From Sphingomonas carotinifaciens (lineage in GTDB: Bacteria > Pseudomonadota > Alphaproteobacteria > Sphingomonadales > Sphingomonadaceae): 64,000 nt of DNA. The stretch spans positions 2,355,501 to 2,419,500 of the forward strand of contig NZ_WSUT01000005.1 in NCBI RefSeq assembly GCF_009789535.1, read 5' to 3'. The notes under the pieces are model-generated. The model searched no databases. It had not been told where the DNA came from and worked only from the letters and a program-made list of their open reading frames with translations. The position numbers and the translations under genes are program-made. This document shows, in pieces, positions 1 to 64,000 of this stretch; position 1 is the first letter of the stretch; each line of letters opens with the position of its first letter.

Positions 1-501
1 TTCAAGACGTTCAGCGATGCCGCGTGGACGGCGGAGGAAGCCGCCTTCACCGCCGAGCAGGCGCGGCTGCGCGACATCACCGCGCGCTCGGTCGACGTCA
101 TGCATCTGGGTGAGATGCAGCCGGAGCGCGACCACAATCTCGTTTCCGAAATATCCTATCCAGTCACCTATCGCGGGCGGCAGGGCCGCGATGCGCGCTC
201 GGGCGGGTTTATCGAGTTTTCGATGGCGGTGCGGCCGGGTCCGCTGGTCCTGCAGGCGACCTATTGGGGCAGCGAGCGTTCGCGCGACTTCGACATCCTG
301 ATCGACAATGTGAAGGTGGCGACGCAGCGGCTGGACAATGACCGGCCGGGCAAATTCTTCGATGTGGACTATCCGCTGCCGGAGGCGCTGACCAAGGGGA
401 AGAAGTCGGTCCGCGTCCGCTTCGTGCCGCATGACCGGAATTCGGCAGGCCCGGTGTTCGGCGTGCGCATGTACACGGCCAAGCCCGGCGCGGTGGCATG
501 A
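1..501 (+). CDS. C-terminal end of a GH127-like (DUF1680) glycoside hydrolase (5' end outside window)
   Basis: Only the last 166 residues are present, open in frame from base 1 to a TGA at 499-501. The segment carries the motif HLGEMQPERDH, which recurs almost unchanged near the C-terminus of the complete GH127/DUF1680 protein at 46742-49093, and it then has a similar beta-sandwich-like tail. By that relationship the gene probably encodes a secreted beta-L-arabinofuranosidase-type hydrolase. The catalytic domain lies to the left of the window, so activity and signal peptide cannot be judged. The stop codon overlaps the start of the next gene by four bases, so the two are probably one transcript. 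Confidence 0.7.
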   Translation, partial: FKTFSDAAWTAEEAAFTAEQARLRDITARSVDVMHLGEMQPERDHNLVSEISYPVTYRGRQGRDARSGGFIEFSMAVRPGPLVLQATYWGSERSRDFDILIDNVKVATQRLDNDRPGKFFDVDYPLPEALTKGKKSVRVRFVPHDRNSAGPVFGVRMYTAKPGAVA

Positions 502-1523
502 CGCCAGTGGCGGACGGCGTGGCGATGACGCTGGACGCGTTGCGCGGTCTGGCCCGCGAAAAGCTGCGTGGCGCGGGGTTGGCGCCCGATCACGCCGATG
601 CTGTGGCCGAGACCATGGTGGCGGGCGAGCGCGACGGGTGCGCCAGCCACGGCATCTACCGCCTGCTGATCGCGGCCAATTCGGTTGCGCGCGGGGTGGT
701 GGTGCCGGATGCGGTGCCGGTCGTACGATCGCCCGCCTCGGCGCTGGTCAAGGTGGATGGCGGCGGCGGGTTTGCGCAACTGGCCTTCGAGCGGGGCAAG
801 CCGCTGTTGATCGAGCGGGCGCGCACCTGCGGCATCGCCGCGATGGCGATCAACCATGTCGTGCACTTCGCCGCGCTGTGGCCGGAGGTGGAGGCGCTGG
901 CGCAGGCGGGGCTGGTTGCGCTGGCCTTTACCCCCAGCCATGCCTGGGTCGCCCCCGCCGGCGGCACGAAGCCGGTGTTCGGCACGAACCCGATCGCCTT
1001 TGGCTGGCCGCGGCCGGGGTGCGATCCGTTCGTGTTCGATTTCGCGACAAGTGCGGTCGCGCGCGGCGAAATCGAACTTCACCGGCGTGCGGACCGCCCG
1101 GTGCCGGAGGACTGGGGATATGACCCGCAAGGCCGGTCGACCACCGATGCGGCGGCGGTGCTGAACGGCGCGATGCGCACCTTTGGCGGGCACAAGGGAT
1201 CGGCGCTGGCGGCGATGGTGGAGTTGATCGCCGGACCGCTGATCGGCGACATGACCAGCGCGGAGTCGATCAGGGCCGATGGCGGTCGCGGCGGCTCGCC
1301 GATCGGCGGCGAGCTGGTGATCGCGATCGACCCGGCGGGTTTCCTGGGCGATGCGGTGGCGGACCATCTGGCGCGCGCCGAGGCCATGTTCGCGGCGATC
1401 GAGGGGCAGGGGGCGCGCCTGCCCTCCGCGAGGCGCTACGCCGCGCGGGCAGAGAGCCTGCGCGACGGCGTGGTCATCCCGCGCGCGCTGCATGACGACA
1501 TCATGGCGCTGCGGAGCGGGTAG
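498..1523 (+). CDS. Ldh_2-family NAD(P)-dependent dehydrogenase (malate/L-lactate/ureidoglycolate type)
   Basis: The 341-residue product has the layout of the Ldh_2 (YlbC/DpkA/DlgD) family: an N-terminal helical segment, the family signature DGCASHGIYRL around residue 50 with the conserved Ser-His-Gly, and a glycine-rich region containing FGTNPIAFGWP near residue 160. Members reduce or oxidise 2-keto/2-hydroxy acids such as malate, lactate, 2,3-diketogulonate or cyclic imino acids with NAD(P). The substrate cannot be read from the sequence. ATG 498 overlaps the stop of the upstream GH127-like gene (ATGA), which suggests coupling to sugar catabolism; ATG 525 is an alternative start. No signal peptide, so probably cytoplasmic. 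Confidence 0.8.
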   Translation: MTPVADGVAMTLDALRGLAREKLRGAGLAPDHADAVAETMVAGERDGCASHGIYRLLIAANSVARGVVVPDAVPVVRSPASALVKVDGGGGFAQLAFERGKPLLIERARTCGIAAMAINHVVHFAALWPEVEALAQAGLVALAFTPSHAWVAPAGGTKPVFGTNPIAFGWPRPGCDPFVFDFATSAVARGEIELHRRADRPVPEDWGYDPQGRSTTDAAAVLNGAMRTFGGHKGSALAAMVELIAGPLIGDMTSAESIRADGGRGGSPIGGELVIAIDPAGFLGDAVADHLARAEAMFAAIEGQGARLPSARRYAARAESLRDGVVIPRALHDDIMALRSG

Positions 1524-1529
1524 GCACCG

Positions 1530-2669
1530 TCAGGCCATCAATTCCTGATAAGCGTCCAGCACCGCCTGATTGGCGGTGTCCCATCGATAGCCATCGACGC
1601 GCGCGCGGCTCGCCTCGCTGAAACGGCGGCGCAGATCGGGGTCGGCGACGATGCGGGCGATGGCGTCCGCATAGCCGGCGATGTCGCAAGGGTCGACCAG
1701 ATAGCCGGTCGCCCCGTCCGCCACCAGATCGACCGCCCCCGTGGCACGCGCGGCGACGACGGGCACGCCGGCCGCCATCGCCTCGGTCGTGACGTTGCCA
1801 AAGGTCTCGGTGACGCTGGGGTTGAAGAATATGTCCATCGAGGCGACGGCGCGGCCAAGGTCGTCGCCCGTCTGATAGCCGGCAAAGATCGCGCCCGGCG
1901 CCTGTTCGGCGAACCAGCCCTGCGCAGGCCCCTTGCCGACGACGAGCACCTTGTGCGGCACGCCGCGAGCGCGAAGCTGCTTCAGCACGGCGGCAAAGAC
2001 GTCCAGACCTTTTTCCTTCACCAGCCGGCCGAGAAAGCCGATCGCCACGTCTTCATCGGCGATGCCGAGGCTGCGGCGCCACTGGAGGTCGCGCCGTGCC
2101 GGCGTGAAGCGGTCATGGTCGATGCCGCGCGACCAGATGGAGATCGGCGCGGACACCCCCCATTCGCGCAGCAGGGTGACCATGCTGGGACTGGGCACCA
2201 GTACCCGGTCGAAGCGGTCGTAGAAGCGCTTCATGATGCGGATAAAGACCGGCTCCAGCATGCCGAGGCCGTAATAGCGCGGATAGGTCTCGAATCGCGT
2301 GTGGAACGAGGCAACGGTTCGCACACCGGCGCGCCGCGCCCAGCGCAGTGCGGCGTGGCCGAGCAGTTCGGGGGCGGAGACATGGACGATGTTGGGGGCG
2401 AACGCTACCAGATCGCGGCGGACGGCGGCGGGCAGGCCGCGGGCGATGCGATATTCCGCCCGGCCGAAAGGCACTGGCAAAGCAGGCACATCGACCAGAT
2501 CGCCGGTGGGGGCGAAGGCCGGGCGGGGCAGGGTGGGCGAATAGACGCGGACGTTGACGCCGCGGGCAAGCAGATAGCCGACGAGCAGGTTCAGCGACTG
2601 GTTCGCGCCGTCGCGGGTATAGTTGTAGTTGCCGCTGAACAAGGCGACGCGGAGTGCATTCGGGGCCAT
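1530..2669 (-). CDS. GT4-family glycosyltransferase
   Basis: 379 residues beginning MAPNALRVALFSGNYNYTRDG. The fold is GT-B: an N-terminal acceptor domain with a glycine/asparagine-rich first loop, and a C-terminal nucleotide-sugar domain with GFLGRLVKEKG near residue 215 and the retaining EX7E motif (ETFGNVTTE) near 300. It resembles the alpha-mannosyltransferase-like proteins (GDP-mannose or UDP-sugar donors) that glycosylate lipids or glycans at the inner membrane; donor and acceptor are unknown. The frame stays open far upstream, antisense to radA, but the ATG at 2669 is where family similarity begins. It is divergent from radA with 87 bases between starts and convergent with the Ldh_2 gene. 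Confidence 0.85.
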   Translation of the reverse strand: MAPNALRVALFSGNYNYTRDGANQSLNLLVGYLLARGVNVRVYSPTLPRPAFAPTGDLVDVPALPVPFGRAEYRIARGLPAAVRRDLVAFAPNIVHVSAPELLGHAALRWARRAGVRTVASFHTRFETYPRYYGLGMLEPVFIRIMKRFYDRFDRVLVPSPSMVTLLREWGVSAPISIWSRGIDHDRFTPARRDLQWRRSLGIADEDVAIGFLGRLVKEKGLDVFAAVLKQLRARGVPHKVLVVGKGPAQGWFAEQAPGAIFAGYQTGDDLGRAVASMDIFFNPSVTETFGNVTTEAMAAGVPVVAARATGAVDLVADGATGYLVDPCDIAGYADAIARIVADPDLRRRFSEASRARVDGYRWDTANQAVLDAYQELMA

Positions 2670-2756
2670 GGAGCGCGCGCCATAGCTTGACGCGGCGGAC
2701 AAGACCACCGCCGTGTAGATGTTCCCCAATCGTTCTTGCCCTGCTATATCGGCGGC

Positions 2757-4130
2757 ATGGCAAAGGTTCAGAAGCGCTACGTCTGTCAGGCTTGCGGATC
2801 GGTCGCGTCCCGGTGGCAGGGGCAATGCGTCGACTGTTCCGAATGGAACACGCTGGTCGAGGAAGCGCCCAAGGTCGTGACCCCGTTCGCGGCCAAGCAC
2901 AATCTGCAAGGCGGGGGGCGGGCCTTCCAGCTGGTCGGGCTGGATACCGATATCGCGCTGCCCGAGCGGATGACGACGGGGATCGCCGAGTTGGACCGGG
3001 CGCTGGGGGGCGGGTTCGTCGAGGCGTCGGCGACGCTGATCGGGGGCGATCCGGGGATCGGGAAGTCGACGCTGCTGTTGCAGGCGGCGGCGAAGCTGGC
3101 GATGGCGGGGCGCAGTGTCGCCTATGTGTCGGGGGAGGAGGCGGCGGATCAGGTGCGGCTGCGGGCGAGGCGGCTGGGCTTGGGGCAGGCGCCGGTGCAG
3201 TTGGCGGCCGCAACCTCGGTCCGCGACATCCTGACCACGCTGTCGAGCGGACCGCCGCCCGCGCTGCTGGTAATCGATTCGATCCAGACGATGCATTCCG
3301 ACCTGATCGAAGGCGCGCCGGGCACGGTCAGCCAGGTGCGCGCGTCGTCGCAGGAGCTGATCCGTTTCGCCAAGGACCGCGGCACCGCACTGGTGCTGGT
3401 CGGCCACGTCACCAAGGACGGATCGATCGCCGGCCCGCGCGTGCTGGAGCATATGGTCGACACCGTGCTGGCGTTCGAGGGCGAGCGCAGCCATCAGTAT
3501 CGCATCCTGCGCGCGATCAAGAACCGGTTCGGCGGCACCGACGAGATCGGCGTCTTCTCGATGCAGACCGAAGGCCTGAGCGAGGTCGCCAATCCATCGT
3601 CGCTGTTCCTGACCAATCGGGACGAGGGGGTGACGGGGGCGACGGTGTTTCCCGCACTTGAGGGCACACGGCCGGTGCTGGTCGAGATCCAGGCGCTGAC
3701 CGTGCGGCTGGCGTCGGGCGCGACCCCGCGGCGCGCGGTGGTCGGCTGGGATTCCGGGCGGCTGGCGATGATCCTGGCGGTGCTGGAGGCGCGTTGCGGG
3801 CTCAGCTTCTCGTCGGCGGAGGTATATCTGAACATCGCCGGCGGGTACCGGGTGCAGGACCCGGCGGCGGACCTGGCCGTGGCCGCGGCACTGGTTTCGG
3901 CACTGTCCGAGCGCCCCGTGGCAGCCGATGCGGTGGCCTTTGGCGAGATCGCGCTGTCGGGCGAAATCCGCTCGGTCGCGCACGGTCCGCTGCGGTTGAA
4001 GGAGGCGGGCAAGCTGGGGTTCGAGCGGGCGCTGGTGCCCGCGGCAATGACCGGGGAGAAGGGCGGGTTGACGCTGTCCGGTTTCAAGACGCTGGCCGGC
4101 TTCGTTGACCATATGCTGGGGCGCGGGTAG
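2757..4130 (+). CDS. radA: DNA repair/recombination ATPase RadA (Sms)
   Basis: 457 residues. RadA is a hexameric DnaB-like helicase that extends branch migration at recombination intermediates. The N-terminal zinc finger shows CQAC and CVDC separated by 12 residues, the Walker A motif is GGDPGIGKST near residue 100, the RadA signature KNRFGG lies near 255, and the C-terminal third is the Lon-protease-like domain. I chose ATG 2757 (MAKVQKRY) over the ATG seven codons upstream because homologues begin directly before the zinc finger. It heads a long plus-strand run of closely spaced genes. Confidence 0.97.
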   Translation: MAKVQKRYVCQACGSVASRWQGQCVDCSEWNTLVEEAPKVVTPFAAKHNLQGGGRAFQLVGLDTDIALPERMTTGIAELDRALGGGFVEASATLIGGDPGIGKSTLLLQAAAKLAMAGRSVAYVSGEEAADQVRLRARRLGLGQAPVQLAAATSVRDILTTLSSGPPPALLVIDSIQTMHSDLIEGAPGTVSQVRASSQELIRFAKDRGTALVLVGHVTKDGSIAGPRVLEHMVDTVLAFEGERSHQYRILRAIKNRFGGTDEIGVFSMQTEGLSEVANPSSLFLTNRDEGVTGATVFPALEGTRPVLVEIQALTVRLASGATPRRAVVGWDSGRLAMILAVLEARCGLSFSSAEVYLNIAGGYRVQDPAADLAVAAALVSALSERPVAADAVAFGEIALSGEIRSVAHGPLRLKEAGKLGFERALVPAAMTGEKGGLTLSGFKTLAGFVDHMLGRG

Positions 4131-4167
4131 CGAGAGGACCTGACCACAGGAACGGACGGCCACGACC

Positions 4168-4725
4168 TTGACCGCGCTCGATATCATCGTCCTGCTCGCC
4201 GTGATCGGATCGGCGGTGCTGGGCTTTTCCCGCGGGTTCGTGACCGAGGTGCTGTCGCTGTTCGCCTGGGTGGCGATCGTGGCCGCGCTCAAGCTGTTCC
4301 ATATCCCGCTGGCCCAGGCGCTGACCGGCATGGTCGGCACCGTATCGGGCGCGGCGGTGCTGGCCTTTGCGATCCTGGCGGGCACCACCTATTTCGGGGG
4401 CAAGCTCGTCGCGCGGATGATCGGCGAGCGGACGCGAACCTCGGTACTGGGGCCGGTCGACCGGGCGCTGGGCTTCGGCTTCGGCGCGCTCAAGGGCCTG
4501 ATCCTGGCGAGCCTGCTGTTCCTGGTCGTCGCCCTGCTGGTCGATACCGTCGGCGGCGGGCCGGCGCGGCGGCCCGAATGGATGGCGACGAGCCGCACCT
4601 ATCCGCTGCTCAACGCCACCAGTGCGGGGATCGCGGATTTCGTCGACCGGCGCCGCCGCGGGCTGCCGGTCTTTGGGGCGGCGACCGCGCCGGCCCCGTC
4701 CAACATAGGCGATCCTGCCCCATGA
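4168..4725 (+). CDS. CvpA family inner-membrane protein
   Basis: 185 residues with four hydrophobic segments between about residues 5 and 125 and the conserved start TALDIIVLLAVIGSAVLGFSRG, characteristic of the colicin V production protein family. Family members are linked to envelope homeostasis; the molecular role is unknown. The start is a TTG at 4168, since no ATG is available before the first membrane segment and the next in-frame GTG would remove it. It lies 37 bases after radA, and its TGA overlaps the ATG of the next gene by four bases. The C-terminal 40 residues are cytoplasmic-looking, rich in Arg, Ala and Pro. Confidence 0.88.
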   Translation: MTALDIIVLLAVIGSAVLGFSRGFVTEVLSLFAWVAIVAALKLFHIPLAQALTGMVGTVSGAAVLAFAILAGTTYFGGKLVARMIGERTRTSVLGPVDRALGFGFGALKGLILASLLFLVVALLVDTVGGGPARRPEWMATSRTYPLLNATSAGIADFVDRRRRGLPVFGAATAPAPSNIGDPAP

Positions 4726-5162
4726 ACGCGCCCCTCTACAATGCCGAGATCCTGCGGCTGGCGACCAGCATTCCCCATCACGAGCGCCTGACCGACCCGA
4801 TGGGCACGGCCGAGAAGCGCTCCCCCATCTGTGGCAGCCGGGTGACGGTGGACGTGAATGTCGACGACGATGGCCGGGTGACCGAGCTGGGGATGCTGGT
4901 CCGCGCCTGCGCGCTGGGCCAGGCATCCTCGTCGCTGCTCGCCGCGCAGATACTGGGCCGGACGCCTGCCGAACTGGCGACGGCGCGCGATGCGCTGGGC
5001 GCATGGCTGGCGGCGGGAGAGGGTACGCCGCCGGAATGGCCGGGGCTCGCGGTGTTCGAGCCGGCGCTCGGCTATACCGCGCGGCATGCCTCGATCCGGC
5101 TGGCCTTCGAGGCGGCGGCGGATGCCGCGGCCGATGCCGCCGCCCGGCTGCCCGTGCGCTGA
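4722..5162 (+). CDS. IscU/NifU_N-like iron-sulfur cluster assembly scaffold protein
   Basis: 146 residues matching the NifU N-terminal/IscU fold. Two scaffold cysteines are present, Cys37 in SPICGSR and Cys63 in VRACALGQASSS, at the same positions as in E. coli IscU. The third ligand cysteine is missing: the C-terminal segment reads RHASI where IscU has HCSI, so the preceding His is kept and Cys106 is Ala. The protein may therefore hold or deliver clusters differently from a housekeeping IscU. The gene overlaps cvpA by four bases and the antiporter gene by one base. The tail is an alanine-rich helix. Confidence 0.8.
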   Translation: MNAPLYNAEILRLATSIPHHERLTDPMGTAEKRSPICGSRVTVDVNVDDDGRVTELGMLVRACALGQASSSLLAAQILGRTPAELATARDALGAWLAAGEGTPPEWPGLAVFEPALGYTARHASIRLAFEAAADAAADAAARLPVR

Positions 5163-6910
5163 TGCACGCAGAGGTTTCGCTGCTGCGCGACGGCGCGATC
5201 CTGCTCGGGTTCGGCCTAAGCTTCGTGCTGCTGTTCCGGCGACTGGGGCTGGGTGCGACGCTGGGTTATCTGGTGGCGGGTGCCGTGGTCGGGCCGCACC
5301 TGCTGGGGCTGGTCGGCGATGCCGAGACCAAGATGGGCATCGCCGAAATCGGCATCGTCCTGCTGCTGTTCATCGTCGGGCTGGAGTTGAAGCCGAGCCG
5401 CTTGTGGCGGATGAAGGAGGAGATTTTCGGACTGGGGCTGATCCAGGTCGTCGCCTGCGGACTGGCGATCACCGGCATCGTGCTGCTCGCCAAATTCTCG
5501 CCGGAGGCGGCGCTGGCCCTCGGCCTGCCGCTGGCGCTGTCCTCTACCGCGCAGGTGCTGCCGATGCTGCAATCGTCGGGGCGGCTGCGCACCCCCTTTG
5601 GCGAGCGGGCCTTCTCGATCCTGTTGTTCCAGGACCTGTCGATCGTGCCGCTCATCACCATCGTGGCGGCGATGTCGCGCAACCCGGCGGATCATGCCGG
5701 GCCGCCCGGATGGATATTGGCGCTGCAGACGGTAGCGGCGATCGTCGGGCTGATCCTGGCCGGGCGCTTCCTGCTGCGCCCGCTGTTCCGCCTGATCGGC
5801 AACTGGAACGAACGCGAGATGTTCGTGTTCGCCGGGCTGTTCACCGTGATCGCCAGCGCCGCGGTGATGGAACTGCTCGGGCTTTCCACTGCGCTCGGCG
5901 CCTTTATCGCCGGGGTGATGCTGGCCGACAGCCCGTATCGGCACGAGCTGGAGGCCGATGTCGAGCCGTTCCGCTCGATCCTGCTCGGCCTGTTCTTCCT
6001 GGCGGTGGGGATGATGCTGGACCTGCCCGCCATCGCCGAGCGTCCCCTGTTCGTGGCGGCGATGGCGGCGGCGCTGATCGTGACCAAGGCGGGCGTCATC
6101 TTCCTGATCGGACTGGCGTTCCGCATGAAGTGGCGGCAGGCGTTCGCGCTGGGCCTGTTGATGAGCCAGGGCGGCGAATTCGGCTTCGTGCTGTTCGCGC
6201 AGGCGCAGAACGGGTTCCTGATCGCATCCGAGGCGGCCAGTCTGTTCGGCGCGATCATCACGCTGTCGATGGCGACCACGCCGTTCCTGATGGCCGCCAC
6301 CCGGCGCATCCGCGAGGAGCCGGTGATCGCCGGCGGCGAGCGCGACGGCCCCGTGACCGATGGCGCCAATGCGCTGGTCGTCGGCTATGGCCGTTTCGGC
6401 CAGACGGTGGCGCAGATGCTGATCGCGCAGGACATTCCTGTCACGCTGATCGACCGCGATACCCAGATGATCGACATCGCCGCCGATTTCGGCGCCAAGG
6501 TCTATTATGGCGACGGCACGCGGCTGGACCTGTTGCGACAGGCGGGTGCGGCGGAGGCGGAGCTGATCCTGTTCTGTCTGGACGACGATCAGATCACCGC
6601 CGACCTATTGGAAAACGTCCATGCCGCCTTTCCGAACGCGACCATTCTTGTTCGCGCCTATGACCGCCGGGCCTTGCTGAAGCTGAAGGGGAGTCCGGCG
6701 GCCTATGTCGTTCGCGAAGTGCTGGAATCGGCCGTCAAGATGGCGCGGCTGGCGCTGACCAGCCTGAAGGTCGACATCGGCGAGATCGACCGGACCGAGG
6801 CGATGTACCGCGCCCGCGACAAGGAGCGGCTGGCCGCGCAATATGCCAGCGGCGACCTGCGCGCGGCCAGCGACCGGATCATCGTGCAAGGCGAACGGGA
6901 AGGGGCGTAA
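5162..6910 (+). CDS. Kef-type (CPA2) monovalent cation:proton antiporter with C-terminal TrkA-N domain
   Basis: 582 residues from ATG 5162, which shares its first base with the stop of the preceding gene. The first roughly 390 residues form a Na+/H+ exchanger domain with about 12 membrane segments, starting LLRDGAILLGFGLSFVLLF and including the intramembrane stretch AGVMLADSPYRHELEAD. A Rossmann RCK/TrkA-N domain follows, with VVGYGRFGQTVAQM near residue 405 and the acidic ribose-binding LIDRD about 25 residues later. Family members (KefB, KefC, YbaL) move K+ or Na+ out in exchange for H+ under nucleotide control. The ion and the signal cannot be read from the sequence. It lies in the radA-to-protease gene run. 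Confidence 0.92.
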   Translation: MHAEVSLLRDGAILLGFGLSFVLLFRRLGLGATLGYLVAGAVVGPHLLGLVGDAETKMGIAEIGIVLLLFIVGLELKPSRLWRMKEEIFGLGLIQVVACGLAITGIVLLAKFSPEAALALGLPLALSSTAQVLPMLQSSGRLRTPFGERAFSILLFQDLSIVPLITIVAAMSRNPADHAGPPGWILALQTVAAIVGLILAGRFLLRPLFRLIGNWNEREMFVFAGLFTVIASAAVMELLGLSTALGAFIAGVMLADSPYRHELEADVEPFRSILLGLFFLAVGMMLDLPAIAERPLFVAAMAAALIVTKAGVIFLIGLAFRMKWRQAFALGLLMSQGGEFGFVLFAQAQNGFLIASEAASLFGAIITLSMATTPFLMAATRRIREEPVIAGGERDGPVTDGANALVVGYGRFGQTVAQMLIAQDIPVTLIDRDTQMIDIAADFGAKVYYGDGTRLDLLRQAGAAEAELILFCLDDDQITADLLENVHAAFPNATILVRAYDRRALLKLKGSPAAYVVREVLESAVKMARLALTSLKVDIGEIDRTEAMYRARDKERLAAQYASGDLRAASDRIIVQGEREGA

Positions 6911-7239
6911 TGGGCTGGATTGCGATACTGGCGGCATTGTCCGGTGCCGTTGCGGTGGCCGCGGGGGCGTTCGGGGCACACGGGGCCGAGGGCAAGGCGG
7001 TCGAGTGGCTGAAAACCGGATCGCATTATCAACTCGTCCATGCCGTGGCGGCGCTGATCGCACTCCGGCTGGATGCTCGGGGACCGGCAGTGACCTTCGT
7101 GGTGGGCGGCGCGATCTTTGCCGGCACGCTTTACCTGATGGCGATCGGGGGCACGCGCTGGCTTGGTGCGGTCACTCCGATTGGCGGGGCGGCGTTGATC
7201 GTCGGATGGCTGTGGCTGGCGTGGAGCGTGCGCGGCTGA
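6910..7239 (+). CDS. DUF423 family small membrane protein
   Basis: 109 residues with four hydrophobic segments. The start GWIAILAALSGAVAVAAGAFGAHG and the motif TGSHYQLVHAVAAL are typical of DUF423 (YgdD-like) proteins. The function of the family is unknown. ATG 6910 overlaps the TAA of the antiporter by one base, so the two are probably co-translated; 46 bases separate it from metG. Confidence 0.9.
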   Translation: MGWIAILAALSGAVAVAAGAFGAHGAEGKAVEWLKTGSHYQLVHAVAALIALRLDARGPAVTFVVGGAIFAGTLYLMAIGGTRWLGAVTPIGGAALIVGWLWLAWSVRG

Positions 7240-7285
7240 TCGGGGTAGTTGAGAGGCCCACGGCGATGGTCTAGGGACCCGTGCC

Positions 7286-8842
7286 ATGGCCGACCCATTC
7301 TATATCACCACCGCGATCCATTATCCCAACGGGAAGCCGCATATCGGCCATGCCTATGAGATGATCGCCGCCGACGCGATCGCGCGCTTCCAGCGGCAGG
7401 CGGGCCGCGATGTGCTGTTCCAGACCGGCACCGACGAGCATGGCCTGAAGATGGCGCAGGCCGCGCGTGCACGCGGGCTGGCGACGCGCGACTTCGCGGA
7501 CGAAATGTCGAGCCATTTCCATGTCATGGCCGACCGCCTGAACATTTCCTACGACCGGTTCATCCGCACGGTCGACACCGACCATTATGCCGCCAGCCAG
7601 GCGATCTGGCAGGCGATGTCGGACAAGGGCGACCTGTATCTGGATCGTTACGAGGGCTGGTATTCGGTCCGCGACGAGGCGTTCTACGACGAGGCGGAAC
7701 TGAGCGCGGGCGAGGATGGCACCAAGCTGTCGCCGCAGGGCACGCCGGTGGAGTGGACCGCGGAGGAAACCTGGTTCTTCCGCCTGTCCAAATATCAGCA
7801 GCCGCTGCTCGACCTCTATGCCGCCAATCCCGACTTCATCCGGCCGGAAAGCCGGCGCAACGAGGTGATGCGCTTCGTGGAGGGTGGCTTGTCCGACCTG
7901 TCGGTGTCGCGGACCAGCTTCGACTGGGGCGTTCCGGTGCCCGGCAGCCCCGGCCATGTCATGTATGTGTGGGTCGATGCGCTCACCAACTACCTGACCG
8001 GCACCGGCTATCCCGACAGGAACGGCGAACGATCGCGTTTCTGGCCGGCGGACCTGCACCTGATCGGCAAGGATATCGTGCGGTTCCATACCGTCTATTG
8101 GCCCGCCTTCCTGATGTCGGCGGACATTCCGCTGCCCCGGTCGGTGTTCGGGCACGGCTTCCTGCTTCATCGCGGCGAGAAGATGTCGAAGTCGGTCGGC
8201 AACGTCGTCGATCCGGGCGAGCTGGCCGACGCGTTTGGGGTCGACGCACTGCGCTACTTCTTCCTGCGCGAAGTGAGTTTCGGACAGGACGGTTCCTATT
8301 CGGCCGAGGCGATCGTGACGCGGGTGAACGCCGAACTGGCCAACAGCTTCGGCAATCTGGCGCAGCGTACCTTGTCGTTCATCGCCAAGAACCTGGACGG
8401 TGCTTTGCCGGAGGCCGGGCGCGCGGAAGACATGGACGGCGCGTTGATCGAGGAGGTGGTGGTCGCCTGTGCAGGCCTGCGCACCGCATTCGACGACCTG
8501 ATGCTGAGCCAGGGGATCGAGGCATGGATGCGCGGTGTCTATGCCTGCAACCAGTATATCGACACCGCCGCGCCATGGGCGCTGCGCAAGACCGATCCGG
8601 AGCGGATGCACGCGGTGCTGCGCACGCTGGTCCGCGCGATCCGCATGCTGGCGATCGCGATCCTGCCGGTGGTGCCGGTGGCGGCGGGCAAGGTGCTGGA
8701 CCAGTTGGGTGCCGAGGCGCGCGACCACGCCGCGATCGACGATGACGGCTGGTACGACGCGCATGCCGCCAGCGGCTTCCGCCTGGCGCCGCCGACCCCG
8801 GCCTTTCCGCGGCTGGAGATGCCGGCGGAGGCGGCTGCCTGA
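7286..8842 (+). CDS. metG: Methionyl-tRNA synthetase
   Basis: 518 residues. The enzyme charges tRNA-Met with methionine. The class I signatures are clear: PHIGHAYE near residue 17 (HIGH) and GEKMSKSVGN near 300 (KMSKS). The anticodon-binding helical domain follows. It is the short bacterial form without the C-terminal tRNA-binding extension, common in alphaproteobacteria. The start MADPFYITTAIHYPNGKPHIG is canonical. The stop overlaps the tatD-like gene by one base, and the pairing of metG with a TatD nuclease is widely conserved. Confidence 0.97.
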   Translation: MADPFYITTAIHYPNGKPHIGHAYEMIAADAIARFQRQAGRDVLFQTGTDEHGLKMAQAARARGLATRDFADEMSSHFHVMADRLNISYDRFIRTVDTDHYAASQAIWQAMSDKGDLYLDRYEGWYSVRDEAFYDEAELSAGEDGTKLSPQGTPVEWTAEETWFFRLSKYQQPLLDLYAANPDFIRPESRRNEVMRFVEGGLSDLSVSRTSFDWGVPVPGSPGHVMYVWVDALTNYLTGTGYPDRNGERSRFWPADLHLIGKDIVRFHTVYWPAFLMSADIPLPRSVFGHGFLLHRGEKMSKSVGNVVDPGELADAFGVDALRYFFLREVSFGQDGSYSAEAIVTRVNAELANSFGNLAQRTLSFIAKNLDGALPEAGRAEDMDGALIEEVVVACAGLRTAFDDLMLSQGIEAWMRGVYACNQYIDTAAPWALRKTDPERMHAVLRTLVRAIRMLAIAILPVVPVAAGKVLDQLGAEARDHAAIDDDGWYDAHAASGFRLAPPTPAFPRLEMPAEAAA

Positions 8843-9618
8843 TGCTGGCCGACAGCCACTGCCACCTGAACTACAAGGGCGTCGCCGAGCAGCAGGGCGA
8901 GGTGTTGGCCCGCGCCCGGGCGCGCGGCGTCACCGCGATGCTCAACATCTCGACCCGCGAAAGCGAGTGGGATGCGGTGATCGCGACCGCCGAGCGCGAG
9001 CCGGATGTCTGGGCGTCGGTGGGCATCCACCCGCATGAGGCGGATCAGCACGGCCATGTCGATACGGCCCGGCTGGTCGCGCGCGCCGCGCACCCCCGCG
9101 TGGTGGGGATCGGCGAAAGCGGGCTCGATTATTACTACGACCATAGCGACCGGGCCCGGCAGCAGGCGAGTTTCCGGGCGCACATCGCGGCCTGTCGCGA
9201 GACGCAGTTGCCGCTGATCGTCCACACCCGCGATGCCGAGGAGGATACGATCGCGATTCTGGGCGAGGAGATGGGGAAGGGGGCCTATCCCGGCGTCATC
9301 CACTGCTTCACCGCCAGCGGCGACTTTGCCGACAAGGCGATGGCGCTCGGTTTCTACATCTCGATCTCCGGCATCGTGACGTTCAAGAACGCCAGGGATC
9401 TGCAGGACACCGCGAAGCGTCTGCCGCAGGACCGCTTGCTGATCGAGACGGATGCGCCGTTCCTCGCGCCCGTGCCGCATCGGGGCAAGCAGGGGGAGCC
9501 GGCCTTCGTTGCCGATACCGCGGCGTTCCTGGCCGATCTGCGCGGCGAGGATGTCGCGGCGCTGACCCGGACCACGGCGGAGAATTTCCACCTCCTGTTC
9601 GCAAAGACGCGCGCGTGA
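8842..9618 (+). CDS. TatD family metal-dependent hydrolase (deoxyribonuclease)
   Basis: 258 residues of the TatD/YcfH amidohydrolase-like barrel. Metal-binding motifs are visible: SHCHLN at residues 5-10, GESGLDYYYD near 92, HTRDAEED near 130, HCFTASG near 154 and ETDAPFLAP near 205. Family members are metal-dependent 3'-5' exonucleases or general phosphoesterases in the cytoplasm. The gene is coupled by one-base overlap to metG and by four bases to the next gene. Confidence 0.94.
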   Translation: MLADSHCHLNYKGVAEQQGEVLARARARGVTAMLNISTRESEWDAVIATAEREPDVWASVGIHPHEADQHGHVDTARLVARAAHPRVVGIGESGLDYYYDHSDRARQQASFRAHIAACRETQLPLIVHTRDAEEDTIAILGEEMGKGAYPGVIHCFTASGDFADKAMALGFYISISGIVTFKNARDLQDTAKRLPQDRLLIETDAPFLAPVPHRGKQGEPAFVADTAAFLADLRGEDVAALTRTTAENFHLLFAKTRA

Positions 9619-10379
9619 AGATCCGCATCCTCGGCTCCGGCACGTCGTCGGGCGTGCCGCGGATCGGAAACGAATGGGGCGACTGCGACCCGGCCGAACC
9701 ACGCAATCGGCGGACGCGGGCCTCCGCGCTGGTCGAACATGGCGACACCCGCATCCTGATCGACACCAGCCCCGACATGCGCGCCCAGTTGCTGGCCGCG
9801 AATGTCGGCCGGGTCGATGCGGTCATCTGGACGCACGACCATGCCGATCACTGCCACGGCATCGACGATCTGCGCCAGATATTCCATCAGCTGGGTCATC
9901 CCGTGCGCGGGCTGGCGCGCGCCGATACGCGGCAGACGCTGGAGGCGCGCTTCGCCTATGTCTTTCATGGCAAGCGCGGCTATCCGCCGACCGCGACGAT
10001 CGAGGAGCTGCCGGACGCGATCACGATCGGCGACATCAGCGTGCGCATCGTCGATCAACCGCATGGCGGGACGCGCTCGGCCGGGCTTCGCTTCGAAGCG
10101 GATGGCAAGAGCATCGGCTATGCCACCGATTTCCATGAGCTGACGGCTGCGATGGCGGCGCTATATACCGGACTGGACGTGTGGGTGGTCGATGCGCTGC
10201 GCCGCTGGCCGCATCCCTCGCATCCCGAGCTGTCCGCAGTGCTGGGCTGGGTCGAGACATTGCGGCCGCGCGAGGCCGCGTTGATCCATATGGACCAGAC
10301 GATGGATTATGCGACGTTGTGCGCCGAACTGCCGCCGGGGGTGCAGCCGGGCTATGACGGGCTGGAACTGGTCGCGTGA
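9615..10379 (+). CDS. MBL-fold metallohydrolase (PhnP-like)
   Basis: 254 residues beginning with GTG 9615 inside the tatD stop. The metallo-beta-lactamase signature THDHADHCHGIDD lies near residue 75, with further metal ligands at DQPHGGT and ATDFHEL. The overall pattern (KIRILGSGTSSGVPRIG at the N-terminus) is that of the PhnP-like phosphodiesterases that hydrolyse cyclic or small phosphodiesters. The physiological substrate is unknown. The position after tatD and metG is conserved in many alphaproteobacteria. Confidence 0.9.
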   Translation: MKIRILGSGTSSGVPRIGNEWGDCDPAEPRNRRTRASALVEHGDTRILIDTSPDMRAQLLAANVGRVDAVIWTHDHADHCHGIDDLRQIFHQLGHPVRGLARADTRQTLEARFAYVFHGKRGYPPTATIEELPDAITIGDISVRIVDQPHGGTRSAGLRFEADGKSIGYATDFHELTAAMAALYTGLDVWVVDALRRWPHPSHPELSAVLGWVETLRPREAALIHMDQTMDYATLCAELPPGVQPGYDGLELVA

Positions 10380-10957
10380 GCGACGACCGGGTCGCCAATA
10401 TCCTCCTGTACGGGATCATGCTGATCCTGCCGCTGTCCGCGCTGATCGTGCGGCGTCCGAAACTGGGGCCGACCCTGAAGATGGCGGCGGCGTGGGTCGG
10501 TATCTTCGCGCTGGGCCTGATCCTGGTCAGCCAGCGTCACCATGTGACGGACCTGTTCACCGACCAGCGTGTCGAAGGCATGCAGACCCGCATCCGCATG
10601 GGCGACGATGGTCATTTCCATGCCGATGTGTCGGTCAACGGCGTGACCCGTTCGATGCTGATCGACAGCGGGGCTACGATCACCGCCTTGTCAGAAGCTA
10701 CGGCGCGTGCCGCGGGGCTCGATCTGGAGGAAAGCCCGTTTCCGCGCATGCTGCAGACCGCAAACGGCCCGGTGGCGGCGCGAACGGCGACAGTGGAAAC
10801 GATGACGGTGGGCAGCATCACCACGCGCGACCTAAGCGTCGTCGTATCGCCGGCATTCGGCGATCAGGATGTGCTTGGCATGAACTTCCTGTCGCGGCTG
10901 GGATCATGGTCGGTGGAAAAGGGTGAGCTGATACTGACCCCGGAAAAATCGTCCTAG
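10376..10957 (+). CDS. Membrane-anchored retropepsin-like aspartic protease (TIGR02281 type)
   Basis: 193 residues from GTG 10376, overlapping the previous stop by four bases. Two N-terminal hydrophobic segments (about residues 8-24 and 36-52) anchor a periplasmic clan AA protease domain. The active-site motif is MLIDSGATITALSE around residue 97, followed by the flap region and VLGMNFLSRL near 170. Family members are half-pepsin proteases thought to act as dimers. Substrate unknown. This is the last gene of the plus-strand run that begins at radA. Confidence 0.88.
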   Translation: MSDDRVANILLYGIMLILPLSALIVRRPKLGPTLKMAAAWVGIFALGLILVSQRHHVTDLFTDQRVEGMQTRIRMGDDGHFHADVSVNGVTRSMLIDSGATITALSEATARAAGLDLEESPFPRMLQTANGPVAARTATVETMTVGSITTRDLSVVVSPAFGDQDVLGMNFLSRLGSWSVEKGELILTPEKSS

Positions 10958-10963
10958 TTTTAC

Positions 10964-10977
10964 ATAATATATATTAT
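10964..10977. promoter_or_regulatory. AT-only perfect palindrome (ATAATATATATTAT)
   Basis: A perfect 14-base palindrome of A and T in otherwise GC-rich DNA. It lies between two convergent genes, where no promoter is needed for either. It is followed 28 bases later by a good Shine-Dalgarno sequence and an ATG that opens only a six-codon frame. It could be a regulator-binding site or promoter of a lost gene. Confidence 0.4.
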
Positions 10978-11002
10978 CGGTCGCTACGATCCGCGACGTT
11001 TG

Positions 11003-11033
11003 AGGAGGGCAAATGCACTCCCCCAGTTGCTGA
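11003..11033 (+). other. Shine-Dalgarno plus six-codon reading frame (possible relic of a gene start or leader peptide)
   Basis: GAGGAGGG at 11003-11010 is followed two bases later by ATG 11013, a frame reading MHSPSC, and TGA at 11031-11033. The Shine-Dalgarno match is better than that of most genes here, yet no longer frame follows. The downstream DNA is the 3' end of the arylesterase gene on the other strand. This is either a short leader peptide or the remains of a deleted gene. No product is claimed. Confidence 0.3.
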
Positions 11034-11079
11034 ATACATCACGATGCCGGATGGCAGCGCAACGCCGAAGCACCGTGGC

Positions 11080-11799
11080 TCACGCAGCCGGCAAGATCGC
11101 CAATTGCCTGGCCACCAGCGGTGCCACCCGATCCGCCATGCGACCGACGCCGACCGCATTGGGATGCACCCCGTCGGGCAGCATCAGCTGGCGATTGCCG
11201 ATCACGGCTTGCAGGATGAACGGGTCCAGCACGGCGTCATGCTCGCGCGCAAGGTCGGGCCAGATGCGGTTAAAGCGATAGGCGAAATCCGGTCCGAGGT
11301 TGGGCGGTGCCATCATGCCGGTGAGGATGACCGGAATACCTCGCCGCGCCAGTTCCTCCAGCATGGCCGCCATGTTCGCGCGCGTTTCGGCCGGGTCGAC
11401 CTGACGCAGCACGTCATTGCCGCCCAGACCGAGTAGCACCAGATCGGGCGGCGTCTTCAGCCGATCGAGGGTATAGGCCAGCCGACGCCGTCCGCCGGCG
11501 GTGGTGTCGCCCGACACGCCGGCATTCACCACCGTCGCATCGATCCCCTGCCCGCGCAGCCGCGCCTGGACCGCATCGGGCAGGCTCTCGCCGCGCTTCA
11601 GGCCATATCCCGCATACAGGCTGTCACCGAAGGCCAGCACCGTGCGCTTCGGCCCGGACACCGGCAGGGCCGCCGCAGCCGTCGGCGCCGGGGTCGCGAC
11701 GTTGGTGACCGGCAGCGCCTCGTCGCGCTGCGCATCGCAGGCCGACAGCAGCGCGGCTTGGATAAGCGCGGCGCCTGCCACATATGGCGTCTTCGTCAT
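11080..11799 (-). CDS. GDSL/SGNH arylesterase (TesA-like), lipoprotein
   Basis: 239 residues. The N-terminus carries a lipoprotein signal with lipobox LLSAC (Cys near residue 21), followed by an Ala/Pro-rich linker. SGNH blocks are all present: FGDSLYAGYG (Ser), NAGVSGDTTAGG (Gly), GLGGNDVL (Asn) and PDGVHPNAVG (Asp/His). Such enzymes hydrolyse short acyl esters and lysophospholipids at the periplasmic face. It is divergent from the ABC ATPase gene with only 24 bases between start codons, the same arrangement as tesA with ybbA-ybbP in enterobacteria, which supports the start at 11799. Confidence 0.92.
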   Translation of the reverse strand: MTKTPYVAGAALIQAALLSACDAQRDEALPVTNVATPAPTAAAALPVSGPKRTVLAFGDSLYAGYGLKRGESLPDAVQARLRGQGIDATVVNAGVSGDTTAGGRRRLAYTLDRLKTPPDLVLLGLGGNDVLRQVDPAETRANMAAMLEELARRGIPVILTGMMAPPNLGPDFAYRFNRIWPDLAREHDAVLDPFILQAVIGNRQLMLPDGVHPNAVGVGRMADRVAPLVARQLAILPAA

Positions 11800-11823
11800 C
11801 TTTATTCTGGATTCCCCGAAAAC

Positions 11824-12498
11824 ATGGTCGCACGCGATATGGTCATCCGGGCCGCGGATGTAAGGCTGACGCTTGGCGGCGCGGCGCCGGTCGAGATACT
11901 GAAGGGTATCGACCTTGCGGTCGCGGACGGCGAGAGCCTGGCGCTGCTCGGGGCATCGGGTTCGGGCAAATCGTCGTTGATGGCGGTTCTGGCCGGGCTG
12001 GAGTGCGCGACCTCCGGCCGCGTCGAGGTGGCGGGCACCGACTTCGGCACGCTGGACGAGGATGGTCTGGCGATCGCACGGCGCGGCCGGATCGGCATCG
12101 TGCTTCAGGCCTTCCATCTTTTGCCGACGATGACGGCGCTGGAGAATGTCGCGGTGCCAATGGAATTGGCCGGCGAGCGCGACGCCTTCGCCCGTGCCGA
12201 GGCGGAACTCGCCGCGGTCGGATTGTCCAACCGGCTGGACCATTATCCCGCACAGCTTTCGGGTGGCGAGCAGCAGCGCGTCGCCATCGCCCGCGCACTC
12301 GGCCCCCGTCCCCGCATCGTCTTCGCCGACGAGCCGACGGGCAATCTCGACGCAGCCACCGGCGCGCGCGTGATGGATCTGTTGTTCGACCGTCGCGCCG
12401 CCACGTCAGCGACCCTGGTCATCATCACCCATGATCCCGCCCTTGCCCGGCGTTGCGACCGGGTGATCGAACTGGCTGATGGGCGGATCGCGGCGTGA
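11824..12498 (+). CDS. ABC transporter ATP-binding protein (YbbA/LolD-like)
   Basis: 224 residues with every motif of an ABC ATPase: Walker A GASGSGKSS near residue 45, Q-loop VLQAFHLLPTMTALENV near 100, signature LSGGEQQ near 145, Walker B IVFADEPT near 165 and the His switch ITHD. It belongs to the MacB/LolD/YbbA group that works with FtsX-type permeases. The ATG at 11824 was chosen because homology starts there; ATG 11839 is possible. The following permease gene overlaps by four bases. Confidence 0.94.
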   Translation: MVARDMVIRAADVRLTLGGAAPVEILKGIDLAVADGESLALLGASGSGKSSLMAVLAGLECATSGRVEVAGTDFGTLDEDGLAIARRGRIGIVLQAFHLLPTMTALENVAVPMELAGERDAFARAEAELAAVGLSNRLDHYPAQLSGGEQQRVAIARALGPRPRIVFADEPTGNLDAATGARVMDLLFDRRAATSATLVIITHDPALARRCDRVIELADGRIAA

Positions 12499-14990
12499 GC
12501 AGCTGGGCGCTGGCCTGGCGGCTCGCACGGCGTGAGGTGTCGGCGCGGTTCCGGGGACTGCGCCTGCTGTTGCTGTGCCTGTTTCTGGGGGTGGGCGCGC
12601 TGGCGGCGATCGGCAGTCTGGGCGAGGCGATCGGCGGCGAGCTTGCCGCGCGTGGGCGAGTGCTGCTCGGCGGCGATCTGGAATTTTCGGTGTCGCAGCG
12701 TCTGGCCGAGCCGTCGGAGCAGGCGGCGATGCGGGCGATCGGACGGGTGTCGGAGACCATCCGGATGCAGTCGATGGCGGTCACCGCTGCTGGTGCCACC
12801 GCTCCCGTTCAGTTGAAGGCGGTCGATACTGCCTATCCGCTTTACGGCCGGCTCACCCTGGGCGATGGGCGCACGGCACGGGCACCGGCAGGTGATGAGG
12901 TCTGGATCGGACGGGCGTTGGCCGAGCGGCTGCTGGTGCGCCCCGGCGACACCCTGCGTTTCGGCACTGCGGGCTTTCGGGTCGGGGGGATCATCGCCGA
13001 CGAGCCGGATCGGCTTGGCGAGGGCTTCACGCTCGGCCCCGTCGCGATCATCGCACACGCAGGGCTGGATCGCACCGGCCTGATCCAGCCGGGCAGCCTG
13101 TATGACACGCGATACCGCATCGCCAGCGCCGGCGATCCGGCAAGCGCCGTCCGGCGGTTCGAGCGTCGTTTCCCCACCGCGGGCTGGGAAACCCGCACCC
13201 GCGACCGTGCCTCGCCCGGCGCCAGCCGCTTCATCGCGCGCATGGGCGAGTTCCTGACGCTGGTCGGGCTTGCGGCGCTGGTCATCGCCGGGATCGGCGT
13301 CGGCAACGGCGTCACCTCCTATCTCGATGCGCGGCGCCAGAATATCGCGATGCTGAAGGTGCTGGGCGCGACATCGGGCATGGTGGCGCGCATATATCTG
13401 CTGCAGGTCCTTGCCGTCGCCGGGGTCGGCATCCTTCTGGGCCTGACCGCCGGCATCGTCGCGGTGCCGCTAGTCGGCATGGCGGTGGGCGCGGTGCTGC
13501 CGGTCGCGCCGGGACTGACCCTTGCGCCCGCCGCGCTCGCGCTGGCCGCGGCCTATGGCCTGTTGATCGCACTCGCCTTTTGCGCAGCGCCGCTGGTCGC
13601 CGCCGGGCGCGTGCCGGCCGCGGCATTGCTGCGCGGCGCGCTGGATGCACGGGCCGGCGGCGGATGGCGTGGCCGCCTCTGGGCGGTGGCGGCGGGTATC
13701 CCCGTTGCGGTGCTGGCCCTGCTGACCACCGATCGCCCTGTCTTTGCCGCGGCCTTCCTCGGGGCCACGGCAGCGACACTGGCCGCGCTGGTGGGCATCG
13801 GCACCGTGATCCGGATGGCGGCGGCACGCCTGCCCCGCCCCCGCAGGCCGCTCGCCCGGCTTGCGCTTGCCGCGCTCCACCGGCCGGGGTCGCGAACCGT
13901 GTCGCTGGTCGTCGCGCTCGGTCTTGGCCTGACCTTGTTCGTGCTGCTCGCCAGCATCCGCACCAGCATCGACGGCAATATCCGTCGCTCGGTGCCGGAG
14001 CGCGCCCCTGCCCTGTTCGCGCTCGACGTGCCACCCGATCGCGAAGGCGAGTTCCGACGCACCGTCATCGCGGTGGCCCCCAAAGCCGTCATTGCCACCG
14101 TTCCGCTGATGCGCGGGACGATCACCGGCTATGGCACGACCCGCGTCGCCAATCTGGCGACGATTCCGGAGGGGGCCTGGGCGCTGCGCGGCGAGCGCGG
14201 CCTGACCTTCGCGACCACCCTGCCCGCAGGCAGCACGCTGACGGCGGGACGATGGTGGAACGCGGCGGAGGCACGACAAAGCCTCGTCTCGATCGACACG
14301 CGTCTTGCCGAGGCATTGAAGCTGAAGATCGGCGATCCGCTGACCATTTCGGTTCTGGGACTGGAGCGCACGGCGCGGATCGCGTCGTTCCGGCGGATCG
14401 CTTGGGACACGCTGGGCTTCAACTTCGTGATGGTGTTCTCGCCCGGCGCGCTGGCCGATGTACCGCACAACCTGGCCGCGACGATCGACATGCCCGCGGC
14501 CAAGGCGCCGGCGGTGACCAGGGCGCTGCTCCCCCGCTTCCCCTCCACCTCCGTGGTCGAGGTGGGCGGCGTGCTGCAACAGGTGCAGGACGTGGTCAAC
14601 CAGATGGCGACCGCGATCACTGTTGCCGCCGGCATCGCCGTGCTGGCGGGCATTGCGGTGCTGCTCGGGGCGATCGCCGCTGCCCGCGCAGCACGCACCT
14701 ATGACGCGGTCATGCTGAAGGTGCTGGGGGCCAAGCGCCGCCAGATATTGCTGGCGCAGGCGATCGAATATGCGGTGCTGGCCGGCATCGTCGGTGCGGT
14801 GGCGCTCGTGCTGGGCGTCGGCAGCGGCTGGTTCGTGGTGACGCAGGTGTTCGGGTTCGACTGGATGCCTGACTGGATCGTGATCCTGGCGACACTGGCG
14901 GGTGGCGCGGTGGTAACGATCGGCATCGGCATTGCCGGAACGCTGCCGGTGCTGCGGGCCCGGCCTGCCGCATCGCTCCGGGCCTTGTAG
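12495..14990 (+). CDS. FtsX/MacB-type ABC transporter permease (YbbP-like)
   Basis: 831 residues from GTG 12495. The layout is that of the YbbP family: an N-terminal membrane anchor (RGLRLLLLCLFLGVGALAAIGS), a periplasmic MacB_PCD-like domain, three membrane segments (about residues 255-370), a further pair near 395-430, a second periplasmic domain, then the C-terminal three-segment FtsX domain (about 705-825). Together with the ATPase it probably extracts or moves a hydrophobic molecule or lipid out of the inner membrane. The linked arylesterase suggests an acylated substrate, but this is inference. Confidence 0.92.
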   Translation: MSSWALAWRLARREVSARFRGLRLLLLCLFLGVGALAAIGSLGEAIGGELAARGRVLLGGDLEFSVSQRLAEPSEQAAMRAIGRVSETIRMQSMAVTAAGATAPVQLKAVDTAYPLYGRLTLGDGRTARAPAGDEVWIGRALAERLLVRPGDTLRFGTAGFRVGGIIADEPDRLGEGFTLGPVAIIAHAGLDRTGLIQPGSLYDTRYRIASAGDPASAVRRFERRFPTAGWETRTRDRASPGASRFIARMGEFLTLVGLAALVIAGIGVGNGVTSYLDARRQNIAMLKVLGATSGMVARIYLLQVLAVAGVGILLGLTAGIVAVPLVGMAVGAVLPVAPGLTLAPAALALAAAYGLLIALAFCAAPLVAAGRVPAAALLRGALDARAGGGWRGRLWAVAAGIPVAVLALLTTDRPVFAAAFLGATAATLAALVGIGTVIRMAAARLPRPRRPLARLALAALHRPGSRTVSLVVALGLGLTLFVLLASIRTSIDGNIRRSVPERAPALFALDVPPDREGEFRRTVIAVAPKAVIATVPLMRGTITGYGTTRVANLATIPEGAWALRGERGLTFATTLPAGSTLTAGRWWNAAEARQSLVSIDTRLAEALKLKIGDPLTISVLGLERTARIASFRRIAWDTLGFNFVMVFSPGALADVPHNLAATIDMPAAKAPAVTRALLPRFPSTSVVEVGGVLQQVQDVVNQMATAITVAAGIAVLAGIAVLLGAIAAARAARTYDAVMLKVLGAKRRQILLAQAIEYAVLAGIVGAVALVLGVGSGWFVVTQVFGFDWMPDWIVILATLAGGAVVTIGIGIAGTLPVLRARPAASLRAL

Positions 14991-15062
14991 CGACGTTTCA
15001 ACCATTTGCCGTCGGAACCCGAGATGGGGTTCGATGGTCCAGCCTTATCCCTGGAGGTGCCG

Positions 15063-16142
15063 ATGCCCTATTCCGTTCCCTACACCGCCGATGCCGCCCG
15101 CTACGATCAGGGCATGCCCTATCGCCGGACCGGGCGCAGCGGCCTGAAACTGCCCGCGATCAGCCTGGGCCTATGGCAGAATTTCGGCGGTGACGACGTG
15201 TACGAAGTCGGCCGTGCCATCCTGCGACGGGCATTCGATCGCGGCGTCACCCATTTCGATCTCGCAAACAATTACGGCCCGCCCTATGGCTCGGCGGAAG
15301 CAAATTTCGGGCGTATATTCGCCTCCGACTTCCGCACCCACCGCGACGAACTGGTCATCTCGTCCAAGGCGGGATGGGACATGTGGCCCGGCCCGTACGG
15401 CGATATCGGCTCGTCCAGGAAATATCTGATCGCAAGCTGCGACCAGAGCCTGAAGCGGATGGGTCTCGATTATGTCGACATCTTCTACTCGCACCGGGTG
15501 GACCCGGACACGCCGCTGGAGGAAACCATGGGTGCGCTGGCGCAGCTCCACCGGCAGGGCAAGGCGCTGTATGTCGGCATATCCTCCTACGACCCCGGCC
15601 TGACCCGGCGCGCCGCGGCGATCCTGGCGGAAGAGCGCGTGCCGCTGTTCATCCATCAGCCGAGCTATTCGATCCTCAATCGCTGGATCGAGCGCGACCT
15701 GCTGGCAACGCTGGACGATCTGGGCACCGGCTGCATCGCCTTCTCGCCGCTGGCGCAGGGGATGCTCACGTCGAAATATCTCGGTGGCGTGCCCAAGGAC
15801 GCCCGCGCCAGCCGTGGTGGATCGCTGTCCACGCAGTTGCTGAGCGAGCAGAACCTGGCATCGATCCGCCAGCTGAACGACATCGCGCATACCCGCGGCC
15901 AGACGCTGGCACAGATGGCGATCGCCTGGGTGCTGCGCGATCCCCGGGTCACCTCCGCGCTGATCGGCGCGCGGACCGTCGATCAGCTCGACGATTCGCT
16001 GAAAGCCGTCGACCGCCTCGATTTTACGGCCGAGGAGCTGTCGGCGATCGACGACGCCGCGGCGGATGGCGGCATCAACCTGTGGGCGGGGTCGTCCGAC
16101 ACCGTCGACCTGCCTGCCGCACAGGGTATACCCGCCTCCTGA
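15063..16142 (+). CDS. Aldo/keto reductase (YghZ/Kv-beta-like group)
   Basis: 359 residues. The AKR tetrad is visible: Asp and Tyr in FDLANNYGPPYGSAE, Lys in ISSKAGWD and His in YSHRVDP. The start PYRRTGRSGLKLPAISLGLW and the GPPYGSAE loop match the YghZ group, which reduces L-glyceraldehyde 3-phosphate, methylglyoxal and other aldehydes with NADPH. ATG 15063 has a good Shine-Dalgarno (GGAGGTG) and is preferred to a TTG further upstream. It is convergent with the fucose operon, only ten bases from the end of the uxaA-like gene, and is not part of it. Confidence 0.92.
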   Translation: MPYSVPYTADAARYDQGMPYRRTGRSGLKLPAISLGLWQNFGGDDVYEVGRAILRRAFDRGVTHFDLANNYGPPYGSAEANFGRIFASDFRTHRDELVISSKAGWDMWPGPYGDIGSSRKYLIASCDQSLKRMGLDYVDIFYSHRVDPDTPLEETMGALAQLHRQGKALYVGISSYDPGLTRRAAAILAEERVPLFIHQPSYSILNRWIERDLLATLDDLGTGCIAFSPLAQGMLTSKYLGGVPKDARASRGGSLSTQLLSEQNLASIRQLNDIAHTRGQTLAQMAIAWVLRDPRVTSALIGARTVDQLDDSLKAVDRLDFTAEELSAIDDAAADGGINLWAGSSDTVDLPAAQGIPAS

Positions 16143-16152
16143 GCGGGGGCGT

Positions 16153-17352
16153 TCAGGCCGCGACCGGCATGCAGGCCGGTCCGGCCGGCGCCGACGCCTT
16201 GTAGGTCAGCACGAACTCCTGATGTCCCAGCGCTTCGGACTTGGTCTGTGCGCCGGCGGACACCGCCGCGATCAGCGACACGATCTCGGCCCCGACCTCG
16301 TCCAGCGTCGCCCGGCCTTCCAGGATACGGCCGGCATCAACGTCCATGTCGCCTTCCATCCGGCGATAGGTTTCCGGGTTCGCGCATACCTTGATCACCG
16401 GCGAGATCGCGGACCCGACCACCGATCCGCGGCCGGTGACGAACAGGTTGATATGCGCCCCGCATGCGATCAGCTCGCCGATCTCGGCATTGTCGACGAT
16501 GTTGGGGAAGCCGAACTTGGGATCGCCCGGCGGCACCACGTCGAGCAGGTACAGCCCCGGTCCCGGCGCCTGTTCGGCGGGCAGGATCACCCCATCGATG
16601 ACGCGGCTGCCCGACTTGGCATAGGCGCCGGCAGACTTCTCCTCCTGGCTGGACAGGCCGCCCTCGGCATTGCCGGGCGCGAAGCTGCCATAGCCCATCG
16701 CGCGGTAATAGCGCTCAGCCTGCTGGACGGACGCGATCAGCGCGTCGGCCACCGCCGGGTTGGCCGCGCGCTCGGCCATATGGCCCTCGCAACCAATCAT
16801 CTCGCCGGTTTCCTCGAAGATGCAGGTCGCACCGGCATCGACCAGCGTATCGAAGGCACGGCCCACTGCCGGATTGCCGGTGATACCGCTCGTCCCGTCG
16901 GAGCCGCCACAGATCGTGCCGACCACCAGTTCGGACATCGCCATCGGCACCCGTACCGCCTGCGCGTCGGCGATCGCGCCGACGCGTGCCACCGCCGCCA
17001 GCCCGGCATCGATCGCGCCGCGCGTGCCGCCCGATTGCTGGATCACCACCGTCTCGACCGGGCGGCCATTCTCCTGTGCGTGGCGCGCCAGCGCCTCGCG
17101 GTTGAAGCTCTCGCAACCCAGCGACATCAGCACCACGCCACCGACATTGGGATGGACGATCAGCGCCTTCATCATCGCCAGCGCATAGTCGTTGGGGTAG
17201 CAGCCGGGAAAGCCGATCAACTGCACCCGCGGATCATCCACCTTGTCCACGATGCGGCGCGCGACATGGTGCGCGCATTCCACCAGATAGACGACGACGA
17301 TGGCGTCGCGAATGCCCTTGCGCCCGTCGGCACGCAGCCATGCCTCGATCAT
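16153..17352 (-). CDS. UxaA-family sugar-acid dehydratase, large (C-terminal domain) subunit; candidate L-fuconate dehydratase
   Basis: 399 residues corresponding to the catalytic C-terminal domain of altronate/galactarate dehydratases, with the family blocks SLGCESFN, GGSDGTSGITGNPAVG and GCEGHMAE. UxaA-type enzymes remove water from aldonates using Fe2+. This is the last gene of the L-fucose operon, which lacks an enolase-superfamily L-fuconate dehydratase, so together with the small subunit it is the obvious candidate for L-fuconate to 2-keto-3-deoxy-L-fuconate. That assignment rests on context. It overlaps the small-subunit gene by four bases. Confidence 0.88.
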   Translation of the reverse strand: MIEAWLRADGRKGIRDAIVVVYLVECAHHVARRIVDKVDDPRVQLIGFPGCYPNDYALAMMKALIVHPNVGGVVLMSLGCESFNREALARHAQENGRPVETVVIQQSGGTRGAIDAGLAAVARVGAIADAQAVRVPMAMSELVVGTICGGSDGTSGITGNPAVGRAFDTLVDAGATCIFEETGEMIGCEGHMAERAANPAVADALIASVQQAERYYRAMGYGSFAPGNAEGGLSSQEEKSAGAYAKSGSRVIDGVILPAEQAPGPGLYLLDVVPPGDPKFGFPNIVDNAEIGELIACGAHINLFVTGRGSVVGSAISPVIKVCANPETYRRMEGDMDVDAGRILEGRATLDEVGAEIVSLIAAVSAGAQTKSEALGHQEFVLTYKASAPAGPACMPVAA

Positions 17353-17651
17353 GCTTGGTCTCCCGCCGCGTCACGCAGATGTGCCGGCATGTAATCGCTT
17401 TTCATGTTGTGCATATGGACCCACCCGCCGGGATCGGCCGCTGCCGTCATAGATCCGATCGGCATCCCGTATTTCAAGACCTTGTCACCCGGATTGAGCG
17501 CAAACAGCGCCAGCTTGTGGCCGATCGGCACGGCTTGCGTCACGCTCAGCGTCTGGCCCTCCACGACGAAGCTCTCTCCTGCCTCTACCGACCGGCAGCA
17601 GACGACGACATTGTCGCTGGGCGACAGACGGATGGCGGCCGGCGGGGTCAT
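17349..17651 (-). CDS. UxaA-family dehydratase small subunit (SAF domain)
   Basis: 100 residues forming the SAF-type N-terminal domain of altronate/galactarate dehydratases, encoded as a separate protein. The segment PIGHKLALFALNPGDKVLKYG and the terminal VHMHNMKSDY match the family blocks GHKVAL...YG and HxHN. It should pair with the large subunit next to it. Four-base overlaps on both sides (with the aldo/keto reductase gene and with the large subunit) point to coupled, roughly equal translation. Confidence 0.88.
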   Translation of the reverse strand: MTPPAAIRLSPSDNVVVCCRSVEAGESFVVEGQTLSVTQAVPIGHKLALFALNPGDKVLKYGMPIGSMTAAADPGGWVHMHNMKSDYMPAHLRDAAGDQA

Positions 17652-18694
17652 GCGGTGGTCTCCTTGGTGGTGGCGGGGATCGGCGCGTCGGCGCGCAACA
17701 ATCCCTCATGGCGCAATTCGGCCCAGAAATCGGCGGGGATCGCCGCGCGGTACAGGTCCATCGTCTGGTCGACGCGCGCCGCGCTGCCGAGCCCCGGAAT
17801 GACGCTGGCGACGCTCGGATGCGCCAGCACGAACTGCAACGCAGCAGCAGGCAGGCGCACGCCGTGGCGGTCGGCCACCGCCTCGATCCCGCGCACCCTG
17901 GCGATCACCGCGTCCGACGCCGGGCCATAATCATGGTGCAGCACCCCGCCCCCCTTCGTCCCCGTGGCCAGGATGCCGCTGTTATAGGGCCCACCGATCA
18001 CGATCGACGTGCCGGCCGTGGCACAGGCGGGTAGCAGCATGTCCAGCGCATCCTGTTCCAGCAGCGTGTAGCGCCCGGCCAGCAGGATCGCGTCCAGCGG
18101 CATTTCGCGCATCACGTCCAGGCACACCGCGATCTCGTTGACGCCGATGCCGAAGCCCGCGATCGCACCCTCGTCCCGCAACCGGGCCAGCGCCTTGAGG
18201 CCGCCGCCGCGGGTCAATTGCTCCCAATATTCCCCGGCTGCATCGCCATGCGTGTAGCCGCCGATATCGTGGACATACAGCAGGTCCACCCGCCCCAGCC
18301 CGAGCCGTTGCAGGCTGTGCTCATGGCTGCGCAGGATGCCGTCATGGCTGTAGTTGTAGCGCATCCGGAAGGGCATTGGCGAGCGGAAGCCGTCACGCTC
18401 CCGGTCGTCGGTGATGCTGGCATCCGGGTCCATCAGCCGCCCGACCTTGGTCGATACCACCACGTCCGCGCGGGTGCGCACCGCGTCGCCCACCCGTCGT
18501 TCGGACAGGCCCCGCCCGTAATGCGGTGCGGTATCGACATAGGTCATGCCGGCATCCAGCGCCGCCTCGATCGCGGCCCGCGCATCGGCGTCGGCGACCG
18601 GGTGATATAGATTGCCGAGCGAAGCCGCGCCGAACCCCAGTTCAGTCACGGTCAGCCCGGTACGTCCCACCGTCCGGCGAGCGATATCGTTCAC
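17648..18694 (-). CDS. Aldo/keto reductase, probable L-fucose dehydrogenase
   Basis: 348 residues from GTG 18694, whose TG is shared with the stop of the lactonase gene. AKR catalytic residues are Asp54 and Tyr59 (DTAPHYGRG), Lys83 (STKVG) and His142 (YVHDIGG). The sequence resembles the D-threo-aldose/L-fucose dehydrogenase group, which oxidises L-fucose to L-fucono-lactone with NAD(P)+. Its place directly between the lactonase and the dehydratase genes supports that role as the first oxidative step. An upstream ATG in the same frame would overlap the lactonase by 49 bases and adds a non-conserved stretch. Confidence 0.87.
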   Translation of the reverse strand: MNDIARRTVGRTGLTVTELGFGAASLGNLYHPVADADARAAIEAALDAGMTYVDTAPHYGRGLSERRVGDAVRTRADVVVSTKVGRLMDPDASITDDRERDGFRSPMPFRMRYNYSHDGILRSHEHSLQRLGLGRVDLLYVHDIGGYTHGDAAGEYWEQLTRGGGLKALARLRDEGAIAGFGIGVNEIAVCLDVMREMPLDAILLAGRYTLLEQDALDMLLPACATAGTSIVIGGPYNSGILATGTKGGGVLHHDYGPASDAVIARVRGIEAVADRHGVRLPAAALQFVLAHPSVASVIPGLGSAARVDQTMDLYRAAIPADFWAELRHEGLLRADAPIPATTKETTA

Positions 18695-19560
18695 AGCGTC
18701 AGTCCCAATCGGTAAAGGGTGTTGGCGTTGCGACCCCACAGGTCACGTCGCTCATCCTCGGAGAAATCGGCGAGCAGCGCCTCATAGGCGCCCAGCGTCT
18801 CGTCCATCGTCGCGAACAGCCGGTCGGTGGGAAAATTGCTTGCCACCATCACCCGGCGGGTGCCGAAGCGGTCGATCATCTCGCGTACGATGTCGGCAAA
18901 GGGTGCGCCGACGAAACTTGCGCCGGACAGCTTGATCGACACATGCGGCATCGCCGCCAGCCGCGTGATGCCGTCGCGCCACGCCTCCAGCCCGTCCGCG
19001 ACGATCGGCAACGCCAAATGGTCGACGATCACCGGCGTGTCGGGGTGGAGCGCCGCCACCTCCGCCATGCCGGTCAGCTGCGGCGGAAAGCCATGATAGT
19101 CGAAGCTGAGGCCATGGCGCGCCAGCAGCGCGTAACCCCGCCGCCACGCATCGTCGCGCGTCAGGTCGTATGGGTGCGCCGCCCGCCCCGGGTCGGTCGG
19201 ATGCCAGTTCACCATGTGGCGAATGCCGCGAACCCGCGCATGGCCGGCGTGAAAGGCCAGTTTCGCCTCCACCTCCGGATCGTCCAGCGCGACATAGGCG
19301 ACCATGGCGGTGGGCAGCCCGGTATCGGCGGCAAGCTCGTCCAGCCACCGCGTCTCGCCCGCCGCATCGCCCGGATGCGCCCCGGCCTCGACATGCACGG
19401 CCCCGACGACGTTCCACGCAGCCGCCTCGCGCACATAGTCGGCCGGCAGGTAGCTGTCCGCGATCGGCGCCTTGTCCGCCTCGTCCAGCCACGGATAGCG
19501 CAGCCGCCCCCGATCCCACATGTGCAGGTGTGCATCCACGAAGGGCGGCCGCGTCGTCAT
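18691..19560 (-). CDS. Amidohydrolase_2 family lactonase, probable L-fuconolactonase
   Basis: 289 residues of the COG3618 amidohydrolase family. Metal-site motifs: DAHLHMW at residues 9-15 (HxH), DYHGFPPQL, VIVDHLALP and the late Asp in SNFPTDR. Members hydrolyse sugar lactones such as L-fucono-1,4-lactone and L-rhamnono-lactone to the free aldonic acids. The start at ATG 19560 is five bases after the stop of the FAH-family gene, and homology begins exactly here. Cytoplasmic, no signal peptide. Confidence 0.88.
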   Translation of the reverse strand: MTTRPPFVDAHLHMWDRGRLRYPWLDEADKAPIADSYLPADYVREAAAWNVVGAVHVEAGAHPGDAAGETRWLDELAADTGLPTAMVAYVALDDPEVEAKLAFHAGHARVRGIRHMVNWHPTDPGRAAHPYDLTRDDAWRRGYALLARHGLSFDYHGFPPQLTGMAEVAALHPDTPVIVDHLALPIVADGLEAWRDGITRLAAMPHVSIKLSGASFVGAPFADIVREMIDRFGTRRVMVASNFPTDRLFATMDETLGAYEALLADFSEDERRDLWGRNANTLYRLGLTL

Positions 19561-19565
19561 GCGCG

Positions 19566-20423
19566 TCAGTCCGCCGCCGTCCAGGCGACCACGTCCTGCC
19601 GCTGTTCGCCCAGCTTCTCGATACCCAGTTCCACCACGTCGCCGGCCTTCAGATACCACGGCTCCGGCTTCTGCCCCAGGCCGACGCCCGGCGGCGTGCC
19701 GGTGGTGATGACGTCACCGGGCTCCAGCGTCATGAACTGCGACAGATAGGCGATGATCTGCGCCACGCCGAAGATCATGGTGCGGCTGTGGCCGTCCTGT
19801 ACGCGCTTGCCGTTCACCGACAGCCACATCGACAGGTCCTGCGGGTCGCCTACCTCGTCGGCGGTGACCAGCCAGGGGCCGATCGGGCCAAAGGTCGGAA
19901 AGCCCTTGCCCTTGTCCCACGTCGCGCCGCGCTCGATCTGCCAGTGGCGCTCCGACACGTCGTTGATGACGCAATATCCCGCGACGTGATCAAGGGCATC
20001 GGCCTCCGCGACATGGGTGGCGCGCTTGCCGATCACCACGCCCATCTCGACCTCCCAGTCGGTCTTCTTGGAATCCTTGGGGATCACGATCGGATCGTTC
20101 GCCCCCTGAATGCAGCTTACCCATTTCTGGAACACCACCGGCTCCTCCGGGATCGGCAGGTTCGATTCCGCGGCATGGTCGGCGTAGTTCAGGCCGATGG
20201 CGACGAAATGGCGGGTCCCCGTCACGCAGGCGCCGTAGCGCTGCTCGCCCTCGACCAGCGGCAGGCTCGCCGGGTCGATTGCAGCCAGCCGCTTGAGCGA
20301 GTCCGCGCCCAGCGCATCGGGGCCGATGTCGCCGACATGCGCGGACAGGTCGCGGATGCGGCCATCCGCATCGATCACACCGGGACGCTCCGCACCGGGA
20401 GCACCGAACCGACAAAGCTTCAT
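19566..20423 (-). CDS. FAH-family hydrolase, probable 2,4-diketo-3-deoxy-L-fuconate hydrolase
   Basis: 285 residues beginning MKLCRFG, a typical start of the fumarylacetoacetate hydrolase family, with GAAGG-type Shine-Dalgarno upstream. Visible motifs: GLNYADHAAESN, the metal-binding acids in DWEVEMGVVIGK, and INDVSERHWQ with KGFPTFGPIGPWL. Relatives (ureidoglycolate-lyase-like) cleave 2,4-diketo-3-deoxy-L-fuconate or -rhamnonate into pyruvate and L-lactate. The operon supplies the dehydrogenase that would make this diketo acid, so the role is well supported by context. Confidence 0.9.
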   Translation of the reverse strand: MKLCRFGAPGAERPGVIDADGRIRDLSAHVGDIGPDALGADSLKRLAAIDPASLPLVEGEQRYGACVTGTRHFVAIGLNYADHAAESNLPIPEEPVVFQKWVSCIQGANDPIVIPKDSKKTDWEVEMGVVIGKRATHVAEADALDHVAGYCVINDVSERHWQIERGATWDKGKGFPTFGPIGPWLVTADEVGDPQDLSMWLSVNGKRVQDGHSRTMIFGVAQIIAYLSQFMTLEPGDVITTGTPPGVGLGQKPEPWYLKAGDVVELGIEKLGEQRQDVVAWTAAD

Positions 20424-20454
20424 ATCGAATACCTTCGCAAAACTGCAGAAAAGA

Positions 20455-21186
20455 TCAGGCCATGCACCAGCCGCCGTCGATGACGTGCAGCTGCCCGGTG
20501 GTGTACGCGCTTTCGTCGGACGCCAGGTACAGCGCCAGCGCCGCCACCTCGTCCGCGGTGCCCAGCCGGCCGAGCGGCTGGCGGGCGATGAACGCCGCCC
20601 GCGCCCCCGCCTCGTCCCCGGTCGCGGCCAGCCGCTCGTCCAGCGACGGCGATTGCACGGTGCCCGGGCAGATCGCGTTGCAGCGGATCTTGTCGCCGAC
20701 ATAATCGACCGCCACGGACCGGGTGATCCCCGCCACCGCCGCCTTGGACGCGCAATAGGCGAAGCGGTTCGCCACGCCGATCACCGGCCCCGCGACTGAG
20801 GCCATGTTGATGATCGACCCCCCGCCCCTCGCGATCATACCGGGCAGCAGCGCCGTCAGCATATGGGTGATCGCATGGACGTTCAGGTCGAACGACAGGC
20901 GATAGCCGGCATCCTGGCTGTTCAGCAGCGTGCCGGCATCGACATAGCCCGCGCAATTGAACAGCACGTCGACCTCGCCCGCCTCGGCACCAAACGCGGC
21001 AATGGCCGCCGCATCGGTCAGGTCCAGCAGCCGCGTCTCGCACCCCGTCAGGGTCGCCAGCGCGTCCGCATTGCGATCGACCGCGACGACGCTGGCGCCT
21101 TCCTGTGCGAAGCGTTCCGCCGCCGCCCGGCCGATACCCTGCCCGGCGCCGGTGACGATCGCACGCTTGCCCTTCAACCTGTCCAC
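20455..21186 (-). CDS. SDR-family dehydrogenase, probable 2-keto-3-deoxy-L-fuconate 4-dehydrogenase
   Basis: 243 residues from GTG 21186, chosen because AGGAG lies seven bases before it and because family similarity starts at LKGKRAIVTGAG. The classical SDR set is present: TGAGQGIG, NCAGY, Ser in NMASVAGP and YCASK. Close families oxidise 2-keto-3-deoxy-L-fuconate at C4 with NAD+. The C-terminus GGWCMA is the usual SDR end. Gaps of 31 bases to the FAH gene and 22 bases from fucP place it inside the fucose operon. Confidence 0.88.
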   Translation of the reverse strand: MDRLKGKRAIVTGAGQGIGRAAAERFAQEGASVVAVDRNADALATLTGCETRLLDLTDAAAIAAFGAEAGEVDVLFNCAGYVDAGTLLNSQDAGYRLSFDLNVHAITHMLTALLPGMIARGGGSIINMASVAGPVIGVANRFAYCASKAAVAGITRSVAVDYVGDKIRCNAICPGTVQSPSLDERLAATGDEAGARAAFIARQPLGRLGTADEVAALALYLASDESAYTTGQLHVIDGGWCMA

Positions 21187-21208
21187 TCTGCTACTCCTGC
21201 TTTGTCTC

Positions 21209-22513
21209 TCAGCCGGCCCTGGCCGACCCGCGGCCGACGATGATCGCGAAGGCCAGCACCACCGCGAAGCTCGCCGCCGACACCAGCACCGCATGGGTGA
21301 TCCCCGCCAGATCGGATACCAGCCCCATCAGCGCGGTCAGCCCGGCGCCGCCGATGATCGCCATCACGATCAGCGAGGCTCCGATCCGGCGCAGCGGCCC
21401 CAGGCCGTCGATGCCGATCGCAAAGATCGTCGGAAACTGGATCGACATGAAGAAGCTGGAGGCGACCAGCGCATACAGCCCGATCGTGCCGCCGATCAGT
21501 CCGGCCACCGCCGCCAGCGCCAGCGAAATGCCCGCGAACAGCGCCAGCAGCCGAACCGGCGCCATCCGCGCCATCAACGCCGCCCCGGCAAATCGCCCGG
21601 CCGCGAACAGCACCAGCGACACGAACAGTGCGTCCGCGCCCGCCCGCTCGCCAAACCCGGCATTCGCCTGCGCATAGCGGATCGTGTAGCTCCACAGCCC
21701 GACCTGCGCGCCGACATAGAAGAATTGCGCGGCCACCGCCCCGATCAGCCGCGGATGGCGCAGCACATCGGCAAAGCGCCCGCCCTGCGTCGTGTCACCG
21801 GCGTCGCGCGGCGGGTTCTTCGGAAAGGCGACGAACAGCGCGGCGACTGCGAACGCCAGCACGATAGCGGCGATCCACATATAGGGGCCGACCACCGCCT
21901 GCACCTCGCTGCGGTAAAAGGCTTCGCGCGCCGCGGCGTCCATCGTCACCAGGGCCTGCTCGTCATGCTCGATGCCCGACAGGATGAAGAAGCGCCCGAT
22001 CAGGATGCCGGTGATCGCACCCAGGGGGTTGGCCGCCTGCGCCCAGTTCAGCCGCCGCGCCGCGGTCGCCGGATCGCCGAGCTCGGTCATCAACGGATTG
22101 GCCGAGGTCTCCAGAAAGGCGAGGCCTGCAGCGATCACGAACAGCGCGAGCAGGAACAACTGGTACAGGCTGGCCTGCGCCGCCGGGTAGAAGAGCAATG
22201 CGCCCGCCGCATAGAGCATCAGGCCGGTGACGATCGCCGCCTTGTAGCCGAACCGACGCATCACCATCGATGCGGGCACCGCCAGCAGGAAATAGCCGAA
22301 ATAGAACACCTGCTGCACAAAGCTGGTGCCGAAGTCGGACAGCGTAAACGCCTTGCGAAACTGCGCGATCAGGATGTCGTTCAGGTTGTTGGCGACACCC
22401 CACAGGAAGAATAGGCTAACCGTGATGATCAGCGCCGGCAGATAGCGCTGCCCGCGATACGGTGTGGCGCCCGCTTGCGGGGTACCCGCCGCCGTCATGA
22501 CCGGCATCGCCAT
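21209..22513 (-). CDS. fucP: L-fucose:proton symporter (FucP, MFS)
   Basis: 434 residues, 12 predicted membrane segments. The two proton-coupling/sugar residues known from E. coli FucP fall at the same numbers here: Asp46 in NNLNDILIA and Glu135 in FLETSANPL. The LFFLWGVANNLND start is typical of the FucP/glucose-galactose porter family. It imports L-fucose across the inner membrane, matching the catabolic genes that follow. It is the first gene of the operon and is preceded by an inverted repeat at 22616-22637. In-frame ATGs at 22513, 22507 and 22498 are all possible starts. Confidence 0.92.
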   Translation of the reverse strand: MAMPVMTAAGTPQAGATPYRGQRYLPALIITVSLFFLWGVANNLNDILIAQFRKAFTLSDFGTSFVQQVFYFGYFLLAVPASMVMRRFGYKAAIVTGLMLYAAGALLFYPAAQASLYQLFLLALFVIAAGLAFLETSANPLMTELGDPATAARRLNWAQAANPLGAITGILIGRFFILSGIEHDEQALVTMDAAAREAFYRSEVQAVVGPYMWIAAIVLAFAVAALFVAFPKNPPRDAGDTTQGGRFADVLRHPRLIGAVAAQFFYVGAQVGLWSYTIRYAQANAGFGERAGADALFVSLVLFAAGRFAGAALMARMAPVRLLALFAGISLALAAVAGLIGGTIGLYALVASSFFMSIQFPTIFAIGIDGLGPLRRIGASLIVMAIIGGAGLTALMGLVSDLAGITHAVLVSAASFAVVLAFAIIVGRGSARAG

Positions 22514-22615
22514 CAGCTACGCACTCCCGTCGGGTACGATGCGGATGCCATGAAGGGGCCACGGGATAGATGATGCCGACTATCTCCAACCATGATCGCG
22601 CCTCTCCATGATATT

Positions 22616-22637
22616 TAACTTTTATGCGTGAAAGTTA
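22616..22637. promoter_or_regulatory. Inverted repeat upstream of fucP, candidate IclR operator
   Basis: Perfect seven-base arms TAACTTT (22616-22622) and AAAGTTA (22631-22637) separated by eight bases. The element lies in the 158-base gap between the end of the IclR-family gene and fucP, about 110 bases before the fucP start, in the most AT-rich part of the gap. An IclR dimer or tetramer site is the simplest reading. Confidence 0.55.
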
Positions 22638-22671
22638 GCGGGATGTGCGAACCGGCGCAACCCGCTGGCAT

Positions 22672-23460
22672 TCATTCTTCCGCTACGTGTCCCAGCAGTC
22701 GCGAGATACGCAGCGTCGCCGCCGCGAGCATCTCGCGGGCCGCATCCACGCCGACCACCTGCGATCCGTCGATCAGTTCCAGGAAGGGAATGGTCAGCGC
22801 CGCCATCACCTCGCCGCCAAAGCCGAAGACCGGATAGCTGACGTCCGTTACCCCACGCGCGACCGGGCTTTCCCGCATGTCGCCGCCTTTAGCCCGCACC
22901 TCTTCCAGTCGCTTCGACAGCGCTGCCCGGTCGATCTTCGTACCCCGCGCCGCTTCGATCCGGTCGAGCAACCGCTCCGCTGCGGCCGGTGCCGAAAATG
23001 CCAGGATCACCTGTCCCGAACAACTGCGCAGCAGGTCGATCGATGCGCCCAGCCGCAATGCGAAGCCGCGCACGCCGGGATTTTCCTCGCGCGCGATCAC
23101 CAGCCCCTCGGCATGCTTGGCGACCACTAGGTGGCAGGACTGCTCCGTCGCGCGTGCCAGTGCCTGCATCTCGGGCACCGCCGCCGCGGTCAGTTGCCGG
23201 GTCGGCGTCGCCCGATACGCGATGTCGAGGAACTTGTAGGTGATCGTATAGCGGTCGGTCACCGGCGATTTCTGGAGATAACCGGCCTCCTCCATCACCA
23301 CCACGATGCGGAACAATTCGCCCAGCGAGCGCCCGAGCGCGCTGGCCATCTCGCTGGCGAGCAATCCTTGTGGATGGTCCGCCAGCAATTCGATGACGAG
23401 GAACGCCTTGTCCAGCGCCGGCGCGGCATAGCTACCCTTGCGTTCCTTTCGCTCCGCCAT
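22672..23460 (-). CDS. IclR family transcriptional regulator (probable L-fucose regulator)
   Basis: 262 residues. The N-terminal winged helix-turn-helix spans about residues 12-75 (LDKAFLVIELLADHPQGLLASEMASALG), and the IclR effector domain follows from about 85 (AVPEMQALARATEQSCHLVV ... GRPY-like RSCSGQVILA). The effector should be a sugar or sugar acid of the pathway. ATG 23460 is preceded by AGGAGG. The gene lies upstream of fucP on the same strand and divergent from the mutarotase-like gene, a position suited to control both. Confidence 0.9.
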   Translation of the reverse strand: MAERKERKGSYAAPALDKAFLVIELLADHPQGLLASEMASALGRSLGELFRIVVVMEEAGYLQKSPVTDRYTITYKFLDIAYRATPTRQLTAAAVPEMQALARATEQSCHLVVAKHAEGLVIAREENPGVRGFALRLGASIDLLRSCSGQVILAFSAPAAAERLLDRIEAARGTKIDRAALSKRLEEVRAKGGDMRESPVARGVTDVSYPVFGFGGEVMAALTIPFLELIDGSQVVGVDAAREMLAAATLRISRLLGHVAEE

Positions 23461-23586
23461 CGTTGCGCATCCTCCTGCCGTGTCTTTCCTCGGGTAGGCG
23501 TTCCGCCGATGCCCCGCAACGACGCTGGTTTGACGGCGCCGGGCCATGTCCATAGTGCCGCCGGGTCAACGGGATGAGGATCGCAC

Positions 23587-23919
23587 ATGGCCCAACGCAT
23601 CTGCTTCGCGCTCGATCTGGTCGACGATGCCGAGCTTATCGCCGCCTATGAGGCCGCGCACGCGCCCGGTGCCGTCTGGCCGGAGGTGGTGGAGGGCATC
23701 CGCGCCGCTGGTTACGAGGCGATGGAGATCTGGCGCTTCGGCTCCCGCCTGTTCATGGTCGCGGAGGTATCGGCGGACTGGCCGCGCGCGATCGCCGACC
23801 ATCTGCGCGCCACCGACGACCGCTGGCAGGCGGCGATGGACCGTTTCCAGCAGCGTATCGCCGGATCGCCGGACAAATGGGCGCCGATGACCCGCATCTT
23901 CACGCTGGACGGAGCGTGA
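23587..23919 (+). CDS. L-rhamnose/L-fucose mutarotase-like protein (RhaM family, DUF718)
   Basis: 110 residues of the dimeric alpha/beta-barrel RhaM family. The active-site block is YEAAHAPGAVWPEVVEGI with His25 and Trp31, and EIWRFGSRLFMV follows. RhaM enzymes interconvert anomers of 6-deoxy-L-sugars. In this setting L-fucose is the likely substrate, which would feed the correct anomer to the dehydrogenase. Divergent from the IclR gene (126 bases) and convergent with the GH74 gene (four bases between stops). Confidence 0.87.
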   Translation: MAQRICFALDLVDDAELIAAYEAAHAPGAVWPEVVEGIRAAGYEAMEIWRFGSRLFMVAEVSADWPRAIADHLRATDDRWQAAMDRFQQRIAGSPDKWAPMTRIFTLDGA

Positions 23920-23923
23920 CACC

Positions 23924-26134
23924 TCAGCGCGCGGCCGCCGGATCGCCATAGAACAGCCCCCGACCGTCGGTGCCGACATAGACCCGGCCGGCGCGCCGGG
24001 GATCGCCCGCGATCACCCGGTATCGCCCGCCCCAGCGATGCGCATCGTCATCGATCCGTGTCCATGATGCGCCGCGATCGGCCGAGCGCCAGATACCTCG
24101 CACGCCCCCCAGCGTGCCGATCGCGAACAGATGCTCGCGCCCCAGCCCGAACAGTTCGACCGACAGCGCGCCGCTGGCGGGCACGAAACCGGCCCCGCCG
24201 TCGCTGCTGTGGAACAGCCGCGTTCCCGCCTGCAACCACAGGTCGCCGCTGCGCCCCGGCGTCGCGAGCAGCGCGCTCTGCGCCTCGCGCCCCTGTCGTC
24301 CTGCCGGCACCAGGTCCTTGGGCAGTCCCCGCCCCGCGACCGGCGCAAAGCTGGCGCCACCGTCACGCGATGCCAGCAAACGTCCACCCTGTGTATCCAC
24401 GGCCCAGAAGGCGCGCGGATCGACCTTGTCCGCCACCGTGCGCGTCCGGCCGGGCAGGCCGCGCACCGCCTGCCATGATCGGCCGCCGTCGCGCGTCATC
24501 TGCGGGATCCGGGTCGAAACCAGCATGGTGGCGCCGTCCGCCGACACGCTGATCGCTGCCTCCCCCATTAGGTCGTCGCGCGCTGGCGGCGCCCCTTGCG
24601 GCGGCACCCGGACCGGCACCCAGGTTGCCCCGCCATCCTCCGACCGCCCCAACGACGCATCGCGGGCCCGGTCGACATACAGGCTGCCACTCCGCACGAT
24701 CACATTCGGCGCCCGCCCGGCATAATCCAGCGTGTTGGTGTTCGACAGATAGGGGTTGATGAAGCTGGGTTCGGGCGAGCGGGTCAGGTCGCGGTGGACG
24801 AACCCGGCCAGGTCGCCGAACCCCGACACCAGCGGTGCGCCGCCGGTGGGCGAGATCAGCGTGATGATCGCGGTCTGCTCGATCCCGCGCACCCACGGAG
24901 CCCAGTCGATCGCCCCCTTCCCGCTCATCCCCGCCGTCGCATAGACCGTCGCCCCGGTCGTATAGGCGACATGCCCCGCATCGAACGGATCGATCGCCAG
25001 GCCGGAGATCCAGTGCCCGAAATCGGCCCCCTTCCCTTCATGCAACAGGAAGGGTGAGGTGGACACGTCACGCCGGCTGCGCGCGCCCATATCCTCCCAA
25101 TGCGCTCCATCGTCGCGCGTCACCCACAGCGAGTCTCCCGCCCCGCGCCGGTCGATCGTCGACACCGCGACAGTGCCGGGCGCCGACCGGGCCACCGCGA
25201 CGCCCAGGAAGCCGCCCTCGGCGCCGCTGGTGCGCCAGTCCGGCGGCGTGACGTCACGTCCGCTACCGTCACGGCCATAGCGCCATACCGCGCCCGTCTT
25301 GGCGTCGCTCGGCCCGATGCCATCGGAATATCCGACCCACAGCACGCCTCGGCTGTCGACCACACCCTTGGCCGCCAACAAGGGCGGCGCGTCGGCCGCT
25401 GTCCAGCTTTTCCCGCCATCGTCGGACCGCCACAAGGCGCCGGCGCCCGTCTGCGCCACGCCGGCCCAAATCCGCTGCGACCGCTTACCCGGCTGCGCGC
25501 CCGTCGGATCGATCGCCACGAAGGAGACGCCGCCATGCCCCTCGCGGGCCTTGGGCAGACCAAGACCCTTGACCGGAAAGCCCGGCACCCGGCGCCAGCG
25601 CGCGCCCGCATCGTCGCTGCGCCACAAGCCGTCATGCCGCGATCCGAAGAACAAGGTGCGCGGATCGCCCGGGTCCACCGCCAGCCGCTCGCCCAGGCCG
25701 CGACCGGGCTCGTTCCCGCCCATCGCGAACGGCACCGGCACCACCCGCCATGTCGCACCGCGGTCCGCGGAGCGCAGGATGGCGGCGGGCTCGCGCGCGT
25801 TCATCCCTGCGGCCATATAGACGACGTTCGGGTCGCGCGGGTCGGGGGCGATGCTCTCGATCCCCATATGGCTCGACACCGCATTGTCGTCCTGCAACGG
25901 CACCCAGTGCCGGTCCTTCGCGTCCCAGCGATATGCCCCGCCCATATCGGTGCGCAGATAGGCCAGGCCGCGCTCGGCGGGGCTGAAGACGATGTTGGGT
26001 GCGTAGCCTCCCGCCCCCACGGTGACGTTGCTCCACCGATATGGCGTCGCCGCCGGCGGTTCGGCCAGCACGCCCGGCGCCGTACCGACAAGCGCCAGCG
26101 CGAGCAGGCATGACAGGCGTGATCGAAGCTGCAT
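23924..26134 (-). CDS. GH74 endo-xyloglucanase, secreted
   Basis: 736 residues with a cleavable signal peptide (residues 1-24, ending VLA). The tandem seven-bladed propeller repeats (BNR-like SADRGATW, SDDGGKSW, SEDGGATW, SADRGASW) and the N-terminal GAGGYAPNIVFSPAERGLAY pattern identify GH74. The two catalytic aspartates expected for the family are visible: Asp63 in RTDMGGAYRWD and Asp441 in SGFGDLAGFVHRD. GH74 enzymes cut the beta-1,4-glucan backbone of xyloglucan. It is the third gene of a TonB-receptor operon, 12 bases after GH39. Location periplasm or outer surface. Confidence 0.92.
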   Translation of the reverse strand: MQLRSRLSCLLALALVGTAPGVLAEPPAATPYRWSNVTVGAGGYAPNIVFSPAERGLAYLRTDMGGAYRWDAKDRHWVPLQDDNAVSSHMGIESIAPDPRDPNVVYMAAGMNAREPAAILRSADRGATWRVVPVPFAMGGNEPGRGLGERLAVDPGDPRTLFFGSRHDGLWRSDDAGARWRRVPGFPVKGLGLPKAREGHGGVSFVAIDPTGAQPGKRSQRIWAGVAQTGAGALWRSDDGGKSWTAADAPPLLAAKGVVDSRGVLWVGYSDGIGPSDAKTGAVWRYGRDGSGRDVTPPDWRTSGAEGGFLGVAVARSAPGTVAVSTIDRRGAGDSLWVTRDDGAHWEDMGARSRRDVSTSPFLLHEGKGADFGHWISGLAIDPFDAGHVAYTTGATVYATAGMSGKGAIDWAPWVRGIEQTAIITLISPTGGAPLVSGFGDLAGFVHRDLTRSPEPSFINPYLSNTNTLDYAGRAPNVIVRSGSLYVDRARDASLGRSEDGGATWVPVRVPPQGAPPARDDLMGEAAISVSADGATMLVSTRIPQMTRDGGRSWQAVRGLPGRTRTVADKVDPRAFWAVDTQGGRLLASRDGGASFAPVAGRGLPKDLVPAGRQGREAQSALLATPGRSGDLWLQAGTRLFHSSDGGAGFVPASGALSVELFGLGREHLFAIGTLGGVRGIWRSADRGASWTRIDDDAHRWGGRYRVIAGDPRRAGRVYVGTDGRGLFYGDPAAAR

Positions 26135-26146
26135 GGTGATCCCCGT

Positions 26147-27751
26147 TTACCTCTGAGGCGTGTTTTCCGGCTCCAGCGTCGCCAGCACGACATCGTTGCT
26201 GCGCATCTTCACGCGCAGCACATGGCTACCATCGCGCCCGACCTGCACCGTTCGCTGCAACTCCGGCGTATCGCTGGTCAGCGCCTGCAACTCGGCGATC
26301 TGCGCGGCGGTCAGCGACCGGGGCGACCCCATCTGCAGATAGCGGGAATGCGCGTCGTTCGCCTGATAGCCGGTACGCCGTACCGCCAACCGGTAGCGCC
26401 CCGGCGTCAGGTGCGACAACCGGATCTCCGCATCGGCCGAGGGCGTGGCGGGCAGCAGCTTGGTGAAGAACGGCCGGTTGCTGATCGTCTGCGCCGGTTG
26501 CTGCCAGTTCCACAGCAGGACGCCCGTCCGCCCCTTGTCGGTCGTCGCCAATACCTGGTCGTCCGCGCTCGGCACCTCGCGGCCGTGGAGCATGTGGAGA
26601 TATTTGTACGCGAACCATGCCGGCTTGCGGATGCCCTCGCGGTTCATCAGGCCGAAGCCGCCGTGGAAGGGCGTCGGCGGTGGCCCCGCTTCCTCGAACA
26701 GGTCGCTATAGGTCCAATAGCTCATGCCCTGCGCATAGGGGCGCGTCGCGCGCAGCTTGGTCAGGATATAGGGCGCGCTGATATAGCTGTCGTGCACCGG
26801 GTCGCGCGGATTGTAGCTTGCGCTCCACTCGGTGAAATAGAGCGGGAGCTTCGGAAATCTGGAGGCCGCGATCTGTTCGCGTACCCGCCGTACGTCGCCC
26901 ACCACCGCATCCGGGTTGGTCGACAGCTTGTTGTCGTCCCCGCCCTTCTCGTCGAGAAAACCGCCGTCCACGCCGTAAGTATGGGTGGTGACGAAATCGA
27001 TCGGGATGTTTCTGGCCGCGGCATGGTCCAGCAGGTTCGGCACCCAGGCCGCGCCCGCCGTCGCCGGTCCACCGACCCTGAGCGCAGGATCGATCGCCTT
27101 GATCGTCCGCGCGCTGGTTTCATACAGCTCCAGATAGGCCGCCTTGTCGGCCTTCTCCCAGAAGCCGGCGAGATTGGGTTCGTTCCACACCTCGAAGAAC
27201 CAGCCGCGCACCGCCTCCGCACCGTAGCGGTCGCGCAGGTGCCGCACAAAGGCATCGACCAGCCTGCCCCATTCGTCGATCCGCGGATGCGACGTATTGC
27301 CCTTCCAGTAGAAAATTGTCTGCGGCGATGTCTTCAACAGGCCGGGGGTAAAGCCCAATTCCACGAACGGCTTGATCCCCCGCGCCAGCAGCGCATCGTA
27401 CAACTGGTCGATCTTCGTCCAGTCATAGACGATTGTACCGTCGCGGTTCTGCACGGTGCCAAGGGCATCGGTGAAGATGTCGTGGAACCGGACGTAGCGG
27501 AACCCCAGTTCCTTCACCGCCGTGTCGAGTTGCGCCAGGCTGTCCGGCCGGATCAGCGTGCCCGGATAATCCGACCCGACCGACAGGTCGAACGAGCGGT
27601 CCAGCGGTTCGCCCGCCCGTGCCAGATCGATGTCGATCGTGCGAACCGGCGCCTGTGCCTCGGCCGCGTGGCCGGCTCCGCTTGCGATCATCATCGTGGC
27701 CAGCAGGGTGGCCAGGGTTCGGCCGATCATGGAAAGTGGCTGGCTGGTCAT
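26147..27751 (-). CDS. GH39-family glycosidase (beta-xylosidase-like), secreted
   Basis: 534 residues with a signal peptide ending about residue 30 (HAAEA). Clan GH-A catalytic pair: acid/base Glu191 in FFEVWNEPNL and nucleophile Glu308 in LYFTEWSAS, as in GH39 beta-xylosidases. A beta-sandwich domain follows after about residue 420. The family also includes enzymes on other pentosides, so beta-xylosidase is the likely but not the only reading. The start at 27751 precedes the signal peptide directly; 27730 is an alternative. It lies between the TonB receptor and GH74 and would act on xylose- or arabinose-bearing side chains or on co-extracted xylan. Confidence 0.87.
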   Translation of the reverse strand: MTSQPLSMIGRTLATLLATMMIASGAGHAAEAQAPVRTIDIDLARAGEPLDRSFDLSVGSDYPGTLIRPDSLAQLDTAVKELGFRYVRFHDIFTDALGTVQNRDGTIVYDWTKIDQLYDALLARGIKPFVELGFTPGLLKTSPQTIFYWKGNTSHPRIDEWGRLVDAFVRHLRDRYGAEAVRGWFFEVWNEPNLAGFWEKADKAAYLELYETSARTIKAIDPALRVGGPATAGAAWVPNLLDHAAARNIPIDFVTTHTYGVDGGFLDEKGGDDNKLSTNPDAVVGDVRRVREQIAASRFPKLPLYFTEWSASYNPRDPVHDSYISAPYILTKLRATRPYAQGMSYWTYSDLFEEAGPPPTPFHGGFGLMNREGIRKPAWFAYKYLHMLHGREVPSADDQVLATTDKGRTGVLLWNWQQPAQTISNRPFFTKLLPATPSADAEIRLSHLTPGRYRLAVRRTGYQANDAHSRYLQMGSPRSLTAAQIAELQALTSDTPELQRTVQVGRDGSHVLRVKMRSNDVVLATLEPENTPQR

Positions 27752-27772
27752 GATGGCCCCGGATGATAGGTG

Positions 27773-27797
27773 GCAGGGCCGGCACCGCCGGCCCTGC
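27773..27797. terminator. Perfect hairpin between TonB receptor and GH39
   Basis: GCAGGGCCGGC (27773-27783), loop ACC, and the exact reverse complement (27787-27797). It begins seven bases past the receptor stop and has no T-run. It could end part of the transcripts or protect the receptor mRNA from 3' decay, giving more receptor than enzyme. Confidence 0.65.
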
Positions 27798-27804
27798 GCG
27801 TTCG

Positions 27805-30678
27805 TCAATAGGTGAAGCGCGCCGTGATGCTGACGCGCCGGTCGTTCAGTACCGCGGATTGCGGGCGGCTGGCGATCCCGTAATAGGTGCGGTTCTCGGT
27901 ATTGGTCAGGTTGATCCCGTCCACCGTCAAGCCGAAATTGGGCGTGACCGTATAGGTGATCGATGCGTCCACCTGTCCGCGCGCATCGTTGAAGATCGGC
28001 AGGTTGCCGCTACCGTTCCCGCGCGTGGTGACCACATATTTCGAGCGCCAGTTATAGGCGACGCGCGCCGACAGGGGTCCCTTGTCGTAAATGCCGACCA
28101 GATTGTAGCTGTACTTGGACAGCTGCTCCAACGGCACCGTCAACTGCGCGCCGGTCGTGTCCTGCGCATCCGGGCTCGGTGCCTTGCTGTCGACATAGGT
28201 GAAGTTGGCCTGCACGCCAAAGCCCGACAGCACCCCCGGCAGGAAGTCGAAGAAGGTGTTGCCGCCCACTTCGAAGCCCTTGATCTTGCCGTTGTCGCCG
28301 TTCAGCGGCCGCGTGACGTCGACGGTGAACGGACCGTTGCCGAAGTTGAAGGTCTCGGTCGAGGTGATGTTGGCGATGAAGCCGTCCACCTTCTTGTAGA
28401 ACACCGCACCATATACCGAACCCGTGCGCGCAAAATAATACTCCAGCGACGCGTCGAGCTGGTCCGCGGTCAGCGGCCGCAGGTTCGCATTTCCGGTCGT
28501 CGCCGTACGCAGGCCACCGCCCGGATTGTTCTCGACGATGTTGATGTTCGGGTTGAGCGCGGTGAAGTCCGGCCGCGTCAGGGCCTTGGACGCCGCCAGA
28601 CGCAGTTGCAGCTGCGGCGTGAAGCGGAAGCGCAGGTTCAGGCTGGGCAGCGCCTTGGTATAATCGGAATCCGCTCCCAGCGGCACGAAGCTGATCGGGC
28701 CGTTGCCGAAGATGGGCAGGCCGGTCGCGGGATCGACCCCGGTCTGCGCCTGCGGCGTTTGTGCGGAGAAGCCCGCGGTGCTCACCTTGGTCTTCACGAC
28801 GCGCACGCCGACATTGCCGTCGATCGGAATGGACAGGTCGTCCGCACCGAACTTGACGAGGCCGTAGGCGGTGTAGGTATTCTCACCCTGCGTGTTGCGG
28901 TCGTTGGGCGCATAGGTGACGCCGTTGAGCAGTGCCTGCCGCTGCTCCGCCCCGACGAAGGGCGCCAGCGCGTTGCGGGTCGCGTCATAGTCCAGAACGA
29001 TGTTGCGGTTGAAGGCGATCACGCCCTCGGGAATGCCGCGATAGCCGCGATACAGGTCGCCGCCGAAGATGCGCGGCTCCAGCAGCGCATAGGGCGTCTC
29101 GGTCAGCCCGTAATAGGCATAGATGCTGTTGTCGCTCACTGCCGACCGGTCGGTGTAGCGCACGCCCGCCGCGATCGACTTCAGGAAGCCGGTGTCGAAC
29201 TCGTAATTGACGTCCAGCCGCCCGGTATACTGCTTGCCGACCGACCGGCTGACATTGTCCAGATAGCCGCCCGGCACCGCATAGTTCGCCGGGTTCAGCA
29301 AAAGGCCGTCGCCATTGGTGGGATCGTTGTCGGGGGTGATGATCATCGTCGGCACGCCGCTGCCGACCTGCTGGAACAGCCGCTCCGCATTGGAATTGAG
29401 GATGACGATCGAGCGCTGTCCGTCGGTCGTGCCGCGGATATACTGGAAGTCGCCGTTGATCGTCAGGCGGTCGGTCGGCGTCCAGCGGGCGTTCAGCGAA
29501 TAGTCGCTGGTCACCGACTTGCGCCGCTCCAGGCTGGTGTTCGAATTGATCGGTACGTTGACGAAGGTGCCGCTGCGGAAATTGCCGTCCGCATCATAGG
29601 TGAAGGGCGCGGTGAAGTCCGGCGTGATCGGCGTATCGCCGGTAAAGGCGAAGAAGCTGTAGTCGCCATACTGGAACTTGTAGTCCGACCGCACATATTC
29701 GCCGGTCAGCAACAGCGTGTCGGTCGGCTTCCATTGCAGGGCCACGTCCACGCCGATGCGCCGCCGGTCGCCCAGATACTGGCCGATGCCCACGCCGTGC
29801 GGCAGGAACGTCTCCTGCCCGGTCCGCCCCAGTCCGGCCAGCGTCGCTGCACCCAGCTCGGTCGCCGGGTCCAGGCGGAAGAAGGGCTGGCTCGAAATCT
29901 GGTCCTGACGGAACGCCGTCTTCTGATAGGCCAGGTCGACCAGCAGACCGATCTCGCCGATGCCCGTGTTCCAGCGGTTGGAAATGAGCAGGTTGGCCTG
30001 CGGCGTCGTGGTGTCGCGCAGGTCGTAATAGTTGGCGGTCGCGCTCGCCGACATCTTCAGCCCGTTGAAGTCGAAGGGCTTGCGCGTCCTGAGGTTGATC
30101 AGGCCGCCGATGCCACCCTCGATCAGGTCGGCCGAAGGGTTCTTGTAGACGTCGATTCCGGCGAGCAGTTCGGAGGGCACATCCTCCAGGCTCAGCGTGC
30201 GCCCGCCGCTGGCGGTGAACACGTCGCGCCCGTTCACCTCGGTCCGCACTTGGCTCAGGCCGCGGATCGCCACCGAGCTGCCTTCGCCGAAGCTGCGCTG
30301 GATCTGTACGCCGGTGATGCGCTGCAATGCCTCCGCCACGTTGCGGTCGGGCAGCTTGCCGATGTCCTCCGCCACGATCGAATCGACGATCTGCGACGCG
30401 TTGCGCTTGATGCCCTGCGCGGTCGACAGGCTGGCGCGCACGCCGGTCACCACGATGTCCGCTGCCTCGGTATCGGTGGCCGCACCGCTGCCCTGCGGAC
30501 TCGCCGTTCCGGCATCGCCGCTGGGGGGTACGGTACCGCTCTGCTCGGCAGGCGTCTGGCTATTGTCGGATGATTGCGCCGCCGCCGGCACGGTCCATGC
30601 CATCAGCAATGCGGCCATCGAAGCGGTCGAGTACAAGCGCATCCGATCATTCCGGCGCGCGGGTTCGCAGGCGTCCAT
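27805..30678 (-). CDS. TonB-dependent outer-membrane receptor (probable xyloglucan-oligosaccharide transporter)
   Basis: 957 residues. Signal peptide to about residue 35 (PAAAQ), a low-complexity Ser/Thr/Gly/Ala stretch, then a TonB-box-like ADIVVTGVR, the plug domain (NASQIVDSIVAEDIGKLPDRN, typical of the sphingomonad/caulobacter sugar receptors) and a 22-strand barrel ending in SITARFTY with terminal aromatic residue. It imports ligands across the outer membrane using TonB energy. A strong AGGAGG eight bases before ATG 30678 supports this start over Met13. It heads the operon with GH39 and GH74, so xyloglucan fragments are the likely cargo; this is inference. Confidence 0.93.
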   Translation of the reverse strand: MDACEPARRNDRMRLYSTASMAALLMAWTVPAAAQSSDNSQTPAEQSGTVPPSGDAGTASPQGSGAATDTEAADIVVTGVRASLSTAQGIKRNASQIVDSIVAEDIGKLPDRNVAEALQRITGVQIQRSFGEGSSVAIRGLSQVRTEVNGRDVFTASGGRTLSLEDVPSELLAGIDVYKNPSADLIEGGIGGLINLRTRKPFDFNGLKMSASATANYYDLRDTTTPQANLLISNRWNTGIGEIGLLVDLAYQKTAFRQDQISSQPFFRLDPATELGAATLAGLGRTGQETFLPHGVGIGQYLGDRRRIGVDVALQWKPTDTLLLTGEYVRSDYKFQYGDYSFFAFTGDTPITPDFTAPFTYDADGNFRSGTFVNVPINSNTSLERRKSVTSDYSLNARWTPTDRLTINGDFQYIRGTTDGQRSIVILNSNAERLFQQVGSGVPTMIITPDNDPTNGDGLLLNPANYAVPGGYLDNVSRSVGKQYTGRLDVNYEFDTGFLKSIAAGVRYTDRSAVSDNSIYAYYGLTETPYALLEPRIFGGDLYRGYRGIPEGVIAFNRNIVLDYDATRNALAPFVGAEQRQALLNGVTYAPNDRNTQGENTYTAYGLVKFGADDLSIPIDGNVGVRVVKTKVSTAGFSAQTPQAQTGVDPATGLPIFGNGPISFVPLGADSDYTKALPSLNLRFRFTPQLQLRLAASKALTRPDFTALNPNINIVENNPGGGLRTATTGNANLRPLTADQLDASLEYYFARTGSVYGAVFYKKVDGFIANITSTETFNFGNGPFTVDVTRPLNGDNGKIKGFEVGGNTFFDFLPGVLSGFGVQANFTYVDSKAPSPDAQDTTGAQLTVPLEQLSKYSYNLVGIYDKGPLSARVAYNWRSKYVVTTRGNGSGNLPIFNDARGQVDASITYTVTPNFGLTVDGINLTNTENRTYYGIASRPQSAVLNDRRVSITARFTY

Positions 30679-31063
30679 CGAGTATCCCTCCTAAAACCTT
30701 GCAGCACTTCTCTGTGAGAGCGCTAACGCAAAGCCTGCATAGCGGCAGATAAGGTGTTGAGGAATAGCCACTATGAAGATAAAATTTGATTTCGTCGGTG
30801 ATCGGCGTCACTTTGCCGGTCACCGCAAAGGGAACGATACCACGCGGTTCGGGGAGAGCGATGACACAGCCGCTAGGGTATCAGGTGCCGACGCCGGGCA
30901 GGATGAAGCCGGCTCTGCGTGCATCGAATGTCACCCTGCCATCGGCCCCTATGTCCGACATTATCCGGCCGGTCGCGCAGCGGTCGGTCAAAGCAGTTTT
31001 CCGGCGGCTGGCGAATCAGAACCCCGCCGATGTCCACGCCCTTCCGACATGCGAGTTACCGGC
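30679..31063. other. Divergent promoter region between the TonB receptor and the esterase operon
   Basis: 385 bases between two divergent operons of the polysaccharide locus. It holds the receptor Shine-Dalgarno, a LacI-like site at 30715-30728 and an AT-richer stretch near 30765-30790. The frame upstream of the esterase stays open to 30773, but that stretch has no recognisable protein similarity and lacks a Shine-Dalgarno, so I do not call it coding. Confidence 0.5.
30715..30728. promoter_or_regulatory. LacI-type operator-like site upstream of the TonB receptor
   Basis: TGAGAGCGCTAACG is centred on AGCGCT, the core of many proteobacterial LacI-family sugar operators. The arms match only in part (GnnAGC/GCTnnC). 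It lies 37-50 bases upstream of the receptor start, a location suited to repression. The regulator would have to be encoded elsewhere, since the LacI protein in this window sits at a different kind of palindrome. Confidence 0.35.
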
Positions 31064-32032
31064 ATGACCCTGCCCATCCTGTCCCGTCGCACCCTGATCG
31101 GCGGCGCCGCCGCCCTGTCTGCGATGCCCGCCGCGGCGCAGACCGGCCCCGGAGACGAGATCGTCGAGCTCTGGCCCGGGCCGCCGCCCGGCGACACCGG
31201 TGCGCGCATCGCGCGCAAGGTCGCGGATCAATCGCGCGGGGCCGCCACGCCCGATCGCTGGGTGACGGGTATCGCCCGCCCCGTCGTCGTCGTCCGCCGC
31301 CCGGCACGCCCCAATGGCGCCGCGGCGCTGCTGTGTCCCGGCGGCGGCTATGGCTTCCTGTCCTACGACAATGAAGGCACATCACAGGCGGCGTGGCTGA
31401 ACGCGCGGGGGGTGACCGCCTTTATCCTGCTCTACCGCCTGCCGAACGAAGGCTGGGCAAGCCGCGCGCTTGTCCCGCTTCAGGATGCGCAGCGGGCGAT
31501 GCGTGTCATTCGCGCGCGCGCTGCGGGCTTCGGCATTGCGGCGAACCGCGTTGCGGTGCTGGGCTTCTCCGCCGGCGGGCATCTGGCCGGCTCGCTCGCC
31601 ACCCGCCACGCACTTGCCACCTATACGCCGGTCGACGCCGCCGACCGGCTCAGCGCGCGGCCCGATCTCGCCGGCCTCGTCTATCCGGTCATCAGCTTCT
31701 CCGCCCCCTTCACCCATGCCGGCTCGCGCGACATGCTGCTCGGCCCCGAACAGACCCCCGCCCAGCGCCGCGAATGGTCGATCGAAACGCGCGTCGATGC
31801 GGCCACCCCGCCGATCCTGCTGGTCCATGCCAGCGACGACGGGCTGGTTCCGCCCGACAACAGCATCGCCCTGTATCAGACGATGCGCGCCGCCGGCCGT
31901 CCGGCCGCGCTGCACATCTTCGAGGATGGAGGACACGGCTTCGGGGTGCGCCTGCCCGCGACGCGCTCGGCCAGCGCATGGCCGTCGCTCTTCGCCACCT
32001 TTGCCGCGGGTCAGGGCATCTTCCCGGCATGA
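31064..32032 (+). CDS. Secreted alpha/beta-hydrolase esterase (acetyl-esterase type)
   Basis: 322 residues. A Tat-like or Sec signal (LSRRTLIGGAAALSAMPAAAQ) is followed by an alpha/beta-hydrolase domain with oxyanion region LLCPGGGYGFLSYDNEG, nucleophile elbow GFSAGGHLAG, Asp in VHASDDGLVPP and His in EDGGHGFG. This set matches the BD-FAE/acetyl-xylan-esterase-like family found in polysaccharide loci. It probably removes acetyl groups from polysaccharide side chains in the periplasm. ATG 31064 or ATG 31049 may start it. Its stop overlaps the next esterase gene by four bases. Confidence 0.85.
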   Translation: MTLPILSRRTLIGGAAALSAMPAAAQTGPGDEIVELWPGPPPGDTGARIARKVADQSRGAATPDRWVTGIARPVVVVRRPARPNGAAALLCPGGGYGFLSYDNEGTSQAAWLNARGVTAFILLYRLPNEGWASRALVPLQDAQRAMRVIRARAAGFGIAANRVAVLGFSAGGHLAGSLATRHALATYTPVDAADRLSARPDLAGLVYPVISFSAPFTHAGSRDMLLGPEQTPAQRREWSIETRVDAATPPILLVHASDDGLVPPDNSIALYQTMRAAGRPAALHIFEDGGHGFGVRLPATRSASAWPSLFATFAAGQGIFPA

Positions 32033-32829
32033 AACGCGCCGCGATTGCCCTGCTGGCCGCCCTGTTCGCGGTGCCCGCTGCCGCGCAAGGCTATCAAAGC
32101 TCGCCCGAACGCCGCATCGTGGCGGAACGGGACTGGGGCCCGTGGCTCGGCCCGTTTCGCGCCAGGCTGGTCCCCAGCCTGATGCAGGATTTCGGCGAAC
32201 GCTATCTCTACGCGCCCGCCAATGCGGCACTGGCAGCCCCCAGACGCGGGGAGCGCCGCGTCGTCTTCCTCGGCGACTCGATCACCGACAAGTGGAACCT
32301 CGCCGCCAGCTTTCCGGGCCGGTCCTATGTCAATCGCGGCATCGGCAGCCAGGTCACCGCGCAGATGCTGCTGCGTTTCCATCAGGACGTGGTCGGGCTG
32401 AAGCCTGCGGCCGTCGTGATCCTCGCCGGCATCAACGACATTCAGGGATTTCTGCAACAGGAAACGCCCGAACAGATCGAGGCGAACTGGGAGGCGATGG
32501 CCGATCTCGCCGACGCGCACGGGATCGCCGTCGTCTTCGCCTCGCTGCTGCCGGTCAACGATTATACGCCCGCCGCCCGCGACGTGGTGAAGGAGCGCAA
32601 GCCCGCGACCATCGTCGCGCTGAACCGCTGGCTGCGCGCCTTTTGCGCCCGTCGCGGCTATGCCTATGCCGACTACCACACCGCGCTCGTCGACCGCGCC
32701 GGCCTGATGGCGCGCCCCTATACCCGGGACGGCGTTCATCCGCTGGGCAACGCCTATGCGCGCATGGCACCCATCGCTGAGGCCGCGATCGAACAGGCGC
32801 TGGGCCTTGCCCATCACAGGAGACGATAG
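32029..32829 (+). CDS. Secreted SGNH/GDSL-family esterase, copy 1
   Basis: 266 residues with signal peptide ending AAAQ near residue 19. SGNH motifs: FLGDSITDKWN (Ser), NRGIGSQ (Gly), LAGINDIQG (Asn) and DGVHPLG (Asp, His). It is closely similar along its length to the next gene product, so the two arose by tandem duplication. In a xyloglucan-type locus the best guess is removal of O-acetyl groups from galactosyl residues, but specificity cannot be read from the sequence. Confidence 0.87.
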   Translation: MKRAAIALLAALFAVPAAAQGYQSSPERRIVAERDWGPWLGPFRARLVPSLMQDFGERYLYAPANAALAAPRRGERRVVFLGDSITDKWNLAASFPGRSYVNRGIGSQVTAQMLLRFHQDVVGLKPAAVVILAGINDIQGFLQQETPEQIEANWEAMADLADAHGIAVVFASLLPVNDYTPAARDVVKERKPATIVALNRWLRAFCARRGYAYADYHTALVDRAGLMARPYTRDGVHPLGNAYARMAPIAEAAIEQALGLAHHRRR

Positions 32830-32830
32830 G

Positions 32831-33628
32831 ATGCGACGCACCCGCTTAATCGGGGCCGGCCTGGCCCTGCTGTCCAGCGCCGCCCTATCGGCGCAGACCA
32901 ACGTGCCCGGCGATCCGCATGCCGGCGATCCCGTCGGCATCGTCGCCGATCCCTGCCCCGTGCATCCGCACCCCGAAGGGGATGGATGGCAGATGTGGAA
33001 CCTCCACATGCTCACCCGCGATTTCGGCCAGCTCTGTCGCTACGCCGCCGCCAATGCCGCGCTGAAGACCCGGCCGCGGGTCGTCTTCATGGGCGATTCC
33101 ATTACCGACAACTGGATCAACGCCGATCCCTCCATGTTCGAGGATGGCCGCGTCGATCGCGGGATCAGCGGGCAGACCACGCCGCAGATGCTGGTCCGCT
33201 TCCGCCAGGACGTTCTCGCCCTGCGGCCCGCCGCCGTCCATATCATGGCCGGCACCAACGACATCGCCGGCAACACGGGGGCCGCGACGATGGAGACGGT
33301 GCAGGGCAACATCACCAGCATGGCGCAGCTCGCCCGCGCCAACGGTATCAAGGTCATCCTGGCCTCGATCCCGCCCGCCGCCGCCTTTCCTTGGGCAAAG
33401 GACAAGCGGCCGGTGCCGCAGATCGCGGCGATGAACCGCTGGTTGCGGGATTATGCCCGCGCCAACGGCCACACCTATGTCGATTACCACACCGCGCTCG
33501 CCACGCCCGACGGCGCGATGAAGCCCGGCCTCGCGACCGATGGCGTCCACCCGACGCCGGCGGGCTATGCGGTCATGCGCCCGCTGGCGCTGGCTGCCAT
33601 CACCAAGACCCTGGGAGCCTCCAAGTGA
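32831..33628 (+). CDS. Secreted SGNH/GDSL-family esterase, copy 2
   Basis: 265 residues with a signal peptide (ALLSSAALSAQ). SGNH motifs FMGDSITDNW, DRGISGQTTPQM, MAGTNDIAGN and DGVHPTPAG mirror copy 1. Compared with copy 1 it has an added cysteine pair near the N-terminus (DPCPVHP and QLCRYA), likely a periplasmic disulfide. ATG 32831 follows GGAG with suitable spacing and starts one base after the previous stop. Probably an acetyl-esterase of the same pathway acting on a different position or substrate. Confidence 0.87.
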   Translation: MRRTRLIGAGLALLSSAALSAQTNVPGDPHAGDPVGIVADPCPVHPHPEGDGWQMWNLHMLTRDFGQLCRYAAANAALKTRPRVVFMGDSITDNWINADPSMFEDGRVDRGISGQTTPQMLVRFRQDVLALRPAAVHIMAGTNDIAGNTGAATMETVQGNITSMAQLARANGIKVILASIPPAAAFPWAKDKRPVPQIAAMNRWLRDYARANGHTYVDYHTALATPDGAMKPGLATDGVHPTPAGYAVMRPLALAAITKTLGASK

Positions 33629-35253
33629 TCGATCTCCACCGCCGCGGCTTTCTCGCCGGCTCCGCCGCCCTGGGGCTCGCGACCGCCGCCCGCGCCGCCA
33701 GCCCGATGGGCACCGCCAAGGGGCCGGTACAGGCGACATGGCCCTCGCTCGTCCAGAATTATCGCTATCCGGACTGGTTCCGCGACGCCAAGCTCGGCCT
33801 CTGGTCGCATTGGGGGCCGCAGTCGGTGCCGGAGCAGGGCGACTGGTATGGCCGCTTCATGTATATGCAGGGCCACCCGATGTACGAGCATCACCTGAAG
33901 ACCTATGGCCACCCCTCGGTCACGGGGATGAAGGATCTGCAGCATCGCTGGAAGGGGGAGCGCTGGGACCCGGATGCGCTGATCCAGCGCTATGTGCGTG
34001 CCGGCGCCAAATATTTCGTCGCGCTTGCCTGCCATCACGACAATCTCGACTGTTACGACAGCCGCTATCACGCCTGGAACTCGACGCGCGTCGGCCCCAA
34101 GCGGGACGTGGTCGGCATCTGGGAGAAGGCAGCGCGCAAGGCGGGCCTGCGTTTCGGCGTGTCCAATCACGCCGCGCATGCCTGGCATTGGTACCAGACC
34201 GCCTATGGCTATGATCCCGTCGGCCCCAGAAAGGGCGAACGCTATGACGCGTTCCGCCTGCGCAAGGGCGATGGCCGTGGCCAGTGGTGGGAGGGCCTTG
34301 ACCCGCAGGAACTCTATACCGGCGGTCATGCCGTGCTGCCCGACGGCATCGACAGCATCGAGGCGATGAACAAGTGGCACGATGCGAATAACGGCCAGTG
34401 GATCGAAACCGGGCCGAAGGACGATCCCGCCTATGTCACCCGCTGGCTGCTCCGCCAGACCGACCTGATCGAGAAGTACAAGCCCGATCTCTGCTATTTC
34501 GACGATTACGGCCTGCCCTTCGGTCCCGTCGGGCTGGAATCCGCGGCGGACTATTACAACCGCTCGATCGAATGGCACGGCAAGATCGATGTCGTGCTGA
34601 CCGCCAAGCAGCTTCAGCCGCACCAGCGTTTCGGTCTGGTCCAGGATGTCGAGCGCGGCTTTGCCGACCGGTTGTGGGACGAGCCGTGGCAGACCGATAC
34701 CTGCATCGGCGACTGGTTCTACAATGTCGCGCGCCTCAACGACCGGTCGTACAAGACCGCCGAACAGGTGATGCAGCGCCTGGCGGATGTGGTGTCCAAG
34801 AACGGCAACCTGCTGCTCTCCATTCCGCAGCCCGGCGACGGCTCGATCGACGCGGAGGAGGAGAAGATCCTCGACGGCATGGCCGGCTGGATCGCGGTGC
34901 ATGGGCAAGCGATCTTCGGCTCGCGTCCCTGGCGCATCTATGGCGAGGGGCCGACGCAGCTCGCCACCGGCATGCAGAATGAGGGCGCGGCCAAGCCGTT
35001 CACGCCGCAGGACATCCGCTTCACCACCAACAAGGGCGCGCTTTACGCCCTGTTCCTTGCGCCGCCGACCGGTCCGATCACGATCAAGTCGCTGGGCACT
35101 ACGCGCGAGGGCGCGATCGAGCGCGTAACCCTGCTCGGCGGCGGCCCGGTGCGTCACCGCCGCGACGCCGCCGGCCTTCATCTCGACTGGCCCCGCGCCC
35201 AGGCCCCCGCCTTCGTACCCGCCATCCGTATCGACGGCCGCGGCCTCGTCTGA
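33625..35253 (+). CDS. GH29 alpha-L-fucosidase, Tat-exported
   Basis: 542 residues from GTG 33625, which overlaps the previous stop and has GGGAG upstream. Tat-type signal HRRGFLAGSAALGLATAARA. GH29 blocks: WFRDAKLGLWSHWGPQSVPEQG near residue 51, CHHDNLDCYDS near 136, and LCYFDDYG near 290 with the expected nucleophile Asp293. The family removes alpha-linked L-fucose. The neighbouring L-fucose operon, symporter and mutarotase make release of L-fucose, as from fucosylated xyloglucan side chains, the coherent role. The C-terminal beta-sandwich spans about residues 440-540. Confidence 0.93.
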   Translation: MIDLHRRGFLAGSAALGLATAARAASPMGTAKGPVQATWPSLVQNYRYPDWFRDAKLGLWSHWGPQSVPEQGDWYGRFMYMQGHPMYEHHLKTYGHPSVTGMKDLQHRWKGERWDPDALIQRYVRAGAKYFVALACHHDNLDCYDSRYHAWNSTRVGPKRDVVGIWEKAARKAGLRFGVSNHAAHAWHWYQTAYGYDPVGPRKGERYDAFRLRKGDGRGQWWEGLDPQELYTGGHAVLPDGIDSIEAMNKWHDANNGQWIETGPKDDPAYVTRWLLRQTDLIEKYKPDLCYFDDYGLPFGPVGLESAADYYNRSIEWHGKIDVVLTAKQLQPHQRFGLVQDVERGFADRLWDEPWQTDTCIGDWFYNVARLNDRSYKTAEQVMQRLADVVSKNGNLLLSIPQPGDGSIDAEEEKILDGMAGWIAVHGQAIFGSRPWRIYGEGPTQLATGMQNEGAAKPFTPQDIRFTTNKGALYALFLAPPTGPITIKSLGTTREGAIERVTLLGGGPVRHRRDAAGLHLDWPRAQAPAFVPAIRIDGRGLV

Positions 35254-35282
35254 ACCCCATCATCCATCAGGAAATTCCACCG

Positions 35283-37619
35283 ATGTCCCTTTTCCGACAC
35301 CTTCTCGCCACCGGCACCGCGCTCGCCGCGCTGGCCGCCACCCCCGCCCTCGCCGCGCCCCTCTCCACCGTCGACCGCAACGGCGCACAGGTCGCGATCG
35401 AGCCCTACGCCCCCAACATCGTCCGGGTGACGATCGCGCTCGACCGCACCCTCGCCGACGCCGCCCCCGGACCCGGCCCCAACGCCCCTGCCGACGCCAC
35501 CGGCTGGGCCCACCGCACCGACCAGTCCGGCGACATCTTCGCCTCCTCCGCCATGACCCTCACCGTCAAGGCGCAGCCCTGGCCCGCCGCCCCCACCCAG
35601 ATGCAGCGCTACTTCGCGCCCTCGCTCCCGCCCGTCGCCATCACCGTCACCCGCCCCGACGGCCGCCCGATCGCCGAGATGACCGGCTGGGAAATGTCCC
35701 CCCATACGGTGAACGGCGAGCAGACGTTCCGGGTCGGCGCCAGTTTCGCGGTGCAGCCTGATGAGCATTATTACGGCCTCGGCCAGAACCAGGAAGGCGT
35801 GCTCGACCTGAAGGGCCGCACCATCGACTGCCGCCACAATTACGACGCGCCCGCCGGTGAAACCGTCTGCGTCCCCTTCATGGTCACCAACAAGGGCTAT
35901 GGCATCGTCTGGGACAACCCGTCCGCGCTGAAGGTGATGCCCGGCCTCCACAACGCCACCCAGTGGCAGTCGGAGGTGGGCGAGCGCATCTCCTTCTTCG
36001 TCATCACCGGCGACACCACCGATCAGCTCTATGCCGGCTATGCCAGGCTGACCGGCGCCACCCCGCTGCCGCCCAAGGCCGCGTTCGGTCTGATCCAGTC
36101 CAAGGCGCGCTATGAAAGCCAGGCCGAGCTGATGGCCGTCGCCGACGGCTATCGCCAGCGCAACCTGCCGCTCGACGTCATGGTGCTGGACTGGTTCCAC
36201 TGGACCCGCATGGGCCAGCTCGACATCGACCGCACCTATTTCCCCGATCCCAAGGGCATGAACGATCGCCTGAACGCAATGGGCATGCGCTCGATCCTCA
36301 GCGTCTGGCCGCGTTTCGAGCGGGAGTCGCGCTACTACAACACGCTGGCGGCCAAGGGCTGGTTCCTTCACGACAAGGACGGCAGCGTGGTCGACGGCCT
36401 GCCGTTCCGTTCCGACCGCGCCGGCGCGCTGCTCGACACCACCAATCCGGAAACCGGCCAGTGGTTCTGGGAGCGCATCCGCGACAATCTCGCCTCGCAG
36501 GGCTTCGACTGGTTCTGGCTGGACGAGACCGAGCCGGATCTGGTGCCGGACGGCCATTTCTATTCGATCGGCTCGGGCGATCGCTATCACAACATCTATC
36601 CGCTCACCCACACCACACCGGTGGCCGAGGGGTCGGCAAGGGATCGTCCGAACCTGCGCAACCTTATCCTTGCGCGCGCCGCCTATCTGGGCGTGCAGCG
36701 CAACGGCGCGCTGTTCTGGTCGTCGGACATCAAATCGACCTGGGAAGCGCTGAAGCGCCAGGTGCCTGCCGGCCTCGGCTTCACCGCGACCGGCATGGCC
36801 TATTGGGGCAGCGACATCGGCGGCTGGCAGTGGCCGAACGGCCCCAAGGCCGAACGCCCGCTACTGATCGATCCCGCCGGCGCGACCGCAATGGCGCCTG
36901 ATTACGCCGACTATCCCGAACTGATGGTCCGCTGGTTCGGCTACAGCGTCTTCACGCCCACTCTGCGTATCCACGGCCAGCGTCCCGCCGCCTCGATCTG
37001 GGACTATGGCAAGGCGGCCGAGCCCGTTCTCGCCAACTTCCTGCGTCTGCGCTATTCGCTGATGCCCTATCTCTACGCGATGGGCCACCAGACCTATCAG
37101 ACGGGCGCCCCGTTCATGCGCGCACTGTTCATGGACTTTCCCAATGATCCCAAGGTCGCGACGATCGGCGACCAGTATATGTTCGGCCCCGCCTTCCTCG
37201 TCGCCCCCGTCACCGATCAGGGCGTGACGAAGCGCCCCGTCTATCTGCCCGCCGGCGCCGACTGGTATGATTACTGGACCAACCGCCGCTACACCGGCGG
37301 CCAGACGATCGAGGTCGCCGCGCCCATCGATCAGGTGCCCCTGTTCGTCCGTGCCGGCTCGATCGTGCCGATGGGCGTGCAGGTGCCCAGCACCGCGACG
37401 AAGCAGCCGCTGGAGGCGATCCGCGTCTATCCGGGCCGCGATGCCAGCTTCACGCTGTACGACGATGACGGCACCACCAACGCCTACAAGAAGGCTGCTG
37501 GCGGCCGCTCGGCCACGCTGCGCTGGGACGACGCCGCGGGCCGCCTCACCGCCTCGGGCAAGCTGCCCACCGACCAGAACCCGGCAACGCTGGTCCAGGT
37601 GATCCGCCCGGCATCGTAG
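35283..37619 (+). CDS. GH31 alpha-xylosidase-type glycosidase, secreted
   Basis: 778 residues with signal peptide ending ALAAP near residue 25. GH31 organisation: N-terminal beta-sandwich, (beta/alpha)8 barrel with nucleophile Asp414 in WFWLDETEPD, acid/base Asp482 in FWSSDI, then YWGSDIGGW, and C-terminal domains. Members include alpha-xylosidases that remove the Xyl-alpha-1,6 unit from the non-reducing end of xyloglucan oligosaccharides, which is the role expected beside GH74. Alpha-glucosidase activity cannot be excluded by sequence alone. Last gene of the plus-strand operon, 29 bases after GH29. Confidence 0.92.
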   Translation: MSLFRHLLATGTALAALAATPALAAPLSTVDRNGAQVAIEPYAPNIVRVTIALDRTLADAAPGPGPNAPADATGWAHRTDQSGDIFASSAMTLTVKAQPWPAAPTQMQRYFAPSLPPVAITVTRPDGRPIAEMTGWEMSPHTVNGEQTFRVGASFAVQPDEHYYGLGQNQEGVLDLKGRTIDCRHNYDAPAGETVCVPFMVTNKGYGIVWDNPSALKVMPGLHNATQWQSEVGERISFFVITGDTTDQLYAGYARLTGATPLPPKAAFGLIQSKARYESQAELMAVADGYRQRNLPLDVMVLDWFHWTRMGQLDIDRTYFPDPKGMNDRLNAMGMRSILSVWPRFERESRYYNTLAAKGWFLHDKDGSVVDGLPFRSDRAGALLDTTNPETGQWFWERIRDNLASQGFDWFWLDETEPDLVPDGHFYSIGSGDRYHNIYPLTHTTPVAEGSARDRPNLRNLILARAAYLGVQRNGALFWSSDIKSTWEALKRQVPAGLGFTATGMAYWGSDIGGWQWPNGPKAERPLLIDPAGATAMAPDYADYPELMVRWFGYSVFTPTLRIHGQRPAASIWDYGKAAEPVLANFLRLRYSLMPYLYAMGHQTYQTGAPFMRALFMDFPNDPKVATIGDQYMFGPAFLVAPVTDQGVTKRPVYLPAGADWYDYWTNRRYTGGQTIEVAAPIDQVPLFVRAGSIVPMGVQVPSTATKQPLEAIRVYPGRDASFTLYDDDGTTNAYKKAAGGRSATLRWDDAAGRLTASGKLPTDQNPATLVQVIRPAS

Positions 37620-37633
37620 GCGTTCACCCAACC

Positions 37634-37703
37634 CCGTTCGTGCCGAGCGAAGTCGAAGCACAGCCACCAGCTTGTGGTCTTCGACTTCGCTCAGACCGAA
37701 CGG
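37634..37703. repeat. Intergenic long inverted repeat (hairpin)
   Basis: Arms of about 30 bases: the left arm contains CGAGCGAAGTCGAAG and the right arm CTTCGACTTCGCTC, both ending in an inverted CCGTTCG/CGAACGG pair. It is imperfect in the middle. It lies 14 bases after the GH31 stop and may act as terminator. The sequence looks like a dispersed intergenic repeat, since similar GAGCGAAGTCGAAG elements are frequent in sphingomonad genomes in my recollection. Confidence 0.7.
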
Positions 37704-37748
37704 ACTTTGGAGCAGGTTTGAAAGATGGGGATCACCCCCCTCCCTCCC

Positions 37749-37811
37749 CCGTTCGTGTCGAGTAGAGATCGAGTAGCTCCGCAGGAGCATATCGAGAGCT
37801 CATATCGAGAC
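37749..37811. repeat. Second intergenic repeat with direct and inverted parts
   Basis: It starts GTTCGTGTCGAG like the previous element, includes a small hairpin GCTCC-GCA-GGAGC, and contains the ten-mer CATATCGAGA twice (37789-37798 and 37801-37810). It fills the gap between GH31 and the convergent acyltransferase gene. It is probably a degenerate dispersed repeat. The remaining bases up to 37885 show only a weak CCGG/CCGG stem. Confidence 0.55.
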
Positions 37812-37885
37812 AGTGCCAGCCGCGGCGGCGTATCTCCCGATAAGAATAGATACTCCGGTCAAAGCCGGTATCCCCCCACCAGCAA

Positions 37886-40800
37886 TCACCGCCCGCCCGC
37901 GGCCATTTCCCCCATCATCACATAATCCAGCTTCCCCGTCCCCAGCACCGGCAGCGCCGCCACCACGCGGATATCGCGCGGGATCACCAGCTCGGTCACG
38001 CCATTGGCGCGCGCCCATGCCTGGAATGCCGCCGCCGCCGCATCGTGCTGCGTGGTGAACAGCACCAGTTGCTCGCCCTTGCGCGCATCCGGCCGTGTCA
38101 CCACCGCATGATCGCCCTGCGGCCAGACCTTGGCGGCATACCCCTCCACCGCCGGCAGCGAGGCCATCTCGCCGCCGATCTTGGCGAAGCGCTTGGCCCG
38201 CCCGCGGATCGTGACGAAGCCGGCGGGGTCGATCGTCACGATGTCGCCGCTGTCATGCCAGCCATCCTCGGGCGGTTGCAGCACGCCGGGCGCTTCCGCC
38301 TTCAGATAGCCGGCCATGATGTTGGGCCCGCGGATCGACAGCCGCCCGCCGTCCGCGATCCCCGGCACCGCATCCAGCCGCGCCTCCATACCAGGCAGCA
38401 ACCGGCCGACGCTGCCCGCCTGGAAATGCATCGGCGTATTCACCGCGATCACCGGCGACGCCTCGGTCGCGCCATAGCCTTCCATGATCCGCAGGCCGAA
38501 CTTGTGCGCATAGGTCGCGCGCGTCTCGTCGCGCACCCGCTCCGCCCCGGCAAAGATGTAGCGCAGCGAATAGAAGTCATAACCATGCGCCATCCGGGCA
38601 TAGCCCGACAGGAACGTGTCCGTCCCGAACAGGATCGTCGCATTCGCGTCATAGGCCAGCGCCGGCACGATCCGGTAATGCAGCGGGCTGGGATACAGCA
38701 ACGTCTTCACCCCCGACAGGATCGGCAGCAGCGTGCCGCCGGTCAGCCCGAAGCTGTGGAACACCGGCAGCGCGTTCAGCACCACATCCGCCGAGTTGAA
38801 ATCGATCCGCGCCGATAGCTGGAGGCAGTTGGATAGCAGGTTGCGGTGGGTCAGCACCACGCCCTTGGGCAGCCCTTCGGAACCGCTGGTGAACAGGATA
38901 ACCGCCGGCGCCTCCGGCGACACCCCATGCCGCCGGTGCAGCCGCCCCGCAAAGCGTGTCGCGATCAGCGCGTGCAGCTTGGCCAGCGCACCGATGCCGG
39001 CACCGATATCCTCCAGATAATGGACGCGCAGCCCCGCCGACTCCAGCCCGGCGACCACCTCGCCCAGCTTCGCCTGCATGACAAAGGCGCGCGCGGTGAT
39101 GATGCTGCGTATCTCCGCCGCGGTGCACGCCGCCTTCAGGTTGGTCAGCCCGGCCGTGTAGTTTAGCATCGCCGGCACCCGGCCAGTGCCTTGCAGCGCG
39201 AAGAATGTCGCCACCACCGCATTCACATTGGGCAACAGCACGCCCACCGCCTCGCCCCGCGTGGTGAGCGGTGCGAACGCGCGGCCCAGCGCGATGCTGC
39301 CGGTCAGCAACCGGCCGTAACGCATCGGCTCGCGCTTCACGTCCTCCACCGCCGCGGCACGCGCGCCGTGGATATCCTTGGCGTCGATCAGCGCCTGGTA
39401 CAGCGTCCGGTCCGTGTTCGACGTGGCAAAGATCATCTCGCTCATCACGTCGTACAGCTTGGCGCCCGCCGCCGCGCGGCGCTGCCGGGCGGTGTCACCC
39501 TCCACCACGAAGCGGCGCGGCGGCAGGATGGTCAGGTCGATCTTCGGGAACATCCGCAGCCGCACCTTGCCGCGCAACCGCGAGAACGGGGTATATTGCG
39601 CCCCGTCGATGCGCACCGGCACGATCGGCGCATCCGCCTTGTCGGCGATCATGCCGGGACCGTCGAACACCTTCATCAGCGCGCCGGTCACCGTGATCCG
39701 CCCTTCGGGAAAGATCACCAGCGTCCGCTCCTCGCGCACCGCCTTCACCATCGCCTTGGCCGCCATCGGGTTCGTCGGGTCGACCGGAAAGGCGTCGAAC
39801 ATGCCCAGGAACGGCCGCACCCACCATGCCCGCGCGATCCGCGTCGCCACTGCAAAGGTCGGCTTGCCCGGCAGGAACGCCGCCAGCAACAACCCGTCGA
39901 GGAACGACACATGGTTAACTACCAGGATCGCCCGCTCGCCGGGCTTGGGCATATGCTCCGCCCCGTGCACCTCGACCCGGTACACCAGCACCAGCAGCGC
40001 GCGGATCAGCGCCTTGAACACCGTCTCGGGCAGCAGCCAGCACGAGATCAGCGCGATGGCGAGGGTGGCGAAGCCCATCGCCCCGATCACCCCCGGCACG
40101 CTGGTCCCGCTTGCCAGCAGGGCGGTGACCACCGCCACCATCGCCACGGTGACGAACGCGTTGACGATGTTGTTCGCCGCGATGATCCGCGAGCGTTCGG
40201 CGGCTGCGCTATGCACCTGCAGGATGGCGTAGAGCGGCACGATGAACATGCCCCCGGCAAAGGCGATGCCGGTCAGCGCGATCAGGATATGCCAGCTACC
40301 ACCGGTGGCAAGGAACGCGGCGACATCGGCGTGGGTAGCGACCGGCACGAACCCGCGTGTCGCGATCCACAGGTCGATCAGGAACACCGCCATGCCCAGC
40401 GCCGCCCCCGGCACGTAGCGCGCCGACACCTCGCCCCCCAGCAGCCGGTTGACCATCAGCGATCCCGCCGCGACCGATACGGAGAAGACCAGCAGGAACA
40501 GCGTCACCACGCCCGGCCCGGCGTGCAGCGTTCCGCTGACCAGCGGTGCGAACTCGGACAACAGGATCGCGCCCACCGAAAAGAACCAGCTTATCCCCAG
40601 GATCGCCAGCCACACGCCCCGGCCCGCCCTGGCGACGGTCAGGATCTTCCATGTCCCCTTCAAGATGTTGCGCTCGATGCGCAGGTCGGGCGCGGCGGCG
40701 GGCGCGGAGGGTACCGCCAGGCTCGCCACGAAGCCCAGCACCGCCACGCCCGTCGCCACCAGTCCCGCTTCCCAGGCCGGGATCACTCCGCCCAGCAACT

Positions 40801-41284
40801 GCCCGGCCAGGATCGCCAGAAACGTACCCGCCTCGATCAGGCCGGTACCGCCCATCACCTCATGCTGGCGCAGATGCTGCGGCAGGATCGAATATTTGAC
40901 CGGCCCGAACAGCGTCGAATGCACGCCCATCAGGAACAGGCAGGCGAGCAGCACCGGGATCGACTGGAGCCAGAACCCGCCCAGTGCCAGCATCATGATG
41001 CCGATTTCCGCCGCCTTGACCGCGCGGATCAGCACCGCCTTGTCGTATTTGTCGGCAAGCTGCCCGGCCAGTGCGGACAACAGGAAATAGGGCAGGATGA
41101 ACAGGCCGGTGGCGATCGTCGCCAGCAGCTCCGCCTTTTCCGGTGCTGCCGCGTACAGCCCGAAATTGGCCAGGAACAGCAGCGCGAACTTCAGCAGATT
41201 GTCGTTGAAGGCGCCCAGGAACTGGACGACGAACAGCGGCGCGAAACGGCGCTTGCCAAGCAGCGACAGGTCAGGTGCGGACAT
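37886..41284 (-). CDS. Aas-type fusion: MFS lysophospholipid transporter, PlsC acyltransferase and acyl-ACP synthetase
   Basis: 1132 residues in three parts. Residues about 1-420 are an LplT-like MFS transporter (FVVQFLGAFNDNLLKFALLF). Residues about 440-610 are a PlsC acyltransferase with NHVSFLDG and FPEGRIT. Residues about 640-1130 are an AMP-forming acyl-ACP/CoA synthetase with LFTSGSEGLPKGV and YGATEASP. Such fusions flip lysophosphatidylethanolamine inward and re-acylate it. ATG 41284 has GGAGGAG upstream. The gene is unrelated to the sugar genes on either side. It diverges from a TetR gene with two matching operators between them. Confidence 0.92.
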   Translation of the reverse strand: MSAPDLSLLGKRRFAPLFVVQFLGAFNDNLLKFALLFLANFGLYAAAPEKAELLATIATGLFILPYFLLSALAGQLADKYDKAVLIRAVKAAEIGIMMLALGGFWLQSIPVLLACLFLMGVHSTLFGPVKYSILPQHLRQHEVMGGTGLIEAGTFLAILAGQLLGGVIPAWEAGLVATGVAVLGFVASLAVPSAPAAAPDLRIERNILKGTWKILTVARAGRGVWLAILGISWFFSVGAILLSEFAPLVSGTLHAGPGVVTLFLLVFSVSVAAGSLMVNRLLGGEVSARYVPGAALGMAVFLIDLWIATRGFVPVATHADVAAFLATGGSWHILIALTGIAFAGGMFIVPLYAILQVHSAAAERSRIIAANNIVNAFVTVAMVAVVTALLASGTSVPGVIGAMGFATLAIALISCWLLPETVFKALIRALLVLVYRVEVHGAEHMPKPGERAILVVNHVSFLDGLLLAAFLPGKPTFAVATRIARAWWVRPFLGMFDAFPVDPTNPMAAKAMVKAVREERTLVIFPEGRITVTGALMKVFDGPGMIADKADAPIVPVRIDGAQYTPFSRLRGKVRLRMFPKIDLTILPPRRFVVEGDTARQRRAAAGAKLYDVMSEMIFATSNTDRTLYQALIDAKDIHGARAAAVEDVKREPMRYGRLLTGSIALGRAFAPLTTRGEAVGVLLPNVNAVVATFFALQGTGRVPAMLNYTAGLTNLKAACTAAEIRSIITARAFVMQAKLGEVVAGLESAGLRVHYLEDIGAGIGALAKLHALIATRFAGRLHRRHGVSPEAPAVILFTSGSEGLPKGVVLTHRNLLSNCLQLSARIDFNSADVVLNALPVFHSFGLTGGTLLPILSGVKTLLYPSPLHYRIVPALAYDANATILFGTDTFLSGYARMAHGYDFYSLRYIFAGAERVRDETRATYAHKFGLRIMEGYGATEASPVIAVNTPMHFQAGSVGRLLPGMEARLDAVPGIADGGRLSIRGPNIMAGYLKAEAPGVLQPPEDGWHDSGDIVTIDPAGFVTIRGRAKRFAKIGGEMASLPAVEGYAAKVWPQGDHAVVTRPDARKGEQLVLFTTQHDAAAAAFQAWARANGVTELVIPRDIRVVAALPVLGTGKLDYVMMGEMAAGGR

Positions 41285-41322
41285 GGATGACGACTCCTCC
41301 GGGACGCTTGGACCTACCACAA

Positions 41323-41339
41323 ATTGAACACCGCTCAAT
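41323..41339. promoter_or_regulatory. TetR-type operator, copy 1
   Basis: ATTGAACACCGCTCAAT, with ATTGA/TCAAT arms. It is 14 of 17 identical to the second copy at 41346-41362, centre-to-centre spacing 23 bases, and both lie in the gap between the divergent acyltransferase and TetR genes. Confidence 0.75.
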
Positions 41340-41345
41340 AGCTAA

Positions 41346-41362
41346 ATTGCGCAGCGCTCAAT
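41346..41362. promoter_or_regulatory. TetR-type operator, copy 2
   Basis: ATTGCGCAGCGCTCAAT, a palindrome with ATTG/CAAT outer arms and GCGC inner symmetry, ending 19 bases before the TetR start codon. Occupation of both copies would repress the TetR gene and the acyltransferase gene together. Confidence 0.75.
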
Positions 41363-41381
41363 TTCATGGTAGTGCGGCCAC

Positions 41382-41981
41382 ATGGGCAGACGATCGGACC
41401 ACAGCCGCGACGAACTGGAAGCGTTGATCTTGGACGCCGGGGCAGCACTAGTGGCGGAGGTCGGCCTCGCCGGCTTCTCGGCGCGTGAGGTGGCTCGGCG
41501 CATCGGCTATTCGATCGGCACCATCCACAATGTCTTCGGCACTTCGGACCGGCTGATCGCCGCGATCAACTCGCGCAGCTTTGCGCTATGGGCGGCATAT
41601 CTTCGCGAACGGCTCGACGCCGGGGGTGACGCCGATCGCATCGCCACGCTGGTGAACGGCTATTTCGGCTTCGCGCGTGCGCACCCCAATTTGTGGACCG
41701 CGATCTACGATCACCGCCTGCCTGCCGAGGCGTCACTTTCCGAACAGGATCAACAGGCTCGGGGCGTGCTGACCGAGATCGTCATTGCCGAGGTCGCGCA
41801 CGCCCTCGACACCTCCCCCGACGCCCCTGTCGCCGCCCTTGCCCGCTCCCTCATCGCCACCGTCCACGGCCACTGCGCCTTCGCCATCACCGGCGCCTGG
41901 GCCCTCATGGGCGAAGCCGCCCCGGAGATCGCCGCCCTTGCCCGGGTCCGCGAAGCCCTCGCCGGACACGCCCGCCGCTAG
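41382..41981 (+). CDS. TetR family transcriptional regulator
   Basis: 199 residues. The N-terminal helix-turn-helix covers about residues 12-58 (AREVARRIGYSIGTIHNVFGTSDRLI), and a TetR_C-type ligand domain with WAAYLRERL and ARAHPNLWTAIYDHRL follows. Its divergent position and the paired operators suggest that it controls itself and the Aas-type fusion, perhaps in response to a fatty acid or acyl derivative. Its stop is three bases from that of the convergent GH43 gene. Confidence 0.9.
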   Translation: MGRRSDHSRDELEALILDAGAALVAEVGLAGFSAREVARRIGYSIGTIHNVFGTSDRLIAAINSRSFALWAAYLRERLDAGGDADRIATLVNGYFGFARAHPNLWTAIYDHRLPAEASLSEQDQQARGVLTEIVIAEVAHALDTSPDAPVAALARSLIATVHGHCAFAITGAWALMGEAAPEIAALARVREALAGHARR

Positions 41982-41984
41982 CGC

Positions 41985-46630
<4,646 letters not shown>

Positions 46631-46741
46631 CTACAAGTTTGCTTAACCGACCGATAGGGCCAAGATGTTGAATTAGCCGGTCACTTAGCCCGAATACCCG
46701 CGTCAATCAGCGCGTGGCTGACGAAGCCTCCCCCACTTTCA

Positions 46742-49093
46742 TCAGCTCTGCACCGCCGGGTCGCGCGCCGGGCTGGACGCGGTCATCATACGCATCTCGT
46801 ACAGCACGGCATCGTCCTGCAACGCGGTGACCACCACCTCGGCCTGCGGCTTGGCGCCGTTGCCGGACACGGGATAATCGATCGCGGCGAAATGCCCTTC
46901 CCCGCCCTTGACCTGCTGGCCGGCACCAAGCGGCTGCCCATCCACACTGATGCCCATCTTCCGGTCGGCATCGCCCCGCGCGACCAGTACGCGCAGCACC
47001 GCCGCCCCGGGACGCCGCGCCAGCACCATCCGCATCGACTCGCCCGGGCGCAGACGCCGTGCGGAACGCCCGCTCCAGTTCACCACCTCGCTATGCTCCG
47101 ACCGGAACTGGTGGTCGCGTTCGGGCTGCATCTCGCCCAGATGGATGATGTCCGACGTGCGCCGGGCAAGCGTGCGCGCCTCCTCCTGCGCCTGCACATA
47201 TCCTGCCCTGGCACCCGCCCATCCGGCGGGAGTGAAGGTCGGGAAATACACCGCCGCGCGCCGGTCATATTGCGAGAAGAACGGCTTGAAGGTCAGCGCC
47301 TCGTCAAGCGCACCCACCGCCCGGAACTGTCCTGCACCACCCGCCGGCGCCAGGGCACCCGTCGCAGCCGATGCGGTGACCAGCGCCGGCCCCACGCCCT
47401 CGAACTGCGCATCCGCCGGCCCCATGTCCGCCGCCAGCACCAGCGGCCCGTAGGTAAACGCCACCATCGACGCATCCCCGGGCGTCGGGTGCGACGCCAC
47501 CGCCATCGGCAGCGTCACCTTCACCACGTCCCCGGCCCGCCAACGCCGCTCCAGCACCGCATAGCCATCCCGCAGCACTGGGCGGGCCGCCACGTCGTTC
47601 ACCGTCAGCACCGGCGCCTTCGCCCAACCCGGCAACCGTATGGCGAGGGCCTGCGCCGCGCGTGGCGCCCGCTTGACGGTCAGCGTGGCACGGCCCTCCA
47701 GCGGCATCGCCGTATCCAGCGTCACCGCCAGCCCCCGCTCCGGCCAGTCCAGTTCGGACGGGATGAACAGGTTCACGTACAGCGTCCTGGCGTCGCTCCA
47801 CCAGATCGAGTCCGCGTGCTTGGCATGGCTTTCCATCCCCGATCCGACGCAGCACCAGAAGCTGTCTTCGGGACTGGAGAATACCCGCCGCGCGCCCACG
47901 GCGAGCGGCATGAAATACACGAACTGACCGGTATCCGGCCGCTGATGCGCCATGATGTGGTTGAGCTGCACCTGCTCATAGAAATCGAACCAGCGCGCAT
48001 CGGGTTGCCAGCTATACAGATGCCGGGTCAGCTTCATCATGTTGTAGCTGTTGCACGCCTCGCATGTCGCCTCGGTGATGCGACCGGCCAGTTGATCGGG
48101 TTGGCCGAAATGCTCGCGCTCGGAATTGCCGCCGATGATGTAGCTGTGATGCTGCGTCACCCGCTCGTGGAAGAAGCGCGGGGCGACCATATGCGCCGGG
48201 TTGCCCGTCACCTCATGCAGCCGTGCCAGGCCGATCACCTTCGGTATCTGCGTGTTGGCATGCAGGCCCGCCAGCCTGTCCTGCCGCGCGGCGAGGGGAT
48301 CGAGTACCGCCTTGTGCCGGATCTTCTCGGCCATGCGCAGCCAGCGCGGATCGCCGGTCAGGGCATAGGTTTCCGCATAAGTCTCGTTCAGCCCGCCATG
48401 CTCGGCATGCAGCACCCGCTGCATCTGCGCGTCGTCGAGCGGCTCCAGCACGCCGGCCAGATAGCCGGCCAGCCCCAGCATGATCGGCATCGCCCGCGCA
48501 TTGCGCGCCAGCACATGTGCGTCGATCAGCCCGGCATGGACCTTGTGCCACGTATAGAGCGGCACCCATCCGCCGTTCAGGTCGAACCCCCCGGTGCGGA
48601 TGTCGCCGCGCCGTACCTCCTCGAACACGACCTTGCCGTCGACCGTCCTGCCGTCGCGCTCCACCGTGGTGCCGCCGCAATAGCCGTCGCCGTGCGCGGC
48701 CTGGATACGCGCCATTTCGGCCAGTGCATGATCCAGCCGCGCCGCCACCTCACGATCGCCCGTATTCCCCACTACCAGCGCGCATGCGGTCAACCAGTGG
48801 CCCAGCGAGTGGCCGGCAATGCCCATCGCCTCCCAGCCGCCATAGACCGGCTTGGGTGCCGGCAGGCCGGCCGATTGGTAGAAATTGTGCAGCAACCGCT
48901 CGGGATCGAGGGCCAGCAGATAGCGGCGGTTCGCCTCGAACGCGTCGGCAAAGGGCGACGGCTTCAACCGCACATAACGCGCCGGCACCGGTTCGACCCG
49001 GCGGCTGCGCATGACGGGCAACTCCGCCCACGCCGCCGGCGCCAACGCCACGACGCTTGCGCTGGCCAACAGGGAACGACGGGAAAGCAACAT
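46742..49093 (-). CDS. GH127/GH146-type beta-L-arabinofuranosidase (DUF1680), secreted
   Basis: 783 residues with a twin-arginine-like signal (LSRRSLLASASVVALAPAAWA). The (alpha/alpha)6 barrel shows all zinc and catalytic positions known for the family: Glu326 in SEREHFG, Glu345 and Cys347 in EACNSYNMMKL, and the Cys414-Cys415 pair in FWCCVGSG. A C-terminal domain of about 130 residues includes HLGEMQPERDH, shared with the partial gene at the left edge of the window. ATG 49093 is preferred to ATG 49126 because AGAGG lies at good spacing and the upstream ATG sits inside a hairpin. Confidence 0.9.
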   Translation of the reverse strand: MLLSRRSLLASASVVALAPAAWAELPVMRSRRVEPVPARYVRLKPSPFADAFEANRRYLLALDPERLLHNFYQSAGLPAPKPVYGGWEAMGIAGHSLGHWLTACALVVGNTGDREVAARLDHALAEMARIQAAHGDGYCGGTTVERDGRTVDGKVVFEEVRRGDIRTGGFDLNGGWVPLYTWHKVHAGLIDAHVLARNARAMPIMLGLAGYLAGVLEPLDDAQMQRVLHAEHGGLNETYAETYALTGDPRWLRMAEKIRHKAVLDPLAARQDRLAGLHANTQIPKVIGLARLHEVTGNPAHMVAPRFFHERVTQHHSYIIGGNSEREHFGQPDQLAGRITEATCEACNSYNMMKLTRHLYSWQPDARWFDFYEQVQLNHIMAHQRPDTGQFVYFMPLAVGARRVFSSPEDSFWCCVGSGMESHAKHADSIWWSDARTLYVNLFIPSELDWPERGLAVTLDTAMPLEGRATLTVKRAPRAAQALAIRLPGWAKAPVLTVNDVAARPVLRDGYAVLERRWRAGDVVKVTLPMAVASHPTPGDASMVAFTYGPLVLAADMGPADAQFEGVGPALVTASAATGALAPAGGAGQFRAVGALDEALTFKPFFSQYDRRAAVYFPTFTPAGWAGARAGYVQAQEEARTLARRTSDIIHLGEMQPERDHQFRSEHSEVVNWSGRSARRLRPGESMRMVLARRPGAAVLRVLVARGDADRKMGISVDGQPLGAGQQVKGGEGHFAAIDYPVSGNGAKPQAEVVVTALQDDAVLYEMRMMTASSPARDPAVQS

Positions 49094-49110
49094 CGCCAAA
49101 ACCTCTCCAT

Positions 49111-49159
49111 GGCCCGGTGCCCGCATCGTGCGTCCGACTTACATGGTCGGGCACCGGCC
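49111..49159. promoter_or_regulatory. Hairpin in the leader of the GH127 gene
   Basis: Arms GGCCCGGTGCCCG (49111-49123) and CGGGCACCGGCC (49148-49159) pair with one bulged base across a 24-base loop. It ends 17 bases before the GH127 start. There is no T-run, so it is more likely a leader structure than a simple terminator for the upstream TerD gene. Confidence 0.4.
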
Positions 49160-49235
49160 TTGAAGGAAAGGGTAAGGAAATGTCAGAGTATTGCAAGGCG
49201 GGGTTGGCGATCTCCGCCGCAAAGAAGGGCGCCGC

Positions 49236-49814
49236 CTAACCGACGTTCACGCCATAGTTACGCGCCATCGGCGCGAGACCGCCTTTATATCCTTGACCTA
49301 CCGCGCGAAACTTCCACTCGCCATTGTGGCGATAAACTTCACCGAAAATCATCGCCGTCTCCGTCGATGCATCCTCCGACAGGTCGTAACGCGCGATCTC
49401 GCGCCCGGTGACATCATTGACGACCCGGATGAACGCGTTGGAAACCATGCCGAAGCTCTGTCGGCGCTGCTCGCCTTCATGGATCGTCACCGATACCGCG
49501 ATCTTCTGCACGTCGGACGGAACGGTCGCCAGGTCGACCTTCAACGCCTCATCGTCGCCATCGCCCTCGCCGGTCCGATTGTCACCGGTATGCTCGACCG
49601 AGCCGTCCGCGGAACGCAGATTATTGTAGAAAATGAAATCGGCATCGCCGCGCACCCGGTCGCCCGTCCCCAGAAGAAAGGCGCTGGCATCCAGATCGAA
49701 GTCGGTACCATCGGTGGTACGCGTGTCCCAGCCCAGTCCGATCAGAATGCGCGAAAGGCCGGGTTCCTCCTTCGACAAGCTGACATTGCCACCCTTGGAC
49801 AGGCTTACGGACAT
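49236..49814 (-). CDS. TerD family stress protein (single copy)
   Basis: 192 residues beginning [20 protein letters not shown], the standard TerD start. The calcium-binding acidic block [13 protein letters not shown] and the later [12 protein letters not shown] are present, and the end NYGVNVG is typical. TerD proteins bind Ca2+ and take part in tellurite, phage or general chemical-stress responses. The other ter genes (terB, terC, terZ) are not here, so this is a lone member between two sugar clusters. Its own promoter should lie in the 108 bases before it. Confidence 0.92.
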
Positions 49815-49922
49815 CGGTGTTTCTCCATCATCGGCAGGTCTTGGGAAGATCGCCCCCATCACCGAACGCGCGGCGCACGCATTCCGGTTCCCGAGCGCGG
49901 GTGATGCTTCCCATGCCGTCGT

Positions 49923-51596
49923 TTATGCGCGCAGCGCCTTTACCGCATGATCCGCGGCCCGCGCGGTCAGGGCCATGAAGGTTAGCGACGGGTTGACGCA
50001 GGCGATCGATGCCATCTGCGCGCCGTCCGTGACGTACAGGTTGCTGGCATCATGCGCCTGGCTCCATCCGTTCAGCACGGACTTGCGCGGGTCGCGTCCC
50101 ATGCGCGCGCCGCCCATTTCGTGGATCGCGTCACCCGGCACATGCTCGCTTTCCCAACTGTGCACGTTGGTCAGGCCCGCCTCCCGCAGCATCGCCTCGC
50201 CCTGCGTCCGGGCGTCCGCCATCATCTTCAACTCATTGTCGCGGAAGCGCACGTCGAAGCGCATCAGCGGCACGCCGAAGCGGTCCACCTTGTTCGCGTG
50301 CAGCGACACGCGATTGTCCGCATAGGGCAGGCATTCGCCGAATGCCCCCATGCCGAACTTCCACGGGCCATAACGGCGCATGCCATGTTTCATCGACGCG
50401 CCGAAGCCGACCGGCTCCGACACTTCACGCCGCGCGCTGCCCTGATACCCATAGCCGCGGCGGAACCCGACCCCTTCGTCGCCACCGATGTTGCGGAATC
50501 GCGGCACATAGACGCCACCCGGCCGGCGGCCATATTCGATGAACTCCTCCATCCCCGGAATGTCGCCGCCGACGCCGACGCGGAAGATGTGGTCCATCAC
50601 ATAGGCGCCCAGCGTGCCATGGCTGTCGAAATGGCTGCGTCCGGTGCGGGCATCGCGCGAGTTCATCAGGATCTGGGTCGATGCGATCGCCGATGCGCAC
50701 AGGAATACCAGGTCGGCCGACACGACCTCTGCCTGCCCGGTATTGGCATCGACATAGCGGACGCCGGTCACCCGCTTGCGCGCCTTGTCATATTCCAGAT
50801 TGGTCACCACGGCATCGGACTTCAACGTCAGCTTGCCCGTCGCGCGTGCGGCCGGCAGCGTCACCGCCTGTGTCGAGAAATAGGCGCCGAACGAGCAGCC
50901 ATTGCTGCACTGGTTGCGATACTGGCACTTGGTGCGGTTCTGATCGGGCTTGTCCTCCGTCATGTTGGACAGGCGCGTGTTGATCAGCTTGCGGCCCGGA
51001 AACTTCGACTCCAGCCGTCCCTTCAGCCACGTCTCGGCGACGTTCATCGGCATCGGCGGCTGGAATTCGCTGTCGGGAAGATAGGGCAGGTTCTCGCGCG
51101 ATCCCGACACGCCGATATATTTTTCGACATAGGAATACCAGGGCGCGACATCGTCATACCCGATCGGCCATTCGCCATCGATGCCGTCGCGCTTGTTCGC
51201 GTCGAAATCCTCCGGCGCCCAGCGGAAGCTCCACCGGCCCCAGATCAGCGACTTGCCGCCGACCGCCGCCGGGCGGATCCAGTAAAAGGGGCTGCCCTCG
51301 CCATACGCATAGGGGTTGGCCTTGTCGTCATTGTAGAAGGCCTGGTTGCTCGGCGCGACATAGCCGTGCTTGGCGATGAAATAGTTACTTTCGATCAGCG
51401 GCTTGGGCATGATGTTGCGGGCCGGCACCTCATAGGCCGGCTTGCCGTCATAGGTGTAGCCCTCGCCATGCTCCACCATCCGGCCACGGTCGAGCATCAG
51501 GACGCGAAGGCCCTTTTCGGTCAATTCCTTGGCGGCAAACCCGCCGCTCACGCCCGAACCGATGACGACTGCGTCGAACCTGTTGGTCGATGCCAT
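49923..51596 (-). CDS. GMC-family FAD dehydrogenase, large subunit of a glycoside 3-dehydrogenase-type complex
   Basis: 557 residues. FAD site GSGVSGGFAAKELTEKG at the N-terminus; C-terminal GMC block HEMGGARMGRDP and NPSLTFMALTARAAD with the catalytic His/Asn. Three cysteines at 224, 230 and 234 (CQYRNQCSNGC) match the spacing of the 3Fe-4S ligands in bacterial FAD glucose dehydrogenases. No signal peptide: the protein should be exported folded with its Tat-bearing small subunit, encoded two genes upstream. It probably oxidises sugars or glycosides at C3 and passes electrons to the cytochrome c of the same operon. Last gene of the operon. Confidence 0.9.
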   Translation of the reverse strand: MASTNRFDAVVIGSGVSGGFAAKELTEKGLRVLMLDRGRMVEHGEGYTYDGKPAYEVPARNIMPKPLIESNYFIAKHGYVAPSNQAFYNDDKANPYAYGEGSPFYWIRPAAVGGKSLIWGRWSFRWAPEDFDANKRDGIDGEWPIGYDDVAPWYSYVEKYIGVSGSRENLPYLPDSEFQPPMPMNVAETWLKGRLESKFPGRKLINTRLSNMTEDKPDQNRTKCQYRNQCSNGCSFGAYFSTQAVTLPAARATGKLTLKSDAVVTNLEYDKARKRVTGVRYVDANTGQAEVVSADLVFLCASAIASTQILMNSRDARTGRSHFDSHGTLGAYVMDHIFRVGVGGDIPGMEEFIEYGRRPGGVYVPRFRNIGGDEGVGFRRGYGYQGSARREVSEPVGFGASMKHGMRRYGPWKFGMGAFGECLPYADNRVSLHANKVDRFGVPLMRFDVRFRDNELKMMADARTQGEAMLREAGLTNVHSWESEHVPGDAIHEMGGARMGRDPRKSVLNGWSQAHDASNLYVTDGAQMASIACVNPSLTFMALTARAADHAVKALRA

Positions 51597-51621
51597 GATT
51601 GTCCTCTCCAGAAAACGAAGG

Positions 51622-52458
51622 TCAGACGCGCAGTGCGCGCAGCGTCTGGAAACTCTTGGTGATGTCGGGAATGTAGGGTGCGGGCGCCTCGTCGTTTTCG
51701 ACGTAGAAATGCCGCACCCCGGCGCTACCCTTCAGCCGGAACAACGCCGCGAAATCGGTCACGCCCGCGCCCACCGCGGTCATGCTGCGGTCTGGGCGCA
51801 TGTCCTTGACGTGATAGGCGTACAGGCGATCCGCCAGCCGCTCGATCCACGCCGGGACGTCTTCGCCCGCATGCGCCACCCAGTAGAGGTCCAGCTCCAC
51901 CTTCACCAGCGCCGGGTCGGTCTCGCGGAGCAACCGCTCGTACAGGCTGACCCCGCCCGGCTTCACGGTGAATTCGAAGTCGTGATTGTGATAGGCGAAA
52001 TTCAGCCCTGCCGCCCTCAAATCATTGGCGAACCGGTTGATGTTGGGCAGCGCTGCCTGCCAACCCGCCTCGGTGCGATGCTCGTCGGTCATATAGGGCA
52101 ATATCACCGTGCCCGCGCCCAGCGTCTTGGCCATCGCCACCGACTTGGCGAAATTGCCGAGCAGCGCGTCATAACCGATATGCACCGACGGCGCGGTCAG
52201 CTTCAGGCGGTCCATGGTCCGGCGCAGCATGGCATGATCCATGCTGTCGTAACCGCCACCGCCGAACTCGACCTCGCGGTAACCGATGCCCGCCACCGTC
52301 TCCAGCGTCTTGACCGGGTCCTTCTGGAACAGCTCGCGCACCGTGTAGAGTTGCAGCCCGATCGGCCCCAGCTTTGCGGCAAAGGCCGGTGCACCGACGA
52401 GGCCGAGAGCGGCCAGCGACCCTGCGCCGGCCAGCAGATGACGACGATTGATGGTCAT
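51622..52458 (-). CDS. Tat-exported sugar phosphate isomerase/epimerase-like TIM-barrel protein
   Basis: 278 residues. Twin-arginine signal NRRHLLAGAGSLAALGLVGAPAFA, then an AP-endonuclease-2-type barrel with QLYTVRELF, AYHNHDFEF, VELDLYWVAHAGED and HVKDMRPD, which carry the metal ligands Glu/Asp/His. Periplasmic location rules out a sugar phosphate substrate, so the automatic family name is misleading. Relatives in such operons are candidate 3-keto-glycoside lyases or epimerases. Overlaps the small-subunit gene by four bases. Confidence 0.87.
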   Translation of the reverse strand: MTINRRHLLAGAGSLAALGLVGAPAFAAKLGPIGLQLYTVRELFQKDPVKTLETVAGIGYREVEFGGGGYDSMDHAMLRRTMDRLKLTAPSVHIGYDALLGNFAKSVAMAKTLGAGTVILPYMTDEHRTEAGWQAALPNINRFANDLRAAGLNFAYHNHDFEFTVKPGGVSLYERLLRETDPALVKVELDLYWVAHAGEDVPAWIERLADRLYAYHVKDMRPDRSMTAVGAGVTDFAALFRLKGSAGVRHFYVENDEAPAPYIPDITKSFQTLRALRV

Positions 52459-53018
52459 GAGCTATAGACCTTGTTGACCTGGGAATAGGGAAAGGCGCCG
52501 TTATATTCGCCCGGCACCGGCAGGTATTCGCGCTCCTGCGTCATGCCGATCTCCGACGTATAGTATCCGGTGATGACAAGCTGCCGGAACGCCTCGAAGA
52601 AGGTCTTGCCGCCCGGCATCTGGTCGTTCATCGCCAGCGTCAGCAGCGCATCCTGTTGCGCCGGCGTCGCCTTGGCGGCGGACGTGCGATAGTCGCGCTG
52701 GCTGCGCGCCTCGATCGCATCCAGCCCGGCGACGATCGGCGCCCGGTCGCCCGGCTCGGCCCAGTCCGCCAGCATCTTCTCGATGAATGCCGGCACGCCC
52801 GCGGCGATCGCGCCCGGCGTGTCCGTCGTCGGCAGCACCCGCTCGCTCAGCGCGGTCATCAGCGCGCGTTGCGGCGCGGTAAAGACCGCCACGCTCGGCG
52901 GCCCCTGGTTGATCGGCGGCACCGGTTGCGCCAGCCCGGCGGCGCGCGCGATCGGTGCGAACAGGGCGCTGCCGAACATCGCGGCGACGCCCGCCAATGC
53001 GGTTCTACGGTCGATCAC
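52455..53018 (-). CDS. Gluconate 2-dehydrogenase subunit 3 family protein (Tat-exported small subunit)
   Basis: 187 residues with a twin-arginine signal (DRRTALAGVAAMFGSALFAPIARA). The mature part matches the gluconate dehydrogenase subunit 3 family: LMTALSERVLPTTDTPGAIAAGVP and a C-terminal GYYTSEIGMTQEREYLPVPGEY. In FAD glucose and glucoside dehydrogenases this subunit stabilises the GMC subunit and carries it through the Tat pathway. The partner is the GMC protein encoded two genes further on. Confidence 0.9.
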   Translation of the reverse strand: MIDRRTALAGVAAMFGSALFAPIARAAGLAQPVPPINQGPPSVAVFTAPQRALMTALSERVLPTTDTPGAIAAGVPAFIEKMLADWAEPGDRAPIVAGLDAIEARSQRDYRTSAAKATPAQQDALLTLAMNDQMPGGKTFFEAFRQLVITGYYTSEIGMTQEREYLPVPGEYNGAFPYSQVNKVYSS

Positions 53019-53842
53019 TGGCCCTTACCTCCCAGATCCTGTGCGATCGCCGCCTCGGTCAGCGGACGAACCCAGATGTTGCGATAGGCGACCGGCGAGT
53101 CGTGATCCTGCAACTGTATCGGCGCGGCATCGGGATGCGCCTTGTACGCAGACACCTGCCGCCATGCGGTCGTGCCCAGCATCGCCTGATGGTTCTGCAC
53201 CAAGACGCCGTTCAGGAACGCGGTGACATAGGCGGGCCGCACCAGCGAACCATCCGCGGCGAAACGCGGCCGCTCAAACACGATATCGTAGCTTTGCCAT
53301 TCGCCGGGCTTGCGCGACGCGTTCACCAGCGGCGGCTTCCAGCCATAGACGGCACCCACCGTGCCATCGGCATAGGTCGGATTGTTGTAGCCATCTAGGA
53401 TCTGCACCTCGTAGCGCTGCATGAACCAGATGCCGCTATTGCCCCGGTCCTGCGACGTCTTGGTCGGCGGATTGGGCGAGCGGAACTCCAGATGCATCTG
53501 CACGTCGCCGAAGCTCTGCTTGGACACCAGATTGTTCTCGCCGCCGCTTCTGGCGCGCGACGGCACGACCAGCGCGCCGTTCTCCACCGGCCACATCGCC
53601 CGCTCGCCGCGCCAGGCATCGGTCGACCGCCCGTCGAACAGCACCACCGCGTCCGACGGCGCCCCGCCCGGAGCCGCCGCGGGCGTCACCACCGCGGGCG
53701 CCGGGCGATCGGCATCATGCACCCGCCACTGCCCGCCCGGCAGCACCGGCGTATCCTTGAACCCCGGCTTCTCCTGCGCCAGCGCCGGACTTGCGCCCAG
53801 CACCAGCATCAGGGCGGGGGCAACCTTCCGCATTCCCGTCAT
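53015..53842 (-). CDS. DUF1080 family secreted protein (3-keto-disaccharide hydrolase-like)
   Basis: 275 residues with signal peptide (LMLVLGASPALAQ). The concanavalin-like DUF1080 domain is clear: VVLFDGRSTDAWRG, RGNSGIWFMQRYEVQILDGY, GTVGAVYGWKPP and LQDHDSPVAYRNIWVRPL. Proteins of this family are reported to cleave 3-keto-glycosides, which fits a dehydrogenase that would make them. The start ATG 53842 overlaps the upstream stop by four bases, and TGA 53015-53017 overlaps the next start. Confidence 0.88.
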   Translation of the reverse strand: MTGMRKVAPALMLVLGASPALAQEKPGFKDTPVLPGGQWRVHDADRPAPAVVTPAAAPGGAPSDAVVLFDGRSTDAWRGERAMWPVENGALVVPSRARSGGENNLVSKQSFGDVQMHLEFRSPNPPTKTSQDRGNSGIWFMQRYEVQILDGYNNPTYADGTVGAVYGWKPPLVNASRKPGEWQSYDIVFERPRFAADGSLVRPAYVTAFLNGVLVQNHQAMLGTTAWRQVSAYKAHPDAAPIQLQDHDSPVAYRNIWVRPLTEAAIAQDLGGKGQ

Positions 53843-54765
53843 GCTCGCTCTCCCCCGTCGATCGCGCGATAGGCGGCGATCAGCCGCTCCTCGCCCGCGC
53901 GACCCTTTGTCGCATTGCCATGTTCCATGCCGATCACCCCGGCATAGCGTTTGTCCTTCAGCCAGCGGACGATATTGGCATAGTTGATCTCGCCCGTACC
54001 CGGCTCGTTGCGGCCCGGATTGTCGCCGAACTGGATATAGCCGATCTCCGACCAGCACGCCGCCAGCGTCGGGATCAGGTTCCCGGACTGGATCTGCTCA
54101 TGGTAAAGATCGGCCAGGATCTTCACGCCCGGACTGTTCGCCCCGCGCGCCACCGCATAGCCTTGCGCGATGGTCTGCAGATAGACGCCCGGATGATTGG
54201 TCCGCGTGTTCAGCGGCTCCATGACCATCGCGAGCCCATGCGGCGCGACGATGTCGCCGGCTTTCCGCATCACGTCGATCACCCGCGCGGTCTGGATGTC
54301 GAGCGGCAGCTTGTTGTCCAGAAACCCCGTCACCACCGTCATCCGGTTGGCGTTCAGCCGCTTGGCGACCTCGATCGAGCTGCGGATGTCGGCTAGGAAG
54401 CCCTCGCGTTCCGCCTCGTCATTGCCGCCCAGCAGCGGCCGGGACTGCGCCCATTTGGGCATGCTGGCGACGAACACGCCCATCGTCATGCCGCGCGACG
54501 CCAGCGCCTTGGCCATCGCCTCCTGCTGGGCGACGGGGCGGCCGCGTGCCTCGTTATCCTCCCATGCGGTGAAGCCCTGGTCCGCGGCATAGGCTATCTG
54601 TTCGATCAGCCCGCCGCGACTGGCAAAGCTCCCCTCATGCGGCGCATAGCCCAGTGCGAAGCGCGCCGCGTTGGACGGGCGACGCTGCGCCCCCGCCCCA
54701 GCCGTCGCGGCGACAAGCGACGAAGCGGCCCCCGCCGCCAGAACAGTCCGACGCGACAGCGTCAT
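53839..54765 (-). CDS. Tat-exported hydroxypyruvate isomerase-like TIM-barrel protein
   Basis: 308 residues with a twin-arginine signal (LSRRTVLAAGAASSLVAATAGAGA). The barrel keeps metal-site acids and histidines: VMEPLNTRTNHPG, ILADLYHEQIQSGN, YIQFGDNPGRNEPGTGEINY and GMEHGN. It resembles hydroxypyruvate isomerase (Hyi/YgbM) but is periplasmic. Likely acts on a 3-keto-sugar intermediate. It is 13 bases after the cytochrome c gene and coupled to DUF1080. Confidence 0.87.
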   Translation of the reverse strand: MTLSRRTVLAAGAASSLVAATAGAGAQRRPSNAARFALGYAPHEGSFASRGGLIEQIAYAADQGFTAWEDNEARGRPVAQQEAMAKALASRGMTMGVFVASMPKWAQSRPLLGGNDEAEREGFLADIRSSIEVAKRLNANRMTVVTGFLDNKLPLDIQTARVIDVMRKAGDIVAPHGLAMVMEPLNTRTNHPGVYLQTIAQGYAVARGANSPGVKILADLYHEQIQSGNLIPTLAACWSEIGYIQFGDNPGRNEPGTGEINYANIVRWLKDKRYAGVIGMEHGNATKGRAGEERLIAAYRAIDGGERA

Positions 54766-54778
54766 GCCCCCACCTGCA

Positions 54779-55159
54779 TCATTTGGCCCCTTCCGCCTTC
54801 AGATAAGCGATGATCGCCGCGCGCTTGGCCGGATCGGGCGTCGCGATCGGCATCTTGGTGCCGGGCACCTTCTTCATCGGCCCGGCCAGATAGGCATCCA
54901 GCGTCGCATCGTCCCAGCGCAGCTTCGACGCCTTCATCGCCGGCGAATAGTTGAATCCCGCGACCGACGCCGCCGGCCGCCCGACCACGCCGTGCAGGTT
55001 CGGGCCGATCCCGTTGCGACCGCCCTTGTTGACCGTATGGCACGCCTTGCACGCGGCAAATGCAGCGGGCGCGGCACTCTGCGCCTGCGTCGCCTCGGAT
55101 CCGAACACCAACGCCGCCGACGCGGCTCCCATCACGGCCAGGCCGATGAGCAACTTCAT
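54779..55159 (-). CDS. Class I cytochrome c
   Basis: 126 residues with a signal peptide (VMGAASAALVFGSEATQAQ), the heme motif CKACH near residue 37-41 and the axial Met in TKMPIATPDP. It is a soluble monoheme cytochrome of c550/c2 type. Within this operon it is the natural electron acceptor for the GMC dehydrogenase, feeding electrons to the respiratory chain. Start ATG 55159 overlaps the upstream stop by four bases. Confidence 0.93.
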   Translation of the reverse strand: MKLLIGLAVMGAASAALVFGSEATQAQSAAPAAFAACKACHTVNKGGRNGIGPNLHGVVGRPAASVAGFNYSPAMKASKLRWDDATLDAYLAGPMKKVPGTKMPIATPDPAKRAAIIAYLKAEGAK

Positions 55160-56304
55160 GCATTCTCTCCCGGACCGATATCGGTCCATTTCCGGTCGCC
55201 CCCCGCATTGGCGAGGACCGCCTCGATAAAGTCCATCGTGCGCAATCCATCCGCCACGCCCGGATGGGCGGTCTTGCCCTCGCCGCGGATCGACCCGGCA
55301 AAGGCACGGTAAAGATTGGCAAAAGCCTCGATATAGCCTTCCGGATGACCCGAAGGTGTACGGAATTGCGCCGCAACCGCCGGCTGCATTCCCGGCCCGC
55401 CGGCGCGCAACGTCTCGGCCGGCCGGTCGAGCCAGCGCAGCACCAGCGTGTTGGGCTCCATCTGCGCCCATTCCAGCCCGCCATGCTCGCCGTGGATGCG
55501 CAGGCGCAGGCCATTTTCCTCGCCCGCCGCCACCTGGCTCGCCTTCAGCACGCCGCGCGCGCCGCCCGGAAAGCGCAGCAAGGCGCTGACATCGTCGTCC
55601 AGCCGTCGTCCCGCGACATGGATCGCGACATCCGCCGACACCGACGCCGCCGCCAGCCCCGACACATGCTCCGCCAGATGAAAGGCATGCGTCCCGATAT
55701 CGCCCAGGCATCCGCCCATTCCGGCGCGCGCCGGGTCGGTGCGCCATTCGGCCTGCTTGTTGCCGCCGGTATCGATCGGCTGGCTCAGCCATCCTTGCAG
55801 ATATTCCACCTGCACCAGCCGGATCGCGCCCAGATCGCCACGCGCCACCCGGACCCGCGCCTCCTCGATCAGCGGATACCCGCTATAGGTGAAGGCCAAC
55901 GCAAAGTACCGTCCGCTCTTGCGCGCCGCCGCGGCGATCGCCCGCGCCTCGTCGCCGCTGATCGCCATCGGCTTTTCGCAAAAGACGTGAAAGCCCGCCT
56001 CCAGCGCCGCGATCGCCATCGGCGCATGCAGATGGTTTGGCGTCACGATCGCCAGTGCATCGATCCGCTCCTCCTCGGGCAGCGCCGCCTCGCGTTCGAG
56101 CAGCAGGTCGAGCGAGGGATAGACGCGCGCTTCGTCCAGCCCCAGCGCCGCGCCGCTCCGCGCGTTGCGCGCTTCGTCGCTGCTGAACGCACCCGCCACC
56201 AACTGCCAGTCGCCGTCCAGTGCTGCCGCCATCCGGTGCACCGCCCCGATGAACGCGCCCTCGCCGCCGCCGGCCATGCCTAGCCGAAGTCGGCGCCCGC
56301 TCAT
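55156..56304 (-). CDS. Gfo/Idh/MocA family oxidoreductase
   Basis: 382 residues, cytoplasmic. Rossmann loop [12 protein letters not shown] at the N-terminus, the family motif CEKPMAIS near residue 110, and [16 protein letters not shown] near 205 with the conserved Asp and His of the active site. Members oxidise or reduce sugars with NAD(P)(H). In this operon it could reduce an imported 3-keto-sugar back to the hexose. Four-base overlaps on both sides. Confidence 0.92.
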
Positions 56305-57371
56305 GCGGCGCCGCCATCGGTCGACAGGCCCAGGATCGATCGGATCGCGGCCCGGTCCACGCCGCTCTTGGCGAAATCGTCGAACGGATGATCGGTCACG
56401 CGGATGATGTGGTCGCGGATGAACGGCGCCCCCTCACGCGCGCCGTCCTCGGCACGCTTCAACGCGCATTCCCATTCCAGCACCGCCCAGCCCGCATAGC
56501 CATATTGCGCCATCCTGGTGAAAATGCCGGAAAAGTCTACCTGTCCGTCGCCCAGCGAGCGGAACCGCCCGGCCCGGTCCACCCAGTCCTGATACCCGCC
56601 ATAGACGCCCGATCGCCCGGTCGGGTTGAACTCGGCATCCTTGACGTGGAAACAGGAGATCCGGTCGTGATACCGGTCGATGAAGTCGAGATAATCGAGC
56701 TGCTGCAGCACGAAATGCGACGGATCGAACAACAGCCGCGCCCGCGGATGCTCGTTCACCGCCGCCAGGAAGCGTTCCCACGATGCGCCGTCATGCACAT
56801 CCTCGCCGGCATGCACCTCGAACGCGCAATCGACCCCCGCGTCCTCGAACACGTCGAGGATCGGCACCCAGCGCCGCGCCAGCTCGGCGAACGCCTCCTC
56901 CACCAGCCCTGCGGGCCGCTGCGGCCAGGGATAGACATAGGGCCAGGCCAGCGCACCGGGGAAGGTCGCATGCGCGCTCAATCCCAGATTGGCGCTCGCC
57001 CGCGCCGCCATCTTCACCTGCTCCACCGCCCAGGCCTGCCGCTCGGCGGGCTTGCCATGTACTTCCGGCGGCGCGAACCCGTCGAACAGCGTGTCATAGG
57101 CGGGGTGGACGGCGACCAGCTGGCCTTGCAGATGCGTCGACAACTCCGTCACCGCGATACCGTGGCGGTCCAGCTTGGCCCGCAGGTCGTCGCAATAATC
57201 CCGGCTCTCGGCCGCGGTCTTCAGGTCGATCAGTTGCGCATTGCACGGGATCTGCACCCCGACATAGCCCAGGCCCGCGGCCCACTGCGCCATGTTTTCC
57301 AGCGTGTCGAATGGTGCGTCCTGCCCCATGAACTGCGCAAGGAAGATTCCCGGCCCCTTCATATCCTTCAT
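56301..57371 (-). CDS. Cytoplasmic sugar phosphate isomerase/epimerase-like TIM-barrel protein
   Basis: 356 residues without signal peptide. AP-endonuclease-2-type barrel with metal-site segments FEVHAGEDVHDG, LLFDPSHFVLQQ, CFHVKDAEF and VLEWECALKR. It is larger than the two exported barrels of the operon and belongs to the group often paired with Gfo/Idh/MocA enzymes. Probable role: isomerisation, hydration or elimination step on the keto-sugar in the cytoplasm. ATG 57371 overlaps the transporter stop by four bases. Confidence 0.88.
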   Translation of the reverse strand: MKDMKGPGIFLAQFMGQDAPFDTLENMAQWAAGLGYVGVQIPCNAQLIDLKTAAESRDYCDDLRAKLDRHGIAVTELSTHLQGQLVAVHPAYDTLFDGFAPPEVHGKPAERQAWAVEQVKMAARASANLGLSAHATFPGALAWPYVYPWPQRPAGLVEEAFAELARRWVPILDVFEDAGVDCAFEVHAGEDVHDGASWERFLAAVNEHPRARLLFDPSHFVLQQLDYLDFIDRYHDRISCFHVKDAEFNPTGRSGVYGGYQDWVDRAGRFRSLGDGQVDFSGIFTRMAQYGYAGWAVLEWECALKRAEDGAREGAPFIRDHIIRVTDHPFDDFAKSGVDRAAIRSILGLSTDGGAA

Positions 57372-58630
57372 CGTGCGGCCTCCATCTTGCCAAGTGCCTT
57401 TTGGTCGTCGCGGAAGGTCAGCTGGAACAGGATCGCGATCGCCGCCGCCGCGATGGCCGGATACCACCACATCTGGTGCCAGTCGGCGATGCTCGGGGTC
57501 GCCGGCAGTTGCGCATACAGCAACCCACCGATCTGCGACCCCAGCAGCATGCCCAGCCCATAGGTGAACAGCGTCAGCATGCCCTGCGCCTGCGCGTTCA
57601 CGCCCTTGGGGGTCGCGATCGTGCCCGTGTAGATCGCACCCGCGACAAAGAAGAAATCATAACATACGCCGTGCAGCGCGACGCCGACATAGATCGCCCA
57701 GAGCGAGTCCCCGCCGTCCCCGATCGCGAACAACGCGTAGCGCAGCGCCCAGGCGGCCATGCCGACCAGCAGCAGCGGCTTCACGCCGAACCGGCGATAC
57801 AGCCACGGCATGGAAAACATGAACAGCAGTTCGGACATCTGCCCGATCGCCAGCGTGCCCCCGACATTCTCGATCCCCGCCGCCCCGACATAGGCCGAGG
57901 CATAGGCGTAATACATCGCCAGCGGGATCGAGATCAGCGTGGCGCAGGTCACGAAGATCAGGAACGAGCGCTGCTTCATCAGGCTGAACGCCTCGACGCA
58001 CAGCACCTGCCGGACGACGCCCTCGTCGCGCGGCGTGTCGGACGCGACGTTGGGCAGGGTGAAGCTGTAAAGGCCCAGCGCCACCGACACGACGGCGGCG
58101 ACCCGGAAGATTTCCGGGCTCGCCGACAGCCCGGCCCAGCCGATGATCAGCCCGGCCGTGATCCAGCCCAGCGTGCCGAACGCGCGCACGAACGGGAAAT
58201 TGTCCGTCCGCTCGCCAAAGCTCTTCAGCGCGATCGTGTTCGCCAGCCCGACGGTCGGCATATAGAGGATCATGTAGCCCAGCAGCAGCCAGACAAAGGT
58301 CGTGCCGCTCTCCGGCGTGACCAATCCGGGCAGCACGAACAGGATGGCGCCGCCGACCAGATGCAGGATCACCATCAGCATGCGCGGCGCGACATAGCGG
58401 GCCGCGGCCATGCCCAGCAGGAACGATCCCACGATCGATGCGATCGGCCCTACCGAAAACGCATTGGCGATCAGGTGGCCGACGCCCACCGTCTGCATCG
58501 CCAGGCCCAGCGTCACGTTCCACGCGCCCCAGACGAAGAACTGCATGAACATCAGCGCGCTCAGGCGCCCCGTCAACCATCCGTCCGCGGGGTTCGCGGT
58601 GACGTCTATCGACCCTTCGGCAACGGCCAT
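57368..58630 (-). CDS. MFS transporter of the nucleoside:H+ symporter family (Nuc_H_symport)
   Basis: 420 residues, about 12 membrane segments. LMFMQFFVWGAWNVTLGLAMQ at the N-terminus and FGTLGWITAGLIIGW near residue 150 match the NupG/XapB-type family, which in sugar operons of this sort often carries other small ligands. Here it probably imports the sugar product of the periplasmic steps. ATG 58630 has GGAGAGG at good spacing; an in-frame ATG at 58672 is less likely. First gene of the nine-gene operon, 65 bases after a palindromic operator. Confidence 0.9.
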   Translation of the reverse strand: MAVAEGSIDVTANPADGWLTGRLSALMFMQFFVWGAWNVTLGLAMQTVGVGHLIANAFSVGPIASIVGSFLLGMAAARYVAPRMLMVILHLVGGAILFVLPGLVTPESGTTFVWLLLGYMILYMPTVGLANTIALKSFGERTDNFPFVRAFGTLGWITAGLIIGWAGLSASPEIFRVAAVVSVALGLYSFTLPNVASDTPRDEGVVRQVLCVEAFSLMKQRSFLIFVTCATLISIPLAMYYAYASAYVGAAGIENVGGTLAIGQMSELLFMFSMPWLYRRFGVKPLLLVGMAAWALRYALFAIGDGGDSLWAIYVGVALHGVCYDFFFVAGAIYTGTIATPKGVNAQAQGMLTLFTYGLGMLLGSQIGGLLYAQLPATPSIADWHQMWWYPAIAAAAIAILFQLTFRDDQKALGKMEAAR

Positions 58631-58695
58631 GCCCCAACCTCTCCTCACGCAGTTTTCCTGCTTGCTAATCATGAGGCTAAGCAGATCATGAACCC

Positions 58696-58711
58696 ATGTA
58701 AAGGTTTACAT
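58696..58711. promoter_or_regulatory. LacI-family operator (ATGTAAA GG TTTACAT)
   Basis: Perfect seven-base arms around two central bases. It lies in the 234-base gap between the divergent MFS and LacI genes, 65 bases before the MFS start and 153 bases before the LacI start. It is the best palindrome in the gap and the most probable binding site of the LacI protein at 58865-59860. Confidence 0.75.
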
Positions 58712-58864
58712 TCGCTCAAAGGGCGGAACCCTTTCGGAAAAGTCGAAAATCATGCGGCTGGCGCAGGCGCGGCGGTCCGGACGGCGCGGCACCGTCACAG
58801 GCGCCTTTGCAAACAGCGTCTTAACGGTCGACATTGCCACCGGAATAGGCCCATGGAACGCGTC

Positions 58865-59860
58865 ATGCCGACGATCATCGAAGTCGCAGCCATGGCGCGC
58901 GTGTCCACCGCCACCGTCTCGCGCGTGCTCAGCCAGCCGGATCGCGTGGCCGAGCCGACCCGGGACCGCGTGCTCGCCGTCGTGCGCGAGCTTGGCTATG
59001 CGCCCAACGTCGCGGCCCGCACGCTGCGCACTCTGCGCGCGGCCAAGATCCTGCTGACCGTGCCCGATATCTCGAACCCCTTCTTCGCCAGCGTCATTCG
59101 CGGCGCGGAGGAGGCGGCCCGCGATGCCGGTTATGCCGTGGTCCTCGGCGACACGCGGCACGATCCGGAGGTGGAGGATCAATATGCCGCGATGCTGTCG
59201 CGGCGCGAGGTGGACGGCATGATCTTTCTCGGCCACCGCCTGCCCGAAAGCCTGCGCGTCGTCGTCTCGCGCGACGGCGCACCGATCGTCAACGGTTGCG
59301 AATACAGCCCCGAACTCGGCGTCTCGGGCGTCTATATCGACAATGAAGCCGCCGCCACCGACATGATGGAGCATCTGATCGCGCTCGGGCACCATGACAT
59401 CGGCCTTGTCACCGGCCCGCCGATCAGTCCGCTCACCCATCACCGCCAGTCCGCGGCCATGCTGACCGCCGCGCGTCACGGCATTGCGGATCGCGTGCAC
59501 GTCCATGTCGGCGACTATTCGGCGCAATCCGGCTTCGAACAAACGCAGGCGCTGTTGGCGCGCGGCGTCAGCGCGATCTTCTGCTTCAGCGACGAGATGG
59601 CGTTCGGCGCGATCAGCGCGGTTGCCGCCGCCGGCATGTCCTGCCCCGATGATGTGTCCGTCGCGGGGTTCGACGATCTGCCGCTCGCCCGCTTCTACCA
59701 GCCCGCGCTCACCACCATCGCCCAGCCAAAGGCACAGATCGGCCGCAAGGCGGTGGAATTGCTCATGGAAACGCTGCGCCGGGACGAAACGGGGATACAG
59801 CAGGTCACCCTGCCGCACGAACTCCTGGTCCGCGGCAGCACCGCCGCTTACCGCGGATAG
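58865..59860 (+). CDS. LacI family transcriptional regulator
   Basis: 331 residues. Helix-turn-helix at residues 4-25 (IIEVAAMARVSTATVSRVLS), hinge, then a periplasmic-binding-protein-like effector domain (LLTVPDISNPFFASVIRGAE, FSDEMAFGAISAV, SVAGFDDLPLARFYQPALTTI). Divergent from the 3-keto-glycoside operon and next to a clear palindrome, so it most likely represses that operon until a sugar binds. ATG 58865 matches family starts; ATG 58853 in frame is possible. The 3' end overlaps the convergent halogenase gene by 13 bases. Confidence 0.93.
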   Translation: MPTIIEVAAMARVSTATVSRVLSQPDRVAEPTRDRVLAVVRELGYAPNVAARTLRTLRAAKILLTVPDISNPFFASVIRGAEEAARDAGYAVVLGDTRHDPEVEDQYAAMLSRREVDGMIFLGHRLPESLRVVVSRDGAPIVNGCEYSPELGVSGVYIDNEAAATDMMEHLIALGHHDIGLVTGPPISPLTHHRQSAAMLTAARHGIADRVHVHVGDYSAQSGFEQTQALLARGVSAIFCFSDEMAFGAISAVAAAGMSCPDDVSVAGFDDLPLARFYQPALTTIAQPKAQIGRKAVELLMETLRRDETGIQQVTLPHELLVRGSTAAYRG

Positions 59861-61323
59861 GGGCAGTAACGCTCCAGAAACGCCTGGTGCACCGGCAGCG
59901 TCGCCACCTGCCGCGCCACCTGCGCGCGCATGTCGTCCAGCACCTGCCGCAACCGCGCCTCGCCCATGATCGCCCCCATCCGGTGATGGTGCCGCGGCAC
60001 CACCCCCTGTCCGATCATCACCTGCACCCAGGAATCGACGCGGAACAGCTCCTCGCCCTCCTGATACGCCATCGCATTGTCGCGAAACAGCGCGATCCGC
60101 TCGCGCAGCGTGTCCGGTATCGCCATCGTCCTGGCACGCCGCCAGAAGGCGGTGTCGTCCCGTTCGGTCAGCACGTAATGCAGCACGATGAAGTCGCGGA
60201 TGCGCTCCAGGTCGGCCGCCGCCTGATCGTTGAAGCGCTTGGCCAGCGCGGTGCAGTCGCCATCGAACGGGAACATCTGCAGCAGGCGGGTGACCGCGAT
60301 CATCACCAGATGGATGGCGGTGGATTCCAGCGGCTCGACGAACCCGCCGGCCAGTCCGATGGAGATGCAATTGCCCCGCCAAGCCTGCGTCCGCCGCCCC
60401 GCCTTGAAGCGGATGGTACGCGGCTCGATCAGGACCTCGCCCTCTACCGCGGACAATAGCCGCGCCCGCGCCTCGTCATCCGACAGATGCGCCCGGTCAT
60501 ACACCAGGCCGTTCCCTACCCGGTGCTGCAACGGGATCTGCCACCGCCACCCCTCCCCATGCGCGATCGCGCGCGTATAGGGTACCGCCGGCCCCACCGC
60601 CCGCGTCTGCGTCACCACCGCCGAGTCCGTGGGCAGCCACTCGCTCCAGTCGACGAACGCCGCGCCCATCGCCTGCCCGATCAGCAGCGCGCGGAATCCG
60701 GTGCAATCGATAAACAGATCGCCCTCGATCCGTTCCCCCGATCGCAGCACGAGGGCCTGGATGTCGCCGTCCCGCTCGACCCGCTCGATCAGTCCCTCGA
60801 CCCGTCGGACGCCCGCCCCCTCGGCCACCCCCCGCAAATGCCTGGCATACAGCCCCGCATCCAGATGATAGGCATAGCTCAGCTCGGGGCCTTGCCCGCC
60901 TGCCCCGAACCGCCCGGCCTCCGCTGTCTGCAACTCCAGGCAATACGCCCCCAGATCCCCCCCGAACCCCTGCTCCCGCGCCTGCAGCCAGAACTGGTGG
61001 AACGCCCCCATCCACGTCCCCCGCCCCGTCTCCCCGAACGCATGAAAATACCGATCCCCGACCCGGCCCCAATCCTCGAACGCGATCCCCAGCTTGAAGC
61101 TCGCCCCGGTCTCCGCCATGAACCGCTGCTCGTCGATGCCGATCAGCCGGTGGAACGCCCGCGCTGTCGGGATGGTGGATTCGCCGACGCCGATCGTCCC
61201 GATCTCGTCGGATTCGATCAAGGTGATATCCAGCACCGATCCCAACTGCTGCCCCAGTGCCGCGGCCGTCAGCCAGCCGGAGGTCCCGCCGCCCGCGATC
61301 ACCACCCGCCGCCGTTCGCTCAT
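59848..61323 (-). CDS. Flavin-dependent tryptophan halogenase family protein
   Basis: 491 residues. FAD site GGGTSGWLTAA, the GVGESTIP loop, the catalytic lysine equivalent Lys77 in SFKLGIAF, the halogenase motif GWRWQIPL and FVEPLESTAIHLV are all present, so halogenation chemistry is possible. However, in sphingomonads and caulobacters such genes recur beside TonB receptors, SapC and cupin_8 genes rather than in natural-product clusters, and their substrate is unknown. Coupled by four bases to the cupin gene. Confidence 0.92.
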   Translation of the reverse strand: MSERRRVVIAGGGTSGWLTAAALGQQLGSVLDITLIESDEIGTIGVGESTIPTARAFHRLIGIDEQRFMAETGASFKLGIAFEDWGRVGDRYFHAFGETGRGTWMGAFHQFWLQAREQGFGGDLGAYCLELQTAEAGRFGAGGQGPELSYAYHLDAGLYARHLRGVAEGAGVRRVEGLIERVERDGDIQALVLRSGERIEGDLFIDCTGFRALLIGQAMGAAFVDWSEWLPTDSAVVTQTRAVGPAVPYTRAIAHGEGWRWQIPLQHRVGNGLVYDRAHLSDDEARARLLSAVEGEVLIEPRTIRFKAGRRTQAWRGNCISIGLAGGFVEPLESTAIHLVMIAVTRLLQMFPFDGDCTALAKRFNDQAAADLERIRDFIVLHYVLTERDDTAFWRRARTMAIPDTLRERIALFRDNAMAYQEGEELFRVDSWVQVMIGQGVVPRHHHRMGAIMGEARLRQVLDDMRAQVARQVATLPVHQAFLERYCPYPR

Positions 61324-62339
61324 CGGTTCAGCCTCTGCATCACCTGTGCCCGCAACCTGCGCGCCGCCCCTTCATCCATCTCTCCAAGCGCCCCTCGCGC
61401 ATGCCCCGGCAAATGCTCCGCCCCCTGCCCTGCCGGGCCGAACAGATAATAGTCGAACAGCGCGCGCCAGCTCTGCTTTTCGCTGTCGGGGCGGCTGCGA
61501 AGGCTGAGCAGTCCGTGGAGCAACGTGGTCATCGGCGTATCGACAAAGGCGGGTGTATCGTTCCACCAATGGTTGATCATCACGTTGAAGCCGTCCAGCG
61601 CCTCCACCTGATGCCACCACAGTGCCGGATAGACGAGCACATCGCCCGGTTCGAGTTCGGCCACCACCGCCCGCTCCAGCGCCGCACGATATCGCGGATA
61701 GCGATCCAGATCGGGGGCCCGCGGATCGACCATGCTCACCACCTGTCCGCCGGGGGTGGGGTCCAGCGGGCCGGGGTAGAGGTTGGCGATCTGATCGGGC
61801 GGGAAAAGCAGGAACCGGCGGCGCCCGACAAGCGGACACGCGATGTTGTTCGACATGTCCCAATGGGTCGCGGCCACCGTATGGTTGCCGATCCAGATGC
61901 TCGCCAACGGCCTGGTTCCGCCCGGCAGGACGCCGTCCGGCACAACCAGGTTCTCGGCCCGCAGGCCGGGGAAGTAGATGTCCAGATCGGTCGAACCCAG
62001 ATACACCGCATCCTCGCCATCGCGGATGCGGGCCAGATAATCCGCCAGCGGCGCACGCCCGGCGGCAAAGTTCATCGCCGTCAGCGTGTCGTTGTAGAAG
62101 AAGCGCCCTTCGATCGCCGGCTCGCCGACGAAACCTACCACCGACCGGCCCGCATCGAAGCGCGCAAGATACGCCATCGCCGCATCCGCACCGTCCCGAC
62201 CTATGGCGACCAGCGGCAGATCGGCGGCGGCCCCCTTCAGCATCACCGGCGCGCCGTCGTTAATCAATGCGGAAAAATCCACGGCATCATGTCGCAGGCC
62301 GTCGATCACGCGAACGGAGGGAAGCGCCGCCAGGTCCAT
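61320..62339 (-). CDS. Cupin_8/JmjC-like domain protein
   Basis: 339 residues. A double-stranded beta-helix with the Fe(II) facial triad: His and Asp in THWDMSNN and the distal His in WWHQVEAL. FLLFPPDQIANLYPG follows the first pair as in factor-inhibiting-HIF-type hydroxylases. It may be a 2-oxoglutarate-dependent oxygenase acting on a protein or small molecule. Its one-base overlap with the SapC gene and four-base overlap with the halogenase indicate one functional unit. Confidence 0.88.
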   Translation of the reverse strand: MDLAALPSVRVIDGLRHDAVDFSALINDGAPVMLKGAAADLPLVAIGRDGADAAMAYLARFDAGRSVVGFVGEPAIEGRFFYNDTLTAMNFAAGRAPLADYLARIRDGEDAVYLGSTDLDIYFPGLRAENLVVPDGVLPGGTRPLASIWIGNHTVAATHWDMSNNIACPLVGRRRFLLFPPDQIANLYPGPLDPTPGGQVVSMVDPRAPDLDRYPRYRAALERAVVAELEPGDVLVYPALWWHQVEALDGFNVMINHWWNDTPAFVDTPMTTLLHGLLSLRSRPDSEKQSWRALFDYYLFGPAGQGAEHLPGHARGALGEMDEGAARRLRAQVMQRLNR

Positions 62340-63064
62340 CAGGCGCCAGCGAGCCGCCGGTTCTTGCGATCGATCAGATGCGGCACGTTGCCGAGCGACG
62401 ACAGTGCCCAGATCGCAGGTTGCAGATACCCCTGCGCATGCAGCCGCTCCAGCGCATCGCCCGTCAGCCGAGCGATCGGCTCGGCACCGATCGCATGAAA
62501 ATCGTCCAGCACGTACCGCTTGCTGTCATCGAGCACGATCTCGATCGATACCGCCTCGATCACGCCCTCGGCGTCCAGTGCTGCGAACAACGCATCATTG
62601 GCCTGCGATCCCGCATGGATACGCCTGAGAACGTCCGCGACCGCTTCCAGATAGGGGCTATTGCCCCCTTGCGGCAGGAAAACCGGGCTGCCCTCCCCAC
62701 CTCGGCCGACCCGCACGTGATCGAGATCGACATGGATCATCGGCTCGCCGGTGCCGCCCTCCTCGTCGCGTGGTATGCCGATGGAGAAAGGCCCGCGCTG
62801 GTGCAATGCCGGAATATAGCGCGCCTGCCACACGCCATCATCCAGAAACAGGTTTTCGTCCCGGTCCAGGCCCAGCAGCGCAACCGAATGAAGCCGGCCA
62901 TCTTCGGACCGCCGGAACAGGATCGGATAATCGCGCTGTGCCTCCTCCCATTCGGTCGGGAAGATCAGCGTCTGGTTTACCGCATCGCCGTAAGCAGCGC
63001 CTGGGCGGGTGATCACCGTCAGATCGTGATGATCGACATTGTTGAGAAGCACGATGTTCGTCAC
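62339..63064 (-). CDS. SapC family protein
   Basis: 241 residues from GTG 63064 (AAGG seven bases upstream); a TTG two codons earlier is too close to that Shine-Dalgarno. SapC-family features are YPILFRRSEDGRLHSVALLGL and DGVWQARYIPALHQRGPFSIG. The name comes from Campylobacter S-layer work, but the family is common in sugar-receptor clusters of aquatic alphaproteobacteria and its function is unknown. It follows the TonB receptor after a strong hairpin. Confidence 0.87.
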   Translation of the reverse strand: MTNIVLLNNVDHHDLTVITRPGAAYGDAVNQTLIFPTEWEEAQRDYPILFRRSEDGRLHSVALLGLDRDENLFLDDGVWQARYIPALHQRGPFSIGIPRDEEGGTGEPMIHVDLDHVRVGRGGEGSPVFLPQGGNSPYLEAVADVLRRIHAGSQANDALFAALDAEGVIEAVSIEIVLDDSKRYVLDDFHAIGAEPIARLTGDALERLHAQGYLQPAIWALSSLGNVPHLIDRKNRRLAGA

Positions 63065-63086
63065 GAACAAACCTTATAAGCCATTG

Positions 63087-63119
63087 GGCGCTCGCCCGCC
63101 TATCATGCGGGCGAGCGCC
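63087..63119. terminator. Perfect hairpin between TonB receptor and SapC
   Basis: GGCGCTCGCCCGC (63087-63099), seven-base loop, and exact reverse complement (63107-63119). It lies 18 bases past the receptor stop and before the SapC gene, with no T-run. Same placement as the hairpin at 27773-27797. Confidence 0.65.
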
Positions 63120-63137
63120 ATCGGCGGCAATCCCCGA

Positions 63138-64000
63138 TCAGAAGCGGAAGCGGCCACCCAGCAGGAAGCGGCGACGCAGCTCCTGCCCGAACCAGAGCTG
63201 GCTCTCGTCGCGGGCATAGGTGCGCAGTTTCTGTTCCGTCAGGTTGATGCCCTCGAACGACACCGCGAAATTGGGCGTGATGTCGTAGCTGATGTTGACG
63301 TCCAGCTGACCGAACGGCTTCGTGAACTCCGGATTGCGTGAACCCTGGCGGTTGATCCCCGACAGGAACTTGTCACGCCAGTTATAGGCGACGCGCGCCG
63401 ACAGCCCATATTTGTCGTAGATCAGCGTCGCGTTGAACGTATCCGACAGGCCGAGCAGCGCGAACTGATCCTCTGACGGGCTGGCGCCGATGTTGAACCC
63501 GACATCGCCGCGCACCAGCGTATAGGCCGCCCCGACACCGAACCCGGTCGATCCGAAGAAATGCTGTCCGGCAACCTCCAGGCCGTAGATCTCGGCATCC
63601 CGGTTGTTGACCGGCTGCGTCACCTGGAACTGGTACAGCACGTCGGTGCCGTTGGCGATCACGTCGCGCGCGCTGTTGATCTGCTTGACGAAATCGTCGT
63701 TCAGCGAGCGGGTGGTGGTGTTGTAGTTCGCCTGGAACTGCGTGGTGGCCGCCGTGATCGACCCGGTCTGGTCGAGCAGGGCGGTCAGCGCGAACAGGTT
63801 CACGTCGCTCTGGTCGGCACCCAATGCCTGGAGCGCCGCGCGGGCCTGGCCCGACCGCGTGCCGGCCGCGCCCGAGCTGGGATCGCGCAGCCCGAACAGG
63901 TCGGAGGTGAATTGTCCGTTGCCGATGAAGTTGCGGACACGCTTGTCGAACAACCCGAGCGAGACATAGCTGTCGGGCTTGTAGTACCATTCGATCGACG
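63138..64000 (-). CDS. TonB-dependent receptor, C-terminal part (5' end outside window)
   Basis: The last 287 residues are present, open to the right edge. Barrel strands such as LSARVAYNWRDKFLSGIN and FGQLDVNISYDITPNFAVSFEGINLTEQ, and the terminal GGRFRF with aromatic end, show a TonB-dependent outer-membrane receptor of the same class as that at 27805-30678. It heads the SapC-cupin-halogenase operon, a layout associated with sugar uptake; the ligand is unknown. Confidence 0.92.
   Translation of the reverse strand, partial: SIEWYYKPDSYVSLGLFDKRVRNFIGNGQFTSDLFGLRDPSSGAAGTRSGQARAALQALGADQSDVNLFALTALLDQTGSITAATTQFQANYNTTTRSLNDDFVKQINSARDVIANGTDVLYQFQVTQPVNNRDAEIYGLEVAGQHFFGSTGFGVGAAYTLVRGDVGFNIGASPSEDQFALLGLSDTFNATLIYDKYGLSARVAYNWRDKFLSGINRQGSRNPEFTKPFGQLDVNISYDITPNFAVSFEGINLTEQKLRTYARDESQLWFGQELRRRFLLGGRFRF

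Follow-up and report, generated by a model that had tools for sequence, protein, structure and literature searches.

What kind of glycoside breakdown, if any, is served by nine adjoining genes that bring together a GMC dehydrogenase and its subunit 3, a cytochrome c, a DUF1080 protein, three TIM barrels, a Gfo/Idh/MocA oxidoreductase and an MFS carrier? Having analysed the locus within a 64-kb window (the whole stretch of DNA under study), we consider it probable that these genes form an inducible operon for oxidative, rather than hydrolytic, glycoside cleavage, and that the pathway is split across the inner membrane. Namely, outside this membrane GMC, exported together with subunit 3, its twin-arginine partner, would oxidise a glycosyl residue at C3 and pass the electrons to the cytochrome c, and cleavage would release the aglycone and 2-hydroxy-3-keto-glucal, provided that the enzymes act as their relatives do. 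The MFS carrier would import the sugar product of cleavage; inside, the hydratase would turn 2-hydroxy-3-keto-glucal into 3-keto-glucose, and the Gfo/Idh/MocA enzyme would reduce the latter to glucose.

A sequence-only reading of the same DNA had proposed a full 3-keto-glycoside route of a sort known only in pieces. The route itself has been strengthened by a hydratase and an eliminase recognised through solved relatives (8ro4 and 8bvk, respectively) and by the presence of a reductase-family gene. Its novelty has not fared as well: the full four-step chemistry is already in print, according to the accessible parts of two reports (PMC7676230, PMC10628242), and the operon is less novel than first claimed, most of its steps matching enzymes characterised elsewhere. 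What matters here is that GMC, the solved eliminase type, the solved hydratase and DUF1080 are tied together genetically; a cluster type that the available text of PMC9007349 leaves partly open, also as regards what becomes of the keto sugar, thereby gains a concrete interpretation. The analysis also singles out TIM2, the second exported barrel, as an exported enzyme whose reaction is worth testing.

Operon organisation and conservation

All nine genes lie on the minus strand within the outer limits first read, 49923-58630, to the base (Table 1); the family names originally given to them were all upheld by Pfam, and a count of four-base overlaps returned exactly the six that had been claimed. 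The order of transcription is MFS, cytoplasmic TIM barrel, Gfo, cytochrome c, TIM2, DUF1080, subunit 3, OGE-type TIM barrel and GMC. The overlaps join MFS/TIM, TIM/Gfo, Gfo/cytochrome c, TIM/DUF1080, DUF1080/subunit 3 and subunit 3/TIM, and at the remaining two junctions the genes stand 13 and 25 bases apart. Since an adjacent halogenase/cupin pair also overlaps by four bases (61320-61323), such overlaps are not diagnostic in this region.

Table 1. Features of the operon and its control region (positions in the window).
Feature	Position	Strand	Basis
MFS carrier, nucleoside:H+ symporter type, first operon gene	57368-58630	-	PF03825 269.8 bits
Predicted 2-hydroxy-3-keto-glucal hydratase, cytoplasmic TIM barrel	56301-57371	-	8ro4, 575 bits
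Gfo/Idh/MocA oxidoreductase, putative 3-keto-glucose reductase	55156-56304	-	PF01408, PF22725
Monohaem cytochrome c, N-terminal signal (by eye)	54779-55159	-	PF00034
TIM2, twin-arginine-exported barrel, hydroxypyruvate/2-oxo-tetronate isomerase type	53839-54765	-	profile scores
DUF1080, putative 3-keto-glycoside hydrolase/lyase, N-terminal signal (by eye)	53015-53842	-	PF06439 142.8 bits
Subunit 3, gluconate 2-dehydrogenase subunit 3 type, twin-arginine signal	52455-53018	-	PF13618 124.2 bits
Predicted O-glycoside beta-eliminase, OGE type, twin-arginine-exported TIM barrel	51622-52458	-	8bvk E 1e-26
GMC flavoprotein dehydrogenase, putative glycoside 3-dehydrogenase	49923-51596	-	PF05199, PF00732
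Palindromic operator ATGTAAAGGTTTACAT, between operon and LacI gene	58696-58711		intergenic alignment
LacI-family regulator, divergent	58865-59860	+	PF00356, PF13377

Twin-arginine signals were judged by eye and by a simple RR pattern, with no signal-peptide predictor behind them; a crude hydrophobic-stretch test was dropped, as it gave a hit in 39 of 40 Gfo rows as well and therefore did not discriminate. Both TIM barrels that had been read as exported do show a twin-arginine signal when judged in this way, but they are not equivalent, one being of the eliminase type and the other isomerase-like. No export signal was visible by eye in either the hydratase or Gfo, the RR pattern occurring in 0 of 38 and 2 of 40 rows, respectively, and for this reason the last steps, i.e. 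hydration and reduction, are probably cytoplasmic. In other words, the description of the whole pathway as periplasmic has to be narrowed to oxidation and cleavage, which do look periplasmic.

How closely is this gene set held together? In a sample of 25 stretches chosen around the hydratase, with a GMC gene at least 70% identical to ours, subunit 3, both exported barrels, the cytochrome c, Gfo and the hydratase occur together in every one. Conservation of the operon far exceeds chance, and an identical or almost identical set is found in other Sphingomonadaceae, Xanthomonas sacchari, Hymenobacter, Alteromonas and Indibacter. That said, DUF1080 is missing within the stretch in 8 of the 25 (in one of the 8 it lies about 1.6 kb past GMC), which counts against the proposed pathway; a DUF1080 gene is present somewhere in all ten genomes tested. 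The reading is also weakened by GMC relatives (61-71% identity) that occur with subunit 3 alone (L073, L080, L132, L133), the 71% relative in L080 having subunit 3 beside it and none of the remaining operon parts, while the sole partner of GMC on the Alteromonas I4 plasmid is a twin-arginine protein. As for uptake, a carrier resembling the MFS protein is found in only 15 of the 25 operons, another MFS carrier (PF07690 only) stands in the operon of all three relatives that we checked, and in Providencia a similar carrier lies beside two Gfo genes. Given its patchy occurrence and the Providencia context, the carrier may import the intact glycoside; if cleavage is truly periplasmic, a reactive unsaturated keto sugar would be taken up, perhaps via a nucleoside-type carrier.

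Cleavage, hydration and reduction

In the alignment with 8bvk, the five metal or catalytic residues of AtOGE (H132, H134, D163, H189 and E233) are all retained in the OGE-type barrel (H157, H159, D190, H216 and E254), which, by analogy with its relatives, would cleave 3-keto-beta-glycosides by beta-elimination. DUF1080, which Pfam names 3-keto-disaccharide hydrolase, passes the gathering score of its family (26.8) and matches the solved structure 4qhz at E 1e-56; judging again from relatives, it probably cleaves other 3-keto-glycosides, likewise by beta-elimination. Counting against the pathway is the report that deletion of the Bacteroides DUF1080 gene BT2157 left growth on raffinose-family sugars unimpaired, as stated in the available part of PMC11501099.

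The identification of the cytoplasmic barrel as a 2-hydroxy-3-keto-glucal hydratase is strongly supported by sequence, the match to 8ro4 covering residues 1-349, ungapped and over the full length. In all 20 class-level stretches a Gfo gene stands next to that of the hydratase; the best solved relative of the Gfo protein of the operon, 3v5n (348 bits), bears just the name Oxidoreductase.

Comparison with characterised systems

LacABC, whose cluster in C. crescentus lies around CCNA_01698-01705, consists of a flavoprotein, a subunit 3 type protein and a cytochrome, and all parts of a LacABC plus DUF1080 cluster are present in this window. The Caulobacter lactose cluster, which we compared by its description only, combines LacABC and DUF1080 with a transporter, two epimerases and a reductase, as our operon does except that it has three TIM barrels; similar clusters are described in Indibacter and others (accessible text of PMC9007349). 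No Caulobacter record appeared among the best 80 of 523 loci of the named-genome scan, or among the plasmid-search matches listed. Indibacter alkaliphilus LW1 (L202), a strain that PMC9007349 names, shares with the operon GMC, subunit 3, the OGE-type barrel, an exported isomerase-like barrel, the hydratase, Gfo and MFS; its DUF1080 match is weak (24 bits) and, unlike the operon, it gave no cytochrome c match.

The E. coli ycjQRS system likewise uses 3-keto-glycosides, and its epimerase is a TIM barrel from the same superfamily, but the annotation of the stretch compared includes neither GMC nor DUF1080 nor an eliminase. A further difference is that its dehydrogenases are of the Gfo type; YcjS matches a Gfo protein.

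The Agrobacterium GlycDH-OGE-HYD-Gfo system for plant O-glucosides follows the same four steps, the hydration being termed preliminary in the available text (PMC10628242). Its eliminase has the same five residues, its hydratase is matched without gaps and a Gfo oxidoreductase is present. Two differences stand out: AtOGE starts at the barrel, without an export signal, whereas the eliminase of the operon is exported, and the operon adds DUF1080 and TIM2. For levoglucosan, the complete sequence of C3 oxidation, elimination, hydration and reduction to glucose, carried out by LgdA/B1/B2/C, has been published and parallels that proposed here, but with an NAD-dependent 3-dehydrogenase, an ABC transporter in the cluster and, in the part of the report available, no mention of an exported flavoprotein (PMC7676230).

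The second exported barrel

What, then, is the role of TIM2? It scores 128.5 bits on the hydroxypyruvate isomerase profile TIGR03234 and 112.9 bits on the 2-oxo-tetronate isomerase profile NF043033, both below the curated cut-offs (353 and 325), and 45 on the psicose 3-epimerase profile. The 3-keto-glycoside 4-epimerase YcjR shows the opposite order (81 on hydroxypyruvate isomerase, 117 on psicose 3-epimerase), and by these profiles TIM2 resembles the two isomerases more than it does YcjR. We propose that TIM2 is an exported keto-glycoside isomerase, which would most likely transfer a proton on the keto-glycoside with the help of a metal. Our first choice, a tentative one, is that it interconverts 2-keto- and 3-keto-glycosides and thereby rescues a spontaneous side product for the pathway. 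Somewhat doubtful is the stronger version, in which TIM2 would be a new periplasmic enzyme that shifts the carbonyl between C2 and C3 on intact glycosides and reverses the drift from 3-keto to 2-keto outside the cell; if this were true, many GMC-type 3-keto-glycoside clusters in Proteobacteria and Bacteroidota would be served in this way by exported barrels that belong to two or three related subfamilies. The drift, in the text available, concerns C-glycosides, which counts against the proposed role, and the 2-keto-glycoside form was not cleaved in vitro by the lyase tested. No description of an exported keto-glycoside isomerase was found in the accessible text of the open-access literature searched. 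A rule that TIM2 is always present, true of the 25 hydratase-centred operons, was abandoned, since two of ten close named loci, L135 and L137, have no TIM2 in the operon, which again counts against the proposed reading. In L135, a different exported barrel, of the Indibacter subfamily, directly follows GMC; none was found in L137, a fragment of 5.2 kb.

It is unlikely that TIM2 is instead a periplasmic 3-keto-galactoside/3-keto-glucoside 4-epimerase, which would let galactosides such as lactose enter the route to glucose and bypass the Leloir pathway, attractive as this would be in explaining the fate of 3-ketogalactose, left open in the available text of PMC9007349. The profile ranking is the reverse of that of YcjR, and the match to YcjR is tied in Z with those to xylose isomerases and tagatose epimerases. 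What is more, TIM2 has Q245 (GYIQFGD) where YcjR has, in its seventh strand (GHVHIAD), a His that we take to be a metal ligand; 3ngf likewise has Gln. Quite improbable is a further lyase or hydratase that would extend the pathway to leaving groups or anomers outside the reach of OGE and DUF1080: TIM2 does share its Pfam family with OGE and the hydratase, and the levoglucosan hydratase LgdB2 also shows weak elimination activity (accessible part of PMC7676230), but TIM2 has no significant BLAST match to either OGE or the hydratase and groups with isomerases.

The oxidised carbon

In the proposed oxidation at C3, we see subunit 3, which bears an RR signal, as carrying the GMC subunit out of the cytoplasm. 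GMC keeps the motifs HEMGG at 492 (His) and NPSLT at 535 (Asn), and the cytochrome c has a single CxxCH, at residue 37. Could the complex oxidise C1 or C2, in the manner of gluconate or fructose dehydrogenases, with the barrels acting on other keto sugars? The best solved relative of GMC is the large subunit of fructose dehydrogenase, solved glucose dehydrogenases are also among the best, which weakens the C3 reading, and the subunit 3 family is named for gluconate 2-dehydrogenase. Among the solved structures and the Rhizobium plasmid proteins compared, no close characterised relative of GMC establishes that the carbon oxidised is C3; the Rhizobium proteins are only about 32% identical. However, a 3-keto-glycoside is indicated alike by the hydratase linked to GMC, by the residues kept in the OGE-type barrel and by DUF1080, and we regard oxidation at C1 or C2 as very improbable.

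Regulation and substrate

A LacI repressor at the operator would control the operon and make it inducible. The operator pattern, ATGTAAAG..TTACAT, is present in all 14 aligned intergenic regions. The operator itself has a single exact match genome-wide, which suggests that the LacI regulon is limited to this operon and, therefore, that the substrate cannot be read from the glycosidases next to it. It is hardly credible that the operon is part of an arabinogalactan-type locus and acts on the oligosaccharide released by the adjacent GH127, GH2 and GH43 enzymes, since, although their genes lie directly downstream on the same strand (41985-49126) and the relative L020 has a GH2 (72% identity) about 7 kb away on the operon's other side, GH127, GH2 and TerD are absent from all 12 stretches compared downstream of the operon in close relatives, a single one of which has a GH43, and a distant one (31%), and the window holds no second site that matches the operator with two or fewer mismatches. 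On these grounds, the deduction of a substrate from this block was dropped, and the original statement that no family predicts the substrate stands, our analysis having arrived at no prediction either. Elsewhere in the genome, the operator has ten two-mismatch places (one for the control), at which further, weaker members of the regulon may be found.

Operon organization and enzyme assignment

The operon is real: its nine genes, their order, their strand and the six four-base overlaps claimed in the sequence-only reading are all borne out by the coordinates. Pfam finds in it three xylose isomerase-like TIM barrels, Gfo/Idh/MocA, cytochrome c, gluconate dehydrogenase subunit 3 and GMC members, an MFS carrier of the nucleoside:H+ symporter type, and a DUF1080 protein, whose family is now named 3-keto-disaccharide hydrolase. 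Its general function, namely oxidative glycoside cleavage via 3-keto-glycosides, is well supported, and it is a known kind of system, since PMC7676230 gives the complete chemistry, PMC10628242 largely covers it, and PMC9007349 describes the cluster type, with genetics. What our analysis adds, as judged from sequence, is the predicted export of the eliminase and an assignment of the operon's parts.

In particular, the cytoplasmic barrel (hydratase) aligns ungapped, at 575 bits, with 8ro4, a 2-hydroxy-3-keto-glucal hydratase of solved structure, the alignment spanning residues 1-349. The exported barrel at 51622-52458 (OGE) matches the Agrobacterium O-glycoside beta-eliminase (8bvk) at E 1e-26. 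According to PMC10628242, the metal ligands of the latter enzyme are H132, D163, H189 and, weakly, E233, and H134 is catalytic; in the alignment all five residues are identical in the operon's OGE, as H157, D190, H216, E254 and H159, respectively. The 8bvk alignment begins at residue 6, so the Agrobacterium eliminase shows no evident export signal, whereas 31 of 31 OGE rows from fetched relatives carry a twin-arginine pattern. The DUF1080 protein matches 4qhz at E 1e-56. The GMC protein retains the His motif HEMGG (492) and the Asn motif NPSLT (535), which we take to be its catalytic motifs; the nearest proteins of solved structure are fructose and glucose dehydrogenases, and we therefore infer C3 oxidation from its partner genes.

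Regulator and neighbouring genes

Features around the operon and on enterobacterial plasmids
Feature	Position	Strand	Remark
MFS domain + acyltransferase + AMP-binding enzyme, 1150 aa	37886-41338	minus	
GH43, GH2 beta-galactosidase-like, GH127 beta-L-arabinofuranosidase-like genes	41985-49126	minus	just downstream of operon
TerD-domain gene	49236-49862	minus	PF02342, 292 bits; between operon and GH127 gene
Palindrome ATGTAAAGGTTTACAT	58696-58711		between operon and LacI gene
LacI regulator	58865-59860		divergent from operon
Tryptophan halogenase-like, cupin-8, SapC, TonB receptor genes, consecutive	59848-63998	minus	beyond LacI gene
Carrier + hydratase	L253 2032-6572; L252 6950-10302		enterobacterial plasmids

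The pattern ATGTAAAG..TTACAT is conserved in all 14 aligned intergenic regions. Across the whole genome, the operator palindrome has one exact match and no copy with one mismatch; two mismatches give ten further sites, as against one for the reversed control. None of these ten falls inside the window, and the LacI regulon is therefore probably the operon alone, or the operon plus weak sites elsewhere. The glycoside hydrolase genes have no operator copy, and GH127 and GH2 are not conserved downstream in any of 12 relatives' stretches. The TerD-domain gene lacks an evident link to the operon or to GH127. The TonB receptor gene extends past the window end, and about 4 kb beyond that end lies a second DUF1080 protein (348 aa, 97 bits; fetched stretch L003, 8147-9193, plus strand).

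Distribution among relatives

Of 100 genomes searched, the window's own among them, 47 contain hydratase matches at E 0.001. GMC reaches at least 70% identity in 25 of the 40 stretches fetched around such matches, is more distant in 12 and absent in 3. The exported isomerase-like barrel (TIM2), OGE and subunit 3 are each present at 55% or more in all 25 close-GMC stretches, as are cytochrome c and Gfo at any identity (at least 55% in 24 and 23, respectively); DUF1080 is found in 17 (15 at that level or above) and a carrier of the operon's type in 15 (likewise 14). Three operons without that carrier have another MFS protein (PF07690 only) in its position. One of the eight DUF1080-less stretches has DUF1080 some 1.6 kb past GMC, and a DUF1080 gene exists somewhere in 10 of 10 tested genomes, including all eight concerned. 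With the more distant GMC, TIM2 reaches 55% in 0 of 12 stretches (a single 30% match) and OGE relatives below 55% occur in 5.

Among 385 genomes of the class, own genome counted, TIM2 is found in 7 (E 1e-30 or better), GMC in 5 (E 1e-90) and the hydratase in 33 (E 1e-60). A Gfo gene adjoins the hydratase in all 20 class-level stretches fetched around the latter, 18 of which are without GMC.

Partial sets also occur, outside the stretches chosen around the hydratase. One locus (L075) holds TIM2, DUF1080, subunit 3, OGE and GMC in a single block, with hydratase and Gfo not adjacent. Four stretches, L080 (GMC 71%) and L073, L132 and L133 (61-62%), have subunit 3 and GMC but neither OGE nor an orthologue of TIM2. 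GMC and subunit 3 can therefore occur as a pair by themselves. A second GMC, distant (45%) and accompanied by a subunit 3 of its own, lies on a separate contig of the same genome (L081, 8708-10983), the other operon genes being unmatched within that 19.5 kb stretch.

Among the best 80 of 523 loci in named genomes, the close GMC type occurs in ten, and eight of those also have TIM2. L135 has instead, directly after GMC, a barrel (43%) of the other exported subfamily, that of Indibacter, suggesting that exported isomerase-like barrels can stand in for each other; neither barrel was found within the 5.2 kb of L137. Flavobacteria (Cellulophaga, Dokdonia, Zobellia, Eudoraea, Maribacter) among these 80 have TIM2 relatives of 327-349 bits close to GMC. 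Eight of the nine types, the exported barrel being of the second subfamily, are present in two Hymenobacter loci, in Alteromonas sp. KUL106 and in Indibacter, none of which shows a cytochrome c match; the Indibacter DUF1080 match is only weak.

The set also occurs on plasmids, namely in Sphingomonas parapaucimobilis YK209 (MFS carrier of a different type), Novosphingobium sp. RL4 (eight types, no match to the operon's carrier) and, in a record labelled plasmid, Xanthomonas sacchari R1 (the full nine protein types and, in addition, a LacI gene, the exported barrel being of the Indibacter subfamily). Carrier (49-80%) and hydratase (61-79%) are found in Pantoea, Providencia and a Sphingobium plasmid, with no GMC in the compared stretches; on the enterobacterial plasmids they are joined by two Gfo genes in Providencia and by LacI in Pantoea. 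A relative of the carrier is present in 51 Escherichia plasmid records.
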